Source: Ruminiclostridium herbifermentans (lineage in GTDB: Bacteria > Bacillota > Clostridia > Acetivibrionales > DSM-1351). From it: a stretch of DNA of 64,000 bases. The position numbers and the translations under genes were made by a program. The DNA lies in the NCBI RefSeq assembly GCF_005473905.2, contig NZ_CP061336.1, positions 62,001 through 126,000 of the forward strand, given 5' to 3'. How positions within the stretch are numbered: the first letter of the stretch is position 1; each line of letters opens with the position of its first letter. Below are positions 1 to 64,000 of this stretch, piece after piece. The notes below the pieces were generated by a model. That model had not been told where the DNA came from, did no database searches, and was given only the letters and a program-made list of their open reading frames with translations.

Positions 1-521
1 TCAAAGTCAGCATTTTTAACCTGTATCTGATTGACTTCAATAAGAGCAACTAATCCTCTGCCTAAGAACATTCCTGCCAACGTAACAATAAAGGGCTGCA
101 TATCAAGATATGCAATAAGGAACCCCTGAACTGCTCCAAAAGTAAGACCTATGGCTAAGGCCAAAAGTAAAGCTGTATAAAAATTAAAGTTATAATTATT
201 TAGGCAAACAATACAAGCCGTGCATATAAGTGCAGTAGAGCCTCCTACAGAAATGTCAATACTGCCTGTTATCATAACAACTGAAAGACCACAAGCAATT
301 ACTATAAGTGCTGCATTTTCATTAAAAAGGTTAAAGAACATTTGAACCTTGTTGAAACCCTTATCTCCAAGGAATATGATGGAGAGAGCATATATTGCGA
401 TAAACAGCGAAATAGTAATTGTAAGTAAGAAGGCTGTATCAGTCATAGAATCTTTACGAGAAAGCTTCTTTTGAATGACTGTTAAATTGTTTGCATCTTG
501 AGTTTTATTAGAGAATAACAT
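1..521 (-). CDS. Sugar ABC transporter permease, YjfF-like (3' end outside window)
   Basis: Inner-membrane permease of a monosaccharide (CUT2/RbsC-type) ABC importer. About 173 N-terminal residues are visible. They begin MLFSNKTQ, followed by a polar cytoplasmic stretch and several hydrophobic segments, including one with the family motif GSIDISVGG (BPD_transp_2 family). The ATG at 521 lies 2 nt after the stop of the upstream permease gene and is preceded by GGAGAG, so the two are co-transcribed. Two consecutive permeases after one ATPase match the YtfQ-YtfR-YtfT-YjfF galactofuranose transporter layout. The C-terminus lies beyond position 1. The substrate is not provable from sequence; a pentose or furanose sugar is inferred from the GH51 enzyme nearby. 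Confidence 0.85.
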   Translation of the reverse strand, partial: MLFSNKTQDANNLTVIQKKLSRKDSMTDTAFLLTITISLFIAIYALSIIFLGDKGFNKVQMFFNLFNENAALIVIACGLSVVMITGSIDISVGGSTALICTACIVCLNNYNFNFYTALLLALAIGLTFGAVQGFLIAYLDMQPFIVTLAGMFLGRGLVALIEVNQIQVKNADF

Positions 522-522
522 A

Positions 523-1629
523 CTAACCACTCTCCTTTACATTGCTATCAGTCAATCTGGATAATGCAACTCTTTTGCCAAAAAACTCTCTAATAACTGG
601 TGTTTGAATGGCTACAAGTATAATAATTATCACTGCCTTAAAGACTGGAACAGCATTTGTGTTGACATTAAGTGTAGTCAACATTGAAGTAAGTGTCTGG
701 ATAGTATATGCTCCAATAATTGAGCCAGTCATGTTAAATTTACCACCGCCCAGTGAATTACCGCCAAGGGCGACAGCCAAAATAACATCCATTTCAATAC
801 TAGGTACTATTGTGTAAGGATTTACAGTTTGTACTCTGCTTGACTGAATGAAACCGGCGATACCCACACAAAGACCCAAAATAACATATGTCAAAAATTT
901 AATTTTAGCTGGGTTAAGACCGTTAAGTCTTGAGGATTTATCATTGATTCCTACAGCCTGTGTGTACAGACCAAGGTTGGTTTTTTTCAACATAAGAAAA
1001 GTTATTGCAATAATTACAACCGTAATAAGTATTGGTGTAGGTATTGGTACTCCTGGTATAAAGTTACCGTAATACCCAAAGGATGCAACAGCCTTTGGCT
1101 TAAGTCCTCCCATTGCCATAGAGCCAATTGAACGGCCGGCTGTAAAGAGGATGAGTGTTGCTACCATAGGTTGTATATTAAATTTTGCAACAAGAATGCC
1201 ATTAAAAGCTCCACAAGCCATACCAGCTAAGCATCCGAGTAAAAGAGCAACAATTATCGGTGCATGTAATTCTGTTGGCTGTGTTTCATTCCCGCATAGG
1301 ACTCGCATAATCACTCCTCCGACTATGGCGATTGTAGCACCTACGCTGATATCTTGACCTCTAGAGGAGGCTGTAACTAGTGTCATTCCAATAGCAAGAA
1401 TAACAAGTTCAGTGGAATTACTTAGTATATTAATCAAGTTCCCTATTAAAACGGGATTTCCAGTACTGTCACTACCCAAGCTGATTTTAAGGAAACCTGG
1501 ATTGATAAATATATTAATTAACAATAAGAATGCAAGAAACGCAATGGGAATAAACAATCTGTGTTTAGTTATTAATTTAATAACAGATGTAGAACGGTCG
1601 GTATCAAGTTCGCTACTGATTTTGTTCAT
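523..1629 (-). CDS. Sugar ABC transporter permease, YtfT-like
   Basis: A 368-residue inner-membrane permease of the RbsC/YtfT family. After a roughly 25-residue cytoplasmic N-terminus come eight to ten hydrophobic segments, with the motif SRGQDISVGA near residue 90 and the C-terminal signature ALGGNSLGGG near residue 288. The length is normal for the family. Its start overlaps the last 17 nt of the upstream ATPase gene, which implies translational coupling. With the second permease it would form a heterodimeric channel for the sugar delivered by the binding protein encoded at 3328-4305. Confidence 0.88.
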   Translation of the reverse strand: MNKISSELDTDRSTSVIKLITKHRLFIPIAFLAFLLLINIFINPGFLKISLGSDSTGNPVLIGNLINILSNSTELVILAIGMTLVTASSRGQDISVGATIAIVGGVIMRVLCGNETQPTELHAPIIVALLLGCLAGMACGAFNGILVAKFNIQPMVATLILFTAGRSIGSMAMGGLKPKAVASFGYYGNFIPGVPIPTPILITVVIIAITFLMLKKTNLGLYTQAVGINDKSSRLNGLNPAKIKFLTYVILGLCVGIAGFIQSSRVQTVNPYTIVPSIEMDVILAVALGGNSLGGGKFNMTGSIIGAYTIQTLTSMLTTLNVNTNAVPVFKAVIIIILVAIQTPVIREFFGKRVALSRLTDSNVKESG

Positions 1630-3154
1630 TTTGGCTTACTCCTCCCGCAATGGTATACATTATTTTATCCTGTGTCATATCTTCTCCCTTTAATTCTCCT
1701 ACTACATACAAGTCACGCATAACAATCAGTCTAGAGCAGGTACGCAACATTTCTTCAATCTCTGAAGAAATAAATGTGATGCTCATACCCTCAGAAGCAA
1801 GCTTTAACACTAGCTTTTGAATTTCTACCTTAGTGCCGATATCAATTCCACGTGTTGGCTCATCAAGTATAAGATAATCGGGATGAGTAAGTAACCAACG
1901 GGCAAGAATTACCTTTTGCTGATTTCCACCAGATAACGCATTGATAGGGGTATCTGCTGAAGCTGTTTTTATGCCGAGGAGACTTATATACTCATCTGCA
2001 AATTCCTGTGCCTGAGCTTTAGTAAATGGCCTGAAAAAGCCTCTCATAACCTGAAGTGCAAGTATAATATTATCGCGAACTGATAGATCACCAATGATTC
2101 CGTCTCTTTTACGATCCTCGGAAAGATATCCGATTCCTTTCTTTATGGCTTTTAGTGGAGACGTAATGTTTACTTCTTCACCTTTAATTCTAAGTTTGCC
2201 TTTTGTTACTTTGTCGGCACCGAAAATAGCACGTACACACTCACTACGGCCAGAGCCTAGTAACCCAGCAAATCCTGTTACTTCGCCCTTGTATGCAGTG
2301 AAGTTAAATGGCTTAATTCCAGAAGAACTTGAAAGTCCTTCTGCTTCAATTATTGCTTCTTTTGTGCCGTCAGAACTAGAACTGGAATTGTTATGTATTT
2401 CAGCCAAATCACCAAGTTCCTTACCCATCATTTTGGCAACTAGTTCTACTCTAGGCAAATCCTTAATTTGATATTCTCCAACTAGTTCGCCATTTCGCAA
2501 AACTGTAATTTTATCGCATAAAGCATACACTTGATCAAGAAAATGGGTAACAAATATTATTCCTACACCTCTGCTCTTGAGTTCACGCATAAGTGTAAAC
2601 AGCTTGGCAACCTCTTGCTCATCTAGTGAGGATGTAGGCTCGTCAAGTATTAATACCTTGCAGTCCATATCAACAGCACGTGCAATGGCTACCATTTGCT
2701 GAACTGCTATAGAGCAATTGGATAATTGCTGAGTAGGCTTTGCGGGTATCTCGAGACTGTTAAGAATACTTTCTGCCTTGTTATTTATCTGCTTCCAATC
2801 AAGTACAAGATCATTTGTTCTACCGATAAATAAATTTTCAGCAACTGTTAGATTTGGACACAATGTTATTTCTTGATACACAGTGCTTATACCAAGTTTT
2901 TGAGCCTCCTGTGGAGATTTGATATTAACTGGTTTATCGATACCTTTAATATGAACTTCTCCAGCATCCTTGGCGTGAACTCCTGTCAAAACCTTTATTA
3001 GAGTGGACTTGCCAGCGCCATTTTCACCCATAAGTGCGTGAATTTCTCCTTCACGCAAAGTAAAATTGACATTCTGCAAAGCTCGTACACCTGGGAAACT
3101 CTTATATATATTTCGCATTGAAAGTACGGTGTTCTGCATAGTAATAATACTCAA
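1613..3154 (-). CDS. Sugar ABC transporter ATP-binding protein (two NBDs), YtfR/RbsA-like
   Basis: A 513-residue ATPase with two nucleotide-binding domains in tandem, as in RbsA, MglA and YtfR. The first has Walker A GENGAGKST near residue 43 and Walker B LILDEPTSSLD near 170. The second has a degenerate P-loop region (GLLGSGRSE near 295), signature ALSGGNQQK and Walker B LILDEPTRGID. A degenerate second P-loop is usual in this family. The start is uncertain. The longest frame begins with TTG at 3154, one base after a GGAGG; an in-frame ATG lies at 3139, 16 nt after it. Neither spacing is ideal. The gene sits between the binding protein and the permeases. Confidence 0.9.
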   Translation of the reverse strand: MSIITMQNTVLSMRNIYKSFPGVRALQNVNFTLREGEIHALMGENGAGKSTLIKVLTGVHAKDAGEVHIKGIDKPVNIKSPQEAQKLGISTVYQEITLCPNLTVAENLFIGRTNDLVLDWKQINNKAESILNSLEIPAKPTQQLSNCSIAVQQMVAIARAVDMDCKVLILDEPTSSLDEQEVAKLFTLMRELKSRGVGIIFVTHFLDQVYALCDKITVLRNGELVGEYQIKDLPRVELVAKMMGKELGDLAEIHNNSSSSSDGTKEAIIEAEGLSSSSGIKPFNFTAYKGEVTGFAGLLGSGRSECVRAIFGADKVTKGKLRIKGEEVNITSPLKAIKKGIGYLSEDRKRDGIIGDLSVRDNIILALQVMRGFFRPFTKAQAQEFADEYISLLGIKTASADTPINALSGGNQQKVILARWLLTHPDYLILDEPTRGIDIGTKVEIQKLVLKLASEGMSITFISSEIEEMLRTCSRLIVMRDLYVVGELKGEDMTQDKIMYTIAGGVSQNEQNQ

Positions 3155-3327
3155 ACCTCCGTTCAGACACGATATTTTATATTATCCTGCCACTTCTTTT
3201 ATTTGAGAAATGCACGACCCAAGCACTGAAAATAATATCCAAATACTTGGTGCCGCGCATTTCAATCTAGCTTACATTGTTAACTTGTTAAAAATCACAG
3301 GGATTATCAACAAAATTAAATTTATAA

Positions 3328-4305
3328 TTAATAGCTACGATTATCAACTATTTCTTGTGTGATTGTATCACAATCAAACATTTCCTCTGAAACGAAAGCG
3401 TTCTTTTCAACAGTTTCACCAGCTTCAAGCTTGTTGATAAGTTCTACAATACGTGGACCATGAAGTGGATTACATTCTACGTCAAGGTTGAATTTGCCAG
3501 CAAGTACTTTTTCAAGTGCCCACTTGTTTGCATCAAAAGCGATAACCTTTACATCTCCATCCTTACCATATGTAATACCAGCAGCATCCATTGCATCGCA
3601 AGCACCGCGAGCCATGTTGTCGTTTTCAGCATAAACAACATTGAATTTAGTTCCAGATGCAATTAAGTCAGCAACAGCCTGCTTTGCAAGAGTTTCGTCC
3701 CAACCCTTCATGTTTTGGTTGAATACGATATCCCAACCATTTGCTTTCGCACCATCTTCAATTGCTTTAGAACGACCTAATTGAGCAGAAGATCCTGTGT
3801 CACCACCAAGAACAACTATTTTATATTCTTTGAGTGCTTGTTTCTTTAACCAATCAACAGCTTTGTTACCTTCCGCTTCGAAATCGGAACATACCATTGC
3901 AGTGTAAAGATCTTCATCAAGATCAAGCTTACGGTCAGCCATAATAAAAGGAATACCAGCTTCTTTAGCTGATTTAGCAACATCTTCCCAACCAGCTGAC
4001 TGAAGTCCTAAAACAACAAGATAGTCAACTTCTTCTTGGATAAGTTGCTGTGCCTGAGAGATTTGTTTTGCATGATCTCCCTCACCATATACCATCTTTA
4101 ATGTAAAACCTGCTTCTTTAAAAGCCGCTTCGAATGATTTTGTGTTAGCTGTACGCCAATCTGATTCGTTAGCGTTTGTTTGAACAACACCTACAGTAAC
4201 TTTGTCACCTGATTTGCTGTCATCACCGCCAGCTGATTTATTGCCGCACGCTGCAATTGTAAGTACTAGAGACAATGCTAGAACTAATGATAATAGTTTT
4301 TTCAT
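3328..4305 (-). CDS. Sugar-binding lipoprotein of the ABC transporter, YtfQ-like
   Basis: Extracellular substrate-binding lipoprotein, about 325 residues. It starts MKKLLSLVLALSLVLT and has a lipobox ending in AACGN, so Cys near residue 20 is lipidated. The Peripla_BP_4 fold follows, with a YtfQ-like first strand (VGVVQTNANESDWRTANTKS) and a C-terminal CNPLHGPRIVE motif. I place the start at the ATG at 4305 because GGAGG lies 8 nt upstream. A longer frame beginning with TTG at 4320 would overlap that ribosome-binding site. It is the first gene of the transporter operon and shares SDWRTANTKS and CNPLxGP with the second binding protein at 4672-5691, so the two probably bind related sugars. Confidence 0.92.
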   Translation of the reverse strand: MKKLLSLVLALSLVLTIAACGNKSAGGDDSKSGDKVTVGVVQTNANESDWRTANTKSFEAAFKEAGFTLKMVYGEGDHAKQISQAQQLIQEEVDYLVVLGLQSAGWEDVAKSAKEAGIPFIMADRKLDLDEDLYTAMVCSDFEAEGNKAVDWLKKQALKEYKIVVLGGDTGSSAQLGRSKAIEDGAKANGWDIVFNQNMKGWDETLAKQAVADLIASGTKFNVVYAENDNMARGACDAMDAAGITYGKDGDVKVIAFDANKWALEKVLAGKFNLDVECNPLHGPRIVELINKLEAGETVEKNAFVSEEMFDCDTITQEIVDNRSY

Positions 4306-4671
4306 GGATATTTCCTCCAATCATAATTAACTCATATTTTTGAGTTTTCTTTTTACATTTAAAAGTATATGAAACTTGTACACATAAAAATACGGAAAAA
4401 GTCCCATTCTTTGTAGATATTTTTACTGAGCTTATTTTTTGCTATTTTGTTGGTTAAGATTTTTATGATTTTTGTATAAAATTTTACTATATGGGATAAA
4501 CTATATTAGTTTAACTTATTTTACTAATTTTTTTAAAACTCTGTTAGTAGGAAAAATAAATTTTACTCTTCGAGTTCAAAACAAGTACATAACATAAGTT
4601 GAAAGATACATAAATTAAATCATTATAAAAAACAACATATTTATTCTATATTATGATATGGGTACAAATAA
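4306..4671. other. Gene-free AT-rich spacer upstream of the transporter operon
   Basis: No credible ORF. This 366-bp stretch separates the sensor-associated binding protein from the transporter operon and should hold the transporter promoter, probably a target of the neighbouring YesN-type regulator. I could not identify a convincing -35/-10 pair or repeated operator. Confidence 0.5.
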
Positions 4672-5691
4672 TTAATAACTACGTCCAATGCGGTCCCTAC
4701 TTGCTCTTTCAGCTTCAAATACCTTTCCAGTCACATATGATATTTTTTCGACTTTTTCGCCTCTTTCCAAGCGGCCTATTATCTGTGCTATCATTGGCCC
4801 TTGCAATGGGTTACATTCAATATCAACATTAATTAAGCCCTCTTCCATTTTGTCAAAGGCTTCCGAAACAGCGTCAAAGGAAATGATGGTTATATCACCG
4901 TTGACACCACAGGTTAATCCCATTTCACGTATTGCCTCTATTGCTCCGAAAGTCATGTCATCATTTTGTGAAACTAATACATCAATGTCATCATATTTTT
5001 GCAATAATTTCTCCATTACTTCCTTGCCCTTTGCTTTAGTAAAATCGCCATTTTCACGTGCAAGAATATTCCAATTTTTATGTTTTTTTGCTATATCCTC
5101 AAAGCCCTTAGAACGTCCAATTTGAGCTGTTGAATTTGGAGTACCTTCCAAGACAACGATATTTATAGTATCATTATTTTTTCCTTTTAGATGTTGTTCC
5201 AACCACTGTCCTGCTCTGCTACCTTCAGCATACTTATCAGTGCCTACCCATGCGACATAAAGACTATCATCCTCTGTTTCGATCATTCGATCTACAATTA
5301 TTACTGGAATACCTGCTTGTTTTGCTTCTTGAAGTACTGTATCCCATCCTGTTTCTGTTACTGGGGCAATCACAATATAATCAACCTCTTGAAATATAAA
5401 GCTTCTTATGGCCTTAATCTGATTTTCTTGTCTCTGTCTGCCATTTGAAAAAATCAAAGAAAAACCATTCTTTTTTGAAAACGCATTTTGAATAGATTTA
5501 GTATTTGCCGTACGCCAGTCTGATTCAGAACCAAGCTGGGAAAAACCTACAATTATTAGATCAGAATCCATATGCTCTGCTTTTACAGTTTCATTGCTTT
5601 GGAAGTTTTTTGATGGTCTCAGACTACAACTTGCAAGCGTTATCAATCCAATAAAGAAAATCCAAAATACTATTCTAACATTTTTACTCAT
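4672..5691 (-). CDS. Membrane-anchored sugar-binding protein of a three-component sensor, XylFII/YtfQ-like
   Basis: About 339 residues starting MSKNVRIVFWIFFIGLITLASCS: a hydrophobic helix ending in a possible lipobox (LASCS), so the protein is membrane anchored. A Peripla_BP_4 domain follows, again with SDWRTANTKS near residue 55 and CNPLQGP near the C-terminus. The ATG at 5691 has GAGGTG five bases upstream and overlaps the kinase stop codon by 8 nt, so it is the third gene of the sensor operon. Known biology: in Clostridium beijerinckii a second xylose-binding protein, XylFII, binds the sensor domain of LytS. This gene order suggests the same role here. The ligand is inferred to be a pentose or furanose. 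A spare transporter subunit is the alternative. Confidence 0.8.
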   Translation of the reverse strand: MSKNVRIVFWIFFIGLITLASCSLRPSKNFQSNETVKAEHMDSDLIIVGFSQLGSESDWRTANTKSIQNAFSKKNGFSLIFSNGRQRQENQIKAIRSFIFQEVDYIVIAPVTETGWDTVLQEAKQAGIPVIIVDRMIETEDDSLYVAWVGTDKYAEGSRAGQWLEQHLKGKNNDTINIVVLEGTPNSTAQIGRSKGFEDIAKKHKNWNILARENGDFTKAKGKEVMEKLLQKYDDIDVLVSQNDDMTFGAIEAIREMGLTCGVNGDITIISFDAVSEAFDKMEEGLINVDIECNPLQGPMIAQIIGRLERGEKVEKISYVTGKVFEAERASRDRIGRSY

Positions 5692-7180
5692 AGCCCACCT
5701 CAATTCGTTCAACTTCTGCTATCCTTGCAGGAATTTTAATTGTGATGTCTGTACCTTTTCCTTTTGTGCTTTGTATAGTCAGACCATAATTATTACCATA
5801 GTTTAGTTTTATTCGTTTATTAACATTTGCAAGCCCAAACCCAGAGCTCTGCTTGCTACCTGGTCTTTCAATTTCTTTTCTCAAGGCACTTAATTTCTGT
5901 TCATCCATTCCAATTCCATTATCAATTACATGGAAATAAATTATACCATCTAATATTTCACCAGTTACTGTTATTTTTCCTATAGCCCTTAACATTTTTA
6001 TACCATGGTATAAGGAGTTTTCAATGATTGGCTGCATTGTAAGCTTCAAAATTTGATATCCATACAATTCCTCAGGAATATTAATCTCGTAATCAAGGAT
6101 ATCTTTATATCGTGACTGTTGTATCTGCAGATAACTTTTTATATGTGTTTCTTCTTCACGGACGGTAATGAAATCTTTACCTTTACTAACAACGATTCTG
6201 AAAAATTCAGAAAGAGATACTACCATATCAATAGCTTCTTTATTTTTATCTCCTTCAATAAGCCATATAATTGTGTCTAATGTATTATACAAAAAATGTG
6301 GATTAATCTGAGTTTGAAGAAGCTTTGATTCCATATGCCTTAAGTTTTCCTGTTCAAGCTTTATACTTTTAACCTGTTGCTCCAGCTTAGAAGCCATGTC
6401 GTTAAAGCTGTCGGATAGTATTGATAGTTCATCATGATTATCGCAGGTGGTTCTAGTTGTAAAATCTCCCCCTGCAACCATGGCGGTTTTATCGCATAAT
6501 GTTCGGATTGGTTTTGTAATACTTTCTGTCACAAAAATATTGACTAAAATAGATGCTACAATTATAAAAGATAATGCAACAATCATTATCCAAATTGCAT
6601 TGGTTACTTGCTCATTAAGGTTTTGTCTAATTTCTTCGAAATTTTGGGTTTCATAATAAAGGTAATACTGAATTTCCTCTTGAAACATTTCTGTCAGAAT
6701 ATAAATATCAGATTCCAGCATTTGAATATTTTCTTCATAATGTCCCTTTTGATTTAGATTATCACGTATTTCATTAATTCTATCATTAAGAGTATCAAGA
6801 TTAAGCAGTATACGTTTAATCCAATCAAGGCTTTCTCTGCTTGAGGTTATCTTCTTGAGATTAGTAAAATTTTCTCTTGCATCTTCAATCAACTTGTAAG
6901 GATTCTTTAAATCACTATTTATTTCAATGGATTCGAAAGTCTCTGATTCTACAACAATCTTATACATACTTTCATCCATTTCCTCTTTGAAGTTGAGATT
7001 ATAATTATTAGCTGAAGTAATTCTTCGGACTATTGCATCGTAAGATGTACTATAGTTGTACAGAGCAGTAATTTGGTAAACCGAGAGAATAATCATAGGT
7101 ATGATAATAACAATTGCTACCATAAAAAGCTTCAGCCTTAAGGGATACTTGATTTGTTTTCTATCATTATAGTTTATCAT
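5684..7180 (-). CDS. Sensor histidine kinase, YesM/LytS type
   Basis: A 498-residue membrane sensor. TM1 lies at about residues 16-38, an extracytoplasmic helical region at about 39-195, TM2 at about 196-218, then a HAMP segment. The His_kinase dimerisation motif is QINPHFLYNTLDTI, with the phosphoacceptor His. The HATPase_c domain has the N box QPIIENSLYHG, DNGIGMD and GFGLANVNKR. The start overlaps the regulator stop by 4 nt (ATGA) and the stop overlaps the binding-protein start, so the three genes are tightly coupled. It should phosphorylate the YesN-type regulator when sugar is sensed outside. The outer domain shows no recognisable sugar-binding fold, consistent with sensing through the partner protein. 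Confidence 0.92.
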   Translation of the reverse strand: MINYNDRKQIKYPLRLKLFMVAIVIIIPMIILSVYQITALYNYSTSYDAIVRRITSANNYNLNFKEEMDESMYKIVVESETFESIEINSDLKNPYKLIEDARENFTNLKKITSSRESLDWIKRILLNLDTLNDRINEIRDNLNQKGHYEENIQMLESDIYILTEMFQEEIQYYLYYETQNFEEIRQNLNEQVTNAIWIMIVALSFIIVASILVNIFVTESITKPIRTLCDKTAMVAGGDFTTRTTCDNHDELSILSDSFNDMASKLEQQVKSIKLEQENLRHMESKLLQTQINPHFLYNTLDTIIWLIEGDKNKEAIDMVVSLSEFFRIVVSKGKDFITVREEETHIKSYLQIQQSRYKDILDYEINIPEELYGYQILKLTMQPIIENSLYHGIKMLRAIGKITVTGEILDGIIYFHVIDNGIGMDEQKLSALRKEIERPGSKQSSGFGLANVNKRIKLNYGNNYGLTIQSTKGKGTDITIKIPARIAEVERIEVGYE

Positions 7181-8799
7181 TCTTCACCTTTACCTTGCAT
7201 CCTGTATTCCGATGGTGTACAATTCTGTGTTTTTTTAAATATGTAACTAAAATAATGGGAATCTAAATATCCTACTAAAAATCCAATTTCACTTATTTTT
7301 TTGCTTGAACATCTTAAATAATCTTTTGCTTTTTCCATTCGGATATCTGTTAGATATTCAATAAATGTCATGCCAGTTTCATGATTAAAAAGGGAACTAA
7401 AGTAGTTGGGACTTAGGTTAACCGTAGCTGCGACTTGATCTAGTGTAAGATCACTCATAGAATAATTAAGGTGCATATATTCCTTTGCACGTTCAATAAG
7501 ACTGGCATATCTTTTTTGACTATTCTTATTTCGAAGATCAATTGCTTCTTTTAGTATTGATTTATAAAATTTGCAGCAGTCGTCAAAACTAGAAAGATGA
7601 TCAATGATATTATTCATGTCCTTAAGAATGGTATCTATCTTTTCTTTTGGGTATTTCAATGTATTGAGGAATTTTACGATAGCTGAATATCCATCCATTA
7701 TAATATAATGACGGAAGATGGTTGATTTCATAGCATTAGAACCAAATCCATCAAAATAGCTGTCTACAAATTCATCTACATCATTAATTGTTCCCCTTTT
7801 TAAAAATTCTTCCAATAAATCTCTGTCAAGCTTCTCAAGATTTAACTCACTAACACTAATTCTGTTTCCTACTTGAGCCTTAATATTTCGTACATCATTA
7901 TAAGATAAGAACTGATCTCTGCTTTCAAAATAACGGAGGGAAAAAGCACTATTAGCATCAAGATAGGATTGCTGCATGTCCCGGATACGATGAACAACTC
8001 TGCCGATTCCTCCGAAATAATGTGTCTTGTTACCACAGATATCAATTAATAAATTGCAAAGTTCCTTAGTTAATTCTTTAATTTGCAAATCATTTTCACC
8101 CATAAGTATAAAAGCCCATCCATCCATACCGCGCTCAAATACTTTTATGTCGGGATATCTATTTAAAGCTTGAGTCATTCGAGTTTCACATTGTACTATT
8201 TCATTTGAATACTCGTACATATCCTCTTGACCTTTAAATTGAAATAGCATAACGCAGTAGGCTCTTGCTACCATATCAATTCCAAGTTCCTTTTCCTGCT
8301 CAATAATTTGTGAAAGAGACATTTTGCCACTAACTAATGCATTAAAAAAATCTGTTCTTTTTTCTCCTTGCTTCTGATAAACCAAAAGCTGATACTGTTC
8401 TAGTATCTGTTTATCTTTTCGTTCCTTTTCAATTGCTGAAGCTGCATTTTTTACTGCAGTAACCAGTTTATCGGATGTGATGGGCTTGAGCAGATATTCA
8501 CTGACACCAATATCAATTGCTTTTTGTGCATAACCAAAATCACTATATCCGCTTATAATTATGATTTTTAGCTGCGGCATTTCCTTTTTCAGTAACTTAC
8601 TTAATTCAAGACCGTCCATAAATGGCATTTTTATATCAGTAATCAGAATATCCGGCTGCTCTTTAATAATCATAGGATAAGCTAATTCGCCATCACTCTC
8701 GTCTCCTACAATTATGAAACCCTCGTCTTCCCAATGAATTTTGTTCTTGATACCTTCTCGTATTACAATTTCATCCTCTACTATAAAAACCTTATACAT
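7177..8799 (-). CDS. Response regulator with AraC-type DNA-binding domain, YesN-like
   Basis: A 540-residue regulator. The N-terminal receiver domain has the acidic pair Glu8/Asp9, phosphoacceptor Asp55 (LITDIKMPFMDG) and the KPI lysine near 107. A long linker region of about 300 residues is typical of YesN proteins. The C-terminal AraC-type double helix-turn-helix covers about 430-535 (AATVNLSPNYFSSLF and ISEIGFLVGYLDSHYFS). The ATG has AGGGGGAAATT upstream. It is the first gene of the sensor operon and the likely activator of the sugar transporter, possibly also of the arabinofuranosidase gene on the other side. Confidence 0.92.
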   Translation of the reverse strand: MYKVFIVEDEIVIREGIKNKIHWEDEGFIIVGDESDGELAYPMIIKEQPDILITDIKMPFMDGLELSKLLKKEMPQLKIIIISGYSDFGYAQKAIDIGVSEYLLKPITSDKLVTAVKNAASAIEKERKDKQILEQYQLLVYQKQGEKRTDFFNALVSGKMSLSQIIEQEKELGIDMVARAYCVMLFQFKGQEDMYEYSNEIVQCETRMTQALNRYPDIKVFERGMDGWAFILMGENDLQIKELTKELCNLLIDICGNKTHYFGGIGRVVHRIRDMQQSYLDANSAFSLRYFESRDQFLSYNDVRNIKAQVGNRISVSELNLEKLDRDLLEEFLKRGTINDVDEFVDSYFDGFGSNAMKSTIFRHYIIMDGYSAIVKFLNTLKYPKEKIDTILKDMNNIIDHLSSFDDCCKFYKSILKEAIDLRNKNSQKRYASLIERAKEYMHLNYSMSDLTLDQVAATVNLSPNYFSSLFNHETGMTFIEYLTDIRMEKAKDYLRCSSKKISEIGFLVGYLDSHYFSYIFKKTQNCTPSEYRMQGKGEE

Positions 8800-8905
8800 A
8801 ATTTCCCCCTAGAAATATTTTGATAAAGTATAATTTCAAAATTTATAATAAGATTAGCTGCTGAGAGTTTAACTTAGTAGGTTTTATAACGCCTAGATTC
8901 AAAAT

Positions 8906-8957
8906 GAAAATTTCTATTGAAAATTTCTATTGAAAATTTCTATTGAAAATTTCTATT
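8906..8957. repeat. Four tandem copies of a 13-bp repeat
   Basis: The unit GAAAATTTCTATT occurs four times head to tail without mismatch, followed by a diverged copy (GTAAGTTTCAATT). It lies about 110 bp upstream of the regulator start codon. It could be a slippage-prone microsatellite or repeated half-sites for a regulator. Confidence 0.9.
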
Positions 8958-8994
8958 GTAAGTTTCAATTTTAGATAAATTCCATTAGTATAAG

Positions 8995-9085
8995 CAGCGT
9001 GTAAGTTGGGCGGGAATTTTGTCACCGCCTGAAAACCAAAACGATATCTGCCACTTATAGAAGTGGAGGATACTTTTATGCCTCG
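8995..9085. mobile_element. Possible right-end scar of an IS200/IS605 TnpB element
   Basis: The stretch has a GGGCGG...CCGCC stem, a spacer, then the perfect hairpin CCACTT-ATAG-AAGTGG followed by GAGGATAC. Guide-RNA-bearing right ends of TnpB elements often carry such hairpins. No transposase or TnpB coding sequence remains nearby. The assignment rests on resemblance only; an unrelated structured leader is possible. Confidence 0.3.
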
Positions 9086-9167
9086 TTATACTGGGGATAA
9101 ATTAATAATATCACAATACTTGGTATGTTGTAAAAAATTTTTAGGTATAAAGTGTTAATTAATAGTA

Positions 9168-9196
9168 TTGACTTCATATTTTTTGAACATTAATAT
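9168..9196 (+). promoter_or_regulatory. Sigma-A-like promoter, probably for the GH51 gene
   Basis: TTGACT at 9168-9173 and TAATAT at 9191-9196 are separated by 17 bp. It points toward the arabinofuranosidase gene and would give a leader of roughly 300 nt that includes both 24-bp repeats. Confidence 0.5.
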
Positions 9197-9380
9197 GATT
9201 ATATTAAATTCATTCTTCAAGAATAATTGTAATATTAGTTTAAGAGAAGCTTTAAGTAAGTACAGAAGTATAAGCCAATATGCTCTAATATATTTTTGAA
9301 TATTTTGTACCAAATGAGAGTGATAGAAGTCAGCAATCCAAAGAATTTAGATTTTCCAAATAATATAATTATATTTTTTG

Positions 9381-9404
9381 CCCAAATGGGGCGTGGGAGG
9401 TTAG
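9381..9404 (+). repeat. 24-bp direct repeat, copy 1
   Basis: The sequence runs from CCCAAATGGGGCG to GGGAGGTTAG and is identical to 9475-9498. It carries a complete Shine-Dalgarno but is not followed by a usable start codon. Confidence 0.9.
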
Positions 9405-9472
9405 CAATAAAAAAATGTGGTTGTATGCTTTTAACAATGCGTACCTCCACGATATTATTAATAAAATTTTAG

Positions 9473-11011
<1,539 letters not shown>

Positions 11012-11019
11012 TTTATTTG

Positions 11020-11057
11020 ACTGCCCGAATTGGACACATTCGGGCAGTTAAATTTTG
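11020..11057. terminator. Terminator, probably bidirectional
   Basis: An 11-bp perfect stem (11020-11030 with 11038-11048, ACTGCCCGAAT) and a 7-nt loop are followed on the plus strand by TAAATTTT. It lies between the converging GH51 gene and the last gene of the minus-strand RiPP operon. Confidence 0.75.
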
Positions 11058-11077
11058 AATGGACTTACCCTTTTAAT

Positions 11078-12376
11078 CTACATGCTTACCATAACAGCCT
11101 CAAATAATAATTCACGTAATTCTTCATTTTTTAAAAATTCTGTTTCTATAATAACATTGCCAAAATCATAATCCTGCCAAGAGGATGCTAATATCTTCAC
11201 ATTTAGTCTATCGCGGTTTTCATATAACACTGTCCCAGGAAAAGGTGTACAAGAAGCTACAGAAACTTCTACTCCTGCTTTTTTAAGATGTTTCATTAAT
11301 TCTATGGTTTCTCTAATGGTTTCTTTATTATCACAATAATGACCGATTATGAAACTGGCAACCATATGGATACCTATCTTATTACCATATAGCAATCTTT
11401 GTATGGTTTCAGACAAATTAATTTTTTTGCCTATTTTATTAATTACTTCCTGTGATCCGCTTTCAATTCCTACATGTATTACATTACAATTAGTATCTTT
11501 TAGGTCGTCTAAATTTTTTTCTATCAGGGTATCACCTCTAGATTCAATTCTATAGCTAAACTTATATTCCAAATGCCTTAAAAGCTCTATAAATCTGTTG
11601 AAACGGCTTTGAATGGCTGTAAAAGTATCATCTAAAAAAACTACTTTATCTGTTTTTAATATATCTTTTAGATATATCATCTCACATATAATGTTTTCTG
11701 CACTTCTCATCCGGTACTTATTGCCGGACATACTTCTAGATGAACAATATATACAGTTTCCAGGACAACCACGGCTGGTAATCATAGTAAATGCAGTAGA
11801 ATAATTAGATGGATCTATTAACCCGATAGGTTGAAGAGGCAATGCATCTAATTTTCCGATGAATTTAAACTTTTCATTAATAATCACATTATCTTCTTCA
11901 ATATATGATACTCCTTCTACATATTTTAACGGGAATTGATCTGGATAATTTAAATGTTCTAATAATTTAAGAAAAGTAAATTCTCCTTCTCCTTTAATTA
12001 CATAATTTACTTTTGTATTTTTCAACATTTCTTCTTCATTAAATGTAGAATGAGGTCCTCCAGCAATTGTTATTCCATTAAATCCACTTTGTTTCGTTAT
12101 TTTCATAATCCGATTATAGAAAGGGGATGTTCTGGTATAAACTGAAAATCCTATCACTGAAGGATTCCAAGTATGTAAAATATTAATATATTCATTTTCT
12201 GATATATCTTCCACAAAAAAATCAATTATTTTTACTTTATATCCATGCATAATTAAAACGGATGCGATTGAAAGCAAACCAAGGTTAGGTGTTGATACGG
12301 TATTTTTAATTTTTTGTCTGCTAATCTTGTCCAAAGTGCAATTTACTAATAATATTCTTTCAAATTTTCTAACCAT
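11078..12376 (-). CDS. B12-binding radical SAM protein (RiPP cluster 1, second copy)
   Basis: A 433-residue protein with an N-terminal cobalamin-binding Rossmann-like domain (about 1-165, GGPHSTF and KGEGEFTF motifs) and a radical SAM domain with Cys204, Cys208 and Cys211 (RGCPGNCIYC). It continues with SGNKYRMRSAEN, a motif shared with the paralogue at 16907-18196. Such proteins in RiPP clusters often methylate unactivated carbons or rearrange side chains; the reaction here is unknown. I set the start at the ATG at 12376, preceded by GAGGTG, giving an 8-nt gap from the upstream stop; a longer frame to 12403 is less likely. Last gene of the operon. Confidence 0.85.
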   Translation of the reverse strand: MVRKFERILLVNCTLDKISRQKIKNTVSTPNLGLLSIASVLIMHGYKVKIIDFFVEDISENEYINILHTWNPSVIGFSVYTRTSPFYNRIMKITKQSGFNGITIAGGPHSTFNEEEMLKNTKVNYVIKGEGEFTFLKLLEHLNYPDQFPLKYVEGVSYIEEDNVIINEKFKFIGKLDALPLQPIGLIDPSNYSTAFTMITSRGCPGNCIYCSSRSMSGNKYRMRSAENIICEMIYLKDILKTDKVVFLDDTFTAIQSRFNRFIELLRHLEYKFSYRIESRGDTLIEKNLDDLKDTNCNVIHVGIESGSQEVINKIGKKINLSETIQRLLYGNKIGIHMVASFIIGHYCDNKETIRETIELMKHLKKAGVEVSVASCTPFPGTVLYENRDRLNVKILASSWQDYDFGNVIIETEFLKNEELRELLFEAVMVSM

Positions 12377-12384
12377 AATCCACC

Positions 12385-13641
12385 TCATATGTACATTTTG
12401 CAACTTATTGGGTCTTTAGTTAATAGATTTTTATGTTTAAAAAATGCACGTGCACGGCAGCCTCCTCTGCAAGTATATGAGTTGCTGCATGTATTACAGT
12501 CACTAATGTCAGCTATTGTTTTACTCCGATACTCCACTAACAAAGGTGAATGCTCCCATAAATTATTTAAGCTTTCCTCATGAATATCTCCAACAAGATT
12601 TTCCTCTTGGTTAAGTAGTGGACATAACATTACTTTTCCATTAGAATCAATATATAAACTATATACACCCATACCACAAAATCCAATATACTTATTTGAA
12701 TAAGATAAATAATACCTAGTTTTATCGGACCATATGTCCTTATTTTCATTAAAACAATTTTTTATTTTTATGATATCCTCATCTTTTATATCCAAAAAGT
12801 CATTTTTATTTTGATAAGTCTGATGGTAATTTATATAAGGACTTACTACTACTTTTATGTTCTTATAGTTTCTAACTAACTGTATAAAGTTATCTAATTC
12901 TTTAACATTGAATGAAGAAACAGTAAATGAGAGAGTAACGGCAAAACCATTACTTTCTAATAGCGGTAGGGCTGTAAGGATTCTACTAAAATTACCTTTC
13001 GTATTTCTAAAATTATCATGTGTTTTTTCACAGGCTCCATCCATACTTATTTGAATCTCATCTAGCCCCAATAACTTCAGTTTATTTATATTTTCATGAT
13101 TCAAATAGCTTCCGTTTGTATATAGTCGAATTTTAATATTTTTACTTTTGATGTATTCAACTAAATCGAAAAAATAAGAATTAATCATAGGTTCGCCACC
13201 AGTTAATTTTATCATATATACTCCAAGTGTGGCACAAATATCAGTTAGTTTGATCCAATCATCAAAAGTAAGTTCCAATTTATTTATATCTTCTGGAATA
13301 TAACAGTGCTTGCAATTTAAATTGCATCGTTTTGAAAGTTCAAAGAAAACTTCTTCTAAAGTCCATCTAGGCGTTAAATCAAAGATTTTATTTGACTTAT
13401 CAGTCACTAATATTCCCTTATCAATTAGCCTTTTAATTTCTGTATGACTGCCTTTATTTAATTGAGTAATTATATCAAACTTTCTCGCATTAAAAAGATC
13501 AAGTAAATAAGAAGCACCGATATCCAGAACTTCTCTGACGCCATCTTGATTAACTACAGAAATTTTCTTATCGATTCTTTTTTTTAATGTGATATTACTA
13601 TTAATAGTATAATCTTCTATTTTTATTTCATTATGATCCAT
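12385..13641 (-). CDS. RRE/radical SAM/SPASM peptide maturase (RiPP cluster 1)
   Basis: A 418-residue protein. Residues 1-95 resemble a winged-helix RiPP recognition element. The radical SAM domain follows with Cys106, Cys110 and Cys113 (SKRCNLNCKHC) and TGGEP. The C-terminal SPASM domain from about 322 has seven cysteines (CGMG, MLCP, CNTC, CRGGC, SC) for two auxiliary clusters. This architecture is that of sactipeptide and ranthipeptide maturases, which install thioether or C-C cross-links in a precursor peptide. The ATG has GGAGGTGAATT upstream, and the gene follows the exporter by 14 nt. A second protein of this class (15361-16695) in the same operon implies two modifications or two sites. 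Confidence 0.87.
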   Translation of the reverse strand: MDHNEIKIEDYTINSNITLKKRIDKKISVVNQDGVREVLDIGASYLLDLFNARKFDIITQLNKGSHTEIKRLIDKGILVTDKSNKIFDLTPRWTLEEVFFELSKRCNLNCKHCYIPEDINKLELTFDDWIKLTDICATLGVYMIKLTGGEPMINSYFFDLVEYIKSKNIKIRLYTNGSYLNHENINKLKLLGLDEIQISMDGACEKTHDNFRNTKGNFSRILTALPLLESNGFAVTLSFTVSSFNVKELDNFIQLVRNYKNIKVVVSPYINYHQTYQNKNDFLDIKDEDIIKIKNCFNENKDIWSDKTRYYLSYSNKYIGFCGMGVYSLYIDSNGKVMLCPLLNQEENLVGDIHEESLNNLWEHSPLLVEYRSKTIADISDCNTCSNSYTCRGGCRARAFFKHKNLLTKDPISCKMYI

Positions 13642-13655
13642 AATTCACCTCCATG

Positions 13656-15356
13656 TTATATTGCTTCCATACTGGAGTAAAAATCTCTATAGTGGCTGTT
13701 ATTGTTATATAATGATTCATGTGTATCTAAAAATATATGTTCCTTATCTTGAAAATATAATACTTTGTCACTGAGAGAAATATATGATAAATAGTGGTCT
13801 ATTACCATAATGGTTTTCTTGCCTTTCAATGCTTGGAGAATCTCGTATAAGGTTTCTCGTGAACGCTTATCAAAATTTGTACTACCTTCATCTATCATAA
13901 ATATATTACTATTTTTTTGAAGTGCTCTTGCTATAGCTACCTTTTGTATTTCTCCGCCAGATAGTTTTGAACCATTCTTGCCCACATCTAGGCATAAAAG
14001 TTTAGAATCTATCACTTTTTTAGCTATTTCATTTAATGAATCTGTTTTTTGAAGAAGTATATTATTTTCAATGGTATCCTGAAAAAGAAATTCCTTCTGC
14101 ATTACAATGCTGATATCTTCTCTGACTTTGTTTACAGTATCCTTATTAAGCAATAATCCATTAATAAATATTTCACCTTGGGTTGGCTCCAATAGTCCAG
14201 ATAAAATTCTAATCAATGTAGTTTTTCCAGTTCCGTTATCTCCTACTATGCTGATAAAATCTTTCTGATTAATTTGAAATGAAATATTTTTTAATACCTC
14301 ATAATCTTCATACTGAAAATATAATTTATTAACGGAGAATACAGGCACTTCGGTACACTTATCAAACGAGGGTAAAGGCTCTTTTATAGTTTCTGTCTCC
14401 TCATTCATATTTTTTTCGCGTTCAAAAAATGGAAGGAGCCTATTGTAAGATACCTTAACTTGCTTATATGCTATTAAGCTGTTTGATAACATAGCAGAAG
14501 GAGCTAATATATAATTGAGACTTGATAATACACTGATTAAAGAACCTAGTGTAATCTGTTCCAGTGAAATAAGAAAACTACCACTTAGTAGTATTATTAG
14601 AGGAAATAGTATACTTAATCCCCCTATAAATTTTTTAGACAGAAGTGTAATATTCATCAACCATTTGGTATTTCCTAAATAAGTTTTTAAAGTATTCACA
14701 TATCTGTTATATTCATAATTAAAACAATTGTAAATTTTCACTGTTTCACGGCTATCAAGACATTCATCAATCTGTTCAATAAATTTCTCACTGCTGTTTC
14801 TGAGTTTGATGCTTGCTTCTCCAATATTTTTGCCCATTTTCTTACTTAACAGGTAAAACAGGGGAGTAGCTACCAAACTTATCAGACCTAATGCAAAATG
14901 TATCCTGAAAATAACGATTATAACTATAAGGTACTCTGCTACACCCATTAAAAGTGCTATAAAATATTCTGCCCAGAAATTAATGACTGTATCAATATCC
15001 TGAGCTAACCTTGTAATAACTTCTCCTTTAGTAGCCTTTTTCATGGCTTTGTCCTCAGACTTTAAAAGAGTTGCCATTACACTTTTTTCCAATATTTTCT
15101 TAAATTCAATTGTATACTTAATAAATACTTTATTTGAAAAAATATCTGTTATCATGTACACTATAAATACTACTAAAATACCGACAACATAATAAGGTAA
15201 CTTATCAAATGAATTTTTTAAAATTATTTTATCTATTAAGTATTGATAACTTAACGGAATTATGATTGTGCATATATTGGCTATAGTCTGTAAGATAACA
15301 CTAAAACTAAGGAATGCAATATTTTTCTTTAGAAAAGACCTTATCAGTAATTTCAT
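13656..15356 (-). CDS. ABC exporter, fused permease and ATPase (RiPP cluster 1)
   Basis: A 566-residue half-transporter with about six membrane segments in residues 1-310 and a nucleotide-binding domain from about 340, with Walker A GDNGTGKTT, signature KLSGGE, Walker B NIFMIDEGS and H-loop IDHY. There is no N-terminal C39 peptidase domain, so leader removal must be done by another enzyme. It would work as a homodimer to export the mature peptide. It lies between the two SPASM maturase genes with spacings of 4 and 14 nt, clearly within the operon. Confidence 0.88.
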   Translation of the reverse strand: MKLLIRSFLKKNIAFLSFSVILQTIANICTIIIPLSYQYLIDKIILKNSFDKLPYYVVGILVVFIVYMITDIFSNKVFIKYTIEFKKILEKSVMATLLKSEDKAMKKATKGEVITRLAQDIDTVINFWAEYFIALLMGVAEYLIVIIVIFRIHFALGLISLVATPLFYLLSKKMGKNIGEASIKLRNSSEKFIEQIDECLDSRETVKIYNCFNYEYNRYVNTLKTYLGNTKWLMNITLLSKKFIGGLSILFPLIILLSGSFLISLEQITLGSLISVLSSLNYILAPSAMLSNSLIAYKQVKVSYNRLLPFFEREKNMNEETETIKEPLPSFDKCTEVPVFSVNKLYFQYEDYEVLKNISFQINQKDFISIVGDNGTGKTTLIRILSGLLEPTQGEIFINGLLLNKDTVNKVREDISIVMQKEFLFQDTIENNILLQKTDSLNEIAKKVIDSKLLCLDVGKNGSKLSGGEIQKVAIARALQKNSNIFMIDEGSTNFDKRSRETLYEILQALKGKKTIMVIDHYLSYISLSDKVLYFQDKEHIFLDTHESLYNNNSHYRDFYSSMEAI

Positions 15357-15360
15357 TAGA

Positions 15361-16695
15361 TTACCTCACCATTAAGTCTAATATACGTTTTTTATAAACA
15401 GCACAATTATTCTCTACACCATATAAATCATTTGTATTATTTAAAGCAATTGCCCTGCATCCACCAGCGCAGAAATACTTTAATTCACAGTCTTTACATT
15501 TATCTAAATCTCCTACCGAAAAGCTTTTAAATCTTTTTTTACTGTCTAATTTTATGTCCACCAGCGACTTTTCTTTTATATTTCCAAGAATAAGTTCTTT
15601 TTTATGAAGTGAAGGACATAAATATACATCTCCATTACAGTCAATACTTAAAAGATTATGATTTATGCCACAAGAGCATTTTCTATTTGTTGAATAAACT
15701 TCTCGGTTTAAATCAGATGCCACATCTAAGAGGAAATTGAATTTCCTATTCTGTTTATAATAGCTTACATAAGTTTCATAAATATATTCATATCCTTTAT
15801 CTACCCAGTTATAAAATTCTTGGAGGTCAAAATCATCTTCGTATTTTATAGCTCTACCATAAGGCACGAACCTATTAATATGTAATTGATATACTCCAAT
15901 ACTTTGGCAGAATTTTATCATATCAACGATATCTGGTTTATATTTTGGAGTAGGTGTCATGGCAATCGCCAGTTTGGAGTTGTCAATTTCACTGATGATT
16001 TTTGCATTATTAACAGCTTTTTCAAAACTACCAGCACCTCGATTCCTATCATGATATTCTGATATATCTGAATCAATTGAAATCTGAATACTGTCAACAA
16101 GCTGAAGTATATTTTTATATAATTCCGCATCACCTAAAGTACCATTTGTTAATAATTGTACTTTTCCATATTTATTACATAGCCTAATTATATCTAATAT
16201 GTCATACCTTAAAAGAGGTTCTCCTCCTGTTATAATTATCTTTTTAATTGGCTCGGTCATAGTAGATAATAAACTTTCAATTTCCTCAATGGAAAGTTCA
16301 CTTTTAGAGTCAAATGTTCCTGAATTGGCATAACAATATACACATTTTAGATTGCAACGATTTGTAACCTTTAACCACAAACCGTTACCTGTAAAATCAT
16401 CATTTGGTACAATATTTTTTTCTTCACTAGAACTGTCTTTTAAGAAACCTAATTCTATCAACTCATCTAGAAATTTATTAACATCGTCTACCAATAATTT
16501 TTTTGGTATACAATAATGATTACTTAATTTAGCAAATAGTTCATCTCTGCTCATTTTAGGTGATTCCTGCAAAAATTCAGCAATAACAAGGCCTGAACTA
16601 TTTAATTTACGGTATCTAGCTTGCTCTGTATTGATAAGTAATCCTATATTATTATGTTTCTTAATTATTACATCCTTATTTAATTCAATGACCAT
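15361..16695 (-). CDS. RRE/radical SAM/SPASM peptide maturase (RiPP cluster 1)
   Basis: A 444-residue protein. Residues 1-90 form a PqqD-like RiPP recognition element (winged-helix pattern ending DELIELGFL). The radical SAM domain has Cys114, Cys118 and Cys121 (NRCNLKCVYC) and TGGEPLLRYD. The SPASM domain runs from about 345, with cysteines in CSCG, YLCP, CKDC, FCAGGC and NCAV. I chose the ATG at 16695, which has GGAGG six bases upstream inside the end of the 61-aa gene. An upstream in-frame start at 16737 would overlap that gene completely. It is a likely catalyst of thioether or carbon-carbon cross-links in the precursor peptide. Confidence 0.88.
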   Translation of the reverse strand: MVIELNKDVIIKKHNNIGLLINTEQARYRKLNSSGLVIAEFLQESPKMSRDELFAKLSNHYCIPKKLLVDDVNKFLDELIELGFLKDSSSEEKNIVPNDDFTGNGLWLKVTNRCNLKCVYCYANSGTFDSKSELSIEEIESLLSTMTEPIKKIIITGGEPLLRYDILDIIRLCNKYGKVQLLTNGTLGDAELYKNILQLVDSIQISIDSDISEYHDRNRGAGSFEKAVNNAKIISEIDNSKLAIAMTPTPKYKPDIVDMIKFCQSIGVYQLHINRFVPYGRAIKYEDDFDLQEFYNWVDKGYEYIYETYVSYYKQNRKFNFLLDVASDLNREVYSTNRKCSCGINHNLLSIDCNGDVYLCPSLHKKELILGNIKEKSLVDIKLDSKKRFKSFSVGDLDKCKDCELKYFCAGGCRAIALNNTNDLYGVENNCAVYKKRILDLMVR

Positions 16696-16696
16696 G

Positions 16697-16882
16697 TTAA
16701 ACCTCCTCTTTAATATTAATTCTGTGAATCTTTTCAATCATTTTTTCTGGGCACCATACCTTCAATCCATATTCACTGTCAGTTTCAACAAATATACCGT
16801 TTTGACCCTCTATTTCAAAATATCCCTTGTCCACACCACAGAATACTAAATTACCTTTTAATTCAACAACTATTCTATCCAT
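16697..16882 (-). CDS. 61-residue protein of unknown function within RiPP cluster 1
   Basis: A short but convincing gene: AAGGAG lies six bases before its ATG and its stop is one base from the next start codon. The protein starts MDRIVVELKGN, ends INIKEEV, has two cysteines (Cys15, Cys44) and looks like a small beta-rich domain. I do not recognise it. Possible roles are an accessory binding subunit for one of the radical SAM proteins or an immunity factor. It lacks the leader-plus-Gly/Cys-rich-core look of a precursor. Confidence 0.65.
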   Translation of the reverse strand: MDRIVVELKGNLVFCGVDKGYFEIEGQNGIFVETDSEYGLKVWCPEKMIEKIHRINIKEEV

Positions 16883-16906
16883 AATATCTCCTTCTCAATA
16901 TTTTAT

Positions 16907-18196
16907 TTACATCAGCTCTTGCATTTCATAAAATATTTCCTGTAACTCTTCTCTAGTCAAATATTTTGTCGATATGACAGGCTGTACAAGATCATAAGTT
17001 GACCAATTTGTACTTTCCAACTTTACACCCAGCTTGTCTCTCTCTTCATATAAAGTAGTACCCGGAAATGGAGTATTAACGCCAATACCAACCACAGCAC
17101 CGTAGTTATTTTTAAATTTTCGAGCTAAGTCAATGGTCAACCTTATGGTGTCTTTTGTGTCGCAGTGATGTCCAATAATAAAAGAGCACATTACCTGCAT
17201 TCCCTTATTTGACATATATGCCAATAAATCTTCTGACTTTTGAAGGCTAATGTTCTTATTTATTTTGTTAATTACCTCTTGAGATCCACTTTCAATACCG
17301 ATATGAACAGAAGTACATCCAGCATCATACATATTGTCAATCATCTCATAACTTAAAATATCTGTTCTGGAATCACATCTCCATACGATATCCAATTTAT
17401 GTTTTTTGATAAGTTCACAGAATTGATTAAGTCTGTTTCGATTGGCAGTAAAAGTATCATCTAAAAATGCGAAATAACGCTCTCCCTTATATTTATATTT
17501 GTAATAAATTTCACTAAATACATTTTCTGCACTACGCATTCTATATTTATTGCCTGAGAGTGCCGATGAAGCACAATAAATACACCTTCCCGGACATCCT
17601 CTACTGGTGATAATAAGTTGCTTTATATTATAAATCTCTTTCTTTTTGAGATTCATATCACCCCATGGAAGGCTATCTAATTTTACAATAAATTTTCTGT
17701 TATTGGTGTGGACTATGTCTCCGTTTTTATTTCTAAAAGATAACCCATCAATTTCTTCAAGTTTTAGGGTATTATAATTTAAAGCTTCCAGAAGCTCAAC
17801 GAAAGTCATCTCACCTTCCCCACGGCTCACAAAATCAACTGTTGAATGCTCCAAAGCTTCATCTGGACAAAATGTGACATGAGGCCCTCCTAATATAATT
17901 ATGATTTTTGGGAAGGCGTTTTTAATTAATTCTGTTAGCTTTATAACAACATTAAAGTTCTCCGTATAGGAACTTATTCCAATAATATCAGGATTAAAAT
18001 CAGATACATAATTTAGAAATTCACTTTTTTTCATACTACAGGCAAATAGATCGAGGTAATCCACCTCGTATCCATGCATCTTTAAATAGCTACCAATTGA
18101 AATAATACCTAAGGGTGGCATAGTGGTTTTTTCAGAATAACCAACCTTTTTGGTTTTATTGTTATTGGGCATAATCAGCAATATTTTTTTAAAAAT
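16907..18196 (-). CDS. B12-binding radical SAM protein (RiPP cluster 1, first copy), probable ATT start
   Basis: About 429 residues. The N-terminal cobalamin-binding domain (GGPHVTF, SRGEGEMTF) is followed by a radical SAM domain with SRGCPGRCIYC (Cys201, Cys205, Cys208 in my numbering) and SGNKYRMRSAEN as in the paralogue. The first ATG-like codons in frame (TTG at 18181, ATG at 18172) would cut off the first beta strand. Reading upstream gives FKKILLIMPNNN, the normal family N-terminus, after an ATT codon at 18194-18196. A GGGGGG six bases before it fits as the ribosome-binding site. The start is therefore probably ATT, 1 nt after the stop of the RRE gene. Confidence 0.82.
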   Translation of the reverse strand: MFKKILLIMPNNNKTKKVGYSEKTTMPPLGIISIGSYLKMHGYEVDYLDLFACSMKKSEFLNYVSDFNPDIIGISSYTENFNVVIKLTELIKNAFPKIIIILGGPHVTFCPDEALEHSTVDFVSRGEGEMTFVELLEALNYNTLKLEEIDGLSFRNKNGDIVHTNNRKFIVKLDSLPWGDMNLKKKEIYNIKQLIITSRGCPGRCIYCASSALSGNKYRMRSAENVFSEIYYKYKYKGERYFAFLDDTFTANRNRLNQFCELIKKHKLDIVWRCDSRTDILSYEMIDNMYDAGCTSVHIGIESGSQEVINKINKNISLQKSEDLLAYMSNKGMQVMCSFIIGHHCDTKDTIRLTIDLARKFKNNYGAVVGIGVNTPFPGTTLYEERDKLGVKLESTNWSTYDLVQPVISTKYLTREELQEIFYEMQELM

Positions 18197-18197
18197 A

Positions 18198-18473
18198 CTA
18201 ATCCCCCCAAAACATATCTAGATTAGAAACAACTCCAGCTTCGATTAGCGCTTTAATGGCTATTAAGGTTTTATCTTCAGATATATTATATTTTTCTTTA
18301 ATCAGATCACATATGATTTCTACGGAATCCTCATCATTAATAATTTTCCAAAGTTTAGTAGCATCTTGGTTTAATATAACCTTATTACCATCATTTTTTA
18401 TTATAATAGCGTAACCCTCATCCTCTTTCCAAACATAAGTTGTTCTATGCAAGATATCGCTCTTATTAATCAT
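18198..18473 (-). CDS. Stand-alone RiPP recognition element (PqqD-like) protein
   Basis: A 91-residue protein with the PqqD-like winged-helix pattern: an N-terminal beta hairpin, VILNQDATKLWKIIND near residues 31-47, helix VEIICDLIKEKY, then LIAIKALIEAGVV. Proteins of this family bind the leader of a RiPP precursor and present it to the modifying enzymes. It is the first biosynthetic gene downstream of the precursor, separated from it by a strong hairpin. Its stop codon runs into the start region of the B12-radical SAM gene, so the two are coupled. Confidence 0.85.
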   Translation of the reverse strand: MINKSDILHRTTYVWKEDEGYAIIIKNDGNKVILNQDATKLWKIINDEDSVEIICDLIKEKYNISEDKTLIAIKALIEAGVVSNLDMFWGD

Positions 18474-18525
18474 ACTTTTAGATGAACGGTTATTTTACTC
18501 ACGAGAGAGCAGCCATATGAGACTA

Positions 18526-18541
18526 GTTTACAGTTGTAAAC
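18526..18541 (-). other. Second small hairpin overlapping the attenuator stem
   Basis: GTTTACA-GT-TGTAAAC is a perfect 7-bp inverted repeat. It shares 18537-18541 with the large stem, so both cannot form at once. Confidence 0.55.
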
Positions 18542-18577
18542 GAATTAGGTGCATCATATCTGCACCTAATTCGTTTA
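18537..18577 (-). terminator. Strong hairpin between precursor and maturation genes (attenuator or RNA-stability element)
   Basis: A perfect 17-bp stem (18537-18553 with 18561-18577; AAACGAATTAGGTGCA inside) encloses a 7-nt loop. There is no long U-run after it on the minus strand, so it may be a leaky terminator or a 3' stabiliser that makes the precursor transcript far more abundant than the enzyme transcripts. It overlaps the smaller hairpin at 18526-18541, so alternative folding is possible. Confidence 0.8.
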
Positions 18578-18616
18578 TGTAGGTAAGCTATCATCTGACA
18601 ACTCATTGAAAAGTTA

Positions 18617-18754
18617 TCATGTTGGACCAGGTAATGGACCTATCATGGCAATAACTATACCTATACCAAATCCAGTATTGCAGTTAAAACCACAAATTGC
18701 TTCCTGTGCAGCTGATTCTAAACTTTCGCTTTTAGGTGCTTCATAAACGTTCAT
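18617..18754 (-). CDS. RiPP precursor peptide, 45 residues
   Basis: A short gene with a very strong ribosome-binding site (GGGAGGTGAACTAG before the ATG). The peptide has a polar, acidic leader (MNVYEAPKSESLESAAQEA) and a hydrophobic core from about residue 20 with two cysteines in ICGFNC, then TGFGIGIVIAMIG and a proline-rich tail LPGP-T. Leader charge, core composition and position as the first gene of an operon with RRE, SPASM and B12-radical SAM proteins identify it as the substrate. Cys21 and Cys25 are the only possible thioether donors. The Ile, Val and Pro residues are plausible methylation sites for the B12 enzymes. No cleavage motif is obvious; after QEA near residue 19 is a guess. 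I do not recognise the family. Confidence 0.85.
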   Translation of the reverse strand: MNVYEAPKSESLESAAQEAICGFNCNTGFGIGIVIAMIGPLPGPT

Positions 18755-19700
18755 CTAGTTCACCTCCCTGCTATTAAATTTATGTAAATCAATTGAAATT
18801 GATATACATACTACATAAATTAAAATGAATATACAATAATGTAAGAAAATTCTATAAATTAATAATAAATTCAAATGTATAACTCTGTCAATAAATTTCT
18901 TAAAAATTTTATTTTTTTTTACTTTTTACAATAATATTTGATTTTTATAGATATTATAAAATAACAACTATTTACTTTATGTCCATAGTAATGAAGTTTA
19001 TTAGCATTTTCTATGGAATGATGTTAAAATAAATGCAATATTTTGTCTGAGTAAATAGAAATGAGTTGAAATTAGTTGTTATTGAAAGAATAGATGTGAA
19101 TCATAAACAAATAAAGGAGTTGGATAAAATTTCCATATGTATATTATTACCGAATAGATAAGGGACATTGGTAAATAAGACATTTTTACTATTATAAAAT
19201 TAATTCCCAGTTTTTCTTGACTTTAGAATTGCGAATGCTATATTATAACAATATACATTTTATACACATAAACATTAAAGTGGGTGAATATCAAGTATAT
19301 CTAATTATATCTCGTGTACATATTTACAAGTAAATTAAAACTATAATAATAACAAAGAAAGACTTCATCAGTATTTGGGAGTAAACACCACTTTATGTTT
19401 ATAAAGTAGTCATGGAACGGTTAGAGTAATCTATAACTTAAACCCATTTTGTTTCACAGATAAAATAATATGAATTTAAAAAATTACAATACTGCAATCT
19501 AATATTTAGTTTAAGTAGACTGATAAAATAATATAGTTACCATTAAGTTCACCCCCCGGGTTATGAATGTTTTATATTTAATTACACTTAACTAATCGGA
19601 CAAAAAAATAATATAGAAGAAAACTTATACAAATGAAAATCATGGTTATATGAATTTCACATATCCTTGAAGCATACCTATTGAAGGAGGGTTAGAGATA
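18755..19700. other. 946-bp gene-free divergent intergenic region
   Basis: Very AT-rich. It holds the precursor promoter (18862-18891), a possible plus-strand promoter (TTGACT 19217-19222, TATATT 19239-19244), a small hairpin ACTTTAT-GTTT-ATAAAGT (19390-19407) and a ten-codon mini-ORF with a precursor-like ribosome-binding site on the minus strand (19511-19543). I see no regulator gene and no other credible ORF. Confidence 0.6.
18862..18891 (-). promoter_or_regulatory. Sigma-A-like promoter of the RiPP precursor operon
   Basis: On the minus strand TTGACA (18886-18891) and TATTAT (18862-18867) are separated by 18 bp, about 100 bp upstream of the precursor ATG. No other good pair was seen in this interval. 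Confidence 0.6.
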
Positions 19701-20552
19701 ATGAATGAACTGCTAAGTATAAAAAATTTATCCAAAAACTATAATCATTTTACATTAGATAGTATTAGCTTCAGCCTACCAGAGGGTTATATTATGGGCC
19801 TTATCGGACCAAATGGTGCTGGCAAAACCACAACTATTAAATTAATATTAAATATGCTTAAAAAGTCTTCCGGAGATATTAAAATATTTGGTAAGGATCA
19901 CATTTTGGAAGAAAAAGAAATCAAGCAGAATTTAGGCGTTGTTTTTGATTCTAACTACTTTGTTGATGAATGGAAAATGGCAGATGTAGAAAAAGCTATA
20001 GGCAAGTTTTACATAAATTGGAGCACAAGTAAATTTTATTATTACCTAGATAGGTTTAAGGTAAATAAATCAAAGAGAGTAAAAGAACTTTCCAAAGGTA
20101 TGCAGATGAAACTAATGTTAGCCTGCGCATTCTCCTATGATGCTAAATTATTAATTTTAGATGAGCCAACTAGTGGATTAGATCCAGTATCAAGAGATGA
20201 ATTGTTGGATATACTTTCTGAATTTATTAAAGACGGCAAGCGTAGTGTTTTATTTTCAACACATATTACATCTGACTTGGATAAAATAGCTGATTATATT
20301 ACATTTCTTAATGAAGGAAAACTGTTATATTCTGGTTTAAAAGATAAATTTATCAAATCTTTTTCCATTGTGAAAGGTGAAATCAAAGAACTAACGAGTG
20401 ATTTAAAACAATCTCTAATCAGTTTGCGAGAATCTGCAACTGGTTTTGAAGGACTTATTTATACTAATGATTTACCTAAGGGGTCATCAGTTAATACGGA
20501 GCCTGCAACTATAGATGATATTATAGTTTTTATAAACAGGAGAGGAGCATAA
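19701..20552 (+). CDS. ABC transporter ATP-binding protein
   Basis: A 283-residue single-domain ATPase of the YtrB/BcrA type: Walker A GPNGAGKTT near residue 35, signature ELSKGMQMK, Walker B LLILDEPTSGLD and H-loop FSTHI, then a C-terminal extension of about 70 residues. Length and extension are usual. The ATG has GGAGG upstream. It pairs with the permease that starts 3 nt downstream. Position next to a divergent RiPP operon suggests self-immunity or peptide efflux, but a general stress exporter is equally possible; the GntR regulator common beside YtrB-like ATPases is absent. Confidence 0.85.
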   Translation: MNELLSIKNLSKNYNHFTLDSISFSLPEGYIMGLIGPNGAGKTTTIKLILNMLKKSSGDIKIFGKDHILEEKEIKQNLGVVFDSNYFVDEWKMADVEKAIGKFYINWSTSKFYYYLDRFKVNKSKRVKELSKGMQMKLMLACAFSYDAKLLILDEPTSGLDPVSRDELLDILSEFIKDGKRSVLFSTHITSDLDKIADYITFLNEGKLLYSGLKDKFIKSFSIVKGEIKELTSDLKQSLISLRESATGFEGLIYTNDLPKGSSVNTEPATIDDIIVFINRRGA

Positions 20553-20555
20553 TAT

Positions 20556-21206
20556 ATGACAGACATAATAAAAAGTACTTTGCTAGATGCTTATCTGTTG
20601 AAATATTATAAGAAATCCATTTGTTTTGTACTTTTAATACCTGTTTTCTTTGTATTAATTAATCGTTCTTTAATATCTGGTATATCATTTTCTATGACTT
20701 TTATGGCTATGACATCAGGTTATACCTTCAGTATATCAGAGAAAAACAATATGAATCGACTTTATGGTATTTTACCTGCTTCTAAATCTGACATGGTCAT
20801 AGGAAGATACTTTCTTCTTCTATGTTTAGGAATTTTTACATTATTGTTTTCTTTGATTATGGATTCCATTGCGTTAAATGCTATAAATGTTTCAATAACT
20901 ATTGGTGATATAGTAGCATCTAGTTTAGTTGGAATTTGTTTATATATCATTTACATAAGCTTTCAATTACCAGGTTACTATAAATTTGGTCCTATTAGGG
21001 GTCGTGCATTTATGTATATCCCAATTGTGGGGTTTCTAGCAATCCTTTTAATACTGGATAAGAAAAACGCTGATTTCTCCTTTGTATTTAGATTTATAAG
21101 CGAAAATCCCCTGTTATTTATTATATGTTTATTAATTTTACTTATTGGGCTATATGCTAGTTCTATTATTATAAGTACCCATATATTAAAAAATAAAGAA
21201 GATTAA
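20556..21206 (+). CDS. ABC-2 type transporter permease
   Basis: A 216-residue membrane protein with six predicted hydrophobic segments and the motif EKNNMNRLYGILPASKSDMV near residues 65-84, typical of the ABC-2 permeases that partner YtrB/BcrA-type ATPases. It starts 3 nt after the ATPase stop and should form the membrane channel of that exporter. The substrate is unknown. Confidence 0.8.
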   Translation: MTDIIKSTLLDAYLLKYYKKSICFVLLIPVFFVLINRSLISGISFSMTFMAMTSGYTFSISEKNNMNRLYGILPASKSDMVIGRYFLLLCLGIFTLLFSLIMDSIALNAINVSITIGDIVASSLVGICLYIIYISFQLPGYYKFGPIRGRAFMYIPIVGFLAILLILDKKNADFSFVFRFISENPLLFIICLLILLIGLYASSIIISTHILKNKED

Positions 21207-21217
21207 AAGGAGTAATT

Positions 21218-21313
21218 ATGTCTAAATTTACTATCTTTTGCTTGATATTTGCAGGTATAATAGGTGTATATCGCATAGTACGGTTTATTAAAACAAGAAA
21301 AAATAATATTTAG
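21218..21313 (+). CDS. Small membrane protein, 31 residues
   Basis: Translation gives MSKFTIFCLIFAGIIGVY followed by a basic tail (RIVRFIKTRKNN): one transmembrane helix with positive-inside character. AAAGGAG lies seven bases before the ATG, and the gene sits 11 nt after the permease in the same direction. It is probably an accessory subunit or a small membrane peptide. Function is unknown. Confidence 0.5.
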   Translation: MSKFTIFCLIFAGIIGVYRIVRFIKTRKNNI

Positions 21314-21330
21314 GTAATATGAGGGTATAA

Positions 21331-22215
21331 ATGCAACATATTTTTATTATTAACCCAAAGGCTGGAAAAGGGAAGGCCCTTGAGATGATACCGATTATAC
21401 GAGAGTATTTCAAGGATAAAGCTGAGAAATTCATAATACAAATTACAGACCATCCGGGTCATGCAACGGAGATTGCAAGAAAGTATTCTGCTATTGAAGA
21501 TTGCAGGATTTATTCTGTTGGTGGAGATGGAACTATAAATGAGGTTGTAAATGGGATTGCAGGAACACAGTCAGCATTAGGCGTTATACCAGCAGGGTCT
21601 GGAAATGATTTTATACGGAGTTTAACTTCTGCATATGACATAAAGGATATACTAGTTAGAACAATTAAGGGAGAAGAAAAAAGCATTGACTTAGGTAAGG
21701 TTAATGACAATTATTTTATAAATATATCATCAATAGGGTTTGATGCTGATGTTGTTTTTAATGCTGATAAATTCAAAAAGGTTCCAGGAATTACAGGAAG
21801 TATGGCATATGTAATTTCAATTATTTATACCGTTATTAAAAAGAAATTTTGTAAAGTAAAGATAAATATTGATGATAGGAGAATGGAGAATAAAATACTT
21901 CTTGCAGCTATTGCAAATGGCAGATTTTATGGTGGTGGCATGCTTGCTGCACCTGAGGCAAAAATTGATGATGGACTATTTGATATTTGCTTAGTAAGTG
22001 AAGCAAGTAGATTTAAGATTTTGAGGTTATTTCCTATGTATATTAAAGGACAACATGGGAAATTAGATGAAGTTGAGTTTTTGAGAGGGAAAAAAATTCA
22101 AATAGAAAGTGACGAAGTACTTAGTTTAAACATAGACGGTGAAATATTTTCCTCTAGTAAAATAGCTTTTGAAATAATTGAAAAGGGAATAAAGGTGGTT
22201 GTGCCAGCTATTTAA
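21331..22215 (+). CDS. Diacylglycerol kinase family lipid kinase (DgkB/YegS type)
   Basis: A 294-residue cytosolic lipid kinase. The N-terminal catalytic domain begins IFIINPKAGKGK and has the nucleotide-binding motif SVGGDGTINEVVNG near residues 64-77 and GSGNDFIRS near 90. The C-terminal beta domain has NISSIGFDADV and a late LNIDGE motif. Such enzymes phosphorylate diacylglycerol or related lipids during phospholipid recycling. It follows the 31-aa gene by 17 nt and may share its transcript; GAGGG precedes the ATG. Confidence 0.88.
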   Translation: MQHIFIINPKAGKGKALEMIPIIREYFKDKAEKFIIQITDHPGHATEIARKYSAIEDCRIYSVGGDGTINEVVNGIAGTQSALGVIPAGSGNDFIRSLTSAYDIKDILVRTIKGEEKSIDLGKVNDNYFINISSIGFDADVVFNADKFKKVPGITGSMAYVISIIYTVIKKKFCKVKINIDDRRMENKILLAAIANGRFYGGGMLAAPEAKIDDGLFDICLVSEASRFKILRLFPMYIKGQHGKLDEVEFLRGKKIQIESDEVLSLNIDGEIFSSSKIAFEIIEKGIKVVVPAI

Positions 22216-22333
22216 CTGGGTAAATTCATTGAAGTGCTTTGAAATTTGATAAAAGTTGATATATGATGATTATATACATGAGGAAATTATATAAGATATC
22301 TATATTATAGGAAAGACATTAAAGGAGTACCAA

Positions 22334-23497
22334 ATGAAAATAATTCACACTGGAGACTGGCATATTGGGAAAATAGTAAATGAGTTCAGTATGCTTGAAG
22401 AACAGAAGCATGTTTTAGAACAGCTTATTTCAATTGTTGAGAGAGAAAAGCCTGATGCCATTATAATTGCTGGTGATGTTTATGATAGAAGCATACCACC
22501 TGTAGAAGCTGTGGAATTAGTTGATGAGGTATTTAACACGCTGCTACTTGATTTGAAGGTTCCTATTCTAGCAATAGCAGGCAACCATGATAGCGCAGAG
22601 CGGTTATCCTTTGCCAGCAGGATATTAATTAATAATGGATTGCATATCGTGGGAGGCTTCAACGGAAGTGTTCATTGTACAACGCTTGAGGATGAGTTTG
22701 GAGTTGTAAATTTCTATATGCTTCCATATGTTGATCCTCGAAATGTACGGCACATATTTGATGACAATAAAATATCTACCCATGATGATGCTATGAAAAA
22801 GATGATTGAAATTATTGGACAGGCTATAAAACATAATGAGAGAAATGTCATGATTACTCATGGCTATATTACTCATATGGGCAGAGAGGCTGAACTTCTT
22901 TCTGAATCGGAAAGACCGCTGAGTATTGGCGGAACCGAATTTGTAAGTTCTGATTATTTTAAAATTTTCAATTATACTGCGCTAGGACATTTGCATGCAC
23001 CACAAAAAGCTGGAGCAGAAAGCATCAGATATTCAGGTTCAATTCTAAAGTATTCTTTTTCTGAAGTAAATCAGCGTAAGGGCATTAATATAGTTGAGAT
23101 TGATAAGGCAGGAAATACCAAAGTAACATTTAATCCCCTTATTCCTAAGAGAGATATGAGAATTATAAAAGGCCCCATTAATGAATTAATAAATTCTGAG
23201 GTATATAGAAACGCTAATACTGAGGATTATGTTTATGCTATTCTTACAGATAAAGGTGAGTTAATAGATCCTATTTCCAAGCTTAGAACGGTTTATCCTA
23301 ACATTATGGGACTAAGTAAGGAATTGGCAAGTCAAAGGGAAGAAAACTGTACTTCTGCTGCTGAGGGGTATAAATCAAAATCCAAGCTTGAGCTTTTTAA
23401 AGAGTTTTATGAAGCTATGCAGGGAGAAACTCTTGGTGTTGAACAGACTGAAATTATGACAAGAATCATTGGAGAAGTAGATAGGGAAGGTGTATAG
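22334..23497 (+). CDS. sbcD: Exonuclease subunit SbcD
   Basis: A 387-residue Mre11-type metallophosphoesterase. Metal-binding motifs appear in order: HTGDWHIGK (7-15), AGDVYDRS (about 47-54), AGNHDS (about 82-87), THGY (about 175) and GHLHAPQ (about 220). The C-terminal capping domain is present. With SbcC it forms the ATP-dependent nuclease that cleaves DNA hairpins and processes double-strand ends. AAAGGAG precedes the ATG. Its stop codon abuts the sbcC start. Confidence 0.95.
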   Translation: MKIIHTGDWHIGKIVNEFSMLEEQKHVLEQLISIVEREKPDAIIIAGDVYDRSIPPVEAVELVDEVFNTLLLDLKVPILAIAGNHDSAERLSFASRILINNGLHIVGGFNGSVHCTTLEDEFGVVNFYMLPYVDPRNVRHIFDDNKISTHDDAMKKMIEIIGQAIKHNERNVMITHGYITHMGREAELLSESERPLSIGGTEFVSSDYFKIFNYTALGHLHAPQKAGAESIRYSGSILKYSFSEVNQRKGINIVEIDKAGNTKVTFNPLIPKRDMRIIKGPINELINSEVYRNANTEDYVYAILTDKGELIDPISKLRTVYPNIMGLSKELASQREENCTSAAEGYKSKSKLELFKEFYEAMQGETLGVEQTEIMTRIIGEVDREGV

Positions 23498-26400
23498 ATG
23501 AAACCATTAAAGTTGACAATTAGTGCATTTGGACCCTATGCGGGAGTACAGGAAATAGATTTTACAATATTAAATGAGCAAATCTTTTTAATTTCTGGTC
23601 CAACAGGTGCAGGCAAAACAACAATATTTGATGCTATAAGCTTTGCCCTTTTTGGAGAACCATCTGGAAGCAGCCGAGATAGAGATAGTTTGAGAAGTGA
23701 TTTTGCAGAACCTGAGACAGAAACCTTTGTTGAACTCAATTTTGAACTTAGAGGAAAAGTTTATAAAATAAGAAGGTCTCCTCAGCAGGAGCAAAAAAAG
23801 CTAAGGGGAGAGGGATATACAACTAGAAATGCTGACGCAGAACTGCTAATGCCTGATGGGACATTGATAACAAAAATATCAAATGTAGATGAAAAAATTA
23901 ATATGCTTTTGGGGATAAATAAATCTCAGTTTAAGCAAATTGTAATGCTCCCTCAAGGCGAATTCAGGAAACTGTTAGAAGCAGACAGCAATGAAAGAGA
24001 GATAATATTCAGAAAAATATTTGGAACAGAGGCGTTTGCTGAAATTCAAAAAAAGCTTGAGAATGAGAGCAAGGAGTTATACAAGGAAGTCCATGATATA
24101 AAAACTCGGATTGATACATATATTAAGCATTTTGACTGTGGAAATAAAATAGAGCTGGAAGAAATACGAAATAGTAAGAACGTTAATATAGACTTGTTTT
24201 TGGAAGAAATAAAGAAATTATCTGTGGCAGATACAGAAGAATTAGGAATATTAAAGTCTCAGCTTGAAATTATAACGGCAAATCAAGGGACTCTGAAGGA
24301 GGAAATAGCAAAGAGCAATGAAATAAATAAAAAACTCAAGGATAAAGAACAAATAAGCAGGGATTATGCTATTTCAATTGCTAGAACGGAGGAATATTCT
24401 CAGAAGGAAGCAGACTTAGAATTTGCCAGAAAAGCTTTGTCAATTAGTGAGATTGATGAACAATGCAAAATTACGAAGCAAAGTATAGAGACAAAATCAG
24501 GTGAATTGACATTAGCAAAGCAGCAGGCTGAGAATAGCAGCAAGTATTATTTGGTTTGCAAAGAGAAGCTTATTTTGGAGAAGGAAAAGGAGCCTCTCAA
24601 AAAGAAGTACGAAGCAGAACTATCTGTACTTAATAATATGTTACCAAAGGTAATTCAGTATGATAAAAGTTTAAAGGCTTTAGAGACTGCAAAAGTAAAA
24701 AGTGCTGAGATCATTAATTTACTTGAGGCTGAACAGAGGAATTTAGAAGTAGCAAAAAAGAATTATAAAGATCAGGAAGAAAATCTTAAACAATTATATA
24801 TTATGGAGTCTGAATGTGCTAAGTTAGATAAGGACATTTCAGAAAATAAAAAACTCTTAATTGAATTAGACAACATTAACAAACTGATTATTTCTTTTAT
24901 AGAGCAGGCAGAATTATTTGAGGCTAAAAAGCTAGACTTTGAAGGATTTGATACAGAGTTTGTGAAATTCAGAAGCAAACTAGAACAGCTTGAGGATAAT
25001 TATATTCGTGGACAAGCTGGAATATTAGCCAAAACATTACATGAAAATGAACCTTGTCCTGTTTGTGGGTCATTAGAACACCCAAATCCAGCAAAGGCAA
25101 TGGAGAGTATTCCCAGCGAAGATGAACTGAAAGAGTTAAAGAAACAATATGCAAGTCTGAGTGATCAAAGGACAGACAAACTCAAAGTTATCTCAGAACT
25201 AGGTGGAAATTTAGAGAGCAAGAAGCTGGAAATAAAAAATAAGTTTTTGACTCTTGAGTCTCAGTCAATACATTTATTTGATATGGATAGCTTCAATCAG
25301 CTAAGTGAAGATAAGCAGCAATCTATCCAAGAAAATAATGATAATAAAACTTATTTTGAAATAGATAAGTTGACAAAGGATAGACTTGAAAGCGTTCGTA
25401 AGGAAATAATGGACAGAGGCAAAAAGCTTAAAGCTGAGACTTTGGTTTTAATAGATAAATATAAGGAAAAGATAGGTGTAGTAAACAAGAAAGGCACGTT
25501 TGAACAGGAATATAAGGTAACGTCAGCTAAGATAGAAGAATTAGAGGCAAATGTAAATAGGTTTAATATTCAGAAATTATCAGCTTCAGAAGAACTTGCA
25601 AGGCTTAGCACAGCAGTATCTAGCATTGAGGCTGAGGTTCCAGAAGATATACGTTCGGTAGCAAAGCTAAATGCAAAATTAGATGAGAAAAAAGCTATAA
25701 TTGAGAAGCTTGAGACAGACTTAAAAAAAGCAGAGCAAGCTGCTGAACTTGCAAAAGAAAAACAGAGTGAGGCAGAAACAGCTGTGGCTGTTAAAACTAC
25801 ATCTTTGAATGAGAATATCGAAGAGAGTGCCAGACTTGAAAGAATTTTAAATGAAAGACTTATTGAAGGCGGTTTTGAGGACTATAATCATTATGTCAAA
25901 ATAAAGAAGACAAAAGCAGAAATACTTGCTTTACAAGATGAAATTGCTTTGTTTTTTCAGAAATTAAAATCACAAAAGGATATGCTGACACATTTAGAGG
26001 AGGAAACTAAGGCTCTTGAGTTCCAAAATATCGAGGAGTTGGAAACTAAGTATAATCTATTGATTGAAGAACAGAAAAATGTTCAGGCTAAGCAGAATGT
26101 TATTTTTTCAAGGAATACAAATAATCAGAAAGCCTTAAGTCAATTGGAAAGTTTATTAGCAAAGGTGAAAGTTCTTGAGGAGAAATACGGATTAGTTGGG
26201 GAGTTGTACAAGGTGGCAAAGGGAGAAAATTCCCAAAGACTTACTTTTGAAAGATATGTATTGGCGGCATATTTTGATGAGATAATCACTGCTGCAAACC
26301 TAAGACTTGAAAAGATGACATGTTCTAGGTATTTGCTCAAAAGGAAGGAAGACAAAAGTAAGGGTAGAGCACAACAGGGGCTGGAACTTGAAGTGTTTGA

Positions 26401-26725
26401 TAACTATACAGGTAAGGCAAGGCATGTTAAAACTTTATCGGGAGGAGAAGGCTTCAAGGCATCACTTGCGTTAGCTCTAGGATTAGCTGATATTGTACAA
26501 TCTTACGCTGGTGGAATTAGTTTGGATACTCTCTTTGTAGATGAAGGGTTTGGTTCGCTAGACCCTGAATCCTTGGACAGCGCCATACAGTGTTTAGTTG
26601 ATATCCAAAAAACAGGCAGATTAGTTGGTGTTATATCTCATGTTGATGAACTCAAAGAGAGAATTAAAGGTGTTTTAGAGATTTGTTCAAATAAAGAAGG
26701 AAGCTATGCAAGATTTGTAATTTAG
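23498..26725 (+). CDS. sbcC: Exonuclease subunit SbcC (Rad50-like)
   Basis: A 1075-residue SMC-like ATPase. Walker A GPTGAGKTTIFDAIS lies near residue 34 and a Q-loop (VMLPQGEFRKLL) near 150. Two long coiled coils flank a zinc hook CPVCG near residue 527. The C-terminal half-site has the signature TLSGGEGFKASLALALGLAD, Walker B LDTLFVDEGFGSLD and H-loop VISHVDEL. It tethers DNA ends and controls the SbcD nuclease. The ATG directly follows the sbcD TAG, and a terminator follows the gene. Confidence 0.95.
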   Translation: MKPLKLTISAFGPYAGVQEIDFTILNEQIFLISGPTGAGKTTIFDAISFALFGEPSGSSRDRDSLRSDFAEPETETFVELNFELRGKVYKIRRSPQQEQKKLRGEGYTTRNADAELLMPDGTLITKISNVDEKINMLLGINKSQFKQIVMLPQGEFRKLLEADSNEREIIFRKIFGTEAFAEIQKKLENESKELYKEVHDIKTRIDTYIKHFDCGNKIELEEIRNSKNVNIDLFLEEIKKLSVADTEELGILKSQLEIITANQGTLKEEIAKSNEINKKLKDKEQISRDYAISIARTEEYSQKEADLEFARKALSISEIDEQCKITKQSIETKSGELTLAKQQAENSSKYYLVCKEKLILEKEKEPLKKKYEAELSVLNNMLPKVIQYDKSLKALETAKVKSAEIINLLEAEQRNLEVAKKNYKDQEENLKQLYIMESECAKLDKDISENKKLLIELDNINKLIISFIEQAELFEAKKLDFEGFDTEFVKFRSKLEQLEDNYIRGQAGILAKTLHENEPCPVCGSLEHPNPAKAMESIPSEDELKELKKQYASLSDQRTDKLKVISELGGNLESKKLEIKNKFLTLESQSIHLFDMDSFNQLSEDKQQSIQENNDNKTYFEIDKLTKDRLESVRKEIMDRGKKLKAETLVLIDKYKEKIGVVNKKGTFEQEYKVTSAKIEELEANVNRFNIQKLSASEELARLSTAVSSIEAEVPEDIRSVAKLNAKLDEKKAIIEKLETDLKKAEQAAELAKEKQSEAETAVAVKTTSLNENIEESARLERILNERLIEGGFEDYNHYVKIKKTKAEILALQDEIALFFQKLKSQKDMLTHLEEETKALEFQNIEELETKYNLLIEEQKNVQAKQNVIFSRNTNNQKALSQLESLLAKVKVLEEKYGLVGELYKVAKGENSQRLTFERYVLAAYFDEIITAANLRLEKMTCSRYLLKRKEDKSKGRAQQGLELEVFDNYTGKARHVKTLSGGEGFKASLALALGLADIVQSYAGGISLDTLFVDEGFGSLDPESLDSAIQCLVDIQKTGRLVGVISHVDELKERIKGVLEICSNKEGSYARFVI

Positions 26726-27027
26726 AGGGTTTTACAGTTGATTCTATGATATTTTTTGTAATTTTTATATACAAAATTTTATAAATTATAAAAAGAGAAA
26801 AGTTACTGCTCAAATGCAGTAGCTTTTTTTATTACTTCTCATTATTGATAAATAATAACCAAACATGTTAATAGATGTAAAAATTTTGTATAAAAATGTG
26901 GTAATAAAAGGGAATAGTAATTTTTATAGTAAATTTTGTGCAAAAAGGATGAAATATGGTAAAGTTTGTAGTATAATATCAAGTAAACGTTTATAACTAA
27001 AATAAAGCGTAATTGGGAGGACTGGTA
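26726..27027. other. Gene-free spacer between sbcC and the chemotaxis receptor gene
   Basis: Apart from the terminator it is AT-rich with no credible ORF. A TATAAT-like box around 26972 could belong to the receptor promoter, but no clear -35 was found. Confidence 0.4.
26798..26831 (+). terminator. Rho-independent terminator of sbcDC
   Basis: The stem AAGTTACTGC pairs with GCAGTAGCTT through one G-U pair around a 6-nt loop, followed by a run of T. Confidence 0.8.
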
Positions 27028-28560
27028 ATGAGCAAGAACAGTAATAATACAATTTTATTACAGAACGAAATAGAGGCTAATAAGTTTGCCGCACTTGTTA
27101 TGCTCTGTACAAATGTAGTTGTTATATTTGCTTTTTTTGTAAACTTGATGGGGATATTTGCAGTAGATAGAGGCACAATGGCAATTGTAACAATTACATC
27201 CATAGTGTTATTGTCTTTACCATTTATTGTTGTAATTCTGCTTAAACAACAGGGGTTATGGGTTAAATATTTAATTGTAACAGCAGCAATACTTATGGTA
27301 AGTATAACCATATTAGTTTTAAAACAATTTGCAATTGTACTATTTGCATATCCATTAGCAATAGCAAGTTTATTTTTTTCAACAAAACTTAGCTGGTATA
27401 CGTCAGTACTTTCCATTTTACTATATTCAATTTCACAAATTTTATCACTAAATACAGTAGGTGTTATTGATAGGAATTATATGGATATGAGAAGTATGAT
27501 GAAATATGGAGTTATGCCAAGAGCATTTCAATTAATAATGATATCTTTTATCTTTATTATGCTGTCAAAAAGAACCCGTGCGATGCTGGGAAATATGATG
27601 GGGGCTAAGGAACAAGAAGAAATAATTAACAAAATGATGAAGGTCACTCAAAAATCCACAGAGGTGTCTAATGCTTTATCTGCCTCTGTTTCAAGTCTAT
27701 CAATAATGACAGAAAGTACTGCAAGGTCAAATGAAGATATAGCTGAAAAGACCTCTAAGATTGCTGAAGGGTCAAGAAATTCTATAAAGAGTATGGAAGA
27801 AGCAACTTTGGCAGTAACAAATATGTCTGAAAACTTACATAAAATATCAGAAGAAAGCAAACAAATAGGGATTCTATCAAATCAAGTAAAGAACCTGACG
27901 GTTGATAATGAAAGAGTTCTAGGTAGTGCAGCAGAGAAAATGGAGGCTATAGCAGAGGCTACTAAGCATAGCAAGGCTATTATTAGTCAACTTGAACAGA
28001 GATCCAGTAAGATATCGGGATTTGTAGAGATAATTTCTCAGATATCTTCACAAACTAATTTACTTGCACTGAATGCAGCTATTGAATCAGCCAGAGCTGG
28101 TGAACAGGGAAAAGGCTTCGCAGTAGTAGCACAAGAAATTCGAAATTTGGCAGAGGGTTCAAAACAAGCGGCAAAGGACATTTCTGCAATAATACAAGAG
28201 GTAATAGAGGATACGAAAAATGCAGTGTGCTCCATGGACAACGGCTCCATACTGGTAGATAATGGGCTTAAAGTTATAGAAGAGGCAAGAACTTCTTTTA
28301 CAAAGGTTGCTGATGCTAATAAAGAAATGAATGACAAACTTATTATAGTTGAAGAAGATACAAAAGAAGCCGCTAAGCATGGAGAGAAAATGGTAGATTT
28401 AGTTATTGATGTTAAAAATATAAATGAGAATTCACTCAAAGATATCGAATTAATTGCGGCTGCCATTGAGCAATTGGTTTCATCAATGCAAGAGGTTGAT
28501 TCATCTGTTGAAGATATTCAGAGTATGTCTAAGGAATTACTCGATATTACACAGAATTAA
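27028..28560 (+). CDS. Methyl-accepting chemotaxis protein
   Basis: About 510 residues. The N-terminal 190 residues contain five or six hydrophobic segments rather than the usual two flanking a large sensor domain, so the sensory part is embedded in the membrane. There is no recognisable HAMP domain. The cytoplasmic coiled-coil signalling domain has the conserved hairpin tip around [21 protein letters not shown], continuing [18 protein letters not shown]. The ATG at 27028 has GGAGG seven bases upstream; a longer frame from a TTG at 27013 overlaps that site. No other chemotaxis genes are near. The ligand is unknown. Confidence 0.9.
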
Positions 28561-28608
28561 TGGAGAAAGATAGAATAAATTATAGACATTCAAATAAAAT
28601 GCAAGTTT

Positions 28609-28675
28609 AAAAAAGAACGTACTCTATAATTAGGTTGGTGTTACCCTAATAAGTTATAAAGTATGCTCTTTTTTT
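28609..28675 (+). terminator. Terminator after the chemotaxis receptor gene
   Basis: A long imperfect stem (AAAAGAACGTACTCTATAA with TTATAAAGTATGCTC) encloses a smaller hairpin (ATTAGG...CCTAAT) and is followed by seven T. Confidence 0.7.
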
Positions 28676-28772
28676 GCATGTATTTTAGTAAATACGCTGA
28701 TATAATTGATTTTTATATAGATAGTTATTTACTTTCCAAATAGAGGGTAGAACAACATATTGGTGGAACATA

Positions 28773-28801
28773 TTGACACAATATATTGTATGTGATAGTA
28801 T
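28773..28801 (+). promoter_or_regulatory. Promoter of nrdD, overlapping an NrdR box
   Basis: TTGACA (28773-28778), a 17-bp spacer and TAGTAT (28796-28801). The spacer contains the first NrdR-like box, so a bound repressor would block polymerase. Confidence 0.6.
28776..28791 (+). promoter_or_regulatory. NrdR box 1
   Basis: ACACAATATATTGTAT matches the NrdR consensus (acaCwAtATaTwGtgt) at all but one position. It lies in the promoter spacer upstream of the anaerobic ribonucleotide reductase gene. Confidence 0.7.
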
Positions 28802-28806
28802 CAATT

Positions 28807-28822
28807 CGACTAAATATAGATG
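28807..28822 (+). promoter_or_regulatory. NrdR box 2
   Basis: The core CTAAATATAG matches the central consensus with one mismatch. Its offset from box 1 is 31 bp, about three helical turns, which is the usual arrangement of paired NrdR sites. Confidence 0.6.
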
Positions 28823-28895
28823 TTTATATTATGTAAATAATGTATGGATAGCAACTGTAAATAGACTTAATGAAAGTGAGATGTAAAAAGACTTT

Positions 28896-31208
28896 ATGAT
28901 AACAAAAATTAGGAAAAGAGATGGCAGAGAAGTACCCTTTAATATTGAGAAGATTGCCAATGCCATATTTAAAGCTGCAAATGCTGCAGGGGAGGAAGAT
29001 TATTCAATTGCATTAGTTTTGGCTGAAAAGGTGGCTGAGCAGCTAGATAAAAATCCAGATAAAAAAGTACCTGGTGTTGAGGAAATCCAGAATATTGTTG
29101 AAAAAGTTTTAATTGAAGAGGGTTATGCAAAGCCTGCAAAAGAATATATTCTTTACAGAGCGGAAAGAACCCGTATAAGAGAGATGAATACCCGTCTTAT
29201 GAAGGTTTATGAGGACTTGACCTTTAAAGAAGCAAAAGACAATGACAAAAAGCGTGAAAATGCAAATATCGATGGAGACACAGCAATGGGAACTATGCTT
29301 AGATATGGTTCTGAGGGCGCTAAACAGTTTAATGAGATGTTTGTGTTGAAGCCAGAACATTCAAGAGCCCATAAGAATGGGGACATTCATATACATGATC
29401 TGGACTTCCTTTCATTAACCACTACATGCTGCCAGATAGATATAGAGAAGCTTTTCAAAGGAGGCTTTTGTACTGGGCATGGATATTTAAGGGAACCAAA
29501 TGATATTCAAAGCTATTCATCACTTGCTTGTATTGCCATACAGTCTAATCAGAACGATCAACATGGCGGGCAGAGTATTCCTAATTTTGACTACGGGCTG
29601 GCTCCAGGAGTATCAAAAACATATATAAAGCTATATAGACGTAATTTAATAAAGATATTAGAATGGACTTTACAGGATTTAGATATTGGAGCAGAGATAA
29701 ATAGCATTTTTGAGGAAATAAATAATAAAGAAGGTATATTACCTGCTCTTGGAAGAATGGAAGAATATATAGGTATTGAACAGCAATATTTAGGCAGAAT
29801 TATTGATGATAAGTCTGTTGTTATAAAAGCACAAGAGTTTGCTATAAAAAAAGCAGAAATAGAAACTAATAATAGTACATATCAGGCAATGGAGGCTTTC
29901 GTACATAATCTTAACACAATGCATAGCAGAGCTGGTGCTCAGGTGCCGTTTAGTTCAATAAATTATGGAATGGACACATCTGCAGAAGGAAGAATGGTTA
30001 TAAAGAATCTGTTACTTGCAACTGAAGCAGGATTAGGAGATAGTGAAACTCCAATATTTCCAGTACAGATTTTTAAAGTAAAGGATGGAATAAATTATAA
30101 TGAGGGAGACCCAAATTATGATTTATTTAAGCTGGCTTGCAAAGTAAGTGCTAAAAGATTATTCCCTAATTTTTCTTTTTTAGATGCACCCTTTAATTTA
30201 AAATATTATAAGCCAGGACATCCCGAAACGGAAATAGCATATATGGGCTGTAGGACAAGAGTTATAGGTAATGTTTATGATACTTCTAGAGAAATAATCA
30301 ACGGGAGAGGGAATTTGAGTTTTACTACAATTAATCTTCCTAGAATTGCTATAAAGAATAAAGATAACATTGCTGCTTTTTATGAAGAACTTGACAAGAA
30401 AATAAATCTTGTTATAGATCAACTTCTTGAACGCTTTGAAATACAGGCACGAAAGAAAGTTAAAAACTATCCCTTTATGATGGGGCAGGGAATATGGATT
30501 GATTCTGATAAGCTAGGCTGGGAGGATGAAGTTAGAGATGTTATTAAGCACGGTACGCTATCAATGGGCTTTATTGGTCTCGCAGAATGCTTGACGGCTT
30601 TAACAGGAAAACATCATGGAGAATCTGAAGAATCGCAAAAATTAGGACTTGAAATTATTAGATATATGAGAAAGCGCATGGATGAGGCAAGCAAAAAATA
30701 TGGAATGAATTTTACTCTTTTAGCAACACCAGCAGAAGGGCTTTCAGGACGTTTTATTAACAAAGACAGAGATATATTTGGAGTAATTAAGGGAATAACA
30801 GATAAGGAATATTATACAAACAGTTTTCATATTCCTGTATACTTTCCTATTGGAGCATTTAACAAAATAAGGCTGGAGGCACCTTATCATGAACTTACAA
30901 ATGCTGGGCACATAACATATGTAGAGGTTGATGGAGACCCTACGCAGAACTTAGAAGCCTTTGAGAAAATCATTCGCTGCATGAAAGAATCAGGAATAGG
31001 CTACGGCGCTATAAATCATCCAGTTGACCGTGACCCTGTTTGTGGATACACAGGTATAATTGGAGATGAATGCCCAAAATGCGGCAGAGCAGAAGGAAAT
31101 ACAAGTTTTGAAAGAATTAGGCGTATAACAGGCTATTTAGTAGGAACCCTTGACCGCTTTAATGACGCTAAAAAAGCTGAGGAGAGAGACAGGGTTAAGC
31201 ACTGTTAG
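28896..31208 (+). CDS. nrdD: Anaerobic (class III) ribonucleoside-triphosphate reductase
   Basis: A 770-residue glycyl radical enzyme that reduces ribonucleoside triphosphates to deoxyribonucleotides without oxygen. Residues 1-95 form the allosteric ATP-cone (ITKIRKRDGREVPFN). The ten-stranded barrel follows, with a C-terminal zinc-site region (DPVCGYTG and ECPKCGR) and the glycyl radical loop RRITGYLVG, Gly near 746. Length is normal. The ribosome-binding site is weak (GTGAG). The activase gene nrdG is not adjacent and must lie elsewhere. Tandem NrdR boxes in the promoter indicate repression by NrdR. Confidence 0.95.
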   Translation: MITKIRKRDGREVPFNIEKIANAIFKAANAAGEEDYSIALVLAEKVAEQLDKNPDKKVPGVEEIQNIVEKVLIEEGYAKPAKEYILYRAERTRIREMNTRLMKVYEDLTFKEAKDNDKKRENANIDGDTAMGTMLRYGSEGAKQFNEMFVLKPEHSRAHKNGDIHIHDLDFLSLTTTCCQIDIEKLFKGGFCTGHGYLREPNDIQSYSSLACIAIQSNQNDQHGGQSIPNFDYGLAPGVSKTYIKLYRRNLIKILEWTLQDLDIGAEINSIFEEINNKEGILPALGRMEEYIGIEQQYLGRIIDDKSVVIKAQEFAIKKAEIETNNSTYQAMEAFVHNLNTMHSRAGAQVPFSSINYGMDTSAEGRMVIKNLLLATEAGLGDSETPIFPVQIFKVKDGINYNEGDPNYDLFKLACKVSAKRLFPNFSFLDAPFNLKYYKPGHPETEIAYMGCRTRVIGNVYDTSREIINGRGNLSFTTINLPRIAIKNKDNIAAFYEELDKKINLVIDQLLERFEIQARKKVKNYPFMMGQGIWIDSDKLGWEDEVRDVIKHGTLSMGFIGLAECLTALTGKHHGESEESQKLGLEIIRYMRKRMDEASKKYGMNFTLLATPAEGLSGRFINKDRDIFGVIKGITDKEYYTNSFHIPVYFPIGAFNKIRLEAPYHELTNAGHITYVEVDGDPTQNLEAFEKIIRCMKESGIGYGAINHPVDRDPVCGYTGIIGDECPKCGRAEGNTSFERIRRITGYLVGTLDRFNDAKKAEERDRVKHC

Positions 31209-31237
31209 TTAATTCATAATAGCATTGAATCTAGATA

Positions 31238-31319
31238 AATCAAACTTTGCAGATAAAGAATATATTGGTGATGCAGAATTATCAATGGTTTTAGCTGCAA
31301 AGTTTGATTAATAATATTA
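31238..31319. repeat. 15-bp inverted repeat around a 52-nt centre
   Basis: AATCAAACTTTGCAG at 31238-31252 is perfectly complementary to CTGCAAAGTTTGATT at 31305-31319. It follows nrdD by 30 bp. It could be a terminator-like structure or the ends of a very small decayed element; no T-run follows. Confidence 0.6.
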
Positions 31320-31490
31320 TAATTAGTGCTAACATACTCCTTTTATCATTTGAACTAATTGATACTAAAATTGAAAATCTCAACAATGATTTACACTTTA
31401 TAAATGGATATGCTAGCATGTTTTTATACTTAACATACAAGAATTATATGTAAAACAAATATAATATGGATTGATTGAGGGATACGGGTT

Positions 31491-32012
31491 ATGGATGGAC
31501 TAGTTCATATATATACGGGTAATGGAAAGGGAAAAACTACTACAGCTATTGGTCTTGGAATAAGGGCTGCAGGAAGTGGCATGAAGGTATTAATGGTTCA
31601 GTTCTGTAAAGGAAGTTCAACGAATGAGGAGAACACAATAGACAAGTTAAAGCCTGATTTTGAGATTTATAAATATAAACAAATATGCAAATTTGTATGG
31701 CAGATGACTCCTGAAGAAAAAAAGCAAATGGAGGAGTACACGCTGCATTTGTTTAATTACGCTATGGACAGTTCAAAGAATAAGGACATGATTATTTTGG
31801 ATGAAATTATGGCTGCAATAACAAATGGCTTTATAGATATGAAACTAGTTGTTGAGTTTATAAAAAACAAGCCTTCTCACCTTGAATTAGTGCTCACTGG
31901 AAGAAATGCACCTAAGGAACTAATTGACTTGGCAGACTACGTGTCAGAAATAAACCCTGTAAAGCATCCTATGGATTCAGGTATAATGGCTAGAAAAGGA
32001 ATTGAATTTTAA
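31491..32012 (+). CDS. cobO: Cob(I)yrinic acid a,c-diamide adenosyltransferase (CobO/BtuR family)
   Basis: A 173-residue ATPase-fold enzyme that transfers the adenosyl group of ATP to the cobalt of corrinoids. The unusual P-loop GNGKGKTTTAIGLG lies at residues 9-22, followed by VLMVQFCKG, DMIILDEIMAA near 103 and LTGRNAPKEL near 135. The C-terminus is close to the classical CobO end. It stands alone on the plus strand. It could serve corrinoid salvage together with the cobalamin-riboswitch-controlled importer at 62-64 kb. Confidence 0.93.
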   Translation: MDGLVHIYTGNGKGKTTTAIGLGIRAAGSGMKVLMVQFCKGSSTNEENTIDKLKPDFEIYKYKQICKFVWQMTPEEKKQMEEYTLHLFNYAMDSSKNKDMIILDEIMAAITNGFIDMKLVVEFIKNKPSHLELVLTGRNAPKELIDLADYVSEINPVKHPMDSGIMARKGIEF

Positions 32013-32205
32013 TAAAGCTATAAAGTGGGTATGGAAAACTATACAATTAGTTAACGGCAAAAATATCTCTGCTATTTATATAGAAAGTGCTGAGGAAATA
32101 GATAGAACACAGAATGAGTATGTCTATCTTTATTGTAAACTATGTTGATTAAATGTTTGTATAAACTTTCTGTATATTTGAAACTGTTTAGCATGCCATA
32201 AGATA

Positions 32206-33453
32206 TTACTTCCAACCATCAGTATATTCATCATTTGAATTAGAATATTCTTCTAAGAAATCTTTTTTACTTTCTGATTTTACTCTTTCGGAATACAGAT
32301 ATCCGCAAACCACAGAAGTCAGAGGTATTGTAAATAGTATTCCAATACTTCCAACAAGAGCTTGAAGAACTTCTACTACTATAATTTCTTTGTTAAGAAG
32401 TTCCAGCAAGGAACTATTATATGAAACTAGAAGGAGAACAGCCGAAAGCGAACTTCCAATATATGCCAGTATTAAGGTGTTAGTCATAGTTCCCATCATG
32501 TCTCTTCCTATTGCCATTCCAGACTTCACAAGAAGAGTAAAGGGTGAGTATTCCAGTTTTTCATGGAGTTCTGAAAGAGCTGAGGCAAGAGACATAGACA
32601 TATCCATAATTGCTCCCACTGCACCTATAATTATGGCTGCAAATATGATTGCTTTTAAATCTATTGGATTTTGGCTATTCATACGAATTATATATAAGGA
32701 CTCTTCATTTACCAGTCCTGTAAGATGCAAAGCTTTGTTCATAATTAATGTTAAAATTCCAGATATTAATATTCCAACAATACAGCCAATACCAGCTGCC
32801 AAGCTTTTTTTATTTGCACCATATATTATTAGTAGTGACATAATTATTATAAATACACAGGTTATTATTGACCAAAAATAAATGTTAAAGCCCTGTAATA
32901 CGGCAGGAATAAAAACAGCAAAAATTGCAATACCAGTAAATATTAAGGATAGTATAGTGTTAAAGCCCTTAAAACGTCCAAATAATATAAGCAATAGGAA
33001 GAAGACAATACTTAGAACTATCAATAAATTTGTCCTCAAGTATTCTCCTAATACATAATCGTATTCAGAATCTTGATTATCTAGTCTATATAAAACGACT
33101 TTGTCTCCGGCTTCAACATATTTTAATGGAATGCCTGTAAAAGGGTCTGTTGTTTGAACAGCAGTTACCTGTTGAGATTTATGTTCTCCAGATAGTATCT
33201 CTGCTGAAAAGACAATTTCTTTACCTTCTTCTAGATCTTCGCCGCCCAAATTATACTGTACAGACTTAATTTTTATAATTTTTATTACTTGGGCCTTTTC
33301 AGCAGTAACTCCTTCCATCCCTTTTAATAGAGATAAGTTCCTTGTAGTTATTTTATTTCCTAACACCAAAAGAACTATAGAAACAACAATAGTGATTATA
33401 TATATTAATGTATTTTTGCTTAATAATGATTTTACTGGCTTTATGTTAGACAT
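32206..33453 (-). CDS. YibE/F family multi-pass membrane protein
   Basis: A 415-residue protein of the YibE/F family. One N-terminal membrane anchor (about 15-33) is followed by an extracytoplasmic beta-rich region (about 50-140) and seven or more transmembrane helices. These carry the family motifs AIIIGAVGAIMDMSMSLASA near 275 and GRDMMGTMTNTLILAYIGSS near 312. Function is not established for the family; transport is usually suggested. The gene is monocistronic on the minus strand and divergent from the DtxR-family gene. Confidence 0.85.
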   Translation of the reverse strand: MSNIKPVKSLLSKNTLIYIITIVVSIVLLVLGNKITTRNLSLLKGMEGVTAEKAQVIKIIKIKSVQYNLGGEDLEEGKEIVFSAEILSGEHKSQQVTAVQTTDPFTGIPLKYVEAGDKVVLYRLDNQDSEYDYVLGEYLRTNLLIVLSIVFFLLLILFGRFKGFNTILSLIFTGIAIFAVFIPAVLQGFNIYFWSIITCVFIIIMSLLIIYGANKKSLAAGIGCIVGILISGILTLIMNKALHLTGLVNEESLYIIRMNSQNPIDLKAIIFAAIIIGAVGAIMDMSMSLASALSELHEKLEYSPFTLLVKSGMAIGRDMMGTMTNTLILAYIGSSLSAVLLLVSYNSSLLELLNKEIIVVEVLQALVGSIGILFTIPLTSVVCGYLYSERVKSESKKDFLEEYSNSNDEYTDGWK

Positions 33454-33759
33454 CAGAGCCTCCTGTTATAAATGGATTGCAATAGTATTTATTGTAGTTA
33501 GTATTGCATGATTAAACATAAGCTAGCATATATCATTTTGATTTGTCAATAGAATATTAGAGATATATTCTCTAAATCATATATTTGAGGATGTGCTGGG
33601 AATTGGATTTTCAAAAGGGAGGCGTTACTTTTCGAAGCTTAGGTTTTTGGCTAATATTTTCTTGTTAGAAGTTGGTGTGAAAGTATTCAATTTGTTTTTA
33701 GACATATAATATGCTATTATAATTGTTATGGTAATGAAATGGGCAAAGGAGATGCTATT
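33454..33759. other. Gene-free spacer between divergent YibE/F and DtxR-family genes
   Basis: It contains short palindromes (for example AGAATAT...ATATTCT near 33551-33571) and TATAAT-like hexamers near 33716-33722. There is no credible ORF, and no GTTAG-N6-CTAAC dyad is present here, so autoregulation of the DtxR-family gene by that motif is not indicated. Confidence 0.4.
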
Positions 33760-34134
33760 TTGAAAATACAAGAATCTGCCGAGATGTACCTAGAAACAAT
33801 TTTTGTTTTAAGTAAAAAAAATAATTGTGTCAGATCAATTGATATTGCTTCGGAACTTGACTATAAGAAGTCTAGTGTTAGCGTGGCTATGAAGAATTTA
33901 AGAGAACATGGATATATTAAGGTTGACGGCGATGGATTTATTACTCTGACCGATGAGGGAATAAAGGTTGCACAGACAATGTTTGAGAGGCATACACTGT
34001 TGTCTGACTGTTTGATTTTGCTTGGAGTTGCAAAGGAAATTGCTATTGAAGATGCATGCAGAATCGAGCATGTAATAAGTGCAGAAAGCTTTGAGGCAAT
34101 AAAAAAGCATGTTAATGAGAGATTAAGAAAGTAG
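33760..34134 (+). CDS. DtxR/MntR-family metal-dependent regulator
   Basis: A 124-residue regulator beginning KIQESAEMYLETIFVLSK. The winged helix-turn-helix has RSIDIASELDYKKSSVSVAMKNLREHGYI at about 24-53. The dimerisation and metal-binding helices have ERHTLLSDCLILLGV and ACRIEHVISAES, with Glu and His ligands. No SH3-like third domain is present, as in MntR-type proteins. I favour the TTG at 33760 because AAGGAG lies 8 nt before it; an ATG at 33739 precedes that site. It lies 1 kb upstream of feo genes whose promoters carry DtxR-like dyads, so it is the probable Fe(II)-dependent repressor of both feo operons. Confidence 0.85.
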   Translation: MKIQESAEMYLETIFVLSKKNNCVRSIDIASELDYKKSSVSVAMKNLREHGYIKVDGDGFITLTDEGIKVAQTMFERHTLLSDCLILLGVAKEIAIEDACRIEHVISAESFEAIKKHVNERLRK

Positions 34135-34148
34135 TAGTAAATAATCTA

Positions 34149-34177
34149 TTGACATGTTTGGGAATCGATGTTAAGAT
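34149..34177 (+). promoter_or_regulatory. Promoter of the first feo operon
   Basis: TTGACA (34149-34154), 17-bp spacer, TAAGAT (34172-34177). Operator dyad 1 follows at 34185, around the expected transcription start, so repressor binding would block initiation. Confidence 0.6.
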
Positions 34178-34184
34178 ATACTTA

Positions 34185-34200
34185 GTTAGTTGGGACTAAC
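34185..34200 (+). promoter_or_regulatory. DtxR-like operator, feo operon 1, site 1
   Basis: GTTAG-TTGGGA-CTAAC is a perfect dyad of 5-bp arms with a 6-bp spacer, close to the known DtxR/IdeR core (TTAGGTTAGSCTAACCTAA). Confidence 0.7.
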
Positions 34201-34203
34201 TAT

Positions 34204-34239
34204 TAATTAATTTATTAGTGGATAGTAATAAATTAATTA
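34204..34239. repeat. 14-bp perfect inverted repeat between operator sites
   Basis: TAATTAATTTATTA (34204-34217) and its exact complement (34226-34239) flank an 8-bp centre. Together with the outer ACTAAC and GTTAGC arms it forms a large dyad linking operator sites 1 and 2, which as RNA would fold into one long hairpin. Confidence 0.8.
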
Positions 34240-34258
34240 GTTAGCAAGGCTAGCTAAT
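34236..34258 (+). promoter_or_regulatory. DtxR-like operator, feo operon 1, site 2 (imperfect)
   Basis: ATTAGTTAGC-AAG-GCTAGCTAAT is a 10-bp-arm inverted repeat with one mismatch. It resembles the GTTAG/CTAAC sites but has different spacing. Confidence 0.5.
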
Positions 34259-34272
34259 ATTTTTGCCAATGA

Positions 34273-34288
34273 GTTAGCGCAAACTAAC
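34273..34288 (+). promoter_or_regulatory. DtxR-like operator, feo operon 1, site 3
   Basis: GTTAG-CGCAAA-CTAAC, the same 5-6-5 dyad as site 1. Confidence 0.65.
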
Positions 34289-34648
34289 CAAGGAACCTAG
34301 TCTTACTAAGACGAATCAAGAACTGTAAGTATACAAGTAGGTGGTATTTGGCTCTAAAGATAGGTGAGATAAGTAGCGAAAGGTGAAAATATTAATATTA
34401 GATTAAGGCAGATATATCCGATTAAAGGCTTCAGGAGAAAAGCTTTAATGTATAGGAAGGCTAATTTACTTTATTTAGAAATGACCTGCATTTTGCCAAG
34501 ATAGTTTGTCACAAACGCCACAAATAGTAAAGAGAAGATAATTTTGGCTTACCTCTAATGGGAAATGTACAATGTTCACACAGATTTGTTTTGATAGAAA
34601 CCAAAGTCATTAATAAATTTTAATCCATAGTAGGAGAGGAGGATTATT
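34289..34648 (+). other. Long 5' leader of the first feo operon
   Basis: About 360 nt between the operators and the first FeoA gene with no ORF. It has locally purine-rich, structured-looking segments, such as the hairpin GTCTTA-C-TAAGAC near 34310-34322. I could not match it to a known riboswitch class; a metal-sensing RNA is possible but unproven. Confidence 0.35.
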
Positions 34649-34858
34649 ATGCCCTTAGTATTTGCGAAAGCAGGAGAAGTAAATAAAATTAAAAAAATTG
34701 GCGGAAAAGATGAAACAAAGAATTTTCTTAATAAACTGGGATTTATAGAAGGTGGAGAAATTATTGTTATTACTGAAAATGCAGGGAATTTGATTGTAAA
34801 TGTCAAGGATACACGTGTGGCCATCAGCAAGGAAATGGCTAATAGAATTATTATTTAG
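34649..34858 (+). CDS. FeoA-domain protein (first copy)
   Basis: A 69-residue SH3-like FeoA domain with the pattern KIGGKDETKNFLNKLGFIEGGEIIVI and a C-terminal KDTRVAISKEMANRIII strand. FeoA proteins are cytosolic accessory factors of FeoB. This copy is more divergent than the next two and lacks the APLGDPI motif seen in them. GGAGAGGAGG precedes the ATG. It lies upstream of a second feoA gene, so the operon has a double feoA. Confidence 0.85.
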   Translation: MPLVFAKAGEVNKIKKIGGKDETKNFLNKLGFIEGGEIIVITENAGNLIVNVKDTRVAISKEMANRIII

Positions 34859-35071
34859 ATGCTAATTACAGGTTGCAAATATCTTTTTGTTCTATTTGAG
34901 TTCTATATAAGTTAAAACTTTAATTAAGCTAGATATCTATTTTAATAAATATAATTAAAATATTTGGATAGTTGAAGAGGTTGAAGAGTTTGTATGCCTA
35001 TATATACATAAAATTGTAAATCACAATTTACTGGTAATGTGTTTACGTAATTTTGAAAGGAGCAAATAAAT

Positions 35072-35299
35072 ATGAATACTCTCAAGGAAGTTAAGACAGG
35101 ACAGACTGTAATTGTAAAAAAGCTTCATGGTGAAGGGGCTACAAAGCGCAGAATCATGGATATGGGAATTACAAAAGGTGTTGAAGTTAATATTCGTAAG
35201 GTAGCACCTCTTGGAGACCCTATTGAAGTCAATGTACGCGGTTATGAATTATCTATACGTAAGGCTGATGCTGAAATGATTGAAGTTCAATTTGCATAA
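35072..35299 (+). CDS. feoA: FeoA (second copy)
   Basis: A 75-residue canonical FeoA with KLHGEGATKRRIMDMGITKGVEV, APLGDPIEVNVRGYELSIRKADAEMIEV. GAAAGGAG precedes the ATG. It lies 105 nt before feoB. The interval contains a fourth DtxR-like dyad, which could regulate feoB separately or act as a roadblock. Confidence 0.92.
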   Translation: MNTLKEVKTGQTVIVKKLHGEGATKRRIMDMGITKGVEVNIRKVAPLGDPIEVNVRGYELSIRKADAEMIEVQFA

Positions 35300-35372
35300 A
35301 ATTTTTATGTTGATACTAACTGCATTATTGTTAAAAAAATCAGGGGGGATTCCCTATTTTTATTAGATGTAG

Positions 35373-35388
35373 GTTAGTTAAGGCTAAC
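35373..35388 (+). promoter_or_regulatory. DtxR-like operator directly upstream of the first feoB
   Basis: GTTAG-TTAAGG-CTAAC, a perfect dyad ending eight bases before the feoB ribosome-binding site. No promoter was recognised between feoA and feoB, so this internal site may block elongation or cover an unrecognised promoter. Confidence 0.65.
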
Positions 35389-35404
35389 TTAATATGGAGG
35401 GGGA

Positions 35405-37567
35405 ATGAAAATGTCTATTAAAATTGCACTTGCCGGAAACCCTAACAGTGGCAAGACTACATTATTTAATGCTTTGACAGGTTCAAACCAATTTGTTGGA
35501 AACTGGCCAGGTGTTACGGTTGAAAAAAAAGAAGGGAAACTGAAAAATAATAAAGATGTAATTATTACTGATTTGCCAGGTATATACTCTCTTTCACCAT
35601 ATACTCTTGAGGAAGTAGTTGCAAGAAACTATTTGATAAACGAGAGGCCTGATGCCATTTTAAATATTATTGATGGTACAAATCTAGAGCGTAATTTGTA
35701 TCTCACAACACAATTGATTGAAATAGGAATCCCTGTTGTTGTTGCTATTAATATGATGGATATTGTCAATAAAAATGGTGATAAGCTAAACTTGAAGCAG
35801 CTTTCTAAGGTGCTTGGCTGCCAAGTTGTAGAAATATCTGCACTAAAATCAATGGGAATAATGGAGGCTGCAGAGGCTGCGATTAATGCGGCACAGCAAA
35901 ATAGTATGCCAATTCTAGGGCATAGCTTTAGCGGAAGTGTAGAACATACCATTGCTCATATTGAAGAAGCAGTTCTTCATCACTTACCTGAGCACCAACA
36001 GCGTTGGTATGCCATAAAACTGTTTGAACGTGATGAGAAGGTAATACATGCGTTAAATATTGACAAAAAAACTCTTTCTCATATTGAGGATGATATTACA
36101 AAATGTGAAAGGGAGCTAGATGATGATGCAGAAAGTATTATAACTAATGAAAGGTATACATACATTTCATCAATTATCGGCAGCTGTTATACGAAAAAAA
36201 GCAAAGACAGACTAACTACAACAGACAAAATTGACAGGATCGTTACAAACCGTTGGCTGGCACTTCCAATCTTTGCAGTTGTTATGTTCCTTGTATACTT
36301 TATTTCTGTTACAACAATTGGTACTATTCTGACAGACTGGACAAATGATGTTTTGTTCGGAGAATGGATTGCACCAACTGTAGCTGCAGCTCTTGAGTCA
36401 GTTGGCACTGCAGTCTGGTTACAAGGGCTGATTGTTGATGGTATTATTGGCGGTGTTGGTGCTGTACTTGGATTTGTACCGCAGATGCTTGTATTATTTA
36501 CTTTGCTTGCATTTCTTGAATCCTGCGGATACATGGCTCGTATTGCATTTATATTGGATAGAATTTTCCGTAAGTTTGGTCTTTCAGGTAAATCATTTAT
36601 TCCTATGCTTGTTGGAACAGGATGTGGTGTTCCCGGTATTATGGCATCAAGAACTATAGAAAATGACCGTGATCGCAAAATGACAATTATTACTACTACG
36701 TTTATTCCTTGTGGTGCTAAGCTGCCTATTATTGCTCTTATTGCGGGTGCACTGTTTGGAGGTGCCTGGTGGGTCGCGCCAAGTGCATACTTTGTAGGAA
36801 TAGCAGCTATTATAATGTCTGGCATTATACTTAAAAAGACTAAAGTATTTAGTGGTAATCCTGCACCATTTGTTATGGAATTGCCTGCATATCATATGCC
36901 TACCTTTGGAAATTTAATGCGCTCTATGTGGGAGCGTGGCTGGTCTTTTATTAAAAAAGCAGGAACAGTTATATTACTTTCAACAATAGTAATTTGGTTT
37001 GCTTCTAATTTTGGAATAGTAGATGGAAGGTTTATGATGGTAGAAGATTTGAGCCATGGATTCCTTGCTGTATTAGGCAGTATAATTGCTCCAATTTTCG
37101 CTCCTCTCGGATTTGGAAATTGGCAGGCAACAGTGGCAACTATTACTGGGTTAGTTGCAAAAGAAAATGTTGTTGGTACATTTGGTGTTCTATATGGCTT
37201 TGCGGAAGTAGCAGAAGATGGTGTAGAAATCTGGGGCACTCTTGCTGCAAGCTTTACAGCAATTTCAGCATACGCCTTCCTTGTATTTAACCTCATTTGT
37301 GCTCCTTGTTTTGCAGCTATAGGAGCAATTAAGCGTGAGATGAATTCAGCAAAATGGACTTGGTTTGCTATAGGATATCAGACATTATTTGCTTATGCAA
37401 TTGCACTTTGCATATTCCAAATTGGGAAATTGATTACTGAAGGTGCATTTGGCGTTGGTACTGTTGTGGCATTTGCGGTTATTGCATTTTTCTTATTTGC
37501 TTTATTTAAGCCATATAAAGAGGAAAGCAAAACTCTAAATACAAAAGCGGTAGTTCAAAACATGTAA
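35405..37567 (+). CDS. feoB: Ferrous iron transporter FeoB
   Basis: A 720-residue FeoB. The cytoplasmic G domain has G1 GNPNSGKTT (11-19), GNWPGVTVEKKEG as switch region, G3 DLPGIYS and G4 NMMD. A helical guanine-dissociation-inhibitor domain follows, then membrane helices with two Gate domains (CGYMARIAFILDRIFRKFG; GTGCGVPGIMASRTI). It imports Fe(II) across the cytoplasmic membrane. GGAGGGGG precedes two in-frame ATG codons at 35405 and 35411, and either could be used. It is followed 13 nt later by a Cys-rich small membrane protein gene. Confidence 0.95.
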   Translation: MKMSIKIALAGNPNSGKTTLFNALTGSNQFVGNWPGVTVEKKEGKLKNNKDVIITDLPGIYSLSPYTLEEVVARNYLINERPDAILNIIDGTNLERNLYLTTQLIEIGIPVVVAINMMDIVNKNGDKLNLKQLSKVLGCQVVEISALKSMGIMEAAEAAINAAQQNSMPILGHSFSGSVEHTIAHIEEAVLHHLPEHQQRWYAIKLFERDEKVIHALNIDKKTLSHIEDDITKCERELDDDAESIITNERYTYISSIIGSCYTKKSKDRLTTTDKIDRIVTNRWLALPIFAVVMFLVYFISVTTIGTILTDWTNDVLFGEWIAPTVAAALESVGTAVWLQGLIVDGIIGGVGAVLGFVPQMLVLFTLLAFLESCGYMARIAFILDRIFRKFGLSGKSFIPMLVGTGCGVPGIMASRTIENDRDRKMTIITTTFIPCGAKLPIIALIAGALFGGAWWVAPSAYFVGIAAIIMSGIILKKTKVFSGNPAPFVMELPAYHMPTFGNLMRSMWERGWSFIKKAGTVILLSTIVIWFASNFGIVDGRFMMVEDLSHGFLAVLGSIIAPIFAPLGFGNWQATVATITGLVAKENVVGTFGVLYGFAEVAEDGVEIWGTLAASFTAISAYAFLVFNLICAPCFAAIGAIKREMNSAKWTWFAIGYQTLFAYAIALCIFQIGKLITEGAFGVGTVVAFAVIAFFLFALFKPYKEESKTLNTKAVVQNM

Positions 37568-37580
37568 AGGAGGAACGACC

Positions 37581-37754
37581 ATGTTAGCTTTTTTAAAAGA
37601 AAATTTAGCCACTATTATTATAAGTGCAGTAATCTTAACAGCAGTTGTGCTTATTATAATTAAAATGAGAAAGGACAAGAAGGCTGGTAAGTCTTGTTCT
37701 GGCTGTGGCAGCGGATGTGGAAGCTGCCCAAGTTCTTCAATGTGTCATAAATAA
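37581..37754 (+). CDS. FeoB-associated Cys-rich membrane protein (first copy)
   Basis: A 57-residue protein that starts MLAFLKENLATIIISAVIL, with one transmembrane helix, then a basic linker and a Cys-rich tail (SCSGCGSGCGSCPSS, MCHK; five cysteines). It matches the FeoB_associated family found at the 3' end of feo operons in Firmicutes. GGAGG lies seven bases before the ATG. It may bind iron or act as a FeoC-like accessory; no function is proven. Confidence 0.88.
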   Translation: MLAFLKENLATIIISAVILTAVVLIIIKMRKDKKAGKSCSGCGSGCGSCPSSSMCHK

Positions 37755-37874
37755 TATAAAAAACTATTAACAAATTAAGTTAGTGATAAATTGAGTTATA
37801 ACCCTATGAAATATGTGATATATTATTAAAGTTTGGGCAAGACTATATAGTATTGGTTTCAATTTGTAATTGTG

Positions 37875-37917
37875 AGATATTATTTGCAGATTTACGGCTG
37901 CAGATAATATCTTTTTT
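37875..37917 (+). terminator. Terminator of the first feo operon
   Basis: A 15-bp stem (AGATATTATTTGCAG with CTGCAGATAATATCT, one G-U pair) and an 8-nt loop are followed by a run of T. Confidence 0.85.
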
Positions 37918-38148
37918 ATGCTTCTCAACCTTAGCAGGTTATATGTTTTAGAACCTATTTGAAAGAAACACCTACATTAGGTAGATTGCTTTATTATTTA
38001 TTATAAAAAAATATATACGGATTGATTAAGCCTGCTAGCAATTATTTTTGCAAAAACATTGATGAATTTAACACTCATAGACTAGCTAATTTTATGGGCT
38101 GAATAGTAATGATATTGACAAAAAATAAACAATAATGCCCATAGCATA

Positions 38149-38177
38149 TTGACAATTGTTGTTAGTTAGAATATACT
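38149..38177 (+). promoter_or_regulatory. Promoter of the second feo operon
   Basis: TTGACA (38149-38154), 17-bp spacer, TATACT (38172-38177). The -10 hexamer lies inside the first operator dyad. Confidence 0.7.
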
Positions 38178-38180
38178 AAC
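38165..38180 (+). promoter_or_regulatory. DtxR-like operator, feo operon 2, site 1
   Basis: GTTAG-AATATA-CTAAC, a perfect 5-6-5 dyad overlapping the -10 element. Confidence 0.75.
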
Positions 38181-38186
38181 CGTGGA

Positions 38187-38202
38187 GTTAGAATTAGCTA
38201 AC
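38187..38202 (+). promoter_or_regulatory. DtxR-like operator, feo operon 2, site 2
   Basis: GTTAG-AATTAG-CTAAC, offset 22 bp from site 1, two helical turns, so repressor dimers could bind the same face of the DNA. Confidence 0.75.
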
Positions 38203-38239
38203 CGAGTTTACAACCTTAATTTTTCTATTTAGCTTTAAG

Positions 38240-38595
38240 TATAGGAGACCTTTTCAAATGAAAGGTTAAGTAATTACATAATAGTAAAATACAACTTTTG
38301 CAGTTGAATTTATAGGTATGAGAGGCCCTATTAAGTAAAAGGTTAAGCAATTGCATAATAGTAAATAATTCAACTTTCGCAGTTGTATTATTGGTGCGAG
38401 AGGCCCAATCAGATGAAAAGTTAAGTGATTGCATATCATATATAGTAACTTATTCAACTTTCTCAGTTGAATTTATAGATGTGAGAGACCATATAAGATG
38501 TAATTGCATATATAGTAATTTATTCAACTTTCGCAGTTGTATTTATAGGTTGTGAGAGCCCATATCAAATGAGAAGTTGAATAATCACTAAAAAT
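38240..38595 (+). repeat. Tandem array of imperfect 70-80-bp hairpin repeats in the feo operon 2 leader
   Basis: About four and a half units. Each has a CAACTTTCGCAGTTG-type inverted repeat (CAACT/AGTTG arms, near 38291, 38369, 38454 and 38524), then a TATAGGTNTGAGAG-like box, a GNNGTTAAG-like box and TTGCATA(A)TAGTAA. The third unit lacks about 10 bp. Arm changes are partly compensatory (TTCAACT with AGTTGAA). It lies wholly within the expected 5' leader of feoA. Confidence 0.8.
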
Positions 38596-38651
38596 TTAGT
38601 TAGTATTTTGTAACAAATATATTCGAGGTTTTCAAGGGAGGTAGCAATTAT

Positions 38652-38891
38652 ATGACACTAAGTAAATTGCCTATTGGAAAGAATGCTGTTATTACAAAGG
38701 TTGGCGGCGAGGGCCCTTTGAGACTTAGACTTTTAGATATGGGTATTATTCCCAAAACAAAAATTATAATTCGCTCTGTCGCTCCTTTGGGAGATCCTAT
38801 TGAAATAAGAATACGAGATTATACTCTTACAATTCGAATGGAAGATGCTGAAAAAATAGAAGTTGAACCACTAGAGGAGGAAGCTATATGA
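38652..38891 (+). CDS. feoA: FeoA (third copy)
   Basis: A 79-residue FeoA domain with KVGGEGPLRLRLLDMGIIPKTK and SVAPLGDPIEIRIRDYTLTIRMEDAEKIEV. GGGAGG precedes the ATG. It overlaps the following feoB by 4 nt (ATGA), so the two are translationally coupled. Confidence 0.93.
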   Translation: MTLSKLPIGKNAVITKVGGEGPLRLRLLDMGIIPKTKIIIRSVAPLGDPIEIRIRDYTLTIRMEDAEKIEVEPLEEEAI

Positions 38892-40897
38892 TATTTGCTC
38901 TTGTTGGGAATCAGAATTGTGGTAAAACAACGCTATTTAATCAGTTAACCGGTTCAAATCAGCATGTGGGGAATTTTCCTGGTGTAACTGTAGACCAAAA
39001 GGTAGGTGAAATTCGCACTGAAAAAAATTGTTCAGTGGTAGACTTACCTGGTATATATTCAATTCGCCCATATACAAATGAGGAAATTGTAACTAGGAAT
39101 TTCCTTTTTGAAAATAAACCTGACGGAATCATAAACATTGTTGATGCTACAAATATTGAACGAAATCTTTACCTTACGCTACAACTTATTGAAATGAATA
39201 TACCAATGGTACTTGCTCTAAATATGATGGATGAGGTGAGGGGGAACGGAGGAACAATTAATATAGCCCAATTGTCTTTAGACTTAGGTATTCCAGTTGT
39301 TCCCATTAGTGCATCAAAAAATGAAGGTATAGCTGACCTTATTGACAAGATATTAAGTACCGCAAAAAATAAGGTGTATCCTAAAAAAGTAGACTTTTGC
39401 GAGGCTGGCCCTATACACAGATGCATACATTCAATATCTCATATTATAGAGGATCATGCCGAAAGATGCGGTATGTCATTCAGGTTTGCGGCAACTAAAG
39501 TTATTGAAGGTGATGAAGATATTACATCAAGATTGCAGCTCAATCAGAATGAACTAGATATGATAGAGCACAATGTAGTTGAGATGGAAACAAATTACGG
39601 AATGGATAGAAATGCTGCTCTTGCAGATATGAGGTATACTTTTATTGAAAAGATATGTGCAAGGTCTGTGGTTAAGAGTAAAGAAAGCAAGGAACATCAG
39701 CGAAGTGTAAAAATAGATAATATATTGACTAATAAGTATTTTGCTATTCCAATATTTTTAGGGATAATGTTTGCAATTTTCTGGCTTACGTTTAGTGTAA
39801 TAGGATCTTACTTAAGCGACCTTTTAGCTTTAGGAATTACTGCATTGACTGATTTAATTGATATAGGATTAAACATTTATGGACTAAACCCTGTAGTACA
39901 TAGCCTCGCAATAGATGGTGTGTTTGCCGGTGTTGGAAGTGTACTGAGCTTTTTACCTATTATTGTGACATTGTTTTTCTTTCTGTCAATACTTGAGGAT
40001 ACAGGCTACATGGCGCGTGTGGCTTATGTGATGGACAAGCTGATGCGAAAAATTGGTCTGTCAGGAAGAAGTATCGTTCCAATGCTAATAGGTTTTGGAT
40101 GTACTGTTCCGGCTGTAATGGCTACACGCACTTTATCTTCGGAACGAGATAGAAAGATGACAATATTGCTTACGCCTTTCATGAGCTGTTCTGCAAAGAT
40201 TCCAATCTATGCAGTATTTACAGCTGCATTTTTTTCAAAATACCAGGCAATAGTAATGATAGGGCTTTATGTAACAGGGATACTAATAGGCATTGCAGCA
40301 GCACTTGTTTCTAATAGGACTATTCTTCGTGGTAATCCTGTTCCTTTTGTTATGGAACTTCCTAATTATAGATTTCCGTCCTTCAAAAGTGTAGTTATTT
40401 TGATGTGGGATAAAGCTAGAGACTTTTTAGTAAAGGCATTTACTGTAATATTTATAGCATCTGTGGTAATATGGTTTTTGCAGACCTTTGACAGCAGACT
40501 GAATGTGGTTATAGATAGTGCTGACAGTTTGCTGGCAGTTATTGGCAAATTTATTGCGCCTATTTTTAGGCCCTTGGGGTTTGAGGACTGGAGAGTAGCT
40601 ACTGCGCTAATTACAGGATTTACTGCGAAGGAGGCTGTTGTTAGCACAATGGGTGTTTTGACAGGTACGACAGCTGCTAACTTAAGTACGGCCTTAGGTT
40701 CTATTTTTACACCATTGACAGCATTAAGCTTTCTTGCATTTACTTTGCTATATACACCTTGCGTTGCGGCGATTGCTGCAATAAAAAGAGAATTGGATTC
40801 AGGTATTAAGACTGTTGCTATTGTAATAGCTCAATGTGGAATTGCATGGGTGACGGCATTTATTATTTATCAACTATGCAGATTGGTACTAGCCTAA
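38888..40897 (+). CDS. feoB: Ferrous iron transporter FeoB (second copy)
   Basis: A 669-residue FeoB with G1 GNQNCGKTT at residues 7-15 (Asn/Cys in place of the Pro/Ser of the first copy), GNFPGVTVDQKVG, DLPGIYS and NMMD. The membrane part has GYMARVAYVMDKLMRKIG and GFGCTVPAVMATRTL Gate motifs. It is about 50 residues shorter than the first copy. Two FeoB paralogues with different Gate residues may differ in affinity or metal preference; this is inference. Confidence 0.94.
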   Translation: MIFALVGNQNCGKTTLFNQLTGSNQHVGNFPGVTVDQKVGEIRTEKNCSVVDLPGIYSIRPYTNEEIVTRNFLFENKPDGIINIVDATNIERNLYLTLQLIEMNIPMVLALNMMDEVRGNGGTINIAQLSLDLGIPVVPISASKNEGIADLIDKILSTAKNKVYPKKVDFCEAGPIHRCIHSISHIIEDHAERCGMSFRFAATKVIEGDEDITSRLQLNQNELDMIEHNVVEMETNYGMDRNAALADMRYTFIEKICARSVVKSKESKEHQRSVKIDNILTNKYFAIPIFLGIMFAIFWLTFSVIGSYLSDLLALGITALTDLIDIGLNIYGLNPVVHSLAIDGVFAGVGSVLSFLPIIVTLFFFLSILEDTGYMARVAYVMDKLMRKIGLSGRSIVPMLIGFGCTVPAVMATRTLSSERDRKMTILLTPFMSCSAKIPIYAVFTAAFFSKYQAIVMIGLYVTGILIGIAAALVSNRTILRGNPVPFVMELPNYRFPSFKSVVILMWDKARDFLVKAFTVIFIASVVIWFLQTFDSRLNVVIDSADSLLAVIGKFIAPIFRPLGFEDWRVATALITGFTAKEAVVSTMGVLTGTTAANLSTALGSIFTPLTALSFLAFTLLYTPCVAAIAAIKRELDSGIKTVAIVIAQCGIAWVTAFIIYQLCRLVLA

Positions 40898-41005
40898 ATT
40901 TAATATGTGAAATTTTTATAATATGAAATTACATTTTAAGCAGTTGCATAGGTGGAGTGTAGGAAATGCCTGTAACAGTATTATCTAGTGAGAGGATGAA
41001 CATAT

Positions 41006-41185
41006 ATGAATGCTTTAGACTATATAGTTATATCAATAGTTGTAGTATGGATTATAGCAGCAGTATGTTTTATGGTGAGGGCAAAAAAGAAGGGCAAGAG
41101 AGGTTGTTGTGGAGGATGTAGCTCTTGTTCTTCAGGTTGCAACAATTGTATTAACGAAGTGAAAAATTACAAAAATAAAAATTGA
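41006..41185 (+). CDS. FeoB-associated Cys-rich membrane protein (second copy)
   Basis: A 59-residue protein with a single transmembrane helix (YIVISIVVVWIIAAVCF), a lysine-rich linker and a Cys-rich tail (CCGGCSSCSSGCNNC; seven cysteines in this stretch). It matches the FeoB_associated family and parallels the gene at 37581-37754. AGAGGATG precedes the ATG. It is the last gene of the second feo operon. Confidence 0.85.
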   Translation: MNALDYIVISIVVVWIIAAVCFMVRAKKKGKRGCCGGCSSCSSGCNNCINEVKNYKNKN

Positions 41186-41186
41186 C

Positions 41187-41289
41187 TTATCATAATATTT
41201 TCTTTACCACTTGTTCAATACATCCAAATATAACTCCTACTTTGAACTGTCTTTTCATGTTCATGCAGTACTTGATGAAAACCTTTACT
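41187..41289 (-). pseudogene. IS66-family transposase (TnpC) fragment
   Basis: Minus-strand translation gives FHQVLHEHEKTVQSRSYIWMY, stop, TSGKEN. This matches the conserved IS66 TnpC segment of the type QVLxEPGRxAQSKSYMWLYRTSG; the stop replaces the conserved Arg (CGA to TGA). A stop also precedes it, so only about 34 codons remain. It lies directly between the feo operon and the truncated radical SAM gene. Confidence 0.6.
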
Positions 41290-41458
41290 TTTCTATTCTG
41301 ACGAGAGTTTCTCTCAAAACAAGACCCTCTTTTTTAACCTACTAATTTTTATATGACATTTTTTTATCTGACATTGTAGAAAGATTAATACTTTCTTGTG
41401 TAGATGTCGATTATTATGACACTTAAGTATAGAATAATAGAATTTAACTTTAAATAAG

Positions 41459-42046
41459 ACATATACCAAAAAGGAAATAATTCAGAAAGCTTGGGATATA
41501 GGGGTTAGGGAATTATGTGCAGTACCTTTAGAACCAGGTGGAAGAGGATATTCAAATGCGTCAGACTTAGAAATTTCTCTGGAAGATCATGTGAAAATGC
41601 AAAAGTTCTATGCAGAGGTGTCTGAGTGGACTAAGGAAAAATTTAATAATGAATTTGCATATGTCGCACCTACAGATTTTTTAACAGATAACAGAGATAA
41701 TCCTGTTGTAGACTTTATTGATCCAAATAAAATAATGCCTATGTGTGGGGCAGGAAAATATCATTGTTCAATTGGACCAGATGGGAATGTCATACTATGT
41801 CCAGGTGCAGGAAAACAGATTAAAATAACACCAGGTAATTGTCTTGAAGAAGACTTCAAAAAGATATGGATGGAAGGCGACGTATTTAAGGCCGTTAGAC
41901 AACCAAATATACCTGGCTGTAGCACCTGCGAATATAAAAATTGTATGGGCGGATGTCATGTACGTACATTCCACAAGTATGGGAAAGTAGGCTCAGGACC
42001 AGATCCAGAATGTAGAAAAAACTTTCTTAAAAAATATCAGGCTTAA
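41459..42046 (+). pseudogene. C-terminal remnant of a radical SAM/SPASM protein (5' truncated)
   Basis: The open frame runs from about 41441 with no start codon or ribosome-binding site until a GTG at 41591 inside the domain. The translation begins TYTKKEIIQKAWDIGVRELCAVPLEPGG, the second half of a radical SAM barrel, and ends with a complete SPASM domain with cysteines in MCGAG, YHC, ILCPG, NC, CSTC, CMGGC and EC. The CxxxCxxC half is missing. The truncation lies beside the IS66 fragment, which suggests a deletion. If the GTG at 41591 is used, a 151-residue SPASM-only protein could be made. Confidence 0.75.
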
Positions 42047-42059
42047 GGAGGAAAACACT

Positions 42060-43208
42060 TTGCCTTTATTTGATTATGAAAGGGAATCAATTTCTCATAT
42101 AGACAAAAATGAAGTGCTTCCAGATATGTACTCAACTAATACTTCAGAATACTTCATAGACTTTGAACAATCCATGGATCAGCTTGGAAGGCTGGAGGAA
42201 ATGGGCTTGTTTATGGAATATTTTATTGCACCGACATTTTTAATTTGGGAAATTACAAGTAATTGCCCACTTAGATGTAGTTTTTGCTCAGGTGATTTTC
42301 CTAATGAGAATGGGGATGAACTAACTAGTGAAGAAAAGATTTCTTTAGCACAAGAACTAATTGATGCAAAAATTTGGGGAATAAATCTATCAGGAGGAGA
42401 GCCTCTTCTTTCTCAGGATTTATTAACTTTAGTAAACATGTTTTCAGATAATGGAGTTGCAGTAAATATAGTAACATCAGGCTGGGGCATGACTAAAGAA
42501 ATAGCAAAAGTATTGTCGGAAAAAAATATGGTAGGAGTAGTATTTTCTCTTGATGCACCTCGGGAAGAAATTCATGATGAACTAAGAGGTCGAAAGGGAG
42601 CTTTTAAAGAAGCACTAAATGCTATACATCTTTTGAGAGAAGCTGGAATGGCTTATATCTCAGTAGAATCCGTTATAACACAGAAAAACATAGATTACAT
42701 AGATGAAATGGTTGAATTTTGTAGGGATAATGGGATAAGTCAAATTCGTTTTCAACCAGTTGTATTGATTGGAAGAGGTAACGAACGTAACGATTTAGGT
42801 CTGTCTAAAGAGCAATTAGAATTGCTAGCAGCTAAAGTTAAAGACATACGAAATGTAATTTTTACCGAGATAATAAATAATGTTGATAAACCTAAAATTC
42901 AAGTTAACCTTATTGATCAGTCTACACATATTATTTATGGCATTAAAACAGGCAGAAACATTGGTGGCATAATAAAGTATGATGGAACATTAAAGATTAG
43001 TGCCTATTTACATTATACATTTGGAAACATAAGAAATAGCAATGGTTTCATGAATATATGGAGGAATGGATACAATGTTGGATGGAGACATCCTGAACTT
43101 ATTTCAACTCTAAGTAGTGTACGAAATATAAAGGACATAGAACTTGCAGCAAAAAATATGAACTATAAGGCTAAAAGTTTAGATGTTCAGATAGTAAAAC
43201 CTAAATGA
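42060..43208 (+). CDS. Radical SAM protein with SPASM-like C-terminus lacking cysteines (cluster 2)
   Basis: A 382-residue protein with Cys69, Cys73 and Cys76 (TSNCPLRCSFC) for the SAM-binding cluster, NLSGGEPLLS, and a barrel ending IRFQPVVLIGRG. The C-terminus keeps the SPASM layout (YDGTLKI, FGNIRNSNGFMNIW), but the auxiliary-cluster cysteines are absent. The start codon is TTG at 42060, 8 nt after AGGAGG. It is followed 15 nt later by a paralogue. It is a likely peptide-modifying enzyme of a RiPP pathway; the substrate is unknown because no precursor is visible nearby. Confidence 0.8.
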   Translation: MPLFDYERESISHIDKNEVLPDMYSTNTSEYFIDFEQSMDQLGRLEEMGLFMEYFIAPTFLIWEITSNCPLRCSFCSGDFPNENGDELTSEEKISLAQELIDAKIWGINLSGGEPLLSQDLLTLVNMFSDNGVAVNIVTSGWGMTKEIAKVLSEKNMVGVVFSLDAPREEIHDELRGRKGAFKEALNAIHLLREAGMAYISVESVITQKNIDYIDEMVEFCRDNGISQIRFQPVVLIGRGNERNDLGLSKEQLELLAAKVKDIRNVIFTEIINNVDKPKIQVNLIDQSTHIIYGIKTGRNIGGIIKYDGTLKISAYLHYTFGNIRNSNGFMNIWRNGYNVGWRHPELISTLSSVRNIKDIELAAKNMNYKAKSLDVQIVKPK

Positions 43209-43223
43209 GGAGGTGCAGCATAT

Positions 43224-44264
43224 TTGTCAAGTGTTGTGCAGGTTTTTTCTGGTATAAAAAAGCAATCACTAGATTTTCAGGATTCAATTGATAATTGGTC
43301 AAAGGAATTTTCAGAAGCCATTAAAAATGGTATGGCACCTAAGTCATTGTCATCGCCTATTTTTGTCCTTTGGGAATTAACTGGAAAGTGTCCGCAAAAT
43401 TGTGTTTATTGCTATAATGGCTCACCTAAAAAAGTGGAGGAGTTAACCTCAAAGCAATTATTTGATGTAGCAGATCAAATAATTGAAGCAAAAATATTTA
43501 ATATTTGTTTAAGCGGCGGTGAACCTACAATGCGTCCTGAGTATTTTCATCTTCTAGAGTATTTAGCTACTTCAGGAATCCAAGTGGGGACTGTATTAAG
43601 TGGATGGAACATTGATCCAAAAAGAGCAAGGCATATCGCATATTACGCCAATACAGTCCAGGTAAGCCTTGATGGCTCAAGTGCTGAAATTCATGACAGC
43701 ATCAGAAGAAGGACCAATTCTTTTAATGATGCTATCAATGCAATTAAACATTTTGTATCACTAGGAACACAAGTTAATGTGTCTTTTGCTGTGACCAAGG
43801 ATAATGTAGATGATTTTCCTGCAGTATATAAGCTTTGTGAGGATATTGGAGTAGCAACTTTACGAACTCAAAAGCTTACTATATCAGGCAAAGTAAAAAG
43901 TAATTCTGATTTTGTAGCTAGTGATAAAGCATATATTAGACTAAAGCAGTATATGGAAGAATATAAAGGTGGCAAAACAGAAATAGTTTACGGAGATCCC
44001 ACAACGCATGTTAATTTCGGGAAGGATTTTGGGATGTCTGTAATGGCTAGAATTACAGCTGAGGGTTATATGGGTATTTCGCCTTACCTTGATATTTTCT
44101 TCGGAGACTTAAAAGAAGATAAATTTAAGGATATTTGGGAAAGTATGAAAGAAGGCTGGCATAACCAAACAGTCTTAAACTTGCTTAATAATTATGTTAT
44201 GTGTGAGAATGAAGTAATCAAAGATGCCATAGATGGTAAAATTTTTATTAGGGATGGTAAGTGA
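43224..44264 (+). CDS. Radical SAM protein with SPASM-like C-terminus lacking cysteines (cluster 2)
   Basis: A 346-residue paralogue of the preceding protein. Cys56, Cys60 and Cys63 lie in TGKCPQNCVYC, then CLSGGEPTMRP and SLDGSSAEIHD. The C-terminal segment (GYMGISPYLDIFFGDLKED, FKDIWESM) follows the SPASM layout without its cysteines. It starts with TTG, with GGAGGTG upstream, and its stop overlaps the RRE gene start. It is probably a partner or sequential enzyme with the 42060 protein. Confidence 0.82.
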   Translation: MSSVVQVFSGIKKQSLDFQDSIDNWSKEFSEAIKNGMAPKSLSSPIFVLWELTGKCPQNCVYCYNGSPKKVEELTSKQLFDVADQIIEAKIFNICLSGGEPTMRPEYFHLLEYLATSGIQVGTVLSGWNIDPKRARHIAYYANTVQVSLDGSSAEIHDSIRRRTNSFNDAINAIKHFVSLGTQVNVSFAVTKDNVDDFPAVYKLCEDIGVATLRTQKLTISGKVKSNSDFVASDKAYIRLKQYMEEYKGGKTEIVYGDPTTHVNFGKDFGMSVMARITAEGYMGISPYLDIFFGDLKEDKFKDIWESMKEGWHNQTVLNLLNNYVMCENEVIKDAIDGKIFIRDGK

Positions 44265-44587
44265 ATATGAATCAAGATCTATATCCAAAGAAAAAAAACA
44301 TTCGCTGGCGTTGGGACGGACCAGAGGGAGAACATATTACCTTTTTAAATCCTGCAAGCGGTTCAATATGTGTTTTTAATCCTATTGCTGCCATGATATT
44401 TCATATGAGTGATGGAACCAATACAATAAAAGACATAATTGATAAAATAGTTGAAGTATATTCTGCACCTAGTGTTGAACTTGTACGGGAAGATGTGTAT
44501 TCATTTCTAGACTTTATGATTAAGTCGGGAGTAATTATGATGTTAGATGATGAGAAAGAAATTAGTTCAAGAGAGGAACAGGTATGA
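44261..44587 (+). CDS. RRE (PqqD-like) peptide chaperone (cluster 2)
   Basis: A 108-residue protein. The PqqD-like fold is seen as ITFLNPASGSICVFNPIAAMIFHMSDGTNTIKDIIDKIVEVY, followed by VREDVYSFLDFMIKSGVI. Such proteins bind RiPP leaders for radical SAM maturases. The start may be the GTG at 44261, overlapping the previous stop, or the ATG at 44267. Its presence identifies the surrounding radical SAM genes as a peptide-modification system. Confidence 0.8.
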   Translation: MNMNQDLYPKKKNIRWRWDGPEGEHITFLNPASGSICVFNPIAAMIFHMSDGTNTIKDIIDKIVEVYSAPSVELVREDVYSFLDFMIKSGVIMMLDDEKEISSREEQV

Positions 44588-44588
44588 A

Positions 44589-45515
44589 ATGTTTACACTA
44601 AAATCTCCAGCTAAAATTATATGGGAAGTGGCTGATAATTCAAATAATTTTGTAAATTGTAATTCTATTGATGTGAATAATATAACTGATTTTGAAAAGC
44701 AGAAAAGAAGTTCTATTCTAAAGAAAATAATAGAATGGACTCCGTTGCAAGTAGTCTTAATCATTGGAGAGCAGATATCTATTAATGAAGAGATGATAGA
44801 AATATTACATAATCTTTATAGTAATGGTATTTATGTTCAGCTATGTCCAAATACAGGTTTAATAAGTAATACTGTGGCTGATAATATTGCCAAAATGTGT
44901 GATATAGTATCATTTACTTTTGCAGGAGGAAATAAAGTAAGCCATGACTTGAAAATGGGTGATGGCTCTTTTGAGAACACCATAAATTGTATAAAGCTTC
45001 TAAAAAATAATAAAATAGAAATATTTTTTTTATTAACAAAAAAAAATTATTGTGAATTGAAGGAAATAATTAAATTATGCAGTACATTTGATAATATTGC
45101 TTATTTTACAATACAAGAGTACATAGATACTAATAAAGAAACAGATACAGATTTAACTTTGGACAGACCTCAGATGGAAGAATTGATGCTGGAATTGGCA
45201 AGGTTAAAACAACAATATAAAGATAAGATTAATATTAGAATAAGTGAAGAATCTGCTGAAATAAAAGCTTTACTTGAGGACAGGCAATTTAATTATCAGG
45301 TTTATATAGCTGAAAATGGTGAAGTCTATGTTAACAAACTGGTGAGATTTAGCGGTGGCAACATTTTATCAAGTTCTCTAGAGGACATTTGGAATAATAA
45401 TTTGAGTGTTTATTGGCAAAATCCTCAGACAAAGAACTTATTTAAGAACTTCAAAAATGTTAATAATATGGGAATTAATAACAATTTTATGTCTAAAGGT
45501 GAGAATTCATTATGA
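44589..45515 (+). CDS. Radical SAM homologue without cluster cysteines (putative pseudoenzyme, cluster 2)
   Basis: A 309-residue protein that aligns with the two preceding radical SAM proteins along its length. KIIWEVADN matches LIWEITSN, and the three cluster Cys positions are Ser18, Val22 and Asn25 here. The GGEP motif is replaced by IGEQ. The C-terminus GGNILSSSLEDIWNNN matches FGNIRNSNGFMNIW. The frame is intact and the start (ATG at 44589) lies one base after the RRE stop, so it is not a decayed pseudogene. It may be a scaffold or substrate-binding subunit for its active paralogues. Confidence 0.72.
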   Translation: MFTLKSPAKIIWEVADNSNNFVNCNSIDVNNITDFEKQKRSSILKKIIEWTPLQVVLIIGEQISINEEMIEILHNLYSNGIYVQLCPNTGLISNTVADNIAKMCDIVSFTFAGGNKVSHDLKMGDGSFENTINCIKLLKNNKIEIFFLLTKKNYCELKEIIKLCSTFDNIAYFTIQEYIDTNKETDTDLTLDRPQMEELMLELARLKQQYKDKINIRISEESAEIKALLEDRQFNYQVYIAENGEVYVNKLVRFSGGNILSSSLEDIWNNNLSVYWQNPQTKNLFKNFKNVNNMGINNNFMSKGENSL

Positions 45516-46873
45516 ATGTATTATTGACTTTTTTACCAGTAATTAGTTCAAAGCACACAAGAGGAATGGATGTATTACCTCCTGCTTCAATTTATCTGTT
45601 GGCAGCATTACTTGATAAGCATGGTTTTAATCGTAAGATTGTTGACCCCTCCTGTTATTTTGAAAACAAGTTTATGCAAACCAATAAGCTACCAGCAGAT
45701 TTTTTGGATGAAATAGATGTAGTTGCTATTTCGTCAAATACATTTAATTGGGGAAGTTCAAAAATATTTATTGAAGAAATACATAGAATGAAACCTAATC
45801 TGACAATTATTCTTGGAGGAATACATCCAACATTTTTTGATGAGTATATTTTAAAAACAACTCCAGCAACATATATAATTCGTGGCGAAGGTGAAGAGAC
45901 ATTAATTGATTTATTAAATGCTTTAAACAATGGTACTGAATCTATTTCAGATATAAAGGGAATTACTTATAAAGATATCAATGGGAAAATAATACGTAAC
46001 CTTAGTAGTAATATGCTTGAAGAAGAAAAATATCGACTTTTACCTTTACCAGTATTTAATGAAGTACCTTCTGGCAAGTATTCTGCACCACCATTTGAGA
46101 GTTCAAGAGGCTGCTTATATAACTGTACTTTTTGTGGTATTTTACATCATAAGAGTTGGAGGGCTTTTACTGCAAATGAAAGTATCATGCGTTTATGTGA
46201 AACAATTAAATTATCAGATAAACGTTTCAATTATGATTATGTATTTATAACAGATGATTGTTTTTCTGCTAACCATAATCGTACAGTCGAATTTTTTAAT
46301 CAAGTAAAGATTTCATGTCCTAATACAAAATTTGTACTGGAAGGGCGAATTACTGACTTGCAATCAAAAGAGATAATTGAAAGTATTCCAGTAAACCAAA
46401 TACATAGATTTCTTGTAGGAATAGAATCTGGTTATAATGAGGGACTGAAAAGGCTTAGAAAAGGGCTTACAACTGAAAAGATAGAGAAGATTTTATCAAA
46501 GTTTAAAGCTTTTAATAGTTCACATTGTTTATGGTGTTCTTTTATGATAGGTCTTCCATGGGAAGGTGAAGAGGAGTGTATTAAGACAGTACGTTTTGCA
46601 GCAAAAATTGTTGAAGAGTATAGCGTACAATGTAGTATTAGCTGGTATAGTTTAATACCGTCCGAATTATGGTTCAAGCGTTCCGAGTATGGTATAAATT
46701 TGAATGAGGAATTCTTTGATTTGCCGAATTGGTTTTTACCTCCTAGAGATCCAAATGGTAATAAAGAGAATTTTTTTAAAACTCATCCTAAACTAACAGA
46801 AGAATCATTTAATAGAGTGGAAGAACTTATATTCCTTTATGAGAGTATGGGTATTAAGCTTATAGATAATTAG
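45512..46873 (+). CDS. B12-binding radical SAM protein (cluster 2)
   Basis: A 453-residue protein. The N-terminal cobalamin-binding domain (about 1-170, LPPASIYLLAALL, GGIHPTF, RGEGEETL) precedes a radical SAM domain with Cys201, Cys205 and Cys208 (SSRGCLYNCTFC), then ITDDCFSANHNR and GIESGYNEGLKRLRKG. BchE-like architecture. It overlaps the preceding gene by 4 nt (ATGA). The reaction is unknown; C-methylation or another radical modification of the peptide is likely. Confidence 0.85.
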   Translation: MNVLLTFLPVISSKHTRGMDVLPPASIYLLAALLDKHGFNRKIVDPSCYFENKFMQTNKLPADFLDEIDVVAISSNTFNWGSSKIFIEEIHRMKPNLTIILGGIHPTFFDEYILKTTPATYIIRGEGEETLIDLLNALNNGTESISDIKGITYKDINGKIIRNLSSNMLEEEKYRLLPLPVFNEVPSGKYSAPPFESSRGCLYNCTFCGILHHKSWRAFTANESIMRLCETIKLSDKRFNYDYVFITDDCFSANHNRTVEFFNQVKISCPNTKFVLEGRITDLQSKEIIESIPVNQIHRFLVGIESGYNEGLKRLRKGLTTEKIEKILSKFKAFNSSHCLWCSFMIGLPWEGEEECIKTVRFAAKIVEEYSVQCSISWYSLIPSELWFKRSEYGINLNEEFFDLPNWFLPPRDPNGNKENFFKTHPKLTEESFNRVEELIFLYESMGIKLIDN

Positions 46874-46928
46874 AAATATTAAGATGTAATATCGGTGTTA
46901 CTAATATTTTATTGAAAGGGTGGGAACT

Positions 46929-47810
46929 ATGTTTGCTACAGGAAGTAGCTTAGAACAGAGTAGAAGCTTTTATTGGAAGGAAGATTCACTTAACGAATTT
47001 CTTGATTTTATAGATACTACAAAAGTTTATCCTAAAGTTCTTGATGTGGGTTGTGGTACAGGCTTTATGACAGAGATTTTAGCAAAACATCTTAAAGCTG
47101 AAAATGTAATTGGTGTTGATTTGAATGAACAATCATTAGGAATAGCAAAAAAGCGATTGGTTGATTTAAAATTAGATAAAATCCAATACCAGAAAGGTAA
47201 CATACATGAATTAGAATTTGAAGATAACAGCTTCGACCTTGTATTTTGTCATTATGTTCTTGTAGATTGCCAAAAACCAGATAAGGTATTAAGCGAAATG
47301 TTTAGAGTTGCAAAACTTGGAGCTACAGTATGTTGTATTGAACCTATCTATCAAATTGATATGCTAAACTGTTATATGCCTTTATTGAACCCTGATGAAT
47401 TAGATATAATGGCAAAAATCTATAAAAAAATGATAGTTGATATTCCAAGAAGTATGGGAATTGATAGAACTATAGCAACATCGTTACCTAAAAGATTTAA
47501 AGATAACGATGTTTCTGAAATGAAAATTAAACTTCATGGTAATTACAGCTGCTCACTTGATTTTACTGAAGAAACTATTGAGATGATGAAAAGACAGTCG
47601 CAGCAAGTAATTTCACAAAAGGCTATGCTTGCTCAGTCGTTTAAATCCCATCCTGTTTTAAAGAATTTATCTGAAACTGAAATTGATTCATATATAAATA
47701 CACAGATTAAACTGTCAGAAGCAATAATAAATAATCCAGATTTTTTAAGAGATGGAGGAATGTTTACTGCAGGGTTTAATATGTTAGTGAAAGGGACTAA
47801 TAAAAAATAA
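46929..47810 (+). CDS. SAM-dependent methyltransferase (class I, cluster 2)
   Basis: About 293 residues. Motif I is VLDVGCGTGFMTE near residue 37, the acidic residue closing strand 2 lies in VIGVDLNEQS, and the post-motif is FDLVFCHYVLVDC. Methyltransf_11/25-type fold with a C-terminal helical cap. The start is the ATG at 46929, after AAGGGTGGG; a GTG at 46920 is in frame but overlaps that site. It probably methylates the peptide (O- or N-methylation). The target is unknown. Confidence 0.8.
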   Translation: MFATGSSLEQSRSFYWKEDSLNEFLDFIDTTKVYPKVLDVGCGTGFMTEILAKHLKAENVIGVDLNEQSLGIAKKRLVDLKLDKIQYQKGNIHELEFEDNSFDLVFCHYVLVDCQKPDKVLSEMFRVAKLGATVCCIEPIYQIDMLNCYMPLLNPDELDIMAKIYKKMIVDIPRSMGIDRTIATSLPKRFKDNDVSEMKIKLHGNYSCSLDFTEETIEMMKRQSQQVISQKAMLAQSFKSHPVLKNLSETEIDSYINTQIKLSEAIINNPDFLRDGGMFTAGFNMLVKGTNKK

Positions 47811-47889
47811 ATTAGGATTTACAATAGAGTTGTCTGTTAAGTCTTTATGTACACTAACATACTAACGATTTTGCTATGGAGGTTAGATA

Positions 47890-48600
47890 ATGATTCAAAT
47901 TGACAAAATATCAAAAAGCTATAAAAAGGATAAGCTTGCAGTTGATTGCCTTTCAATGGAAGTGAAAAGTGGAGAGATATTTGGATTTCTAGGGCCTAAC
48001 GGAGCTGGGAAAACTACAACAATAAAAATTCTGACGGGTATAATAAGTCCTGACCAAGGAAATGTAATTATAAATGGATTTGATATGAAAAAGGATCCAT
48101 ATAAAGCCAAAGCATCTTTTGGATATGTACCAGATGAGGTTACTATTTATCCAAAAATTTCAGGACAAGAATGGTTGAATTTTATTAGCACAGTATATAA
48201 TGTTCCAAAAGGCGAATCAAATAAAAGAATTGCAGAACTAGCAAACCAATTTGAGATGAGCGAAGTGTTAAATAATGCAATTGGAACATATTCACATGGT
48301 ATGAAGCAAAAAATTGCAACAATGGCTGCTCTTTTATATAGACCTAAGGTACTTATTCTTGATGAACCAATGAGAGGGCTTGATCCAAAGGCTTCTATTA
48401 TATTTAAAGAAATGATGAAGGAGTATGCTAAACAAGGTAATACAGTTTTTTTCTCTACACATATACTTGAGGTTGCTGAAAAGATATGTGATAGAGTTGC
48501 CATAATCAATAATGGAGATCTTAAAATTGTAATTGAAACTTCCAAGATTAGAGAGAAAAGTGATCTTGAAAATCTATTTATGGAGTTGACAGAAAAATGA
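47890..48600 (+). CDS. ABC transporter ATP-binding protein (cluster 2, first exporter)
   Basis: A 236-residue ATPase with Walker A GPNGAGKTT at about 36-44, signature YSHGMKQK, Walker B VLILDEPMRGLD and H-loop FFSTHI. GGAGG precedes the ATG. Its stop overlaps the following permease start by 4 nt. DRA/NatA-like exporter ATPase. Confidence 0.87.
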   Translation: MIQIDKISKSYKKDKLAVDCLSMEVKSGEIFGFLGPNGAGKTTTIKILTGIISPDQGNVIINGFDMKKDPYKAKASFGYVPDEVTIYPKISGQEWLNFISTVYNVPKGESNKRIAELANQFEMSEVLNNAIGTYSHGMKQKIATMAALLYRPKVLILDEPMRGLDPKASIIFKEMMKEYAKQGNTVFFSTHILEVAEKICDRVAIINNGDLKIVIETSKIREKSDLENLFMELTEK

Positions 48601-50243
48601 AATTTTTTGAAATGCTAATAGTATTAATAAAAGCTACTTTTAGAACTAGAAGTAATAATTTCAGTAGAGGCAGGATGCTTAACGTGTTTCTTGCTATAAT
48701 AGCAATTTTATTTGGAAGTAGCATTTTAGTAGAAGAGTTTTTTGCATATGAACTTCTTAATGATTTATTTGGAACAAAATGTATTATTCAAAGTGTTTTT
48801 ATTTTATGTAGCGCTATGAGTGTAATATTTACATTCCCTATAGCTGTTTCTAATGTTTTTTATAGTAAGGATTATCAGTTACTATCATGCATGCCTGTTA
48901 AAAAAGAAAAAATAATATTTACAAAAGTATGTGTATCATATTTATACATAGTCCCTATAAATTTGATTATAGCTATTCCTGGTTTTATTGTAGCTTGTTT
49001 GTATGGTTCGTTATCAATACTTCAATGCTTATGGGCACTTTGTATATTATTAATTTATCCTATATTTTTGGTGTCATTAGTTGGAATATTAGCATGGCTT
49101 ATTGTGAAAGGTGATGTAATGATTAAAAATAGAGGGTTGATTGTTTTTGGGTCTAATCTTCTATTTTTTGCTGGTGTAATAGTTCTATCATTATTGCTAA
49201 ATTCTATTATATACCCAATACTAGCAAATTTCGAGATAGATTCCATAAATGTTATACTTAAAAAATGGATGGATTTTTCAAACAGCATAGTATTGTTTTT
49301 TAAGCCTATTGGCTTTGCAGTATCAACCATTCTTGAAATGAACACATTAAATGGAGTCCTTTCATTTATACTGCTTATTTTGTTAAATATTATTTTTTCA
49401 AGCATTTTTGTTTGTATTGCTGCTAGTACATATAGTTCATTTGGGGAAAAACTCTTGATGATCCCTGAAAGAGTAAAACGCTTAAAAACCTTTAGCATAG
49501 GTGGTAAAACGGGACGATTGTTTCAACGTGAATGGTGGATTTTGAATAATGAATTCTTCTTTATTGCAGAAGGATTGACAGAACTTTTTATAGGACCATT
49601 ATTAATATTGATATTTAGTCTGTTTACAGTTTTTTCACATTCTATTATTCCTCAATTTGAACAAGTATTTTTACTTATTCAAGATTTTAAATATCTAGAT
49701 TTAGTTCTTGTAATTATGTTCGTTTTTCTATCAACAATGAGTACAATTGGCCCTACAGGTATATCTAGAGAAGGTAAAAATTTTTATATTTCAAAGGTTA
49801 TACCAATACCATATTCAACACAGTATTTTGTTAAATTGTTGTTTAGTACATTATTTGCATTAGGGTCATGTGTGATTTCCTTTGCAGGACTATTATTACT
49901 TGGACTGAATATGAAACATCCATTACTTGTTTTGATTTCTGCATTGAGTTTAATTATTCTTATAGAAACAGGTACTTTATTTTTTGATATGGTTAAGCCA
50001 AACCTTACATGGAATCATCCACGACAGGCTTTGAATTCTAATACGAATGTTGCCTTGAATATGCTGTGGGTCTTCGTGGTAGTTGGTGTATTTATAGGTA
50101 TGGGATTTATCGGAGTTTTTTTAAATATAAGACATTCTATTATATTAGTATCTTTGACTGTAATATCATTAGTTTCTTCATTTGTAGTTGGAAAATTTTT
50201 AAGAAATAAGGCTGAAAATTTCTATATGAAAATTGAAATATAA
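48597..50243 (+). CDS. Large ABC exporter permease (cluster 2, first exporter)
   Basis: A 548-residue membrane protein with about twelve hydrophobic segments, twice the size of a usual ABC-2 permease and so equivalent to two permease copies. The N-terminal region includes YSKDYQLLSCMPVKKEKI, the coupling motif of this class; a second one is ISREGKNFYISKVIPIPYS near 390. It forms an exporter with the coupled ATPase, for the peptide product or for immunity. Confidence 0.82.
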   Translation: MKFFEMLIVLIKATFRTRSNNFSRGRMLNVFLAIIAILFGSSILVEEFFAYELLNDLFGTKCIIQSVFILCSAMSVIFTFPIAVSNVFYSKDYQLLSCMPVKKEKIIFTKVCVSYLYIVPINLIIAIPGFIVACLYGSLSILQCLWALCILLIYPIFLVSLVGILAWLIVKGDVMIKNRGLIVFGSNLLFFAGVIVLSLLLNSIIYPILANFEIDSINVILKKWMDFSNSIVLFFKPIGFAVSTILEMNTLNGVLSFILLILLNIIFSSIFVCIAASTYSSFGEKLLMIPERVKRLKTFSIGGKTGRLFQREWWILNNEFFFIAEGLTELFIGPLLILIFSLFTVFSHSIIPQFEQVFLLIQDFKYLDLVLVIMFVFLSTMSTIGPTGISREGKNFYISKVIPIPYSTQYFVKLLFSTLFALGSCVISFAGLLLLGLNMKHPLLVLISALSLIILIETGTLFFDMVKPNLTWNHPRQALNSNTNVALNMLWVFVVVGVFIGMGFIGVFLNIRHSIILVSLTVISLVSSFVVGKFLRNKAENFYMKIEI

Positions 50244-50386
50244 ATTTTAGCTATTAAATAAAGTTTTGGTGTTTATATAACTAAATGACTTTCAGAGTTT
50301 ATTAATTATTATGAGTTTGATTTTATTAAAAATAATGAGCTTAATGATTAATTACATAAAGTGTAGAAAGGAAATGGGTAATAATT

Positions 50387-52456
50387 ATGATAAATGATAC
50401 AAGTTGTTTGCTTTTTCATTGTTGTAAGTATAATAATATAACTCCAATCATAACAATGGGTTTGTGGGGATTGGCAGATTTGATGACCAAGAATGGTTAT
50501 GAAACTAAAATAGTACATACAGGAATTGAGAATGAATTAAATAAAAATTTTGACGTAAAAGATTATATTCATAAGGACTTAATGCTTGCTGGTGCTTCAG
50601 CTCATTGGTTCCCCATGGTAGAAGAGTCTATTGATATACTTAAAGATATTAAGAAAATTAATCCATATGTATTTACTTTTTTAGGTGGATACTCAGCTAG
50701 CTATTTTGCAGAAGAAATTATGGAAAACTATCCTTGGATAGATGCGGTTATAAGAGGCGATGGGGAGAAACCGTTGCTAGAATTAGCCGATAGTTTAAAA
50801 AATAAGAATAATAATCTTAGCAGTGTACCCAATCTTATTTGGCGTTCAAATAATGATATTATTAAAAATGAAATTTCTTATATTAGTACGCCTGAGGATC
50901 TTGAAAATATAGAATATGCTAATTACAGCAAATATTTATATAACTACGATTATGGAAAAAACTATTACTTTGAAAAAAGTAGCCTTGTAGCGGACTTTAT
51001 TCCAACAGATATACCTTTAAGTAGCACATTTTACTTATTAACTGGAAAGGGGTGCCCCATTAATTGCTCAATATGTGGTGGAGGAAGGGATGCACAAAAT
51101 ATATTGAACAGGCGTTCAAAATGTATGTTTTTAAAAAAAGAGCAAATAGTAAAAACTGTAAAGCAAGCGATGGCACATGGGTATAAGAACATGTACGTTT
51201 GTTTTGATCCTCTTCCAAATGCTCCTAAATATTTTGAATACTTAGAAGCAATACGTGAAGAAAATCTTGATGTAGATTTTTCATTTGGATTCTGGAGGCT
51301 ACCGACTAGGGAAATAGTGCATGAATTCAAAAAGGTAACTAAGAATCTTTTGTTTGACATATCACCTGAAACAATATCTGAGAACGTAAGAAAAATAACA
51401 AAAGATGCTTTTTATTACTCAAATAAAGAATTATATGATACTTTGGACATGTTATATGATGAAAAAGTTTATATACATGTATATTTCTGTTATTTTATTC
51501 CTGGTGAAACAATAGATGATTTAAAAGCAGATAGAGAAGCATTCTGGAAGATAAACAGTGAATATGCTCACTATATTGAGGCAATTTATATAAAAATATC
51601 CACGGACCCTGCATCACCGTTATATAGGGAACCTGAAAAATATAATGTAACTCTTAAGGTCTCAAATTTGAAGGAGCATATTGAAAAGGGAAGACAATAT
51701 AAAAACAGTAACATTCTTGTTCATTCCATCAATACAGTTCCAGAAAGTTTCCAAGAAAAATTCGAGAAAACTATTTTCTATGATTCTGGAATTAAAAGAA
51801 TTTTTAAGTATCAAATAAAACTATTGATAAAAGCATTTCCAAGTGTTAATGATTTCATAAATTATTTGGATGCTTTCTACGAGGAAGTTAATCTTTACGA
51901 TAAAGACGAGGCTTCTAAAGTAACAGATCAATTTGTGCTCCTAGAGAAATTGAAAAGTTATTCTAAAAAGGTTCTTGAAAAAAGAAATGATATTAATCCC
52001 GTCATAATAGATATTATAAGCTATACTCAATACTTAAATGTGATATTAGAGAAAAAAGGTGATTATTTGATATGGAATCAAAGTGATTATACTGATATAA
52101 ATGATTGTAAGATAAAACTTGTTCCAAAAGCTTCTGTTGTTGACTTGAAATATGATGTTTATAAGACCACTAACCATTTGATTCAAAATAAGGAATTTAT
52201 AGAATTTGATGAAAGAGACAATTGGCTATTGTTTTTAAATGAAAATGACAAGATTAGTACGTATGAAATAACGGAGTCATTATTTGAAGTTATTGTAAGA
52301 ATCCAAAATAATAACACAAAAACTGTAAAAGATATTGTTTCAGAAGTAGTATTATTATATACTGAAGATGCTGATATGGCTTTGCAAATTGAAACTGAAT
52401 TAGTTTATGCTATTCAGCAACTTGGACAAAAAGGATTGTTTTGCTTAGCAGAATAG
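50387..52456 (+). CDS. B12-binding radical SAM protein with C-terminal RRE-like domain (cluster 2)
   Basis: A 689-residue protein. The N-terminal cobalamin-binding domain (about 1-165, FLGGYSASYFAEE, IRGDGEKPLLELA) precedes a radical SAM domain with Cys223, Cys227 and Cys230 (TGKGCPINCSIC). A helical region follows, then about 80 C-terminal residues with the PqqD pattern (LFLNENDKISTYEITESLF, VKDIVSEVVLLYTED, LVYAIQQLGQKGLF). A fused leader-binding domain would let it dock the precursor directly. Start ATG at 50387; the ribosome-binding site is weak. It is separated by 143 bp from the exporter genes and may have its own promoter. Confidence 0.82.
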   Translation: MINDTSCLLFHCCKYNNITPIITMGLWGLADLMTKNGYETKIVHTGIENELNKNFDVKDYIHKDLMLAGASAHWFPMVEESIDILKDIKKINPYVFTFLGGYSASYFAEEIMENYPWIDAVIRGDGEKPLLELADSLKNKNNNLSSVPNLIWRSNNDIIKNEISYISTPEDLENIEYANYSKYLYNYDYGKNYYFEKSSLVADFIPTDIPLSSTFYLLTGKGCPINCSICGGGRDAQNILNRRSKCMFLKKEQIVKTVKQAMAHGYKNMYVCFDPLPNAPKYFEYLEAIREENLDVDFSFGFWRLPTREIVHEFKKVTKNLLFDISPETISENVRKITKDAFYYSNKELYDTLDMLYDEKVYIHVYFCYFIPGETIDDLKADREAFWKINSEYAHYIEAIYIKISTDPASPLYREPEKYNVTLKVSNLKEHIEKGRQYKNSNILVHSINTVPESFQEKFEKTIFYDSGIKRIFKYQIKLLIKAFPSVNDFINYLDAFYEEVNLYDKDEASKVTDQFVLLEKLKSYSKKVLEKRNDINPVIIDIISYTQYLNVILEKKGDYLIWNQSDYTDINDCKIKLVPKASVVDLKYDVYKTTNHLIQNKEFIEFDERDNWLLFLNENDKISTYEITESLFEVIVRIQNNNTKTVKDIVSEVVLLYTEDADMALQIETELVYAIQQLGQKGLFCLAE

Positions 52457-52497
52457 ATATTATATATATGCAAGAAGCTTTTGAAAGGATACCTATT

Positions 52498-53631
52498 ATG
52501 AAACGATTAATATATTCTATTTTTCTTTGTTTTGTTTTGCTTTTTACAAGTTCATGTAATATAAATGATTTTAACCTTATATCAGGTGAAGTAAAAGCAG
52601 AGATTTCGAATGATATAATAGCTGATATCCCTGTAGTAATTGAAAAAGTTCTTGTAAAGAAGGGACAAAAAGTAAACAAAAACGATCCTCTGGTTCAAAT
52701 TAGTATGGAAGATATTGAGAATCAAATAGCAGAGAAAGAAAGTCAATTAAAGCTAGAGAAACTTGAATTGGAAAAAATTAGGTATAATGAAACATATGGG
52801 AAAAGTAATCAATCTATTTCTAATAATGAGAAGTCTAATTTAATGGAAAGGATAGAAAACTTAAAGAAGCAGCTAAAATTAATTCAAACAAATAATACCC
52901 CGGAAATAAGGAAATATAAAAGTGATTTAGAGAAAGCAAATAAAGATTATTTAAACTCAAAAAAAGATATGGAGTTAAATCAAAGACTTTATAATGAGGG
53001 AGCTATTTCTAAAAGTGAGTTGGACAAATCTGCTATTGTAGTTGAAGAAAATGAAAAAAAAATAAATGACATTGAGAATGAATTAGAAGCATATAAGTTA
53101 AACACACAATATCAGATTAATGAGTCAATCCTTGCACTTAACCAACAACTAATTACATTAGATAAACCCAATCAGGCATCAGAAAGTATCCAAATAGAGA
53201 TACAAAACCAAAAAATAAGCATATTAGAAGAGGATATTAAAAGACTTCAAGAGAAAATAAATAACTCCAAAATTAGGAATAATGAAATTACATCAGGATT
53301 AAACCAAGGAATTATAAATGATATATATGTTGATGAGGGCACATATGTTAACAAAAATCAGAAAATATTGAACATAATTAGTCTTGAAAATTTATACATA
53401 GAGGCAGATGTTCCAGAAGACCAAATAGAAGGAATTGTTAAAGGAACTGAAGTAGAGATTATTCCAATTTCAGCGAAGAATAAAGTCCTTAAAGGCACAA
53501 TAATTGAGGTTTCTGTTATGGGAGGCAAAAAGGACGGCGAAACAGTTATACCTATAAAAATCAAATATGATGATCCTGATAAATTGTTATTGCCTAATTA
53601 TAACGTTGATGTAAAAATTCCTACAGAGTAG
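52498..53631 (+). CDS. HlyD-type membrane fusion lipoprotein (cluster 2, second exporter)
   Basis: About 377 residues. The signal MKRLIYSIFLCFVLLFTSSCN has a lipobox ending at Cys20. A biotinyl-lipoyl-like half-motif follows (IPVVIEKVLVKKGQKVNKNDPLVQI), then a long coiled coil (about 85-250) and the second half-motif with a beta-barrel domain (GIINDIYVDEGTYVNKNQKILNI). In Firmicutes such adaptors work with ABC exporters of peptides. The ATG at 52498 has GAAAGG upstream. The gene precedes an ATPase/permease pair. Confidence 0.85.
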   Translation: MKRLIYSIFLCFVLLFTSSCNINDFNLISGEVKAEISNDIIADIPVVIEKVLVKKGQKVNKNDPLVQISMEDIENQIAEKESQLKLEKLELEKIRYNETYGKSNQSISNNEKSNLMERIENLKKQLKLIQTNNTPEIRKYKSDLEKANKDYLNSKKDMELNQRLYNEGAISKSELDKSAIVVEENEKKINDIENELEAYKLNTQYQINESILALNQQLITLDKPNQASESIQIEIQNQKISILEEDIKRLQEKINNSKIRNNEITSGLNQGIINDIYVDEGTYVNKNQKILNIISLENLYIEADVPEDQIEGIVKGTEVEIIPISAKNKVLKGTIIEVSVMGGKKDGETVIPIKIKYDDPDKLLLPNYNVDVKIPTE

Positions 53632-53666
53632 ATTATGGTTTTAGGCTTGTTAGAAAGGATATTAAT

Positions 53667-54608
53667 ATGCTTGCAATTAGGACTATAAACCTTAAAAAAG
53701 TATATAAGAATACTACAGTAGTAAACAACTTAAATTTAAATGTCCCATATGGTTCTGTGTACGGCTTTTTAGGTCCTAATGGTGCTGGAAAAACTACGAC
53801 GATCAGAATGCTATTAGGTCTTGCAAAACCTACTTCAGGCGAAATATATATTGCATCAAATAAGATATGTTTCAATGATACAAAATACAAGTATGATATT
53901 GGTTTTGTACCTGATGTTCCTTCATTTTATAAATGGATGACAGCAAAAGAATACTTATATTTTTGTGGTAACATTTTTAATTTAAAGAAATCAGTCATTA
54001 GGGAAAGAACTAAAAAACTACTTGACATAGTAGGATTAGAGGATAGTTCAAAGCCTATTGGAAGCTATTCGAGAGGAATGAAGCAAAGACTTGGTATCGC
54101 ACAGACCCTTATTCATAATCCTAAAGTTGTTCTATTAGATGAACCAACTTCAGCATTAGACCCTATTGGCAGAAAAGAGATTCTTGATATAATTAAAAAA
54201 CTTTCTGGTGAGACAACTGTCTTTTTTTCAACACATATTTTAAATGATGTTGAAAGTGTATGTGATAAAGTTTGCGTATTAGATAAGGGGAATCTTCTGG
54301 TTGAAGATTCAATTACAAATTTAAAAAAGGAATATTTTCATTTAAAGTATAATCTAAAAACGTCAGCTAGAAATGATGAGATAATAAAATGTTTAAGTAA
54401 TTATGAATATTTTTTAGATATTAAAGATAGTATTGATGGTGGGATTGAGTTTTTATCCAAAAATGGTGAAGAAATTGAAAGGATAATACCACAAGTTATT
54501 AGTAATAACAATTGGGGATTATTGGAATTTAAACGAGTTGAACCGTCACTAGAAGATATCTTTATGGAGGTGCTGAAAAAGAATGAACCAAAGGGTATTA
54601 ATAGCTAA
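53667..54608 (+). CDS. ABC transporter ATP-binding protein (cluster 2, second exporter)
   Basis: A 313-residue ATPase with Walker A GPNGAGKTT near 39-47, signature YSRGMKQR, Walker B VVLLDEPTSALD and H-loop FFSTHI. A C-terminal extension of about 90 residues is typical of NatA/BcrA-like proteins. AAAGGA precedes the ATG. It overlaps the permease gene by 26 nt. Confidence 0.88.
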   Translation: MLAIRTINLKKVYKNTTVVNNLNLNVPYGSVYGFLGPNGAGKTTTIRMLLGLAKPTSGEIYIASNKICFNDTKYKYDIGFVPDVPSFYKWMTAKEYLYFCGNIFNLKKSVIRERTKKLLDIVGLEDSSKPIGSYSRGMKQRLGIAQTLIHNPKVVLLDEPTSALDPIGRKEILDIIKKLSGETTVFFSTHILNDVESVCDKVCVLDKGNLLVEDSITNLKKEYFHLKYNLKTSARNDEIIKCLSNYEYFLDIKDSIDGGIEFLSKNGEEIERIIPQVISNNNWGLLEFKRVEPSLEDIFMEVLKKNEPKGINS

Positions 54609-55344
54609 AGAATTTAAAGAGATGGTGAAAACTCGAAAAATTATTGTTATGCCTTTATTATTTATAATATTTGGTATATTGAGTCCTATTTCTGCATTAG
54701 CAGCTCCTGAACTTATAAAAAGTATATCTGGTACTGCGCACATAGTAATACCAAAACCTACTGTATTTGATGCATATGATCAATTTTTCAAAAATCTAAA
54801 TCAAATTCAAGTAGTTATTCTTATTTTTACTACAATGAATATTGTTGTAGAAGAAAAAATGAATGGCGTTTTAATGCTTTTAACAACAAAACCTGTTTCT
54901 AAGAGTGGATACATTTTTAGTAAATTATTATCTCAAAGTTTTTTAATTCTCATATCCTTAACATTGGGGTCTGCAGCATTTATTTATTATACTATAGTTT
55001 TATTTCATCGGTTTAATTTCTCGGGCTTTATAATAGCAGTTGCTTATTATTTTCTATATATTATGGTGTTTATAACAATGACTACTTTTTTTAGTACGAT
55101 AGCATCAAATTTGACAGTAGCAGGGATATGTTCATTTCTTGGTTTCACAATAATTAACCTTACTGGTTACATTGAAAAAATAATTGGTTATTATACACCA
55201 GCAACTCTTAAGGGCAATCAGATTTTATTAGTAAGAAAAGGTTGGTATGCTATAAATAATTTGGCACCTGTTTATTGTTCTATATTATTAATTGTTGTAT
55301 TTATAGCATTAAGTATACTATCATTTAGAAATCAAGAGATGTAA
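54583..55344 (+). CDS. ABC-2 permease (cluster 2, second exporter)
   Basis: A 253-residue permease with six predicted hydrophobic segments, an N-terminal amphipathic coupling helix (LIAKEFKEMVKTRKII) and the motif EEKMNGVLMLLTTKPVSKSGY near 89-109, typical of NatB/ABC-2 permeases. It forms an exporter with the overlapping ATPase and the fusion lipoprotein. Last exporter gene of the cluster. Confidence 0.85.
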   Translation: MNQRVLIAKEFKEMVKTRKIIVMPLLFIIFGILSPISALAAPELIKSISGTAHIVIPKPTVFDAYDQFFKNLNQIQVVILIFTTMNIVVEEKMNGVLMLLTTKPVSKSGYIFSKLLSQSFLILISLTLGSAAFIYYTIVLFHRFNFSGFIIAVAYYFLYIMVFITMTTFFSTIASNLTVAGICSFLGFTIINLTGYIEKIIGYYTPATLKGNQILLVRKGWYAINNLAPVYCSILLIVVFIALSILSFRNQEM

Positions 55345-55479
55345 TCATAATAATCAATATTGAGTTTTATTATTTTTATGAATGAGTAGATTTATTTATA
55401 TCAATTTGGTAATATACTATCATAGATTTAGACATATATGTTTACATATTTGGAAATACAATGTATTGGAGGGAAAACT

Positions 55480-55677
55480 ATGCCTTTTGACATTAAATTA
55501 GTAATACCTTATTTAGTAGTAGAAATTATTCTAAAGATATTTGCATTAGTAGATTTATATAAGTGTGATATTCAAAGATTAAGATTAGGAAAGAAGTTTA
55601 TATGGGTGCTCATCATTCTATTTATAAATATATTTGGACCAATCGGCTACTTTATTTTTGCAAAAAAGAATGATTAA
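55480..55677 (+). CDS. Small membrane protein, PLDc_N domain
   Basis: A 65-residue protein (MPFDIKLVIPYLVVEIILKIFALVDLY) with two transmembrane helices and the PLDc_N signature WVLIILFINIFGPIGYFIF. Proteins of this type occur beside ABC exporters and lantibiotic immunity genes in Firmicutes. GGAGGGAAAACT precedes the ATG at 55480. It lies 135 bp after the exporter and may be an immunity or accessory gene; the function is unknown. Confidence 0.75.
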   Translation: MPFDIKLVIPYLVVEIILKIFALVDLYKCDIQRLRLGKKFIWVLIILFINIFGPIGYFIFAKKND

Positions 55678-55872
55678 TTAGGACTGGTTTTAGATGCTCT
55701 GATGAAATTACAAGATTATGAACTTTTTAAGTTAATAATAGAAATTTTGGGTCTAGAAACAGCTGACTAATATACGTTATAATTTTACGGTATTGATTAT
55801 ATAAGGGGAGGTTCATAGTCCAGATGGTACATTATTTAAGTTTGTACCTAGTATGGAATATTGATTTTAGCA

Positions 55873-56811
55873 ATGGTTACAGAAATTTGTATAGTACGTC
55901 ATGGTGAAACTGATTGGAATACAAAAAAAATGATTCAAGGAAGAGAAGATATTGAATTAAACAAAAATGGAGAAGAGCAAGCATATTTAGTAGCAAAGCA
56001 TCTAAAAAAATTTCAATGGGATGCTATAGTGTCAAGTCCTCTTAAAAGGGCATTAAATACTGCAAAAATTATTGGTGAAAGTGTTGGAATAAATGAAATA
56101 ACCACCATAGACGATTTTATAGAAAGAGATTTTGGAAAAGGTTCAGGGATGACACTTGAGCAGCAGAAACAGATTTTTTCAGATGGTATTATTCCCGGTA
56201 AAGAAGGCGATAATGAATTGGCTGAAAGAACCAGAAGAGCATTGGATTACATAGTAAAAGAATATGAGGGGAAAAAGATTATTATTGTTTCTCATGGAGC
56301 AATGATAAAATCCATACTAAAATTTGTTTCAGACAATACAATTGATACTGGGACTACAATTATAAAGAATGCTTGTTTAAACCTTATAAAATATGAAAAT
56401 GGCAAGTGGCAGGTTGAGTTATATAATTCAGTTGATTATTTGAATTCAGCAGTAAATAGTGCCAAAAATTATTATCTTGGTAAAGAAGGCTGTCAGAAGA
56501 TGAATTGTGCTCAAGCTGTACTTTGTGCATTTAAAAACCAATTTGAAATAAAGGAAAATACCATTGATGTATTTAGGAGTTTTGGTGGTGGTAATGCGCC
56601 AGAAGGAATGTGTGGTGCCTATTATGCAGCAAGGTACATTTTACAGAACTGCTCAGCAGAGAATCAATTATCTGAATTAGAGAATTACTTTTTAAAGCAT
56701 GCTGGAGATTTAAAGTGTAAAGAAATAAGACAAGGTAGAAGGCTCTCTTGTGTCGGCTGTGTTGAAAAAAATTCGGAATTTTTGGTTGATTATCTGGAAA
56801 AAGAAGCTTAG
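55873..56811 (+). CDS. Histidine phosphatase fused to C_GCAxxG_C_C-family domain
   Basis: About 312 residues in two parts. Residues 1-190 form a phosphoglycerate-mutase-like phosphatase with the catalytic RHGETDWN near residue 8, ERDFGKGSG and SHGAM. Residues 200-312 match the C_GCAxxG_C_C family, with MNCAQAVLCAF, SFGGGNAPEGMCGA, a later CKEI cysteine and RLSCVGCVE. The second domain is thought to be a redox or metal-binding protein in anaerobes. The frame opens with TTG at 55861; the ATG at 55873 is the probable start, but the ribosome-binding site is weak. Not related to its neighbours in an obvious way. Confidence 0.8.
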   Translation: MVTEICIVRHGETDWNTKKMIQGREDIELNKNGEEQAYLVAKHLKKFQWDAIVSSPLKRALNTAKIIGESVGINEITTIDDFIERDFGKGSGMTLEQQKQIFSDGIIPGKEGDNELAERTRRALDYIVKEYEGKKIIIVSHGAMIKSILKFVSDNTIDTGTTIIKNACLNLIKYENGKWQVELYNSVDYLNSAVNSAKNYYLGKEGCQKMNCAQAVLCAFKNQFEIKENTIDVFRSFGGGNAPEGMCGAYYAARYILQNCSAENQLSELENYFLKHAGDLKCKEIRQGRRLSCVGCVEKNSEFLVDYLEKEA

Positions 56812-56932
56812 ATTCCGCTTCTTCCACTTATGCAAATTTGTAAAGTTAACTCCGCTGCTTATGATTTTAGGATGGAAATAATTTTTTCAATTAAGCATCA
56901 GTAAACTATATACTCATAACGCAATAATATGC

Positions 56933-56961
56933 TTGACATTATAGCATAGTACGAATATAAT
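56933..56961 (+). promoter_or_regulatory. Consensus sigma-A promoter of the thi genes
   Basis: TTGACA (56933-56938), 17-bp spacer and TATAAT (56956-56961): an exact match to consensus, about 20 bp before the riboswitch aptamer. Confidence 0.85.
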
Positions 56962-56982
56962 GCTATTAAATTAAATAATTTT

Positions 56983-57063
56983 GTGCAGGGGAACTAATTA
57001 AGTTGAGAAGACATTGTCTGACCCTTTGAACCTGTCAGTTAATACTGTCGTAGGGAGCATTTA
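56983..57063 (+). ncRNA. TPP riboswitch (THI element)
   Basis: Conserved THI-box elements in order: GCAGGGGAAC, AGTTGAGAAG, GACCCTTTGAACCTG, CAGTTAATACTG and TCGTAGGGAGC. These form the P1-P5 aptamer that binds thiamine pyrophosphate. With the terminator 16 nt downstream it would shut off thiD-thiM-thiE transcription when TPP is abundant. Confidence 0.95.
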
Positions 57064-57078
57064 TTTAGAAATAATGTG

Positions 57079-57107
57079 GTGCCTATTCTCTAGGATAGGC
57101 ACTTTTT
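57079..57107 (+). terminator. Terminator of the TPP riboswitch expression platform
   Basis: GTGCCTAT pairs with ATAGGCAC around an 8-nt loop and is followed by five T. Confidence 0.85.
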
Positions 57108-57294
57108 GTTTATTATTAATTTCTTTTAAATAAATGATAGAAATATGAACCATTCTAATTAAAGTTCTTATTCTTTCAATAATCCCTTGATAAGCTTGAT
57201 CATAAAAATGAATTTGTGAAAGTTGAGATAGTTAAAACATACAGGTAAATATTGAATTAGTCGCCTTGCCACAATATAAGGGAGAAAACCATAT

Positions 57295-58086
57295 ATGAAG
57301 ACAGTTTTAACAATAGCAGGCAGTGACTGTAGTGGTGGAGCGGGAATTCAGGCGGACATCAAAACAATTACAGCACATAAGCTTTATGCAATGAGTGCTA
57401 TAACGGCACTTACAGCTCAAAATACAACTGGTGTATTTGGAATTATGGAAGTACCAGCTGATTTTTTAGAAAAACAATTAGACAGTATTTTCAGTGATAT
57501 TTACCCCGATGCTATTAAAATTGGAATGGTTTCAAGCAAAGGATTAATAGAAACCATAGCCGCTAAATTAATTAATGAAAATGCAAAAAAAATTGTATTG
57601 GACCCTGTTATGATTTCTACGAGCGGCAGTAAGCTTTTGGCTGATGAAGCTGTAACTGCTTTAGTAGAAAAGCTTATTCCTGTTGCAGATATTATTACGC
57701 CCAATATACCAGAAGCAGAAGTGCTGAGTGGAATACATATAACAAAAGCGGAACATATGGTTTATGCTGCAGAAAAAATAGCACAGAAATACAGTGGTGC
57801 AATTTTGATAAAGGGTGGGCATCAGCTAAATGATGCAAATGATTTGCTGTATCATAAGGGCAAGTATCAATGGTTTTATGGGGAACGAATTGATAATGAT
57901 AATACGCATGGTACAGGCTGTACGTTATCTTCTGCAATAGCAAGCAATATGGCTATGGGCTACAATATGGCGGAATGCGTTAGCAATGGGAAAAAATATA
58001 TATCAGGTGCCCTAAAAGCAAATTTGAATTTAGGCAAGGGAAGTGGTCCTCTAGACCATACCTTTGGAATTAACTCAAAAGTATAG
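57295..58086 (+). CDS. thiD: Hydroxymethylpyrimidine/phosphomethylpyrimidine kinase
   Basis: A 263-residue ribokinase-fold enzyme that phosphorylates HMP and HMP-P to HMP-PP for thiamine synthesis. It begins with TIAGSDCSGGAGIQADIKT (residues 5-23), followed by KIGMVSS near 82, DPVMISTSG near 102, TPNIPEAEVL near 134 and the C-terminal anion hole and catalytic Asp in NTHGTGCTLSSAIA. GGGAG lies 11 nt before the ATG. First gene after the TPP riboswitch. Confidence 0.95.
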   Translation: MKTVLTIAGSDCSGGAGIQADIKTITAHKLYAMSAITALTAQNTTGVFGIMEVPADFLEKQLDSIFSDIYPDAIKIGMVSSKGLIETIAAKLINENAKKIVLDPVMISTSGSKLLADEAVTALVEKLIPVADIITPNIPEAEVLSGIHITKAEHMVYAAEKIAQKYSGAILIKGGHQLNDANDLLYHKGKYQWFYGERIDNDNTHGTGCTLSSAIASNMAMGYNMAECVSNGKKYISGALKANLNLGKGSGPLDHTFGINSKV

Positions 58087-58117
58087 TTGGTGCTTACATG
58101 GTACACTTTCGAGTCTC

Positions 58118-58137
58118 AAAAAACGCAAGCGTTTTTT
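58118..58137. terminator. Terminator-like palindrome after thiD
   Basis: A 9-bp perfect inverted repeat with a T-run in one arm, 31 bp after the thiD stop. It may partially terminate thiD transcripts or act as a stabiliser; thiM and thiE lie downstream on the same strand. Confidence 0.5.
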
Positions 58138-58366
58138 GCTGATGTAGGTGCTATTTACATAAATGATGTGCTTTTGAGTTCATAAATGCTTTAGTTGCTT
58201 TCCACATTCACCATCCATGGTTCATTTAGTGTGATAGCAAAAAATTTAGAGCTTTCTGAATAATTGTAAAAAATACACCCATAAACATACATGAATACTA
58301 CCTTGGTTGTTTGGTGAGTATTAAAATTGAACAGATAAATTAAATCTCAAGGGAGGTGCGAGGTTC

Positions 58367-58396
58367 ATGTCATTTTGTAGTTTTGTGCAGCTGTGA
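58367..58396 (+). CDS. Possible nine-residue leader ORF in frame with thiM
   Basis: AGGGAGGTG followed by an ATG at 58367 encodes MSFCSFVQL and stops with TGA at 58394, four bases before the thiM ATG and in the same frame. It could be a coupling leader, or the original thiM start interrupted by a stop mutation. Confidence 0.4.
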   Translation: MSFCSFVQL

Positions 58397-58399
58397 GAC

Positions 58400-59236
58400 A
58401 TGAACATATATATGTTTACAAAAATTTTTGATAATATAAATAATAAACACCCACTGGTACATTGCATTACCAATTATGTAACTGTAAATGATGTGGCAAA
58501 TGTACTTTTGGCTTGCGGGGCTTCGCCCATTATGGCTGATGATGTGAAGGAGGTTGAAGAAATTACTTCTTTATGCACGGCTTTGAACATCAATATTGGA
58601 ACACTCAACAGCAGAACTATTAACTCTATGCTTAAAGCTGGCAAGAAGGCAAATGAACTTTCTCATACAATTGTGCTAGACCCTGTTGGAGCAGGAGCAT
58701 CAAGCTTTAGAACCAATACAACCTTTGATTTGCTGGAAAATATAAAATTCAGCGTCATTCGTGGAAATATTTCTGAGATTAAGACAGTAGATAAAGGCAG
58801 CGGAACAACTCAGGGAGTTGATGCTAATGTCAGTGATGCGGTTACGGAATTAAATCTGGATGAGGTTGTTGCTTTTTCAAAAAGATTAAGCAAAAGGACA
58901 GGAGCAATTATTGTTATAACAGGAGCAATTGATATTGTTGCAAACAGTGAAAAGGCTTATATTATAAGAAATGGGCATTCTACCATGTCAAAAGTCACTG
59001 GTACAGGTTGCATGTTGTCGGCTATGATAGCTGCTTTTGTAGGTGCTAATCAGGAGGAACCTTTGCTTGCTGCGACTGCAGCTGTTTGTACAATGGGATT
59101 GGCAGGAGAATTGGCTTACAAGCGTATTATGGAAGAGGATAAAGGTTCTTCAACCTTGCGTACATACATTATTGATGAAATAAGTAAAATGACTGCAGAG
59201 AAGCTAAAGGAAGGTGCTAAAATTGAAATTAAGTAA
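58400..59236 (+). CDS. thiM: Hydroxyethylthiazole kinase
   Basis: A 278-residue kinase that phosphorylates the thiazole moiety for thiamine salvage. Motifs: PLVHCITNYVTVNDVANVLLACGASPIMADD near residues 18-48, LDPVGAGAS near 96 and VTGTGCMLSAMIAAF with catalytic Cys near 203. The ATG at 58400 has only a weak ribosome-binding site of its own; the strong one upstream serves a nine-codon in-frame ORF. The gene overlaps thiE. Salvage rather than full synthesis is indicated, since thiC and thiG are absent here. Confidence 0.94.
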   Translation: MNIYMFTKIFDNINNKHPLVHCITNYVTVNDVANVLLACGASPIMADDVKEVEEITSLCTALNINIGTLNSRTINSMLKAGKKANELSHTIVLDPVGAGASSFRTNTTFDLLENIKFSVIRGNISEIKTVDKGSGTTQGVDANVSDAVTELNLDEVVAFSKRLSKRTGAIIVITGAIDIVANSEKAYIIRNGHSTMSKVTGTGCMLSAMIAAFVGANQEEPLLAATAAVCTMGLAGELAYKRIMEEDKGSSTLRTYIIDEISKMTAEKLKEGAKIEIK

Positions 59237-59858
59237 AGAGTCCATGAGACTATATGCTGTTACCGATAGAATGTGGCTGGGAAACAATTTACTGGCAGAG
59301 CAGGTTGAAGAATGCATTAGAGGAGGGGCAACCTTTATACAGCTTAGGGAAAAAGATATTACTTTTGATGAATATTTAGCTTTGGCTAATGAAATTAAAA
59401 AAGTAACAGATAAGTATAAGATTCCATTTGTCATTAATGACGATGTAGATGTTGCAATAGCATGCGGAGCCGATGGAGTTCATGTTGGACAGCGTGATAT
59501 GCAGGCAGATGATGTAAGGAACAAGATAGGAGATAAGATTCTTGGAGTATCGGCTCAGACTGTAGAGCAAGCTGTACTTGCAGAAAAAATGGGTGCAGAT
59601 TATATTGGAGTTGGAGCAGTATTTTCCACTACCACAAAATTAGATGCAAATGCTGTTTGTATTGAGACGGTGAAAGCAATTTGTCAAGCAGTCTCAATTC
59701 CTGTTGTTGCAATTGGAGGCATTACAAAGCAGAATATAATGCAGCTAAAGGGTAGCGGAGTGGATGGGATTGCTGTTGTTTCAGCTATCTTTGCAGAGGA
59801 TAATATTTTTGAGGCTGCTAGAGAGATTAGAGGGCTTTCTGATAGTTGTTTTGGATAA
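59223..59858 (+). CDS. thiE: Thiamine phosphate synthase
   Basis: About 211 residues. This TIM-barrel enzyme joins HMP-PP and thiazole phosphate. Motifs: LYAVTDRMW near the N-terminus, GGATFIQLREKDI, PFVINDDVDVAIACGADGVHVGQRDM, YIGVGAVFSTTTK and PVVAIGGITKQN. I prefer the TTG at 59223, 7 nt after GGAAGG; a GTG at 59214 is in frame but overlaps it. The gene overlaps the end of thiM by 14 nt, so it is co-translated. Confidence 0.94.
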   Translation: MKLSKESMRLYAVTDRMWLGNNLLAEQVEECIRGGATFIQLREKDITFDEYLALANEIKKVTDKYKIPFVINDDVDVAIACGADGVHVGQRDMQADDVRNKIGDKILGVSAQTVEQAVLAEKMGADYIGVGAVFSTTTKLDANAVCIETVKAICQAVSIPVVAIGGITKQNIMQLKGSGVDGIAVVSAIFAEDNIFEAAREIRGLSDSCFG

Positions 59859-59867
59859 AATGAGATT

Positions 59868-60899
59868 TTATTTCAAAAACTGTCTAAATTGGCTATACAG
59901 TAAGTCACTATATGCTATTTCATCCTGATAAATGCTATCTAATCTTTTTCTAATATTTATACATTTATCAGTGAGCCCTCTGCTGCTCCTGTTATAATGA
60001 ATAGCAATACTTCTTATACGTGCCCAATTTTCTAAAATTGCGTTTAGTTTACTGTCTATCTCCAGTTGAATATTTTTATCAAAAACATTATATTGATAGA
60101 GATTTTTAATCATAAAACATTCGGAACCTCTTTTGTATATAACACTAGAAAGATTTTCTTCAAAGGACTTTAAATTCATTAAGTCTTCTAGCCTCTCACT
60201 AAGAATTTTAATTGAATTTAAGCCAGCAGTTCTCTTATCTGCAGTATCTAATGAATTTTTAAAATATTTCATAAGAATTTTAGTATTATATTCCTCGTTA
60301 AATTCAAGATTAGTGCCATTGAAGCAGTATTCACGAAAATATAGTGAGTCTGGTCTGAAATTGCAATATTGAAAAATACCTTTACAATACTGGACTATCA
60401 TATCATAAGTGACTGTGTAAGTTTTGTATCCATCATAATTGTCAATAGTATATACTAATTGATTCTCGTCATCAAAACCATATACAAGACAAGCATGGGC
60501 TCCGTGCTGATTGTTATAATAAAAATATCTCCCTTTCTGATAGAAAAGATCTACAAAAAGGAAAATGGGTCTGTTATTCATTATTGATTCACGTATGCTT
60601 TCAACTAAACAATCCATCTGTGGGTGCTTTTCTATAATAGTTATTCCTAAGCCTTTTAATATGTCTTTTCTATCCTCAAACATAAAAGTATCTAAACCAA
60701 ATGCTGAATATCCAACATTGTTGACTTCTAAAAACTTATAAGCAAAGTGTAAATTATATAAAATTTCTAAATTGCTTAGGCCAAAGTAATTTAACGTAGC
60801 TAAATCAGACATACACATACAATCACCAAAAGGGTCATCAATACCTAACATATCCTTCATACCATAAAAGGCACTCATTGGTTCAAGTAATTTTTTCAT
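59868..60899 (-). CDS. BtrH N-terminal domain (papain/C39-like fold) protein
   Basis: A 343-residue cytoplasmic protein. The N-terminal half resembles the BtrH_N domain of butirosin biosynthesis protein H, an acyltransferase with a cysteine-protease-like fold. A likely catalytic Cys lies in FGDCMCMSD near 26-28, and a His in QHGAHACLVYGFDDENQLVYTIDNYD near 133-136. The C-terminal half is helical and unrecognised. AAAGGA precedes the ATG. It is alone on the minus strand with no other biosynthetic gene next to it. It may belong to a peptide or amino-acyl modification pathway or be a stand-alone protease-like protein. Confidence 0.65.
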   Translation of the reverse strand: MKKLLEPMSAFYGMKDMLGIDDPFGDCMCMSDLATLNYFGLSNLEILYNLHFAYKFLEVNNVGYSAFGLDTFMFEDRKDILKGLGITIIEKHPQMDCLVESIRESIMNNRPIFLFVDLFYQKGRYFYYNNQHGAHACLVYGFDDENQLVYTIDNYDGYKTYTVTYDMIVQYCKGIFQYCNFRPDSLYFREYCFNGTNLEFNEEYNTKILMKYFKNSLDTADKRTAGLNSIKILSERLEDLMNLKSFEENLSSVIYKRGSECFMIKNLYQYNVFDKNIQLEIDSKLNAILENWARIRSIAIHYNRSSRGLTDKCINIRKRLDSIYQDEIAYSDLLYSQFRQFLK

Positions 60900-61160
60900 A
60901 AGCTGATTCCTTTCTCTATGTAATATAAAATATTATTTCTAAATAAAAATAGTGTTAAATAGTGGGAAATATCATTGTAGATAGACTTAAAAATAAAGTT
61001 AACAAACAATAGTGAATCATAGTAGTAATCCTATTTTGATTTGATAGACATTTAATTGAGTTTTATTATATAATTATTTGCAAAATGGATTTATATCCTA
61101 ATTTTAGCAAAAAAATATCACCATGAAAAGAATTTCAGCCATTTCTCATAAAATCATAAA

Positions 61161-61188
61161 TTGACTTTTTATATACATATGATATGAT
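61161..61188 (+). promoter_or_regulatory. Promoter of the cobalamin riboswitch transcript
   Basis: TTGACT (61161-61166), 16-bp spacer and TATGAT (61183-61188), about 45 bp upstream of the aptamer. Confidence 0.55.
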
Positions 61189-61229
61189 AATAACGAAATA
61201 AAACTTAATATTTAAAATGTTGGTTATTT

Positions 61230-61520
61230 GATAGACAGTATAAGCTTGATAAATTAAGCATGTTTATTAAGTACTAAGAGGGAATTCGGGTGCAAATCCC
61301 AAACAGTCCTGCTGCCGTGATGACGGAGGAGGTTCTCAAAGCGGCTGTTGTAAAACATCTTTTAACGTATGTTATATGCTTTAGTCTAAAATACCTAGAC
61401 ACTGATATACTTGTTTAAAAGTGTTTTGCTACAGACTCTTTAAAGCCACTGAGCAATAGCTTGGGAAGGTGAGAACTGACGTTGATGTCTTAGTCGGAAG
61501 ACCTGCCAATATTTGCTGTG
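61230..61520 (+). ncRNA. Cobalamin riboswitch
   Basis: Diagnostic elements are present in order: GAGGGAATTCGGGTGCAAATC, the core CAGTCCTGCTGCCGTGATG, GCCACTGAGCAATAGCTTGG, AAGGTGAGAAC and the final AGTCGGAAGACCTGCC. It senses adenosylcobalamin or another corrinoid and would repress the BtuF/BtuC genes downstream through the following terminator. Confidence 0.93.
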
Positions 61521-61616
61521 TACATAAGTATACAGTGCTATGACTTCACAGTGTATGGAGTGTATAGTTTGCTTAAAGATTATATGGAATAGTATGTGCT
61601 ATTATTCTTTTGCAAA

Positions 61617-61653
61617 TGATACCTTTATGAAATTATGAAGGTATTATTTTTTT
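61617..61653 (+). terminator. Terminator after the cobalamin riboswitch
   Basis: ATACCTT pairs with AAGGTAT, with additional partial pairing inside, followed by TATTTTTTT. It is the probable expression platform of the riboswitch, although it lies about 100 nt after the aptamer. Confidence 0.65.
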
Positions 61654-61886
61654 GTAAAATTAAATTAACGGTTCAACCTATGACATTATGTTTACTCGTC
61701 AACTTTAGTTAATGCTTTTTTAGCATTGAAATCAAGAGAGATGGTTAGCATTCTATTTTAATTCAGATAAGTAAATTAGCATTAGTCTTCACTGTAAAGT
61801 TTGCAGGTATACTAGCAAGTATGTTGGCAAAGTGAAAGTAAGTTTTTTTCGATTTGTAATATCAGTAACAACGTATATTTATATTT

Positions 61887-62021
61887 AATACCCTGGGCAA
61901 AAAGCTATTTCCAGATGGATTATGCAATGGTGTAACTTTTACAACAGGTACACAAAATACGTTTCTAGTTGTTAATGCTGATAAAGTCAATTGCAGATAT
62001 AAAGCTTTTCCCTTTTGCTAA
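61887..62021 (+). pseudogene. Short coding remnant, possibly FmdE-like
   Basis: A 44-codon open stretch without start codon reads LGKKLFPDGLCNGVTFTTGTQNTFLVV and ends at a TAA. The pattern PDGLCN-TTG resembles the FmdE-family segment around DAIQxxTGCTFGKGNL. The rest of the gene is absent. Weak evidence. Confidence 0.3.
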
Positions 62022-62113
62022 CTATACTTTTAACGCAGCTTAGGTTTGATTTTTAGGGCTTAGCCGATAGTAATGAATTACAGAGTTTGTGCTAATTTAC
62101 AGGGGGAATTAAA

Positions 62114-63106
62114 ATGAACAGAATTTTAAAGGTATTGACGGTATTACTTATAATTTTTAGTCTTACAGCCTGTGGAAATATAAAGGATACAGAACAAAAT
62201 TCCACGATGGCTAATTCAGAAGGCTCAACAATTGAGGCAAGCGTAGCCTCTAAAACAGCAGAAATAGAATCAGCAATGCATAAGACAATTTTTCCAATGA
62301 CCATAAAGGATTCCTATGATAGAGAATTAATCCTTGACAAACAGCCACAAAGAGTAATTTCCATTGCACCTAACATTACAGAAACCATATTTGCACTTGA
62401 AGCTGAGTCAATGTTAGTGGGGAGAACAGAGTATTGTGATTATCCTCCTGAGACATCTAAAATAGAATCTGTAGGTTCAATACAGGAGCCCAGTATTGAA
62501 AAAATAGTAGAACTAAAGCCGGATTTGGTACTAGCATCTACCCATTTCAGCAAGGATACCTTGACCAAGCTAGAAGAGTTAAGGATACCTACTGTAGTAT
62601 TATATGGTGAGGAAAGCTTCGAAGGCGTGTATGAAACTATTTTTAAGGTTGGTAATATACTAAACTCAAATGAAAAAGCAGAAAGATTAGTAGCCGAAAT
62701 GAAGAAAAAGGTAGAAGGCGTTAAAAAGGCTATAGAAGGGAAGGATAGACCTTCTGTTTATTATGTTATAGGATATGGTAAGTCAGGTGACTATACCGCA
62801 GGCAGTAATACCTTTATTGGACAGCTTCTTGAAATGGCAGGAGCAGAAAATGCAGCAGCTGACGTTACAGACTGGAAATATAGTCTTGAGAGGTTAATTG
62901 AAAAAAATCCGGATATTATGATTTGTCCTTCGGTAGGAGGCTACAAGCAAGGATTGGAGACAACAAACGGCTACAAGGATTTGGATGCTGTGAAAAATAA
63001 GAGGCTTTATGAAATAGATGAAAATCTAATAACTAGACAAGGAGCAAGGCTGGCAGATGGTCTGGTTGAACTGGCAAAGATTATCCATCCTGAAGCTTTT
63101 AAATAG
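62114..63106 (+). CDS. Corrinoid (BtuF-like) ABC transporter substrate-binding lipoprotein
   Basis: A 330-residue lipoprotein. Signal MNRILKVLTVLLIIFSLTACG with lipobox Cys20, a polar linker of about 40 residues, then a class III periplasmic-binding fold: PQRVISIAPNITETIFALEAESMLVGRTEYCDYP, LKPDLVLAS and NKRLYEIDENLITRQGARLADGLVELAKIIHP. This family carries vitamin B12, siderophores or haem. The cobalamin riboswitch upstream identifies a corrinoid as the likely ligand. GGGGGAATTAAA precedes the ATG. Eight nt later the permease begins. Confidence 0.9.
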   Translation: MNRILKVLTVLLIIFSLTACGNIKDTEQNSTMANSEGSTIEASVASKTAEIESAMHKTIFPMTIKDSYDRELILDKQPQRVISIAPNITETIFALEAESMLVGRTEYCDYPPETSKIESVGSIQEPSIEKIVELKPDLVLASTHFSKDTLTKLEELRIPTVVLYGEESFEGVYETIFKVGNILNSNEKAERLVAEMKKKVEGVKKAIEGKDRPSVYYVIGYGKSGDYTAGSNTFIGQLLEMAGAENAAADVTDWKYSLERLIEKNPDIMICPSVGGYKQGLETTNGYKDLDAVKNKRLYEIDENLITRQGARLADGLVELAKIIHPEAFK

Positions 63107-63114
63107 GAGAAACA

Positions 63115-64000
63115 ATGTCATATTTTAATAAGAAATTAAAGTACAGGTTATTGTTAATAATATCATTAGCTGCTCTTGTTCTTATAATGCTAATTTCAAG
63201 CACAATAGGAATTGCAGATATAAGTATGCTAAGTGCATTAAAAATAATACTTTCCAAAATGCCAGGTATAAATATCTTAATTAGCGGAGAACAAATAAAT
63301 AGTACTCATGAGATGATTGTGCTTAATATAAGAATGCCTAGAATAGTTTTGGCGGCAGCAATAGGAGCGCTGCTTTCAATTGTAGGTGGGTGCTTTCAAG
63401 GCTTATTCAGAAATCCTATGGCTGACCCATACGTATTAGGAATATCGAATGGTGCTGGTCTAGGTGCTACTATTGCTATTGTTTTTGGTCTTGAAAGTAT
63501 TCTGTTGGGAATTGGAATGGTATCATTATTAGCATTTGTGGGTGCTTTAGTGACTACGGTTGTTGTTTATACAATTGCAAATGTAGGAGGCAGGCTGCCA
63601 GCTACAAATCTTTTATTATCTGGAGTTGCAGTTGGTCTTTTTGAATACTCCCTCATAACCATTTTAATGATTTTTAAAAGAGATAAAATAGAGGGCATCT
63701 TTATGTGGATGATGGGAAGTGTTAATGCTGCAAGCTGGGAGCAAGCGGCATTCCTTGTTCCTATAACTATTATAGGTGTGATTATTCTTTGTTTATTTGC
63801 AAGAGATTTAAATGTTATTTCATCTAATGAAGAAACAGCAAAGAGTCTTGGTGTTAAAGTAGAAACTGTTAAGAAGCTTTTACTTGGAATTTGCTCTCTT
63901 TTAATTGCAGTATGCGTTTCGGTTAGCGGAATTATTGGTTTTGTAGGGCTTGTTGTACCACATGCAGCAAGACTCATTACTGGGTCTGATCATAGGTCTA
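63115..64000 (+). CDS. Corrinoid ABC transporter permease, BtuC/FecCD family (3' end outside window)
   Basis: At least 295 residues are visible, starting MSYFNKKLKYRLLLIISLAAL. It has multiple membrane helices and FecCD motifs: LRIPR-like NIRMPRIVLAAAIGALLSIVGGCFQGLFRNPMADPYVLGISNGA, GGRLPATNLLLSGVAVG, GSVNAASW, AKSLGV and GIIGFVGLVVPHAARLITGSDHR. It forms the B12 import channel with the BtuF-like protein. GGAGAAACA precedes the ATG. The end and the ATPase gene lie beyond the window. Confidence 0.93.
   Translation, partial: MSYFNKKLKYRLLLIISLAALVLIMLISSTIGIADISMLSALKIILSKMPGINILISGEQINSTHEMIVLNIRMPRIVLAAAIGALLSIVGGCFQGLFRNPMADPYVLGISNGAGLGATIAIVFGLESILLGIGMVSLLAFVGALVTTVVVYTIANVGGRLPATNLLLSGVAVGLFEYSLITILMIFKRDKIEGIFMWMMGSVNAASWEQAAFLVPITIIGVIILCLFARDLNVISSNEETAKSLGVKVETVKKLLLGICSLLIAVCVSVSGIIGFVGLVVPHAARLITGSDHRS

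What the first reader, a model, noticed from the sequence alone, without database searches (positions are those of the whole stretch)
11078..18754. Apparently undescribed RiPP cluster combining two B12-radical SAM and two RRE/SPASM radical SAM enzymes on one 45-residue precursor
Seen: a strong-RBS 45-codon gene (18617-18754) at the head of a co-directional operon encoding a stand-alone RRE protein, two B12-radical SAM proteins, two RRE+radical SAM+SPASM proteins, a 61-aa unknown and an ABC exporter. The core has only two cysteines (ICGFNC) followed by a Gly/Ile/Val/Pro-rich tail. Known: SPASM maturases install thioether or C-C links; B12-radical SAM enzymes methylate or rearrange unactivated carbons. 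Inferred: a peptide with one or two cross-links plus C-methylations or related changes. I do not recognise this precursor or this enzyme combination from a named class.
Basis: partly seen in the sequence, partly recalled or inferred. Interest (0 to 1): 0.88.

Follow-up and report, generated by a model that had tools for sequence, protein, structure and literature searches.

The report
Radical-SAM peptide cluster with small partner
A bacterium carries an eight-gene operon that probably makes a small, heavily modified peptide for export, and one of its unknown genes belongs to an apparently undescribed family that sits beside vitamin-B12 radical enzymes in several different kinds of peptide gene cluster.

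Summary
A 45-codon peptide gene with a strong ribosome site heads an operon: RRE, B12-radical SAM 1, 61-aa unknown, RRE+radical SAM+SPASM, ABC exporter, second radical SAM/SPASM (no RRE detected), B12-radical SAM 2. The precursor has no match in 10 other genomes of the genus or in plasmids; no listed NCBIfam enzyme model reaches its cut-off. My reading: a sactipeptide-like RiPP in which the SPASM enzymes thioether-link the two cysteines (compare thuricin CD) and the B12 enzymes modify the Gly/Ile/Val tail. No chemistry was tested. The surprise is the 61-aa protein: a model built without it recovers it (2e-7), Pfam and NCBIfam lack the family, and relatives stand beside one clade of B12-radical SAM enzymes in all six clusters of that clade that I read, among them a class II lanthipeptide cluster and one with the same RRE-B12-small-SPASM order but another precursor. 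In 58 genomes of the order it occurs in exactly the four with the B12 enzyme (partly circular). I propose a class-independent partner of a B12-radical SAM tailoring module.

The parts
18617..18754 (-). precursor peptide gene, 45 aa; Cys21 and Cys25, Gly/Ile/Val/Pro tail
   Evidence: strong ribosome site, 1 of 4 among 106 small ORFs; no Pfam/NCBIfam family
18862..18891 (-). promoter-like site TTGACA-18-TATTAT (11 of 12) upstream of the precursor
   Evidence: consensus match only, total number as in shuffles
18537..18577 (-). 17-bp hairpin without T-run between precursor and RRE, possible read-through or mRNA-stabilising element
   Evidence: fold of 18525-18640, z -7.1, 0 of 200 shuffles as good; arms checked
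18198..18473 (-). stand-alone RRE (PqqD-like), 91 aa
   Evidence: PF05402 2.4e-5, 25.0 bits over cut-off 23.4; 37% over 62 aa to the RRE of L014
16907..18181 (-). B12-binding radical SAM enzyme 1, 424 aa (TTG start as listed; true start unsure), CPGRCIYC
   Evidence: PF02310 7e-28, PF04055 1.6e-22; motif
16697..16882 (-). 61-aa protein, member of an apparently undescribed small-protein family; proposed B12-radical SAM partner
   Evidence: held-out HMM 2.1e-7 of 2963 ORFs; no Pfam or NCBIfam family for it or six relatives over cut-off
15361..16695 (-). RRE + radical SAM + SPASM enzyme (ATG start, 444 aa; listed frame 15361-16737 is 458 aa), proposed main cross-linking enzyme
   Evidence: PF05402 3.6e-8, PF04055 5.1e-25, PF13186 1.1e-8; 7-Cys SPASM motif
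13656..15356 (-). ABC exporter, 566 aa, no peptidase domain seen
   Evidence: of 23 Pfam families listed only PF00664 and PF00005 exceed their cut-off, and none is a peptidase
12385..13641 (-). radical SAM + SPASM enzyme, 418 aa, RRE not detected
   Evidence: PF04055 1.2e-22, PF13186 3.7e-9; 7-Cys motif; SkfB best solved relative 1.2e-20
11078..12403 (-). B12-binding radical SAM enzyme 2 (likely ATG start at 12376), nearest to enzyme 1, CPGNCIYC
   Evidence: PF02310 7e-19, PF04055 7.9e-21; tree; start

Best explanation
A RiPP cluster whose product is a sactipeptide-like peptide with extra radical tailoring. Shown: the genes, their domains, intact iron-sulfur motifs and operon layout. Inferred: the stand-alone RRE and the RRE of the 458-aa enzyme bind the ~20-residue leader. 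The two SPASM enzymes together join Cys21 and/or Cys25 to residues of the C-terminal tail by thioether links (S-Calpha most likely), giving a hairpin, perhaps with one enzyme as main catalyst as for TrnC/TrnD of thuricin CD. The two B12-radical SAM enzymes, in which no RRE was detected, act on unactivated carbons of the aliphatic tail (C-methylation most likely), helped by the 61-aa partner protein. The ABC protein exports the peptide; the leader protease is encoded outside the operon. Expected masses: -2 Da per thioether, +14 Da per methyl.
For: Domains and motifs. Both SPASM enzymes have the full 7-Cys motif; their best solved relatives are 5wgg for the 458-aa enzyme (2.2e-23; that this entry is the thioether enzyme CteB is recalled) and SkfB for the 418-aa enzyme (1.2e-20). 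The sactipeptide maturase model StsB scores second and first in NCBIfam. A review gives sactipeptide leaders of 8-29 and cores of 26-44 residues, most with donor cysteines in the N-terminal part of a hairpin (PMC8326336, passages); a core starting near Cys21 would be about 25-27 residues, at the lower edge. Thuricin CD uses two SPASM enzymes in one complex, of which only TrnC has a canonical RRE in an AlphaFold 3 model (PMC12093266, passages), resembling the pair here. The same genome has an AlbA-like enzyme (220 bits, below its cut-off of 850) with a CxxCxxCxxC peptide and a related B12-radical SAM enzyme. ApyD, among the nearest named RiPP relatives, C-methylates Tyr Cbeta (PMC10635010, passages). 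The RRE-B12-small-SPASM order recurs in L014 with another precursor. All nine candidate precursors that I chose by eye are Gly/Ala/Val/Ile/Leu-rich in the C-terminal half (0.7-8.5% of 295 baseline ORFs reach each value). The genome has a cobalamin riboswitch over the cut-off.
Against: None of the NCBIfam models listed (best 25 per protein) reaches its cut-off with any of the four enzymes, so the reaction type is open; the 458-aa enzyme scores highest with WgkB (model name rSAM_WgK_link), not with a sactipeptide model. The B12 enzymes score highest with HpnJ and BchE, which rearrange or cyclise rather than methylate (recalled). Two cysteines are few for a hairpin. The aliphatic theme rests on peptides picked by eye, and plain hydrophobicity does not set them apart (2-57% of baseline). 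The whole operon was seen in one genome only.
Confidence: 0.5

Rival explanations
1. The SPASM enzymes make non-alpha thioethers (ranthipeptide), C-C links or cyclopropylglycine at Val/Ile rather than sactionine links, and some cysteines may stay free or form a disulfide.
For: 5wgg (CteB, a ranthipeptide enzyme; identity recalled) is the best solved relative of the 458-aa enzyme; WgkB and PapB models score high; Asn24, Asn26 and Thr27 next to Cys25 are of the residue kinds used as acceptors in known ranthipeptides (PMC8326336, passages); TvgB turns Val of TVGG repeats into cyclopropylglycine (PMC9062424, abstract, passages and section 4) and the tail here is Gly/Ile/Val rich; the 418-aa enzyme scores second with the mycofactocin maturase model.
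Against: Only two cysteines (SCIFFs have six in 45 residues), no Asp or Glu after Cys21 and no NxxC; no TVGG repeat; the related cluster L012 is AlbA-like.
Confidence: 0.3
2. The B12-radical SAM enzymes cross-link, epimerise or rearrange residues instead of methylating them.
For: HpnJ and BchE are the top NCBIfam matches, both non-methylating (recalled); PbsB, a B12-radical SAM enzyme, makes a C-C cross-link (PMC12257519, passages).
Against: ApyD, PhpK and the glutamine C-methyltransferase models also match strongly, and methylation is called the most common outcome (PMC11659888, start of abstract in the listing); PbsB acts on phenolic rings, and the core here has two Phe but no Tyr or Trp.
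Confidence: 0.3
3. The 61-aa family is an immunity protein or a regulator of the cluster, not an enzyme partner.
For: Small proteins in bacteriocin operons are often immunity proteins (general knowledge); its fold and function are unknown; window B12 enzyme 2 and the first of three in L013 have no small gene directly beside them.
Against: It sits directly beside the B12 enzyme for 7 of 9 genes of the clade (in all 6 clusters) and for none of the 5 genes outside it in the tree, although the peptides differ; a doubled version in two clusters and two copies among three B12 genes in L013 go with the enzyme.
Confidence: 0.2
4. The 45-codon ORF is not the precursor, or is a chance ORF, and the true substrate lies elsewhere.
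For: No homologue found.
Against: Strong ribosome site, hairpin after it, position at the operon head; none of the 6 ORFs of 20 aa or more in 18755-19700 has a purine-rich ribosome site.
Confidence: 0.04

Closest known systems
Thuricin CD (two-enzyme sactipeptide, TrnC/TrnD)
   Same: two radical SAM/SPASM enzymes, one with and one apparently without a canonical RRE; short leader; N-terminal core cysteines followed by an aliphatic tail (precursor sequence of thuricin CD recalled)
   Different: one precursor instead of two, C-x3-C instead of three cysteines, and two B12-radical SAM enzymes plus stand-alone RRE and 61-aa protein, none of which the passages read mention
Aminopyruvatide apy cluster (ApyD)
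   Same: B12-radical SAM enzyme of the HpnJ/BchE-like group acting on a RiPP precursor
   Different: ApyD contains an RRE; works beside a P450 and an MNIO; no SPASM enzyme and no 61-aa partner in the passages read
Subtilosin/SKF sactisynthases AlbA and SkfB
   Same: radical SAM with SPASM or twitch domain; SkfB is the best solved relative of the 418-aa enzyme
   Different: 418-aa enzyme scores 92 of 850 (AlbA) and 82 of 300 bits (SkfB); no B12 enzymes in those pathways (recalled)
Polytheonamide-type proteusins (PoyC B12-radical SAM)
   Same: B12-radical SAM modification of an aliphatic-rich peptide
   Different: 45-aa peptide without any family hit, no LanM-like dehydratase in the operon, RiPP C-methyltransferase model TIGR03975 scores 94 and 68 bits against a cut-off of 282
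Cluster L014 (G030) of this study
   Same: RRE, B12-radical SAM, small protein, RRE/SPASM enzyme in the same order; ABC exporter
   Different: precursor of up to 77 aa with three cysteines, CPBP protease, aminotransferase-like gene and a 793-aa radical SAM protein; one B12 enzyme of this clade

Membership tests
RiPP biosynthetic cluster | short precursor gene beside modifying enzymes and leader-binding RRE | tested here: met
RiPP biosynthetic cluster | precursor is modified and leader removed | not testable with these tools
   needs mass spectrometry; no peptidase found in the operon
Sactipeptide | S-Calpha thioether links in the product | not testable with these tools
   needs MS/MS or NMR
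Sactipeptide | RRE/radical SAM/SPASM maturase with intact cluster motifs | tested here: met
   458-aa enzyme
Sactipeptide | donor cysteines in N-terminal part of the core, short leader | tested here: met
   Cys21 and Cys25 of 45, criteria from PMC8326336 passages; leader end not known
Sactipeptide | maturase passes a curated sactipeptide maturase model | tested here: not met
   StsB 136 and 148 bits against 625; AlbA and SkfB below cut-off for the 418-aa enzyme and not among the 25 shown for the 458-aa enzyme
SCIFF/ranthipeptide | six cysteines in about 45 residues | tested here: not met
   two cysteines; SCIFF maturase model 106 against 425 bits for the 458-aa enzyme
Class II lanthipeptide | LanM-type synthetase | tested here: not met
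   none among the eight operon proteins; present in relative L027
Proteusin | characteristic long leader and PoyC-type methyltransferase | tested here: not met
   no family for the 45-aa precursor; TIGR03975 below cut-off
B12-dependent radical SAM enzymes | B12-binding domain plus radical SAM domain with CxxxCxxC | tested here: met
   both proteins
B12-dependent radical SAM methyltransferase | methyl transfer | not testable with these tools
   nearest models HpnJ, BchE, ApyD, PhpK, all below cut-off
Small B12-radical SAM neighbour family (defined here) | sequence similarity to the four-member model | tested here: met
   2.1e-7 with the window protein held out
Small B12-radical SAM neighbour family (defined here) | physical or functional partnership with the enzyme | not testable with these tools
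   only gene neighbourhood and genome co-occurrence

The most novel reading that the evidence does not exclude
The 61-aa protein and its relatives are an obligate, class-independent partner of one clade of B12-radical SAM enzymes: a portable two-gene tailoring module that has been plugged into sactipeptide-like, class II lanthipeptide and M50-peptidase/aminotransferase peptide clusters to modify aliphatic tails, and that stands in for a leader-binding domain of the enzyme by presenting the hydrophobic core. (Outside the clade, the enzyme of L028 has a fused RRE and no small gene; that of L012 has neither.)
Probability: 0.35. Interest if true: 0.75.

Novelty: new variant of a known kind. Interest (0 to 1): 0.55.

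Why it matters
If right, it gives B12-radical SAM peptide chemistry a small genetic handle for genome mining that does not depend on RiPP class, and may help in reconstituting enzymes without an RRE of their own. The cluster itself would yield a peptide combining thioether cross-links with carbon tailoring.

Tried and rejected
Precursor in plasmids and in 10 other genomes of the genus: nothing. B12 enzyme 1 in genome contigs gave two distant loci, L002 and L003, used as outgroups; neither holds the small gene (443 ORFs). In viral contigs nothing. In plasmids one Rhizobium record at 1e-60, 33% identity, without small protein. SPASM enzymes in plasmids: nothing at 1e-30. Phylum search: of 398 genomes only the own one at 1e-120 (that draw does not list the other carriers). 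Family of G219: 1 of 59, G219 itself. Family of G318: 2 of 32, G318 and G283.

AlphaFold without alignment was poor: 61-aa protein pLDDT 56, five strands; N-terminus of the 418-aa protein pLDDT 35.5. I therefore ran no fold search. No Rfam family at gathering score in 7000-24000 of the window.

I expected a B12 enzyme in the enteropeptin sactipeptide pathway from memory; the terms B12 and cobalamin do not occur in the paper looked at, so I dropped it. A remembered 'TigB/TigE' pathway was not found by the searches and is not used. I considered the hairpin as a terminator and rejected it: no T-run, not listed by the terminator scan. Weak small-protein matches in G226 (0.0024, inside a 739-aa frame) and G249 (0.004, 39-aa frame with a stop) are taken as chance.
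Full report
What is there. The minus strand of 11078-18754 holds eight co-directional genes. A 45-codon gene (18617-18754) with the ribosome site GGGAGGTG heads them. Then follow a 91-aa PqqD-like RRE protein, a B12-binding radical SAM protein, a 61-aa protein, an RRE+radical SAM+SPASM protein, an ABC exporter, a second radical SAM/SPASM protein and a second B12-binding radical SAM protein (Pfam). CxxxCxxC motifs are intact in all four enzymes and both SPASM domains have the seven-cysteine pattern. Gaps after the RRE are 16, 24, 1, 4 and 14 nt, so one transcript is likely. The 458-aa frame probably starts at ATG 16695 and the last gene at ATG 12376, each behind a better ribosome site than the listed TTG. 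For the first B12 enzyme I could not settle the start.

Is the small gene real? Of 106 first-ATG ORFs of 35-70 aa in the window, 4 have a strong ribosome site 4-10 nt upstream: the precursor, the 61-aa gene and two that pass Pfam cut-offs (FeoA, FeoB-associated). A 17-bp hairpin without T-run separates precursor and RRE (z -7.1, 0 of 200 shuffles as good). None of the 6 ORFs of 20 aa or more in 18755-19700 has a purine-rich ribosome site. The peptide has no Pfam or NCBIfam family, no match in 72,556 plasmid records and none in the 10 other genomes of the genus searched.

Which chemistry? None of the NCBIfam models listed (best 25 per protein) reaches its cut-off with any of the four enzymes, so the reactions are inferred. 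For the SPASM enzymes, StsB (sactipeptide maturase) is the top NCBIfam model for the 418-aa protein and second, after WgkB, for the 458-aa protein. The best solved relatives are SkfB (418 aa, 1.2e-20) and 5wgg (458 aa, 2.2e-23; that 5wgg is CteB is recalled). Thuricin CD is a close functional parallel: TrnC and TrnD act as one complex, and in an AlphaFold 3 model only TrnC has a canonical RRE (PMC12093266, passages). Here the 458-aa enzyme has a PqqD hit and the 418-aa enzyme has none. The peptide's dimensions roughly fit sactipeptides as reviewed in PMC8326336 (passages), the core being at the short end. For the B12 enzymes the order of NCBIfam scores is HpnJ, BchE, then ApyD or PhpK. ApyD methylates Tyr Cbeta (PMC10635010, passages), but PbsB, another B12-radical SAM enzyme, makes a C-C cross-link (PMC12257519, passages), so methylation is likely, not certain. 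The two B12 enzymes of the window are each other's nearest relatives in the tree (42% identity, support 92/90, not starred by the tool), consistent with duplication inside the cluster. No peptidase domain was seen in the exporter; the leader protease must lie elsewhere. A cobalamin riboswitch over the cut-off elsewhere in the genome suggests that the host handles B12.

The 61-aa protein. Reading the surroundings of relatives of B12 enzyme 1 showed a similar small gene beside it in other genomes: L013, L014, L015, L026, L027. A profile built from four of them (L014, two of L013, L027) and run over 2963 six-frame ORFs of nine loci finds the window protein at 2.1e-7, and a doubled version at 2.2e-6 in L026 and 1.4e-4 in L015. 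It finds nothing up to E 1 in L012, L028 and L029 or in L002 and L003. Pfam has no family over cut-off for the window protein (best 0.18) or for six relatives (best 0.017); NCBIfam has none for the window protein or the same six.

How tight is the link? The tree has 14 B12-radical SAM genes: window 2, L012, L013 3, L014, L015, L026, L027, L028, L029, L002, L003. Seven have the small gene directly beside them, and all 7 are among the 9 genes of one clade (support 100/98). The two clade members without it (window enzyme 2, first of L013) lie in clusters that hold it; the 5 genes outside the clade have none in the stretch searched. L028 is only 6.2 kb long, so a small gene beyond its end would be missed; its enzyme has its own PqqD domain (38.7 bits), whereas that of L012 has neither RRE hit nor small gene. 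In 58 genomes of the order, the small family (E <= 0.01) and the B12 enzyme (E <= 1e-60) occur in the same 4 genomes (G000, G003, G030, G049). In 391 genomes of the class the small family is strong in 4 (G000, G003, G219, G318) and weak, probably chance, in 2; the B12 profile reaches 1e-100 in 5, the same 4 plus G283. This is partly circular, because the small proteins were found beside these enzymes and the profiles were built from them; what is not circular is that no convincing copy turned up away from the enzyme. These are small numbers.

The clusters differ in kind. L014 has RRE, B12 enzyme, small protein and RRE/SPASM enzyme in the window's order (SPASM enzymes 31% identical over 464 aligned positions, 1.6e-60; RREs 37% over 62 aa) but a three-cysteine precursor, a CPBP protease (Pfam), an aminotransferase-like gene and another radical SAM protein. 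L027 is a class II lanthipeptide cluster: its peptide passes LchA2/BrtA2 (58.4 against 26 bits) and its synthetase passes LanM (724 against 304 bits). L013, L015 and L026 have an M50 peptidase (Pfam for L026; others by eye), transporters and an aminotransferase-like gene (by eye), with very hydrophobic small ORFs in L013 and L015. L012, a second locus of the window's own genome, pairs a CxxCxxCxxC peptide with an AlbA-like SPASM enzyme (220 bits, cut-off 850) and a more distant B12 enzyme, without the small gene. So the B12 enzyme plus small protein looks like a module that moves between RiPP kinds. The candidate precursors, nine chosen by eye, share a C-terminal half rich in Gly, Ala, Val, Ile and Leu; each value is reached by 0.7-8.5% of 295 ORFs of those loci, while plain hydrophobicity separates them poorly (2-57%). 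I read this, cautiously, as the likely target of the B12 enzyme.

What is not shown. No product, no enzyme activity, no complex. The fold of the small protein is unknown: without an alignment AlphaFold gave five strands at pLDDT 56, too weak to compare. Whether the 418-aa enzyme has an RRE is open. The full operon was seen once: the 418-aa enzyme is in 1 of 11 genomes of the family at 1e-40, the 458-aa enzyme in 1 of 391 of the class at 1e-60 (the L014 genome is not shown in that draw).

Literature. I searched the open-access library with ten queries; from the listings and the passages read I saw no description of this operon or of a small partner protein for B12-radical SAM enzymes. PMC4289311, a survey of RiPPs in anaerobes (passages), lists sactipeptide loci; the terms B12 and cobalamin do not occur in its main text. 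Most subscription journals are not held, so this is weak evidence of novelty.

I went through the fields against the calls and added (small gene absent from L002 and L003; NCBIfam for six relatives; Pfam for L028, L012 and two small window ORFs).

Verdict. A real, rare RiPP cluster of a known general kind, with an uncommon enzyme set, and a small-protein family, new to the libraries searched, that deserves the attention more than the precursor does.

Noticed in passing
L012 (G000:C1:4005000-4024900), 7750-12243 -: Second RiPP-like locus of the same genome: 42-aa peptide with CxxCxxCxxC (10775-10903), AlbA-like SPASM enzyme, B12-radical SAM enzyme, subtilase (Pfam) and ABC genes (by eye), next to recombinase-like genes (13861-16438, by eye), so possibly mobile.
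   Followed up: partly
L027 (G318:C47), 913-10378 +: Class II lanthipeptide cluster (LanM and LchA2-type peptide pass curated cut-offs) that also encodes a B12-radical SAM enzyme, its small neighbour and a 797-aa protein with a weak SPASM match.
   Followed up: partly
L013, L015, L026: Three related clusters with M50 peptidase, ABC transporter, SDR-like, B12-radical SAM, small protein (doubled in two), glycosyltransferase-like, nucleotidyltransferase/AMP-binding (Pfam for L026) and aminotransferase-like genes, plus very hydrophobic 41-55 aa ORFs in L013 and L015; peptide class unknown.
   Followed up: partly
L028 (G283:C114), 4464-6134 -: B12-radical SAM protein with a fused N-terminal PqqD/RRE domain (38.7 bits, cut-off 23.4), near a contig end: a fused counterpart of stand-alone RRE plus enzyme.
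   Followed up: partly
window 19701-21206 +: Divergent ABC ATPase and ABC-2 permease upstream of the operon (Pfam); could be immunity or unrelated.
   Followed up: partly
window 34649-34858 + and 37581-37754 +: FeoA and FeoB-associated Cys-rich small genes (Pfam), the other two small ORFs of the window with strong ribosome sites; ordinary.
   Followed up: yes
G000:C1:123241-123377 + (window 61241-61377): Sub-threshold cobalamin riboswitch match (24.1 bits, cut-off 31.5).
   Followed up: no
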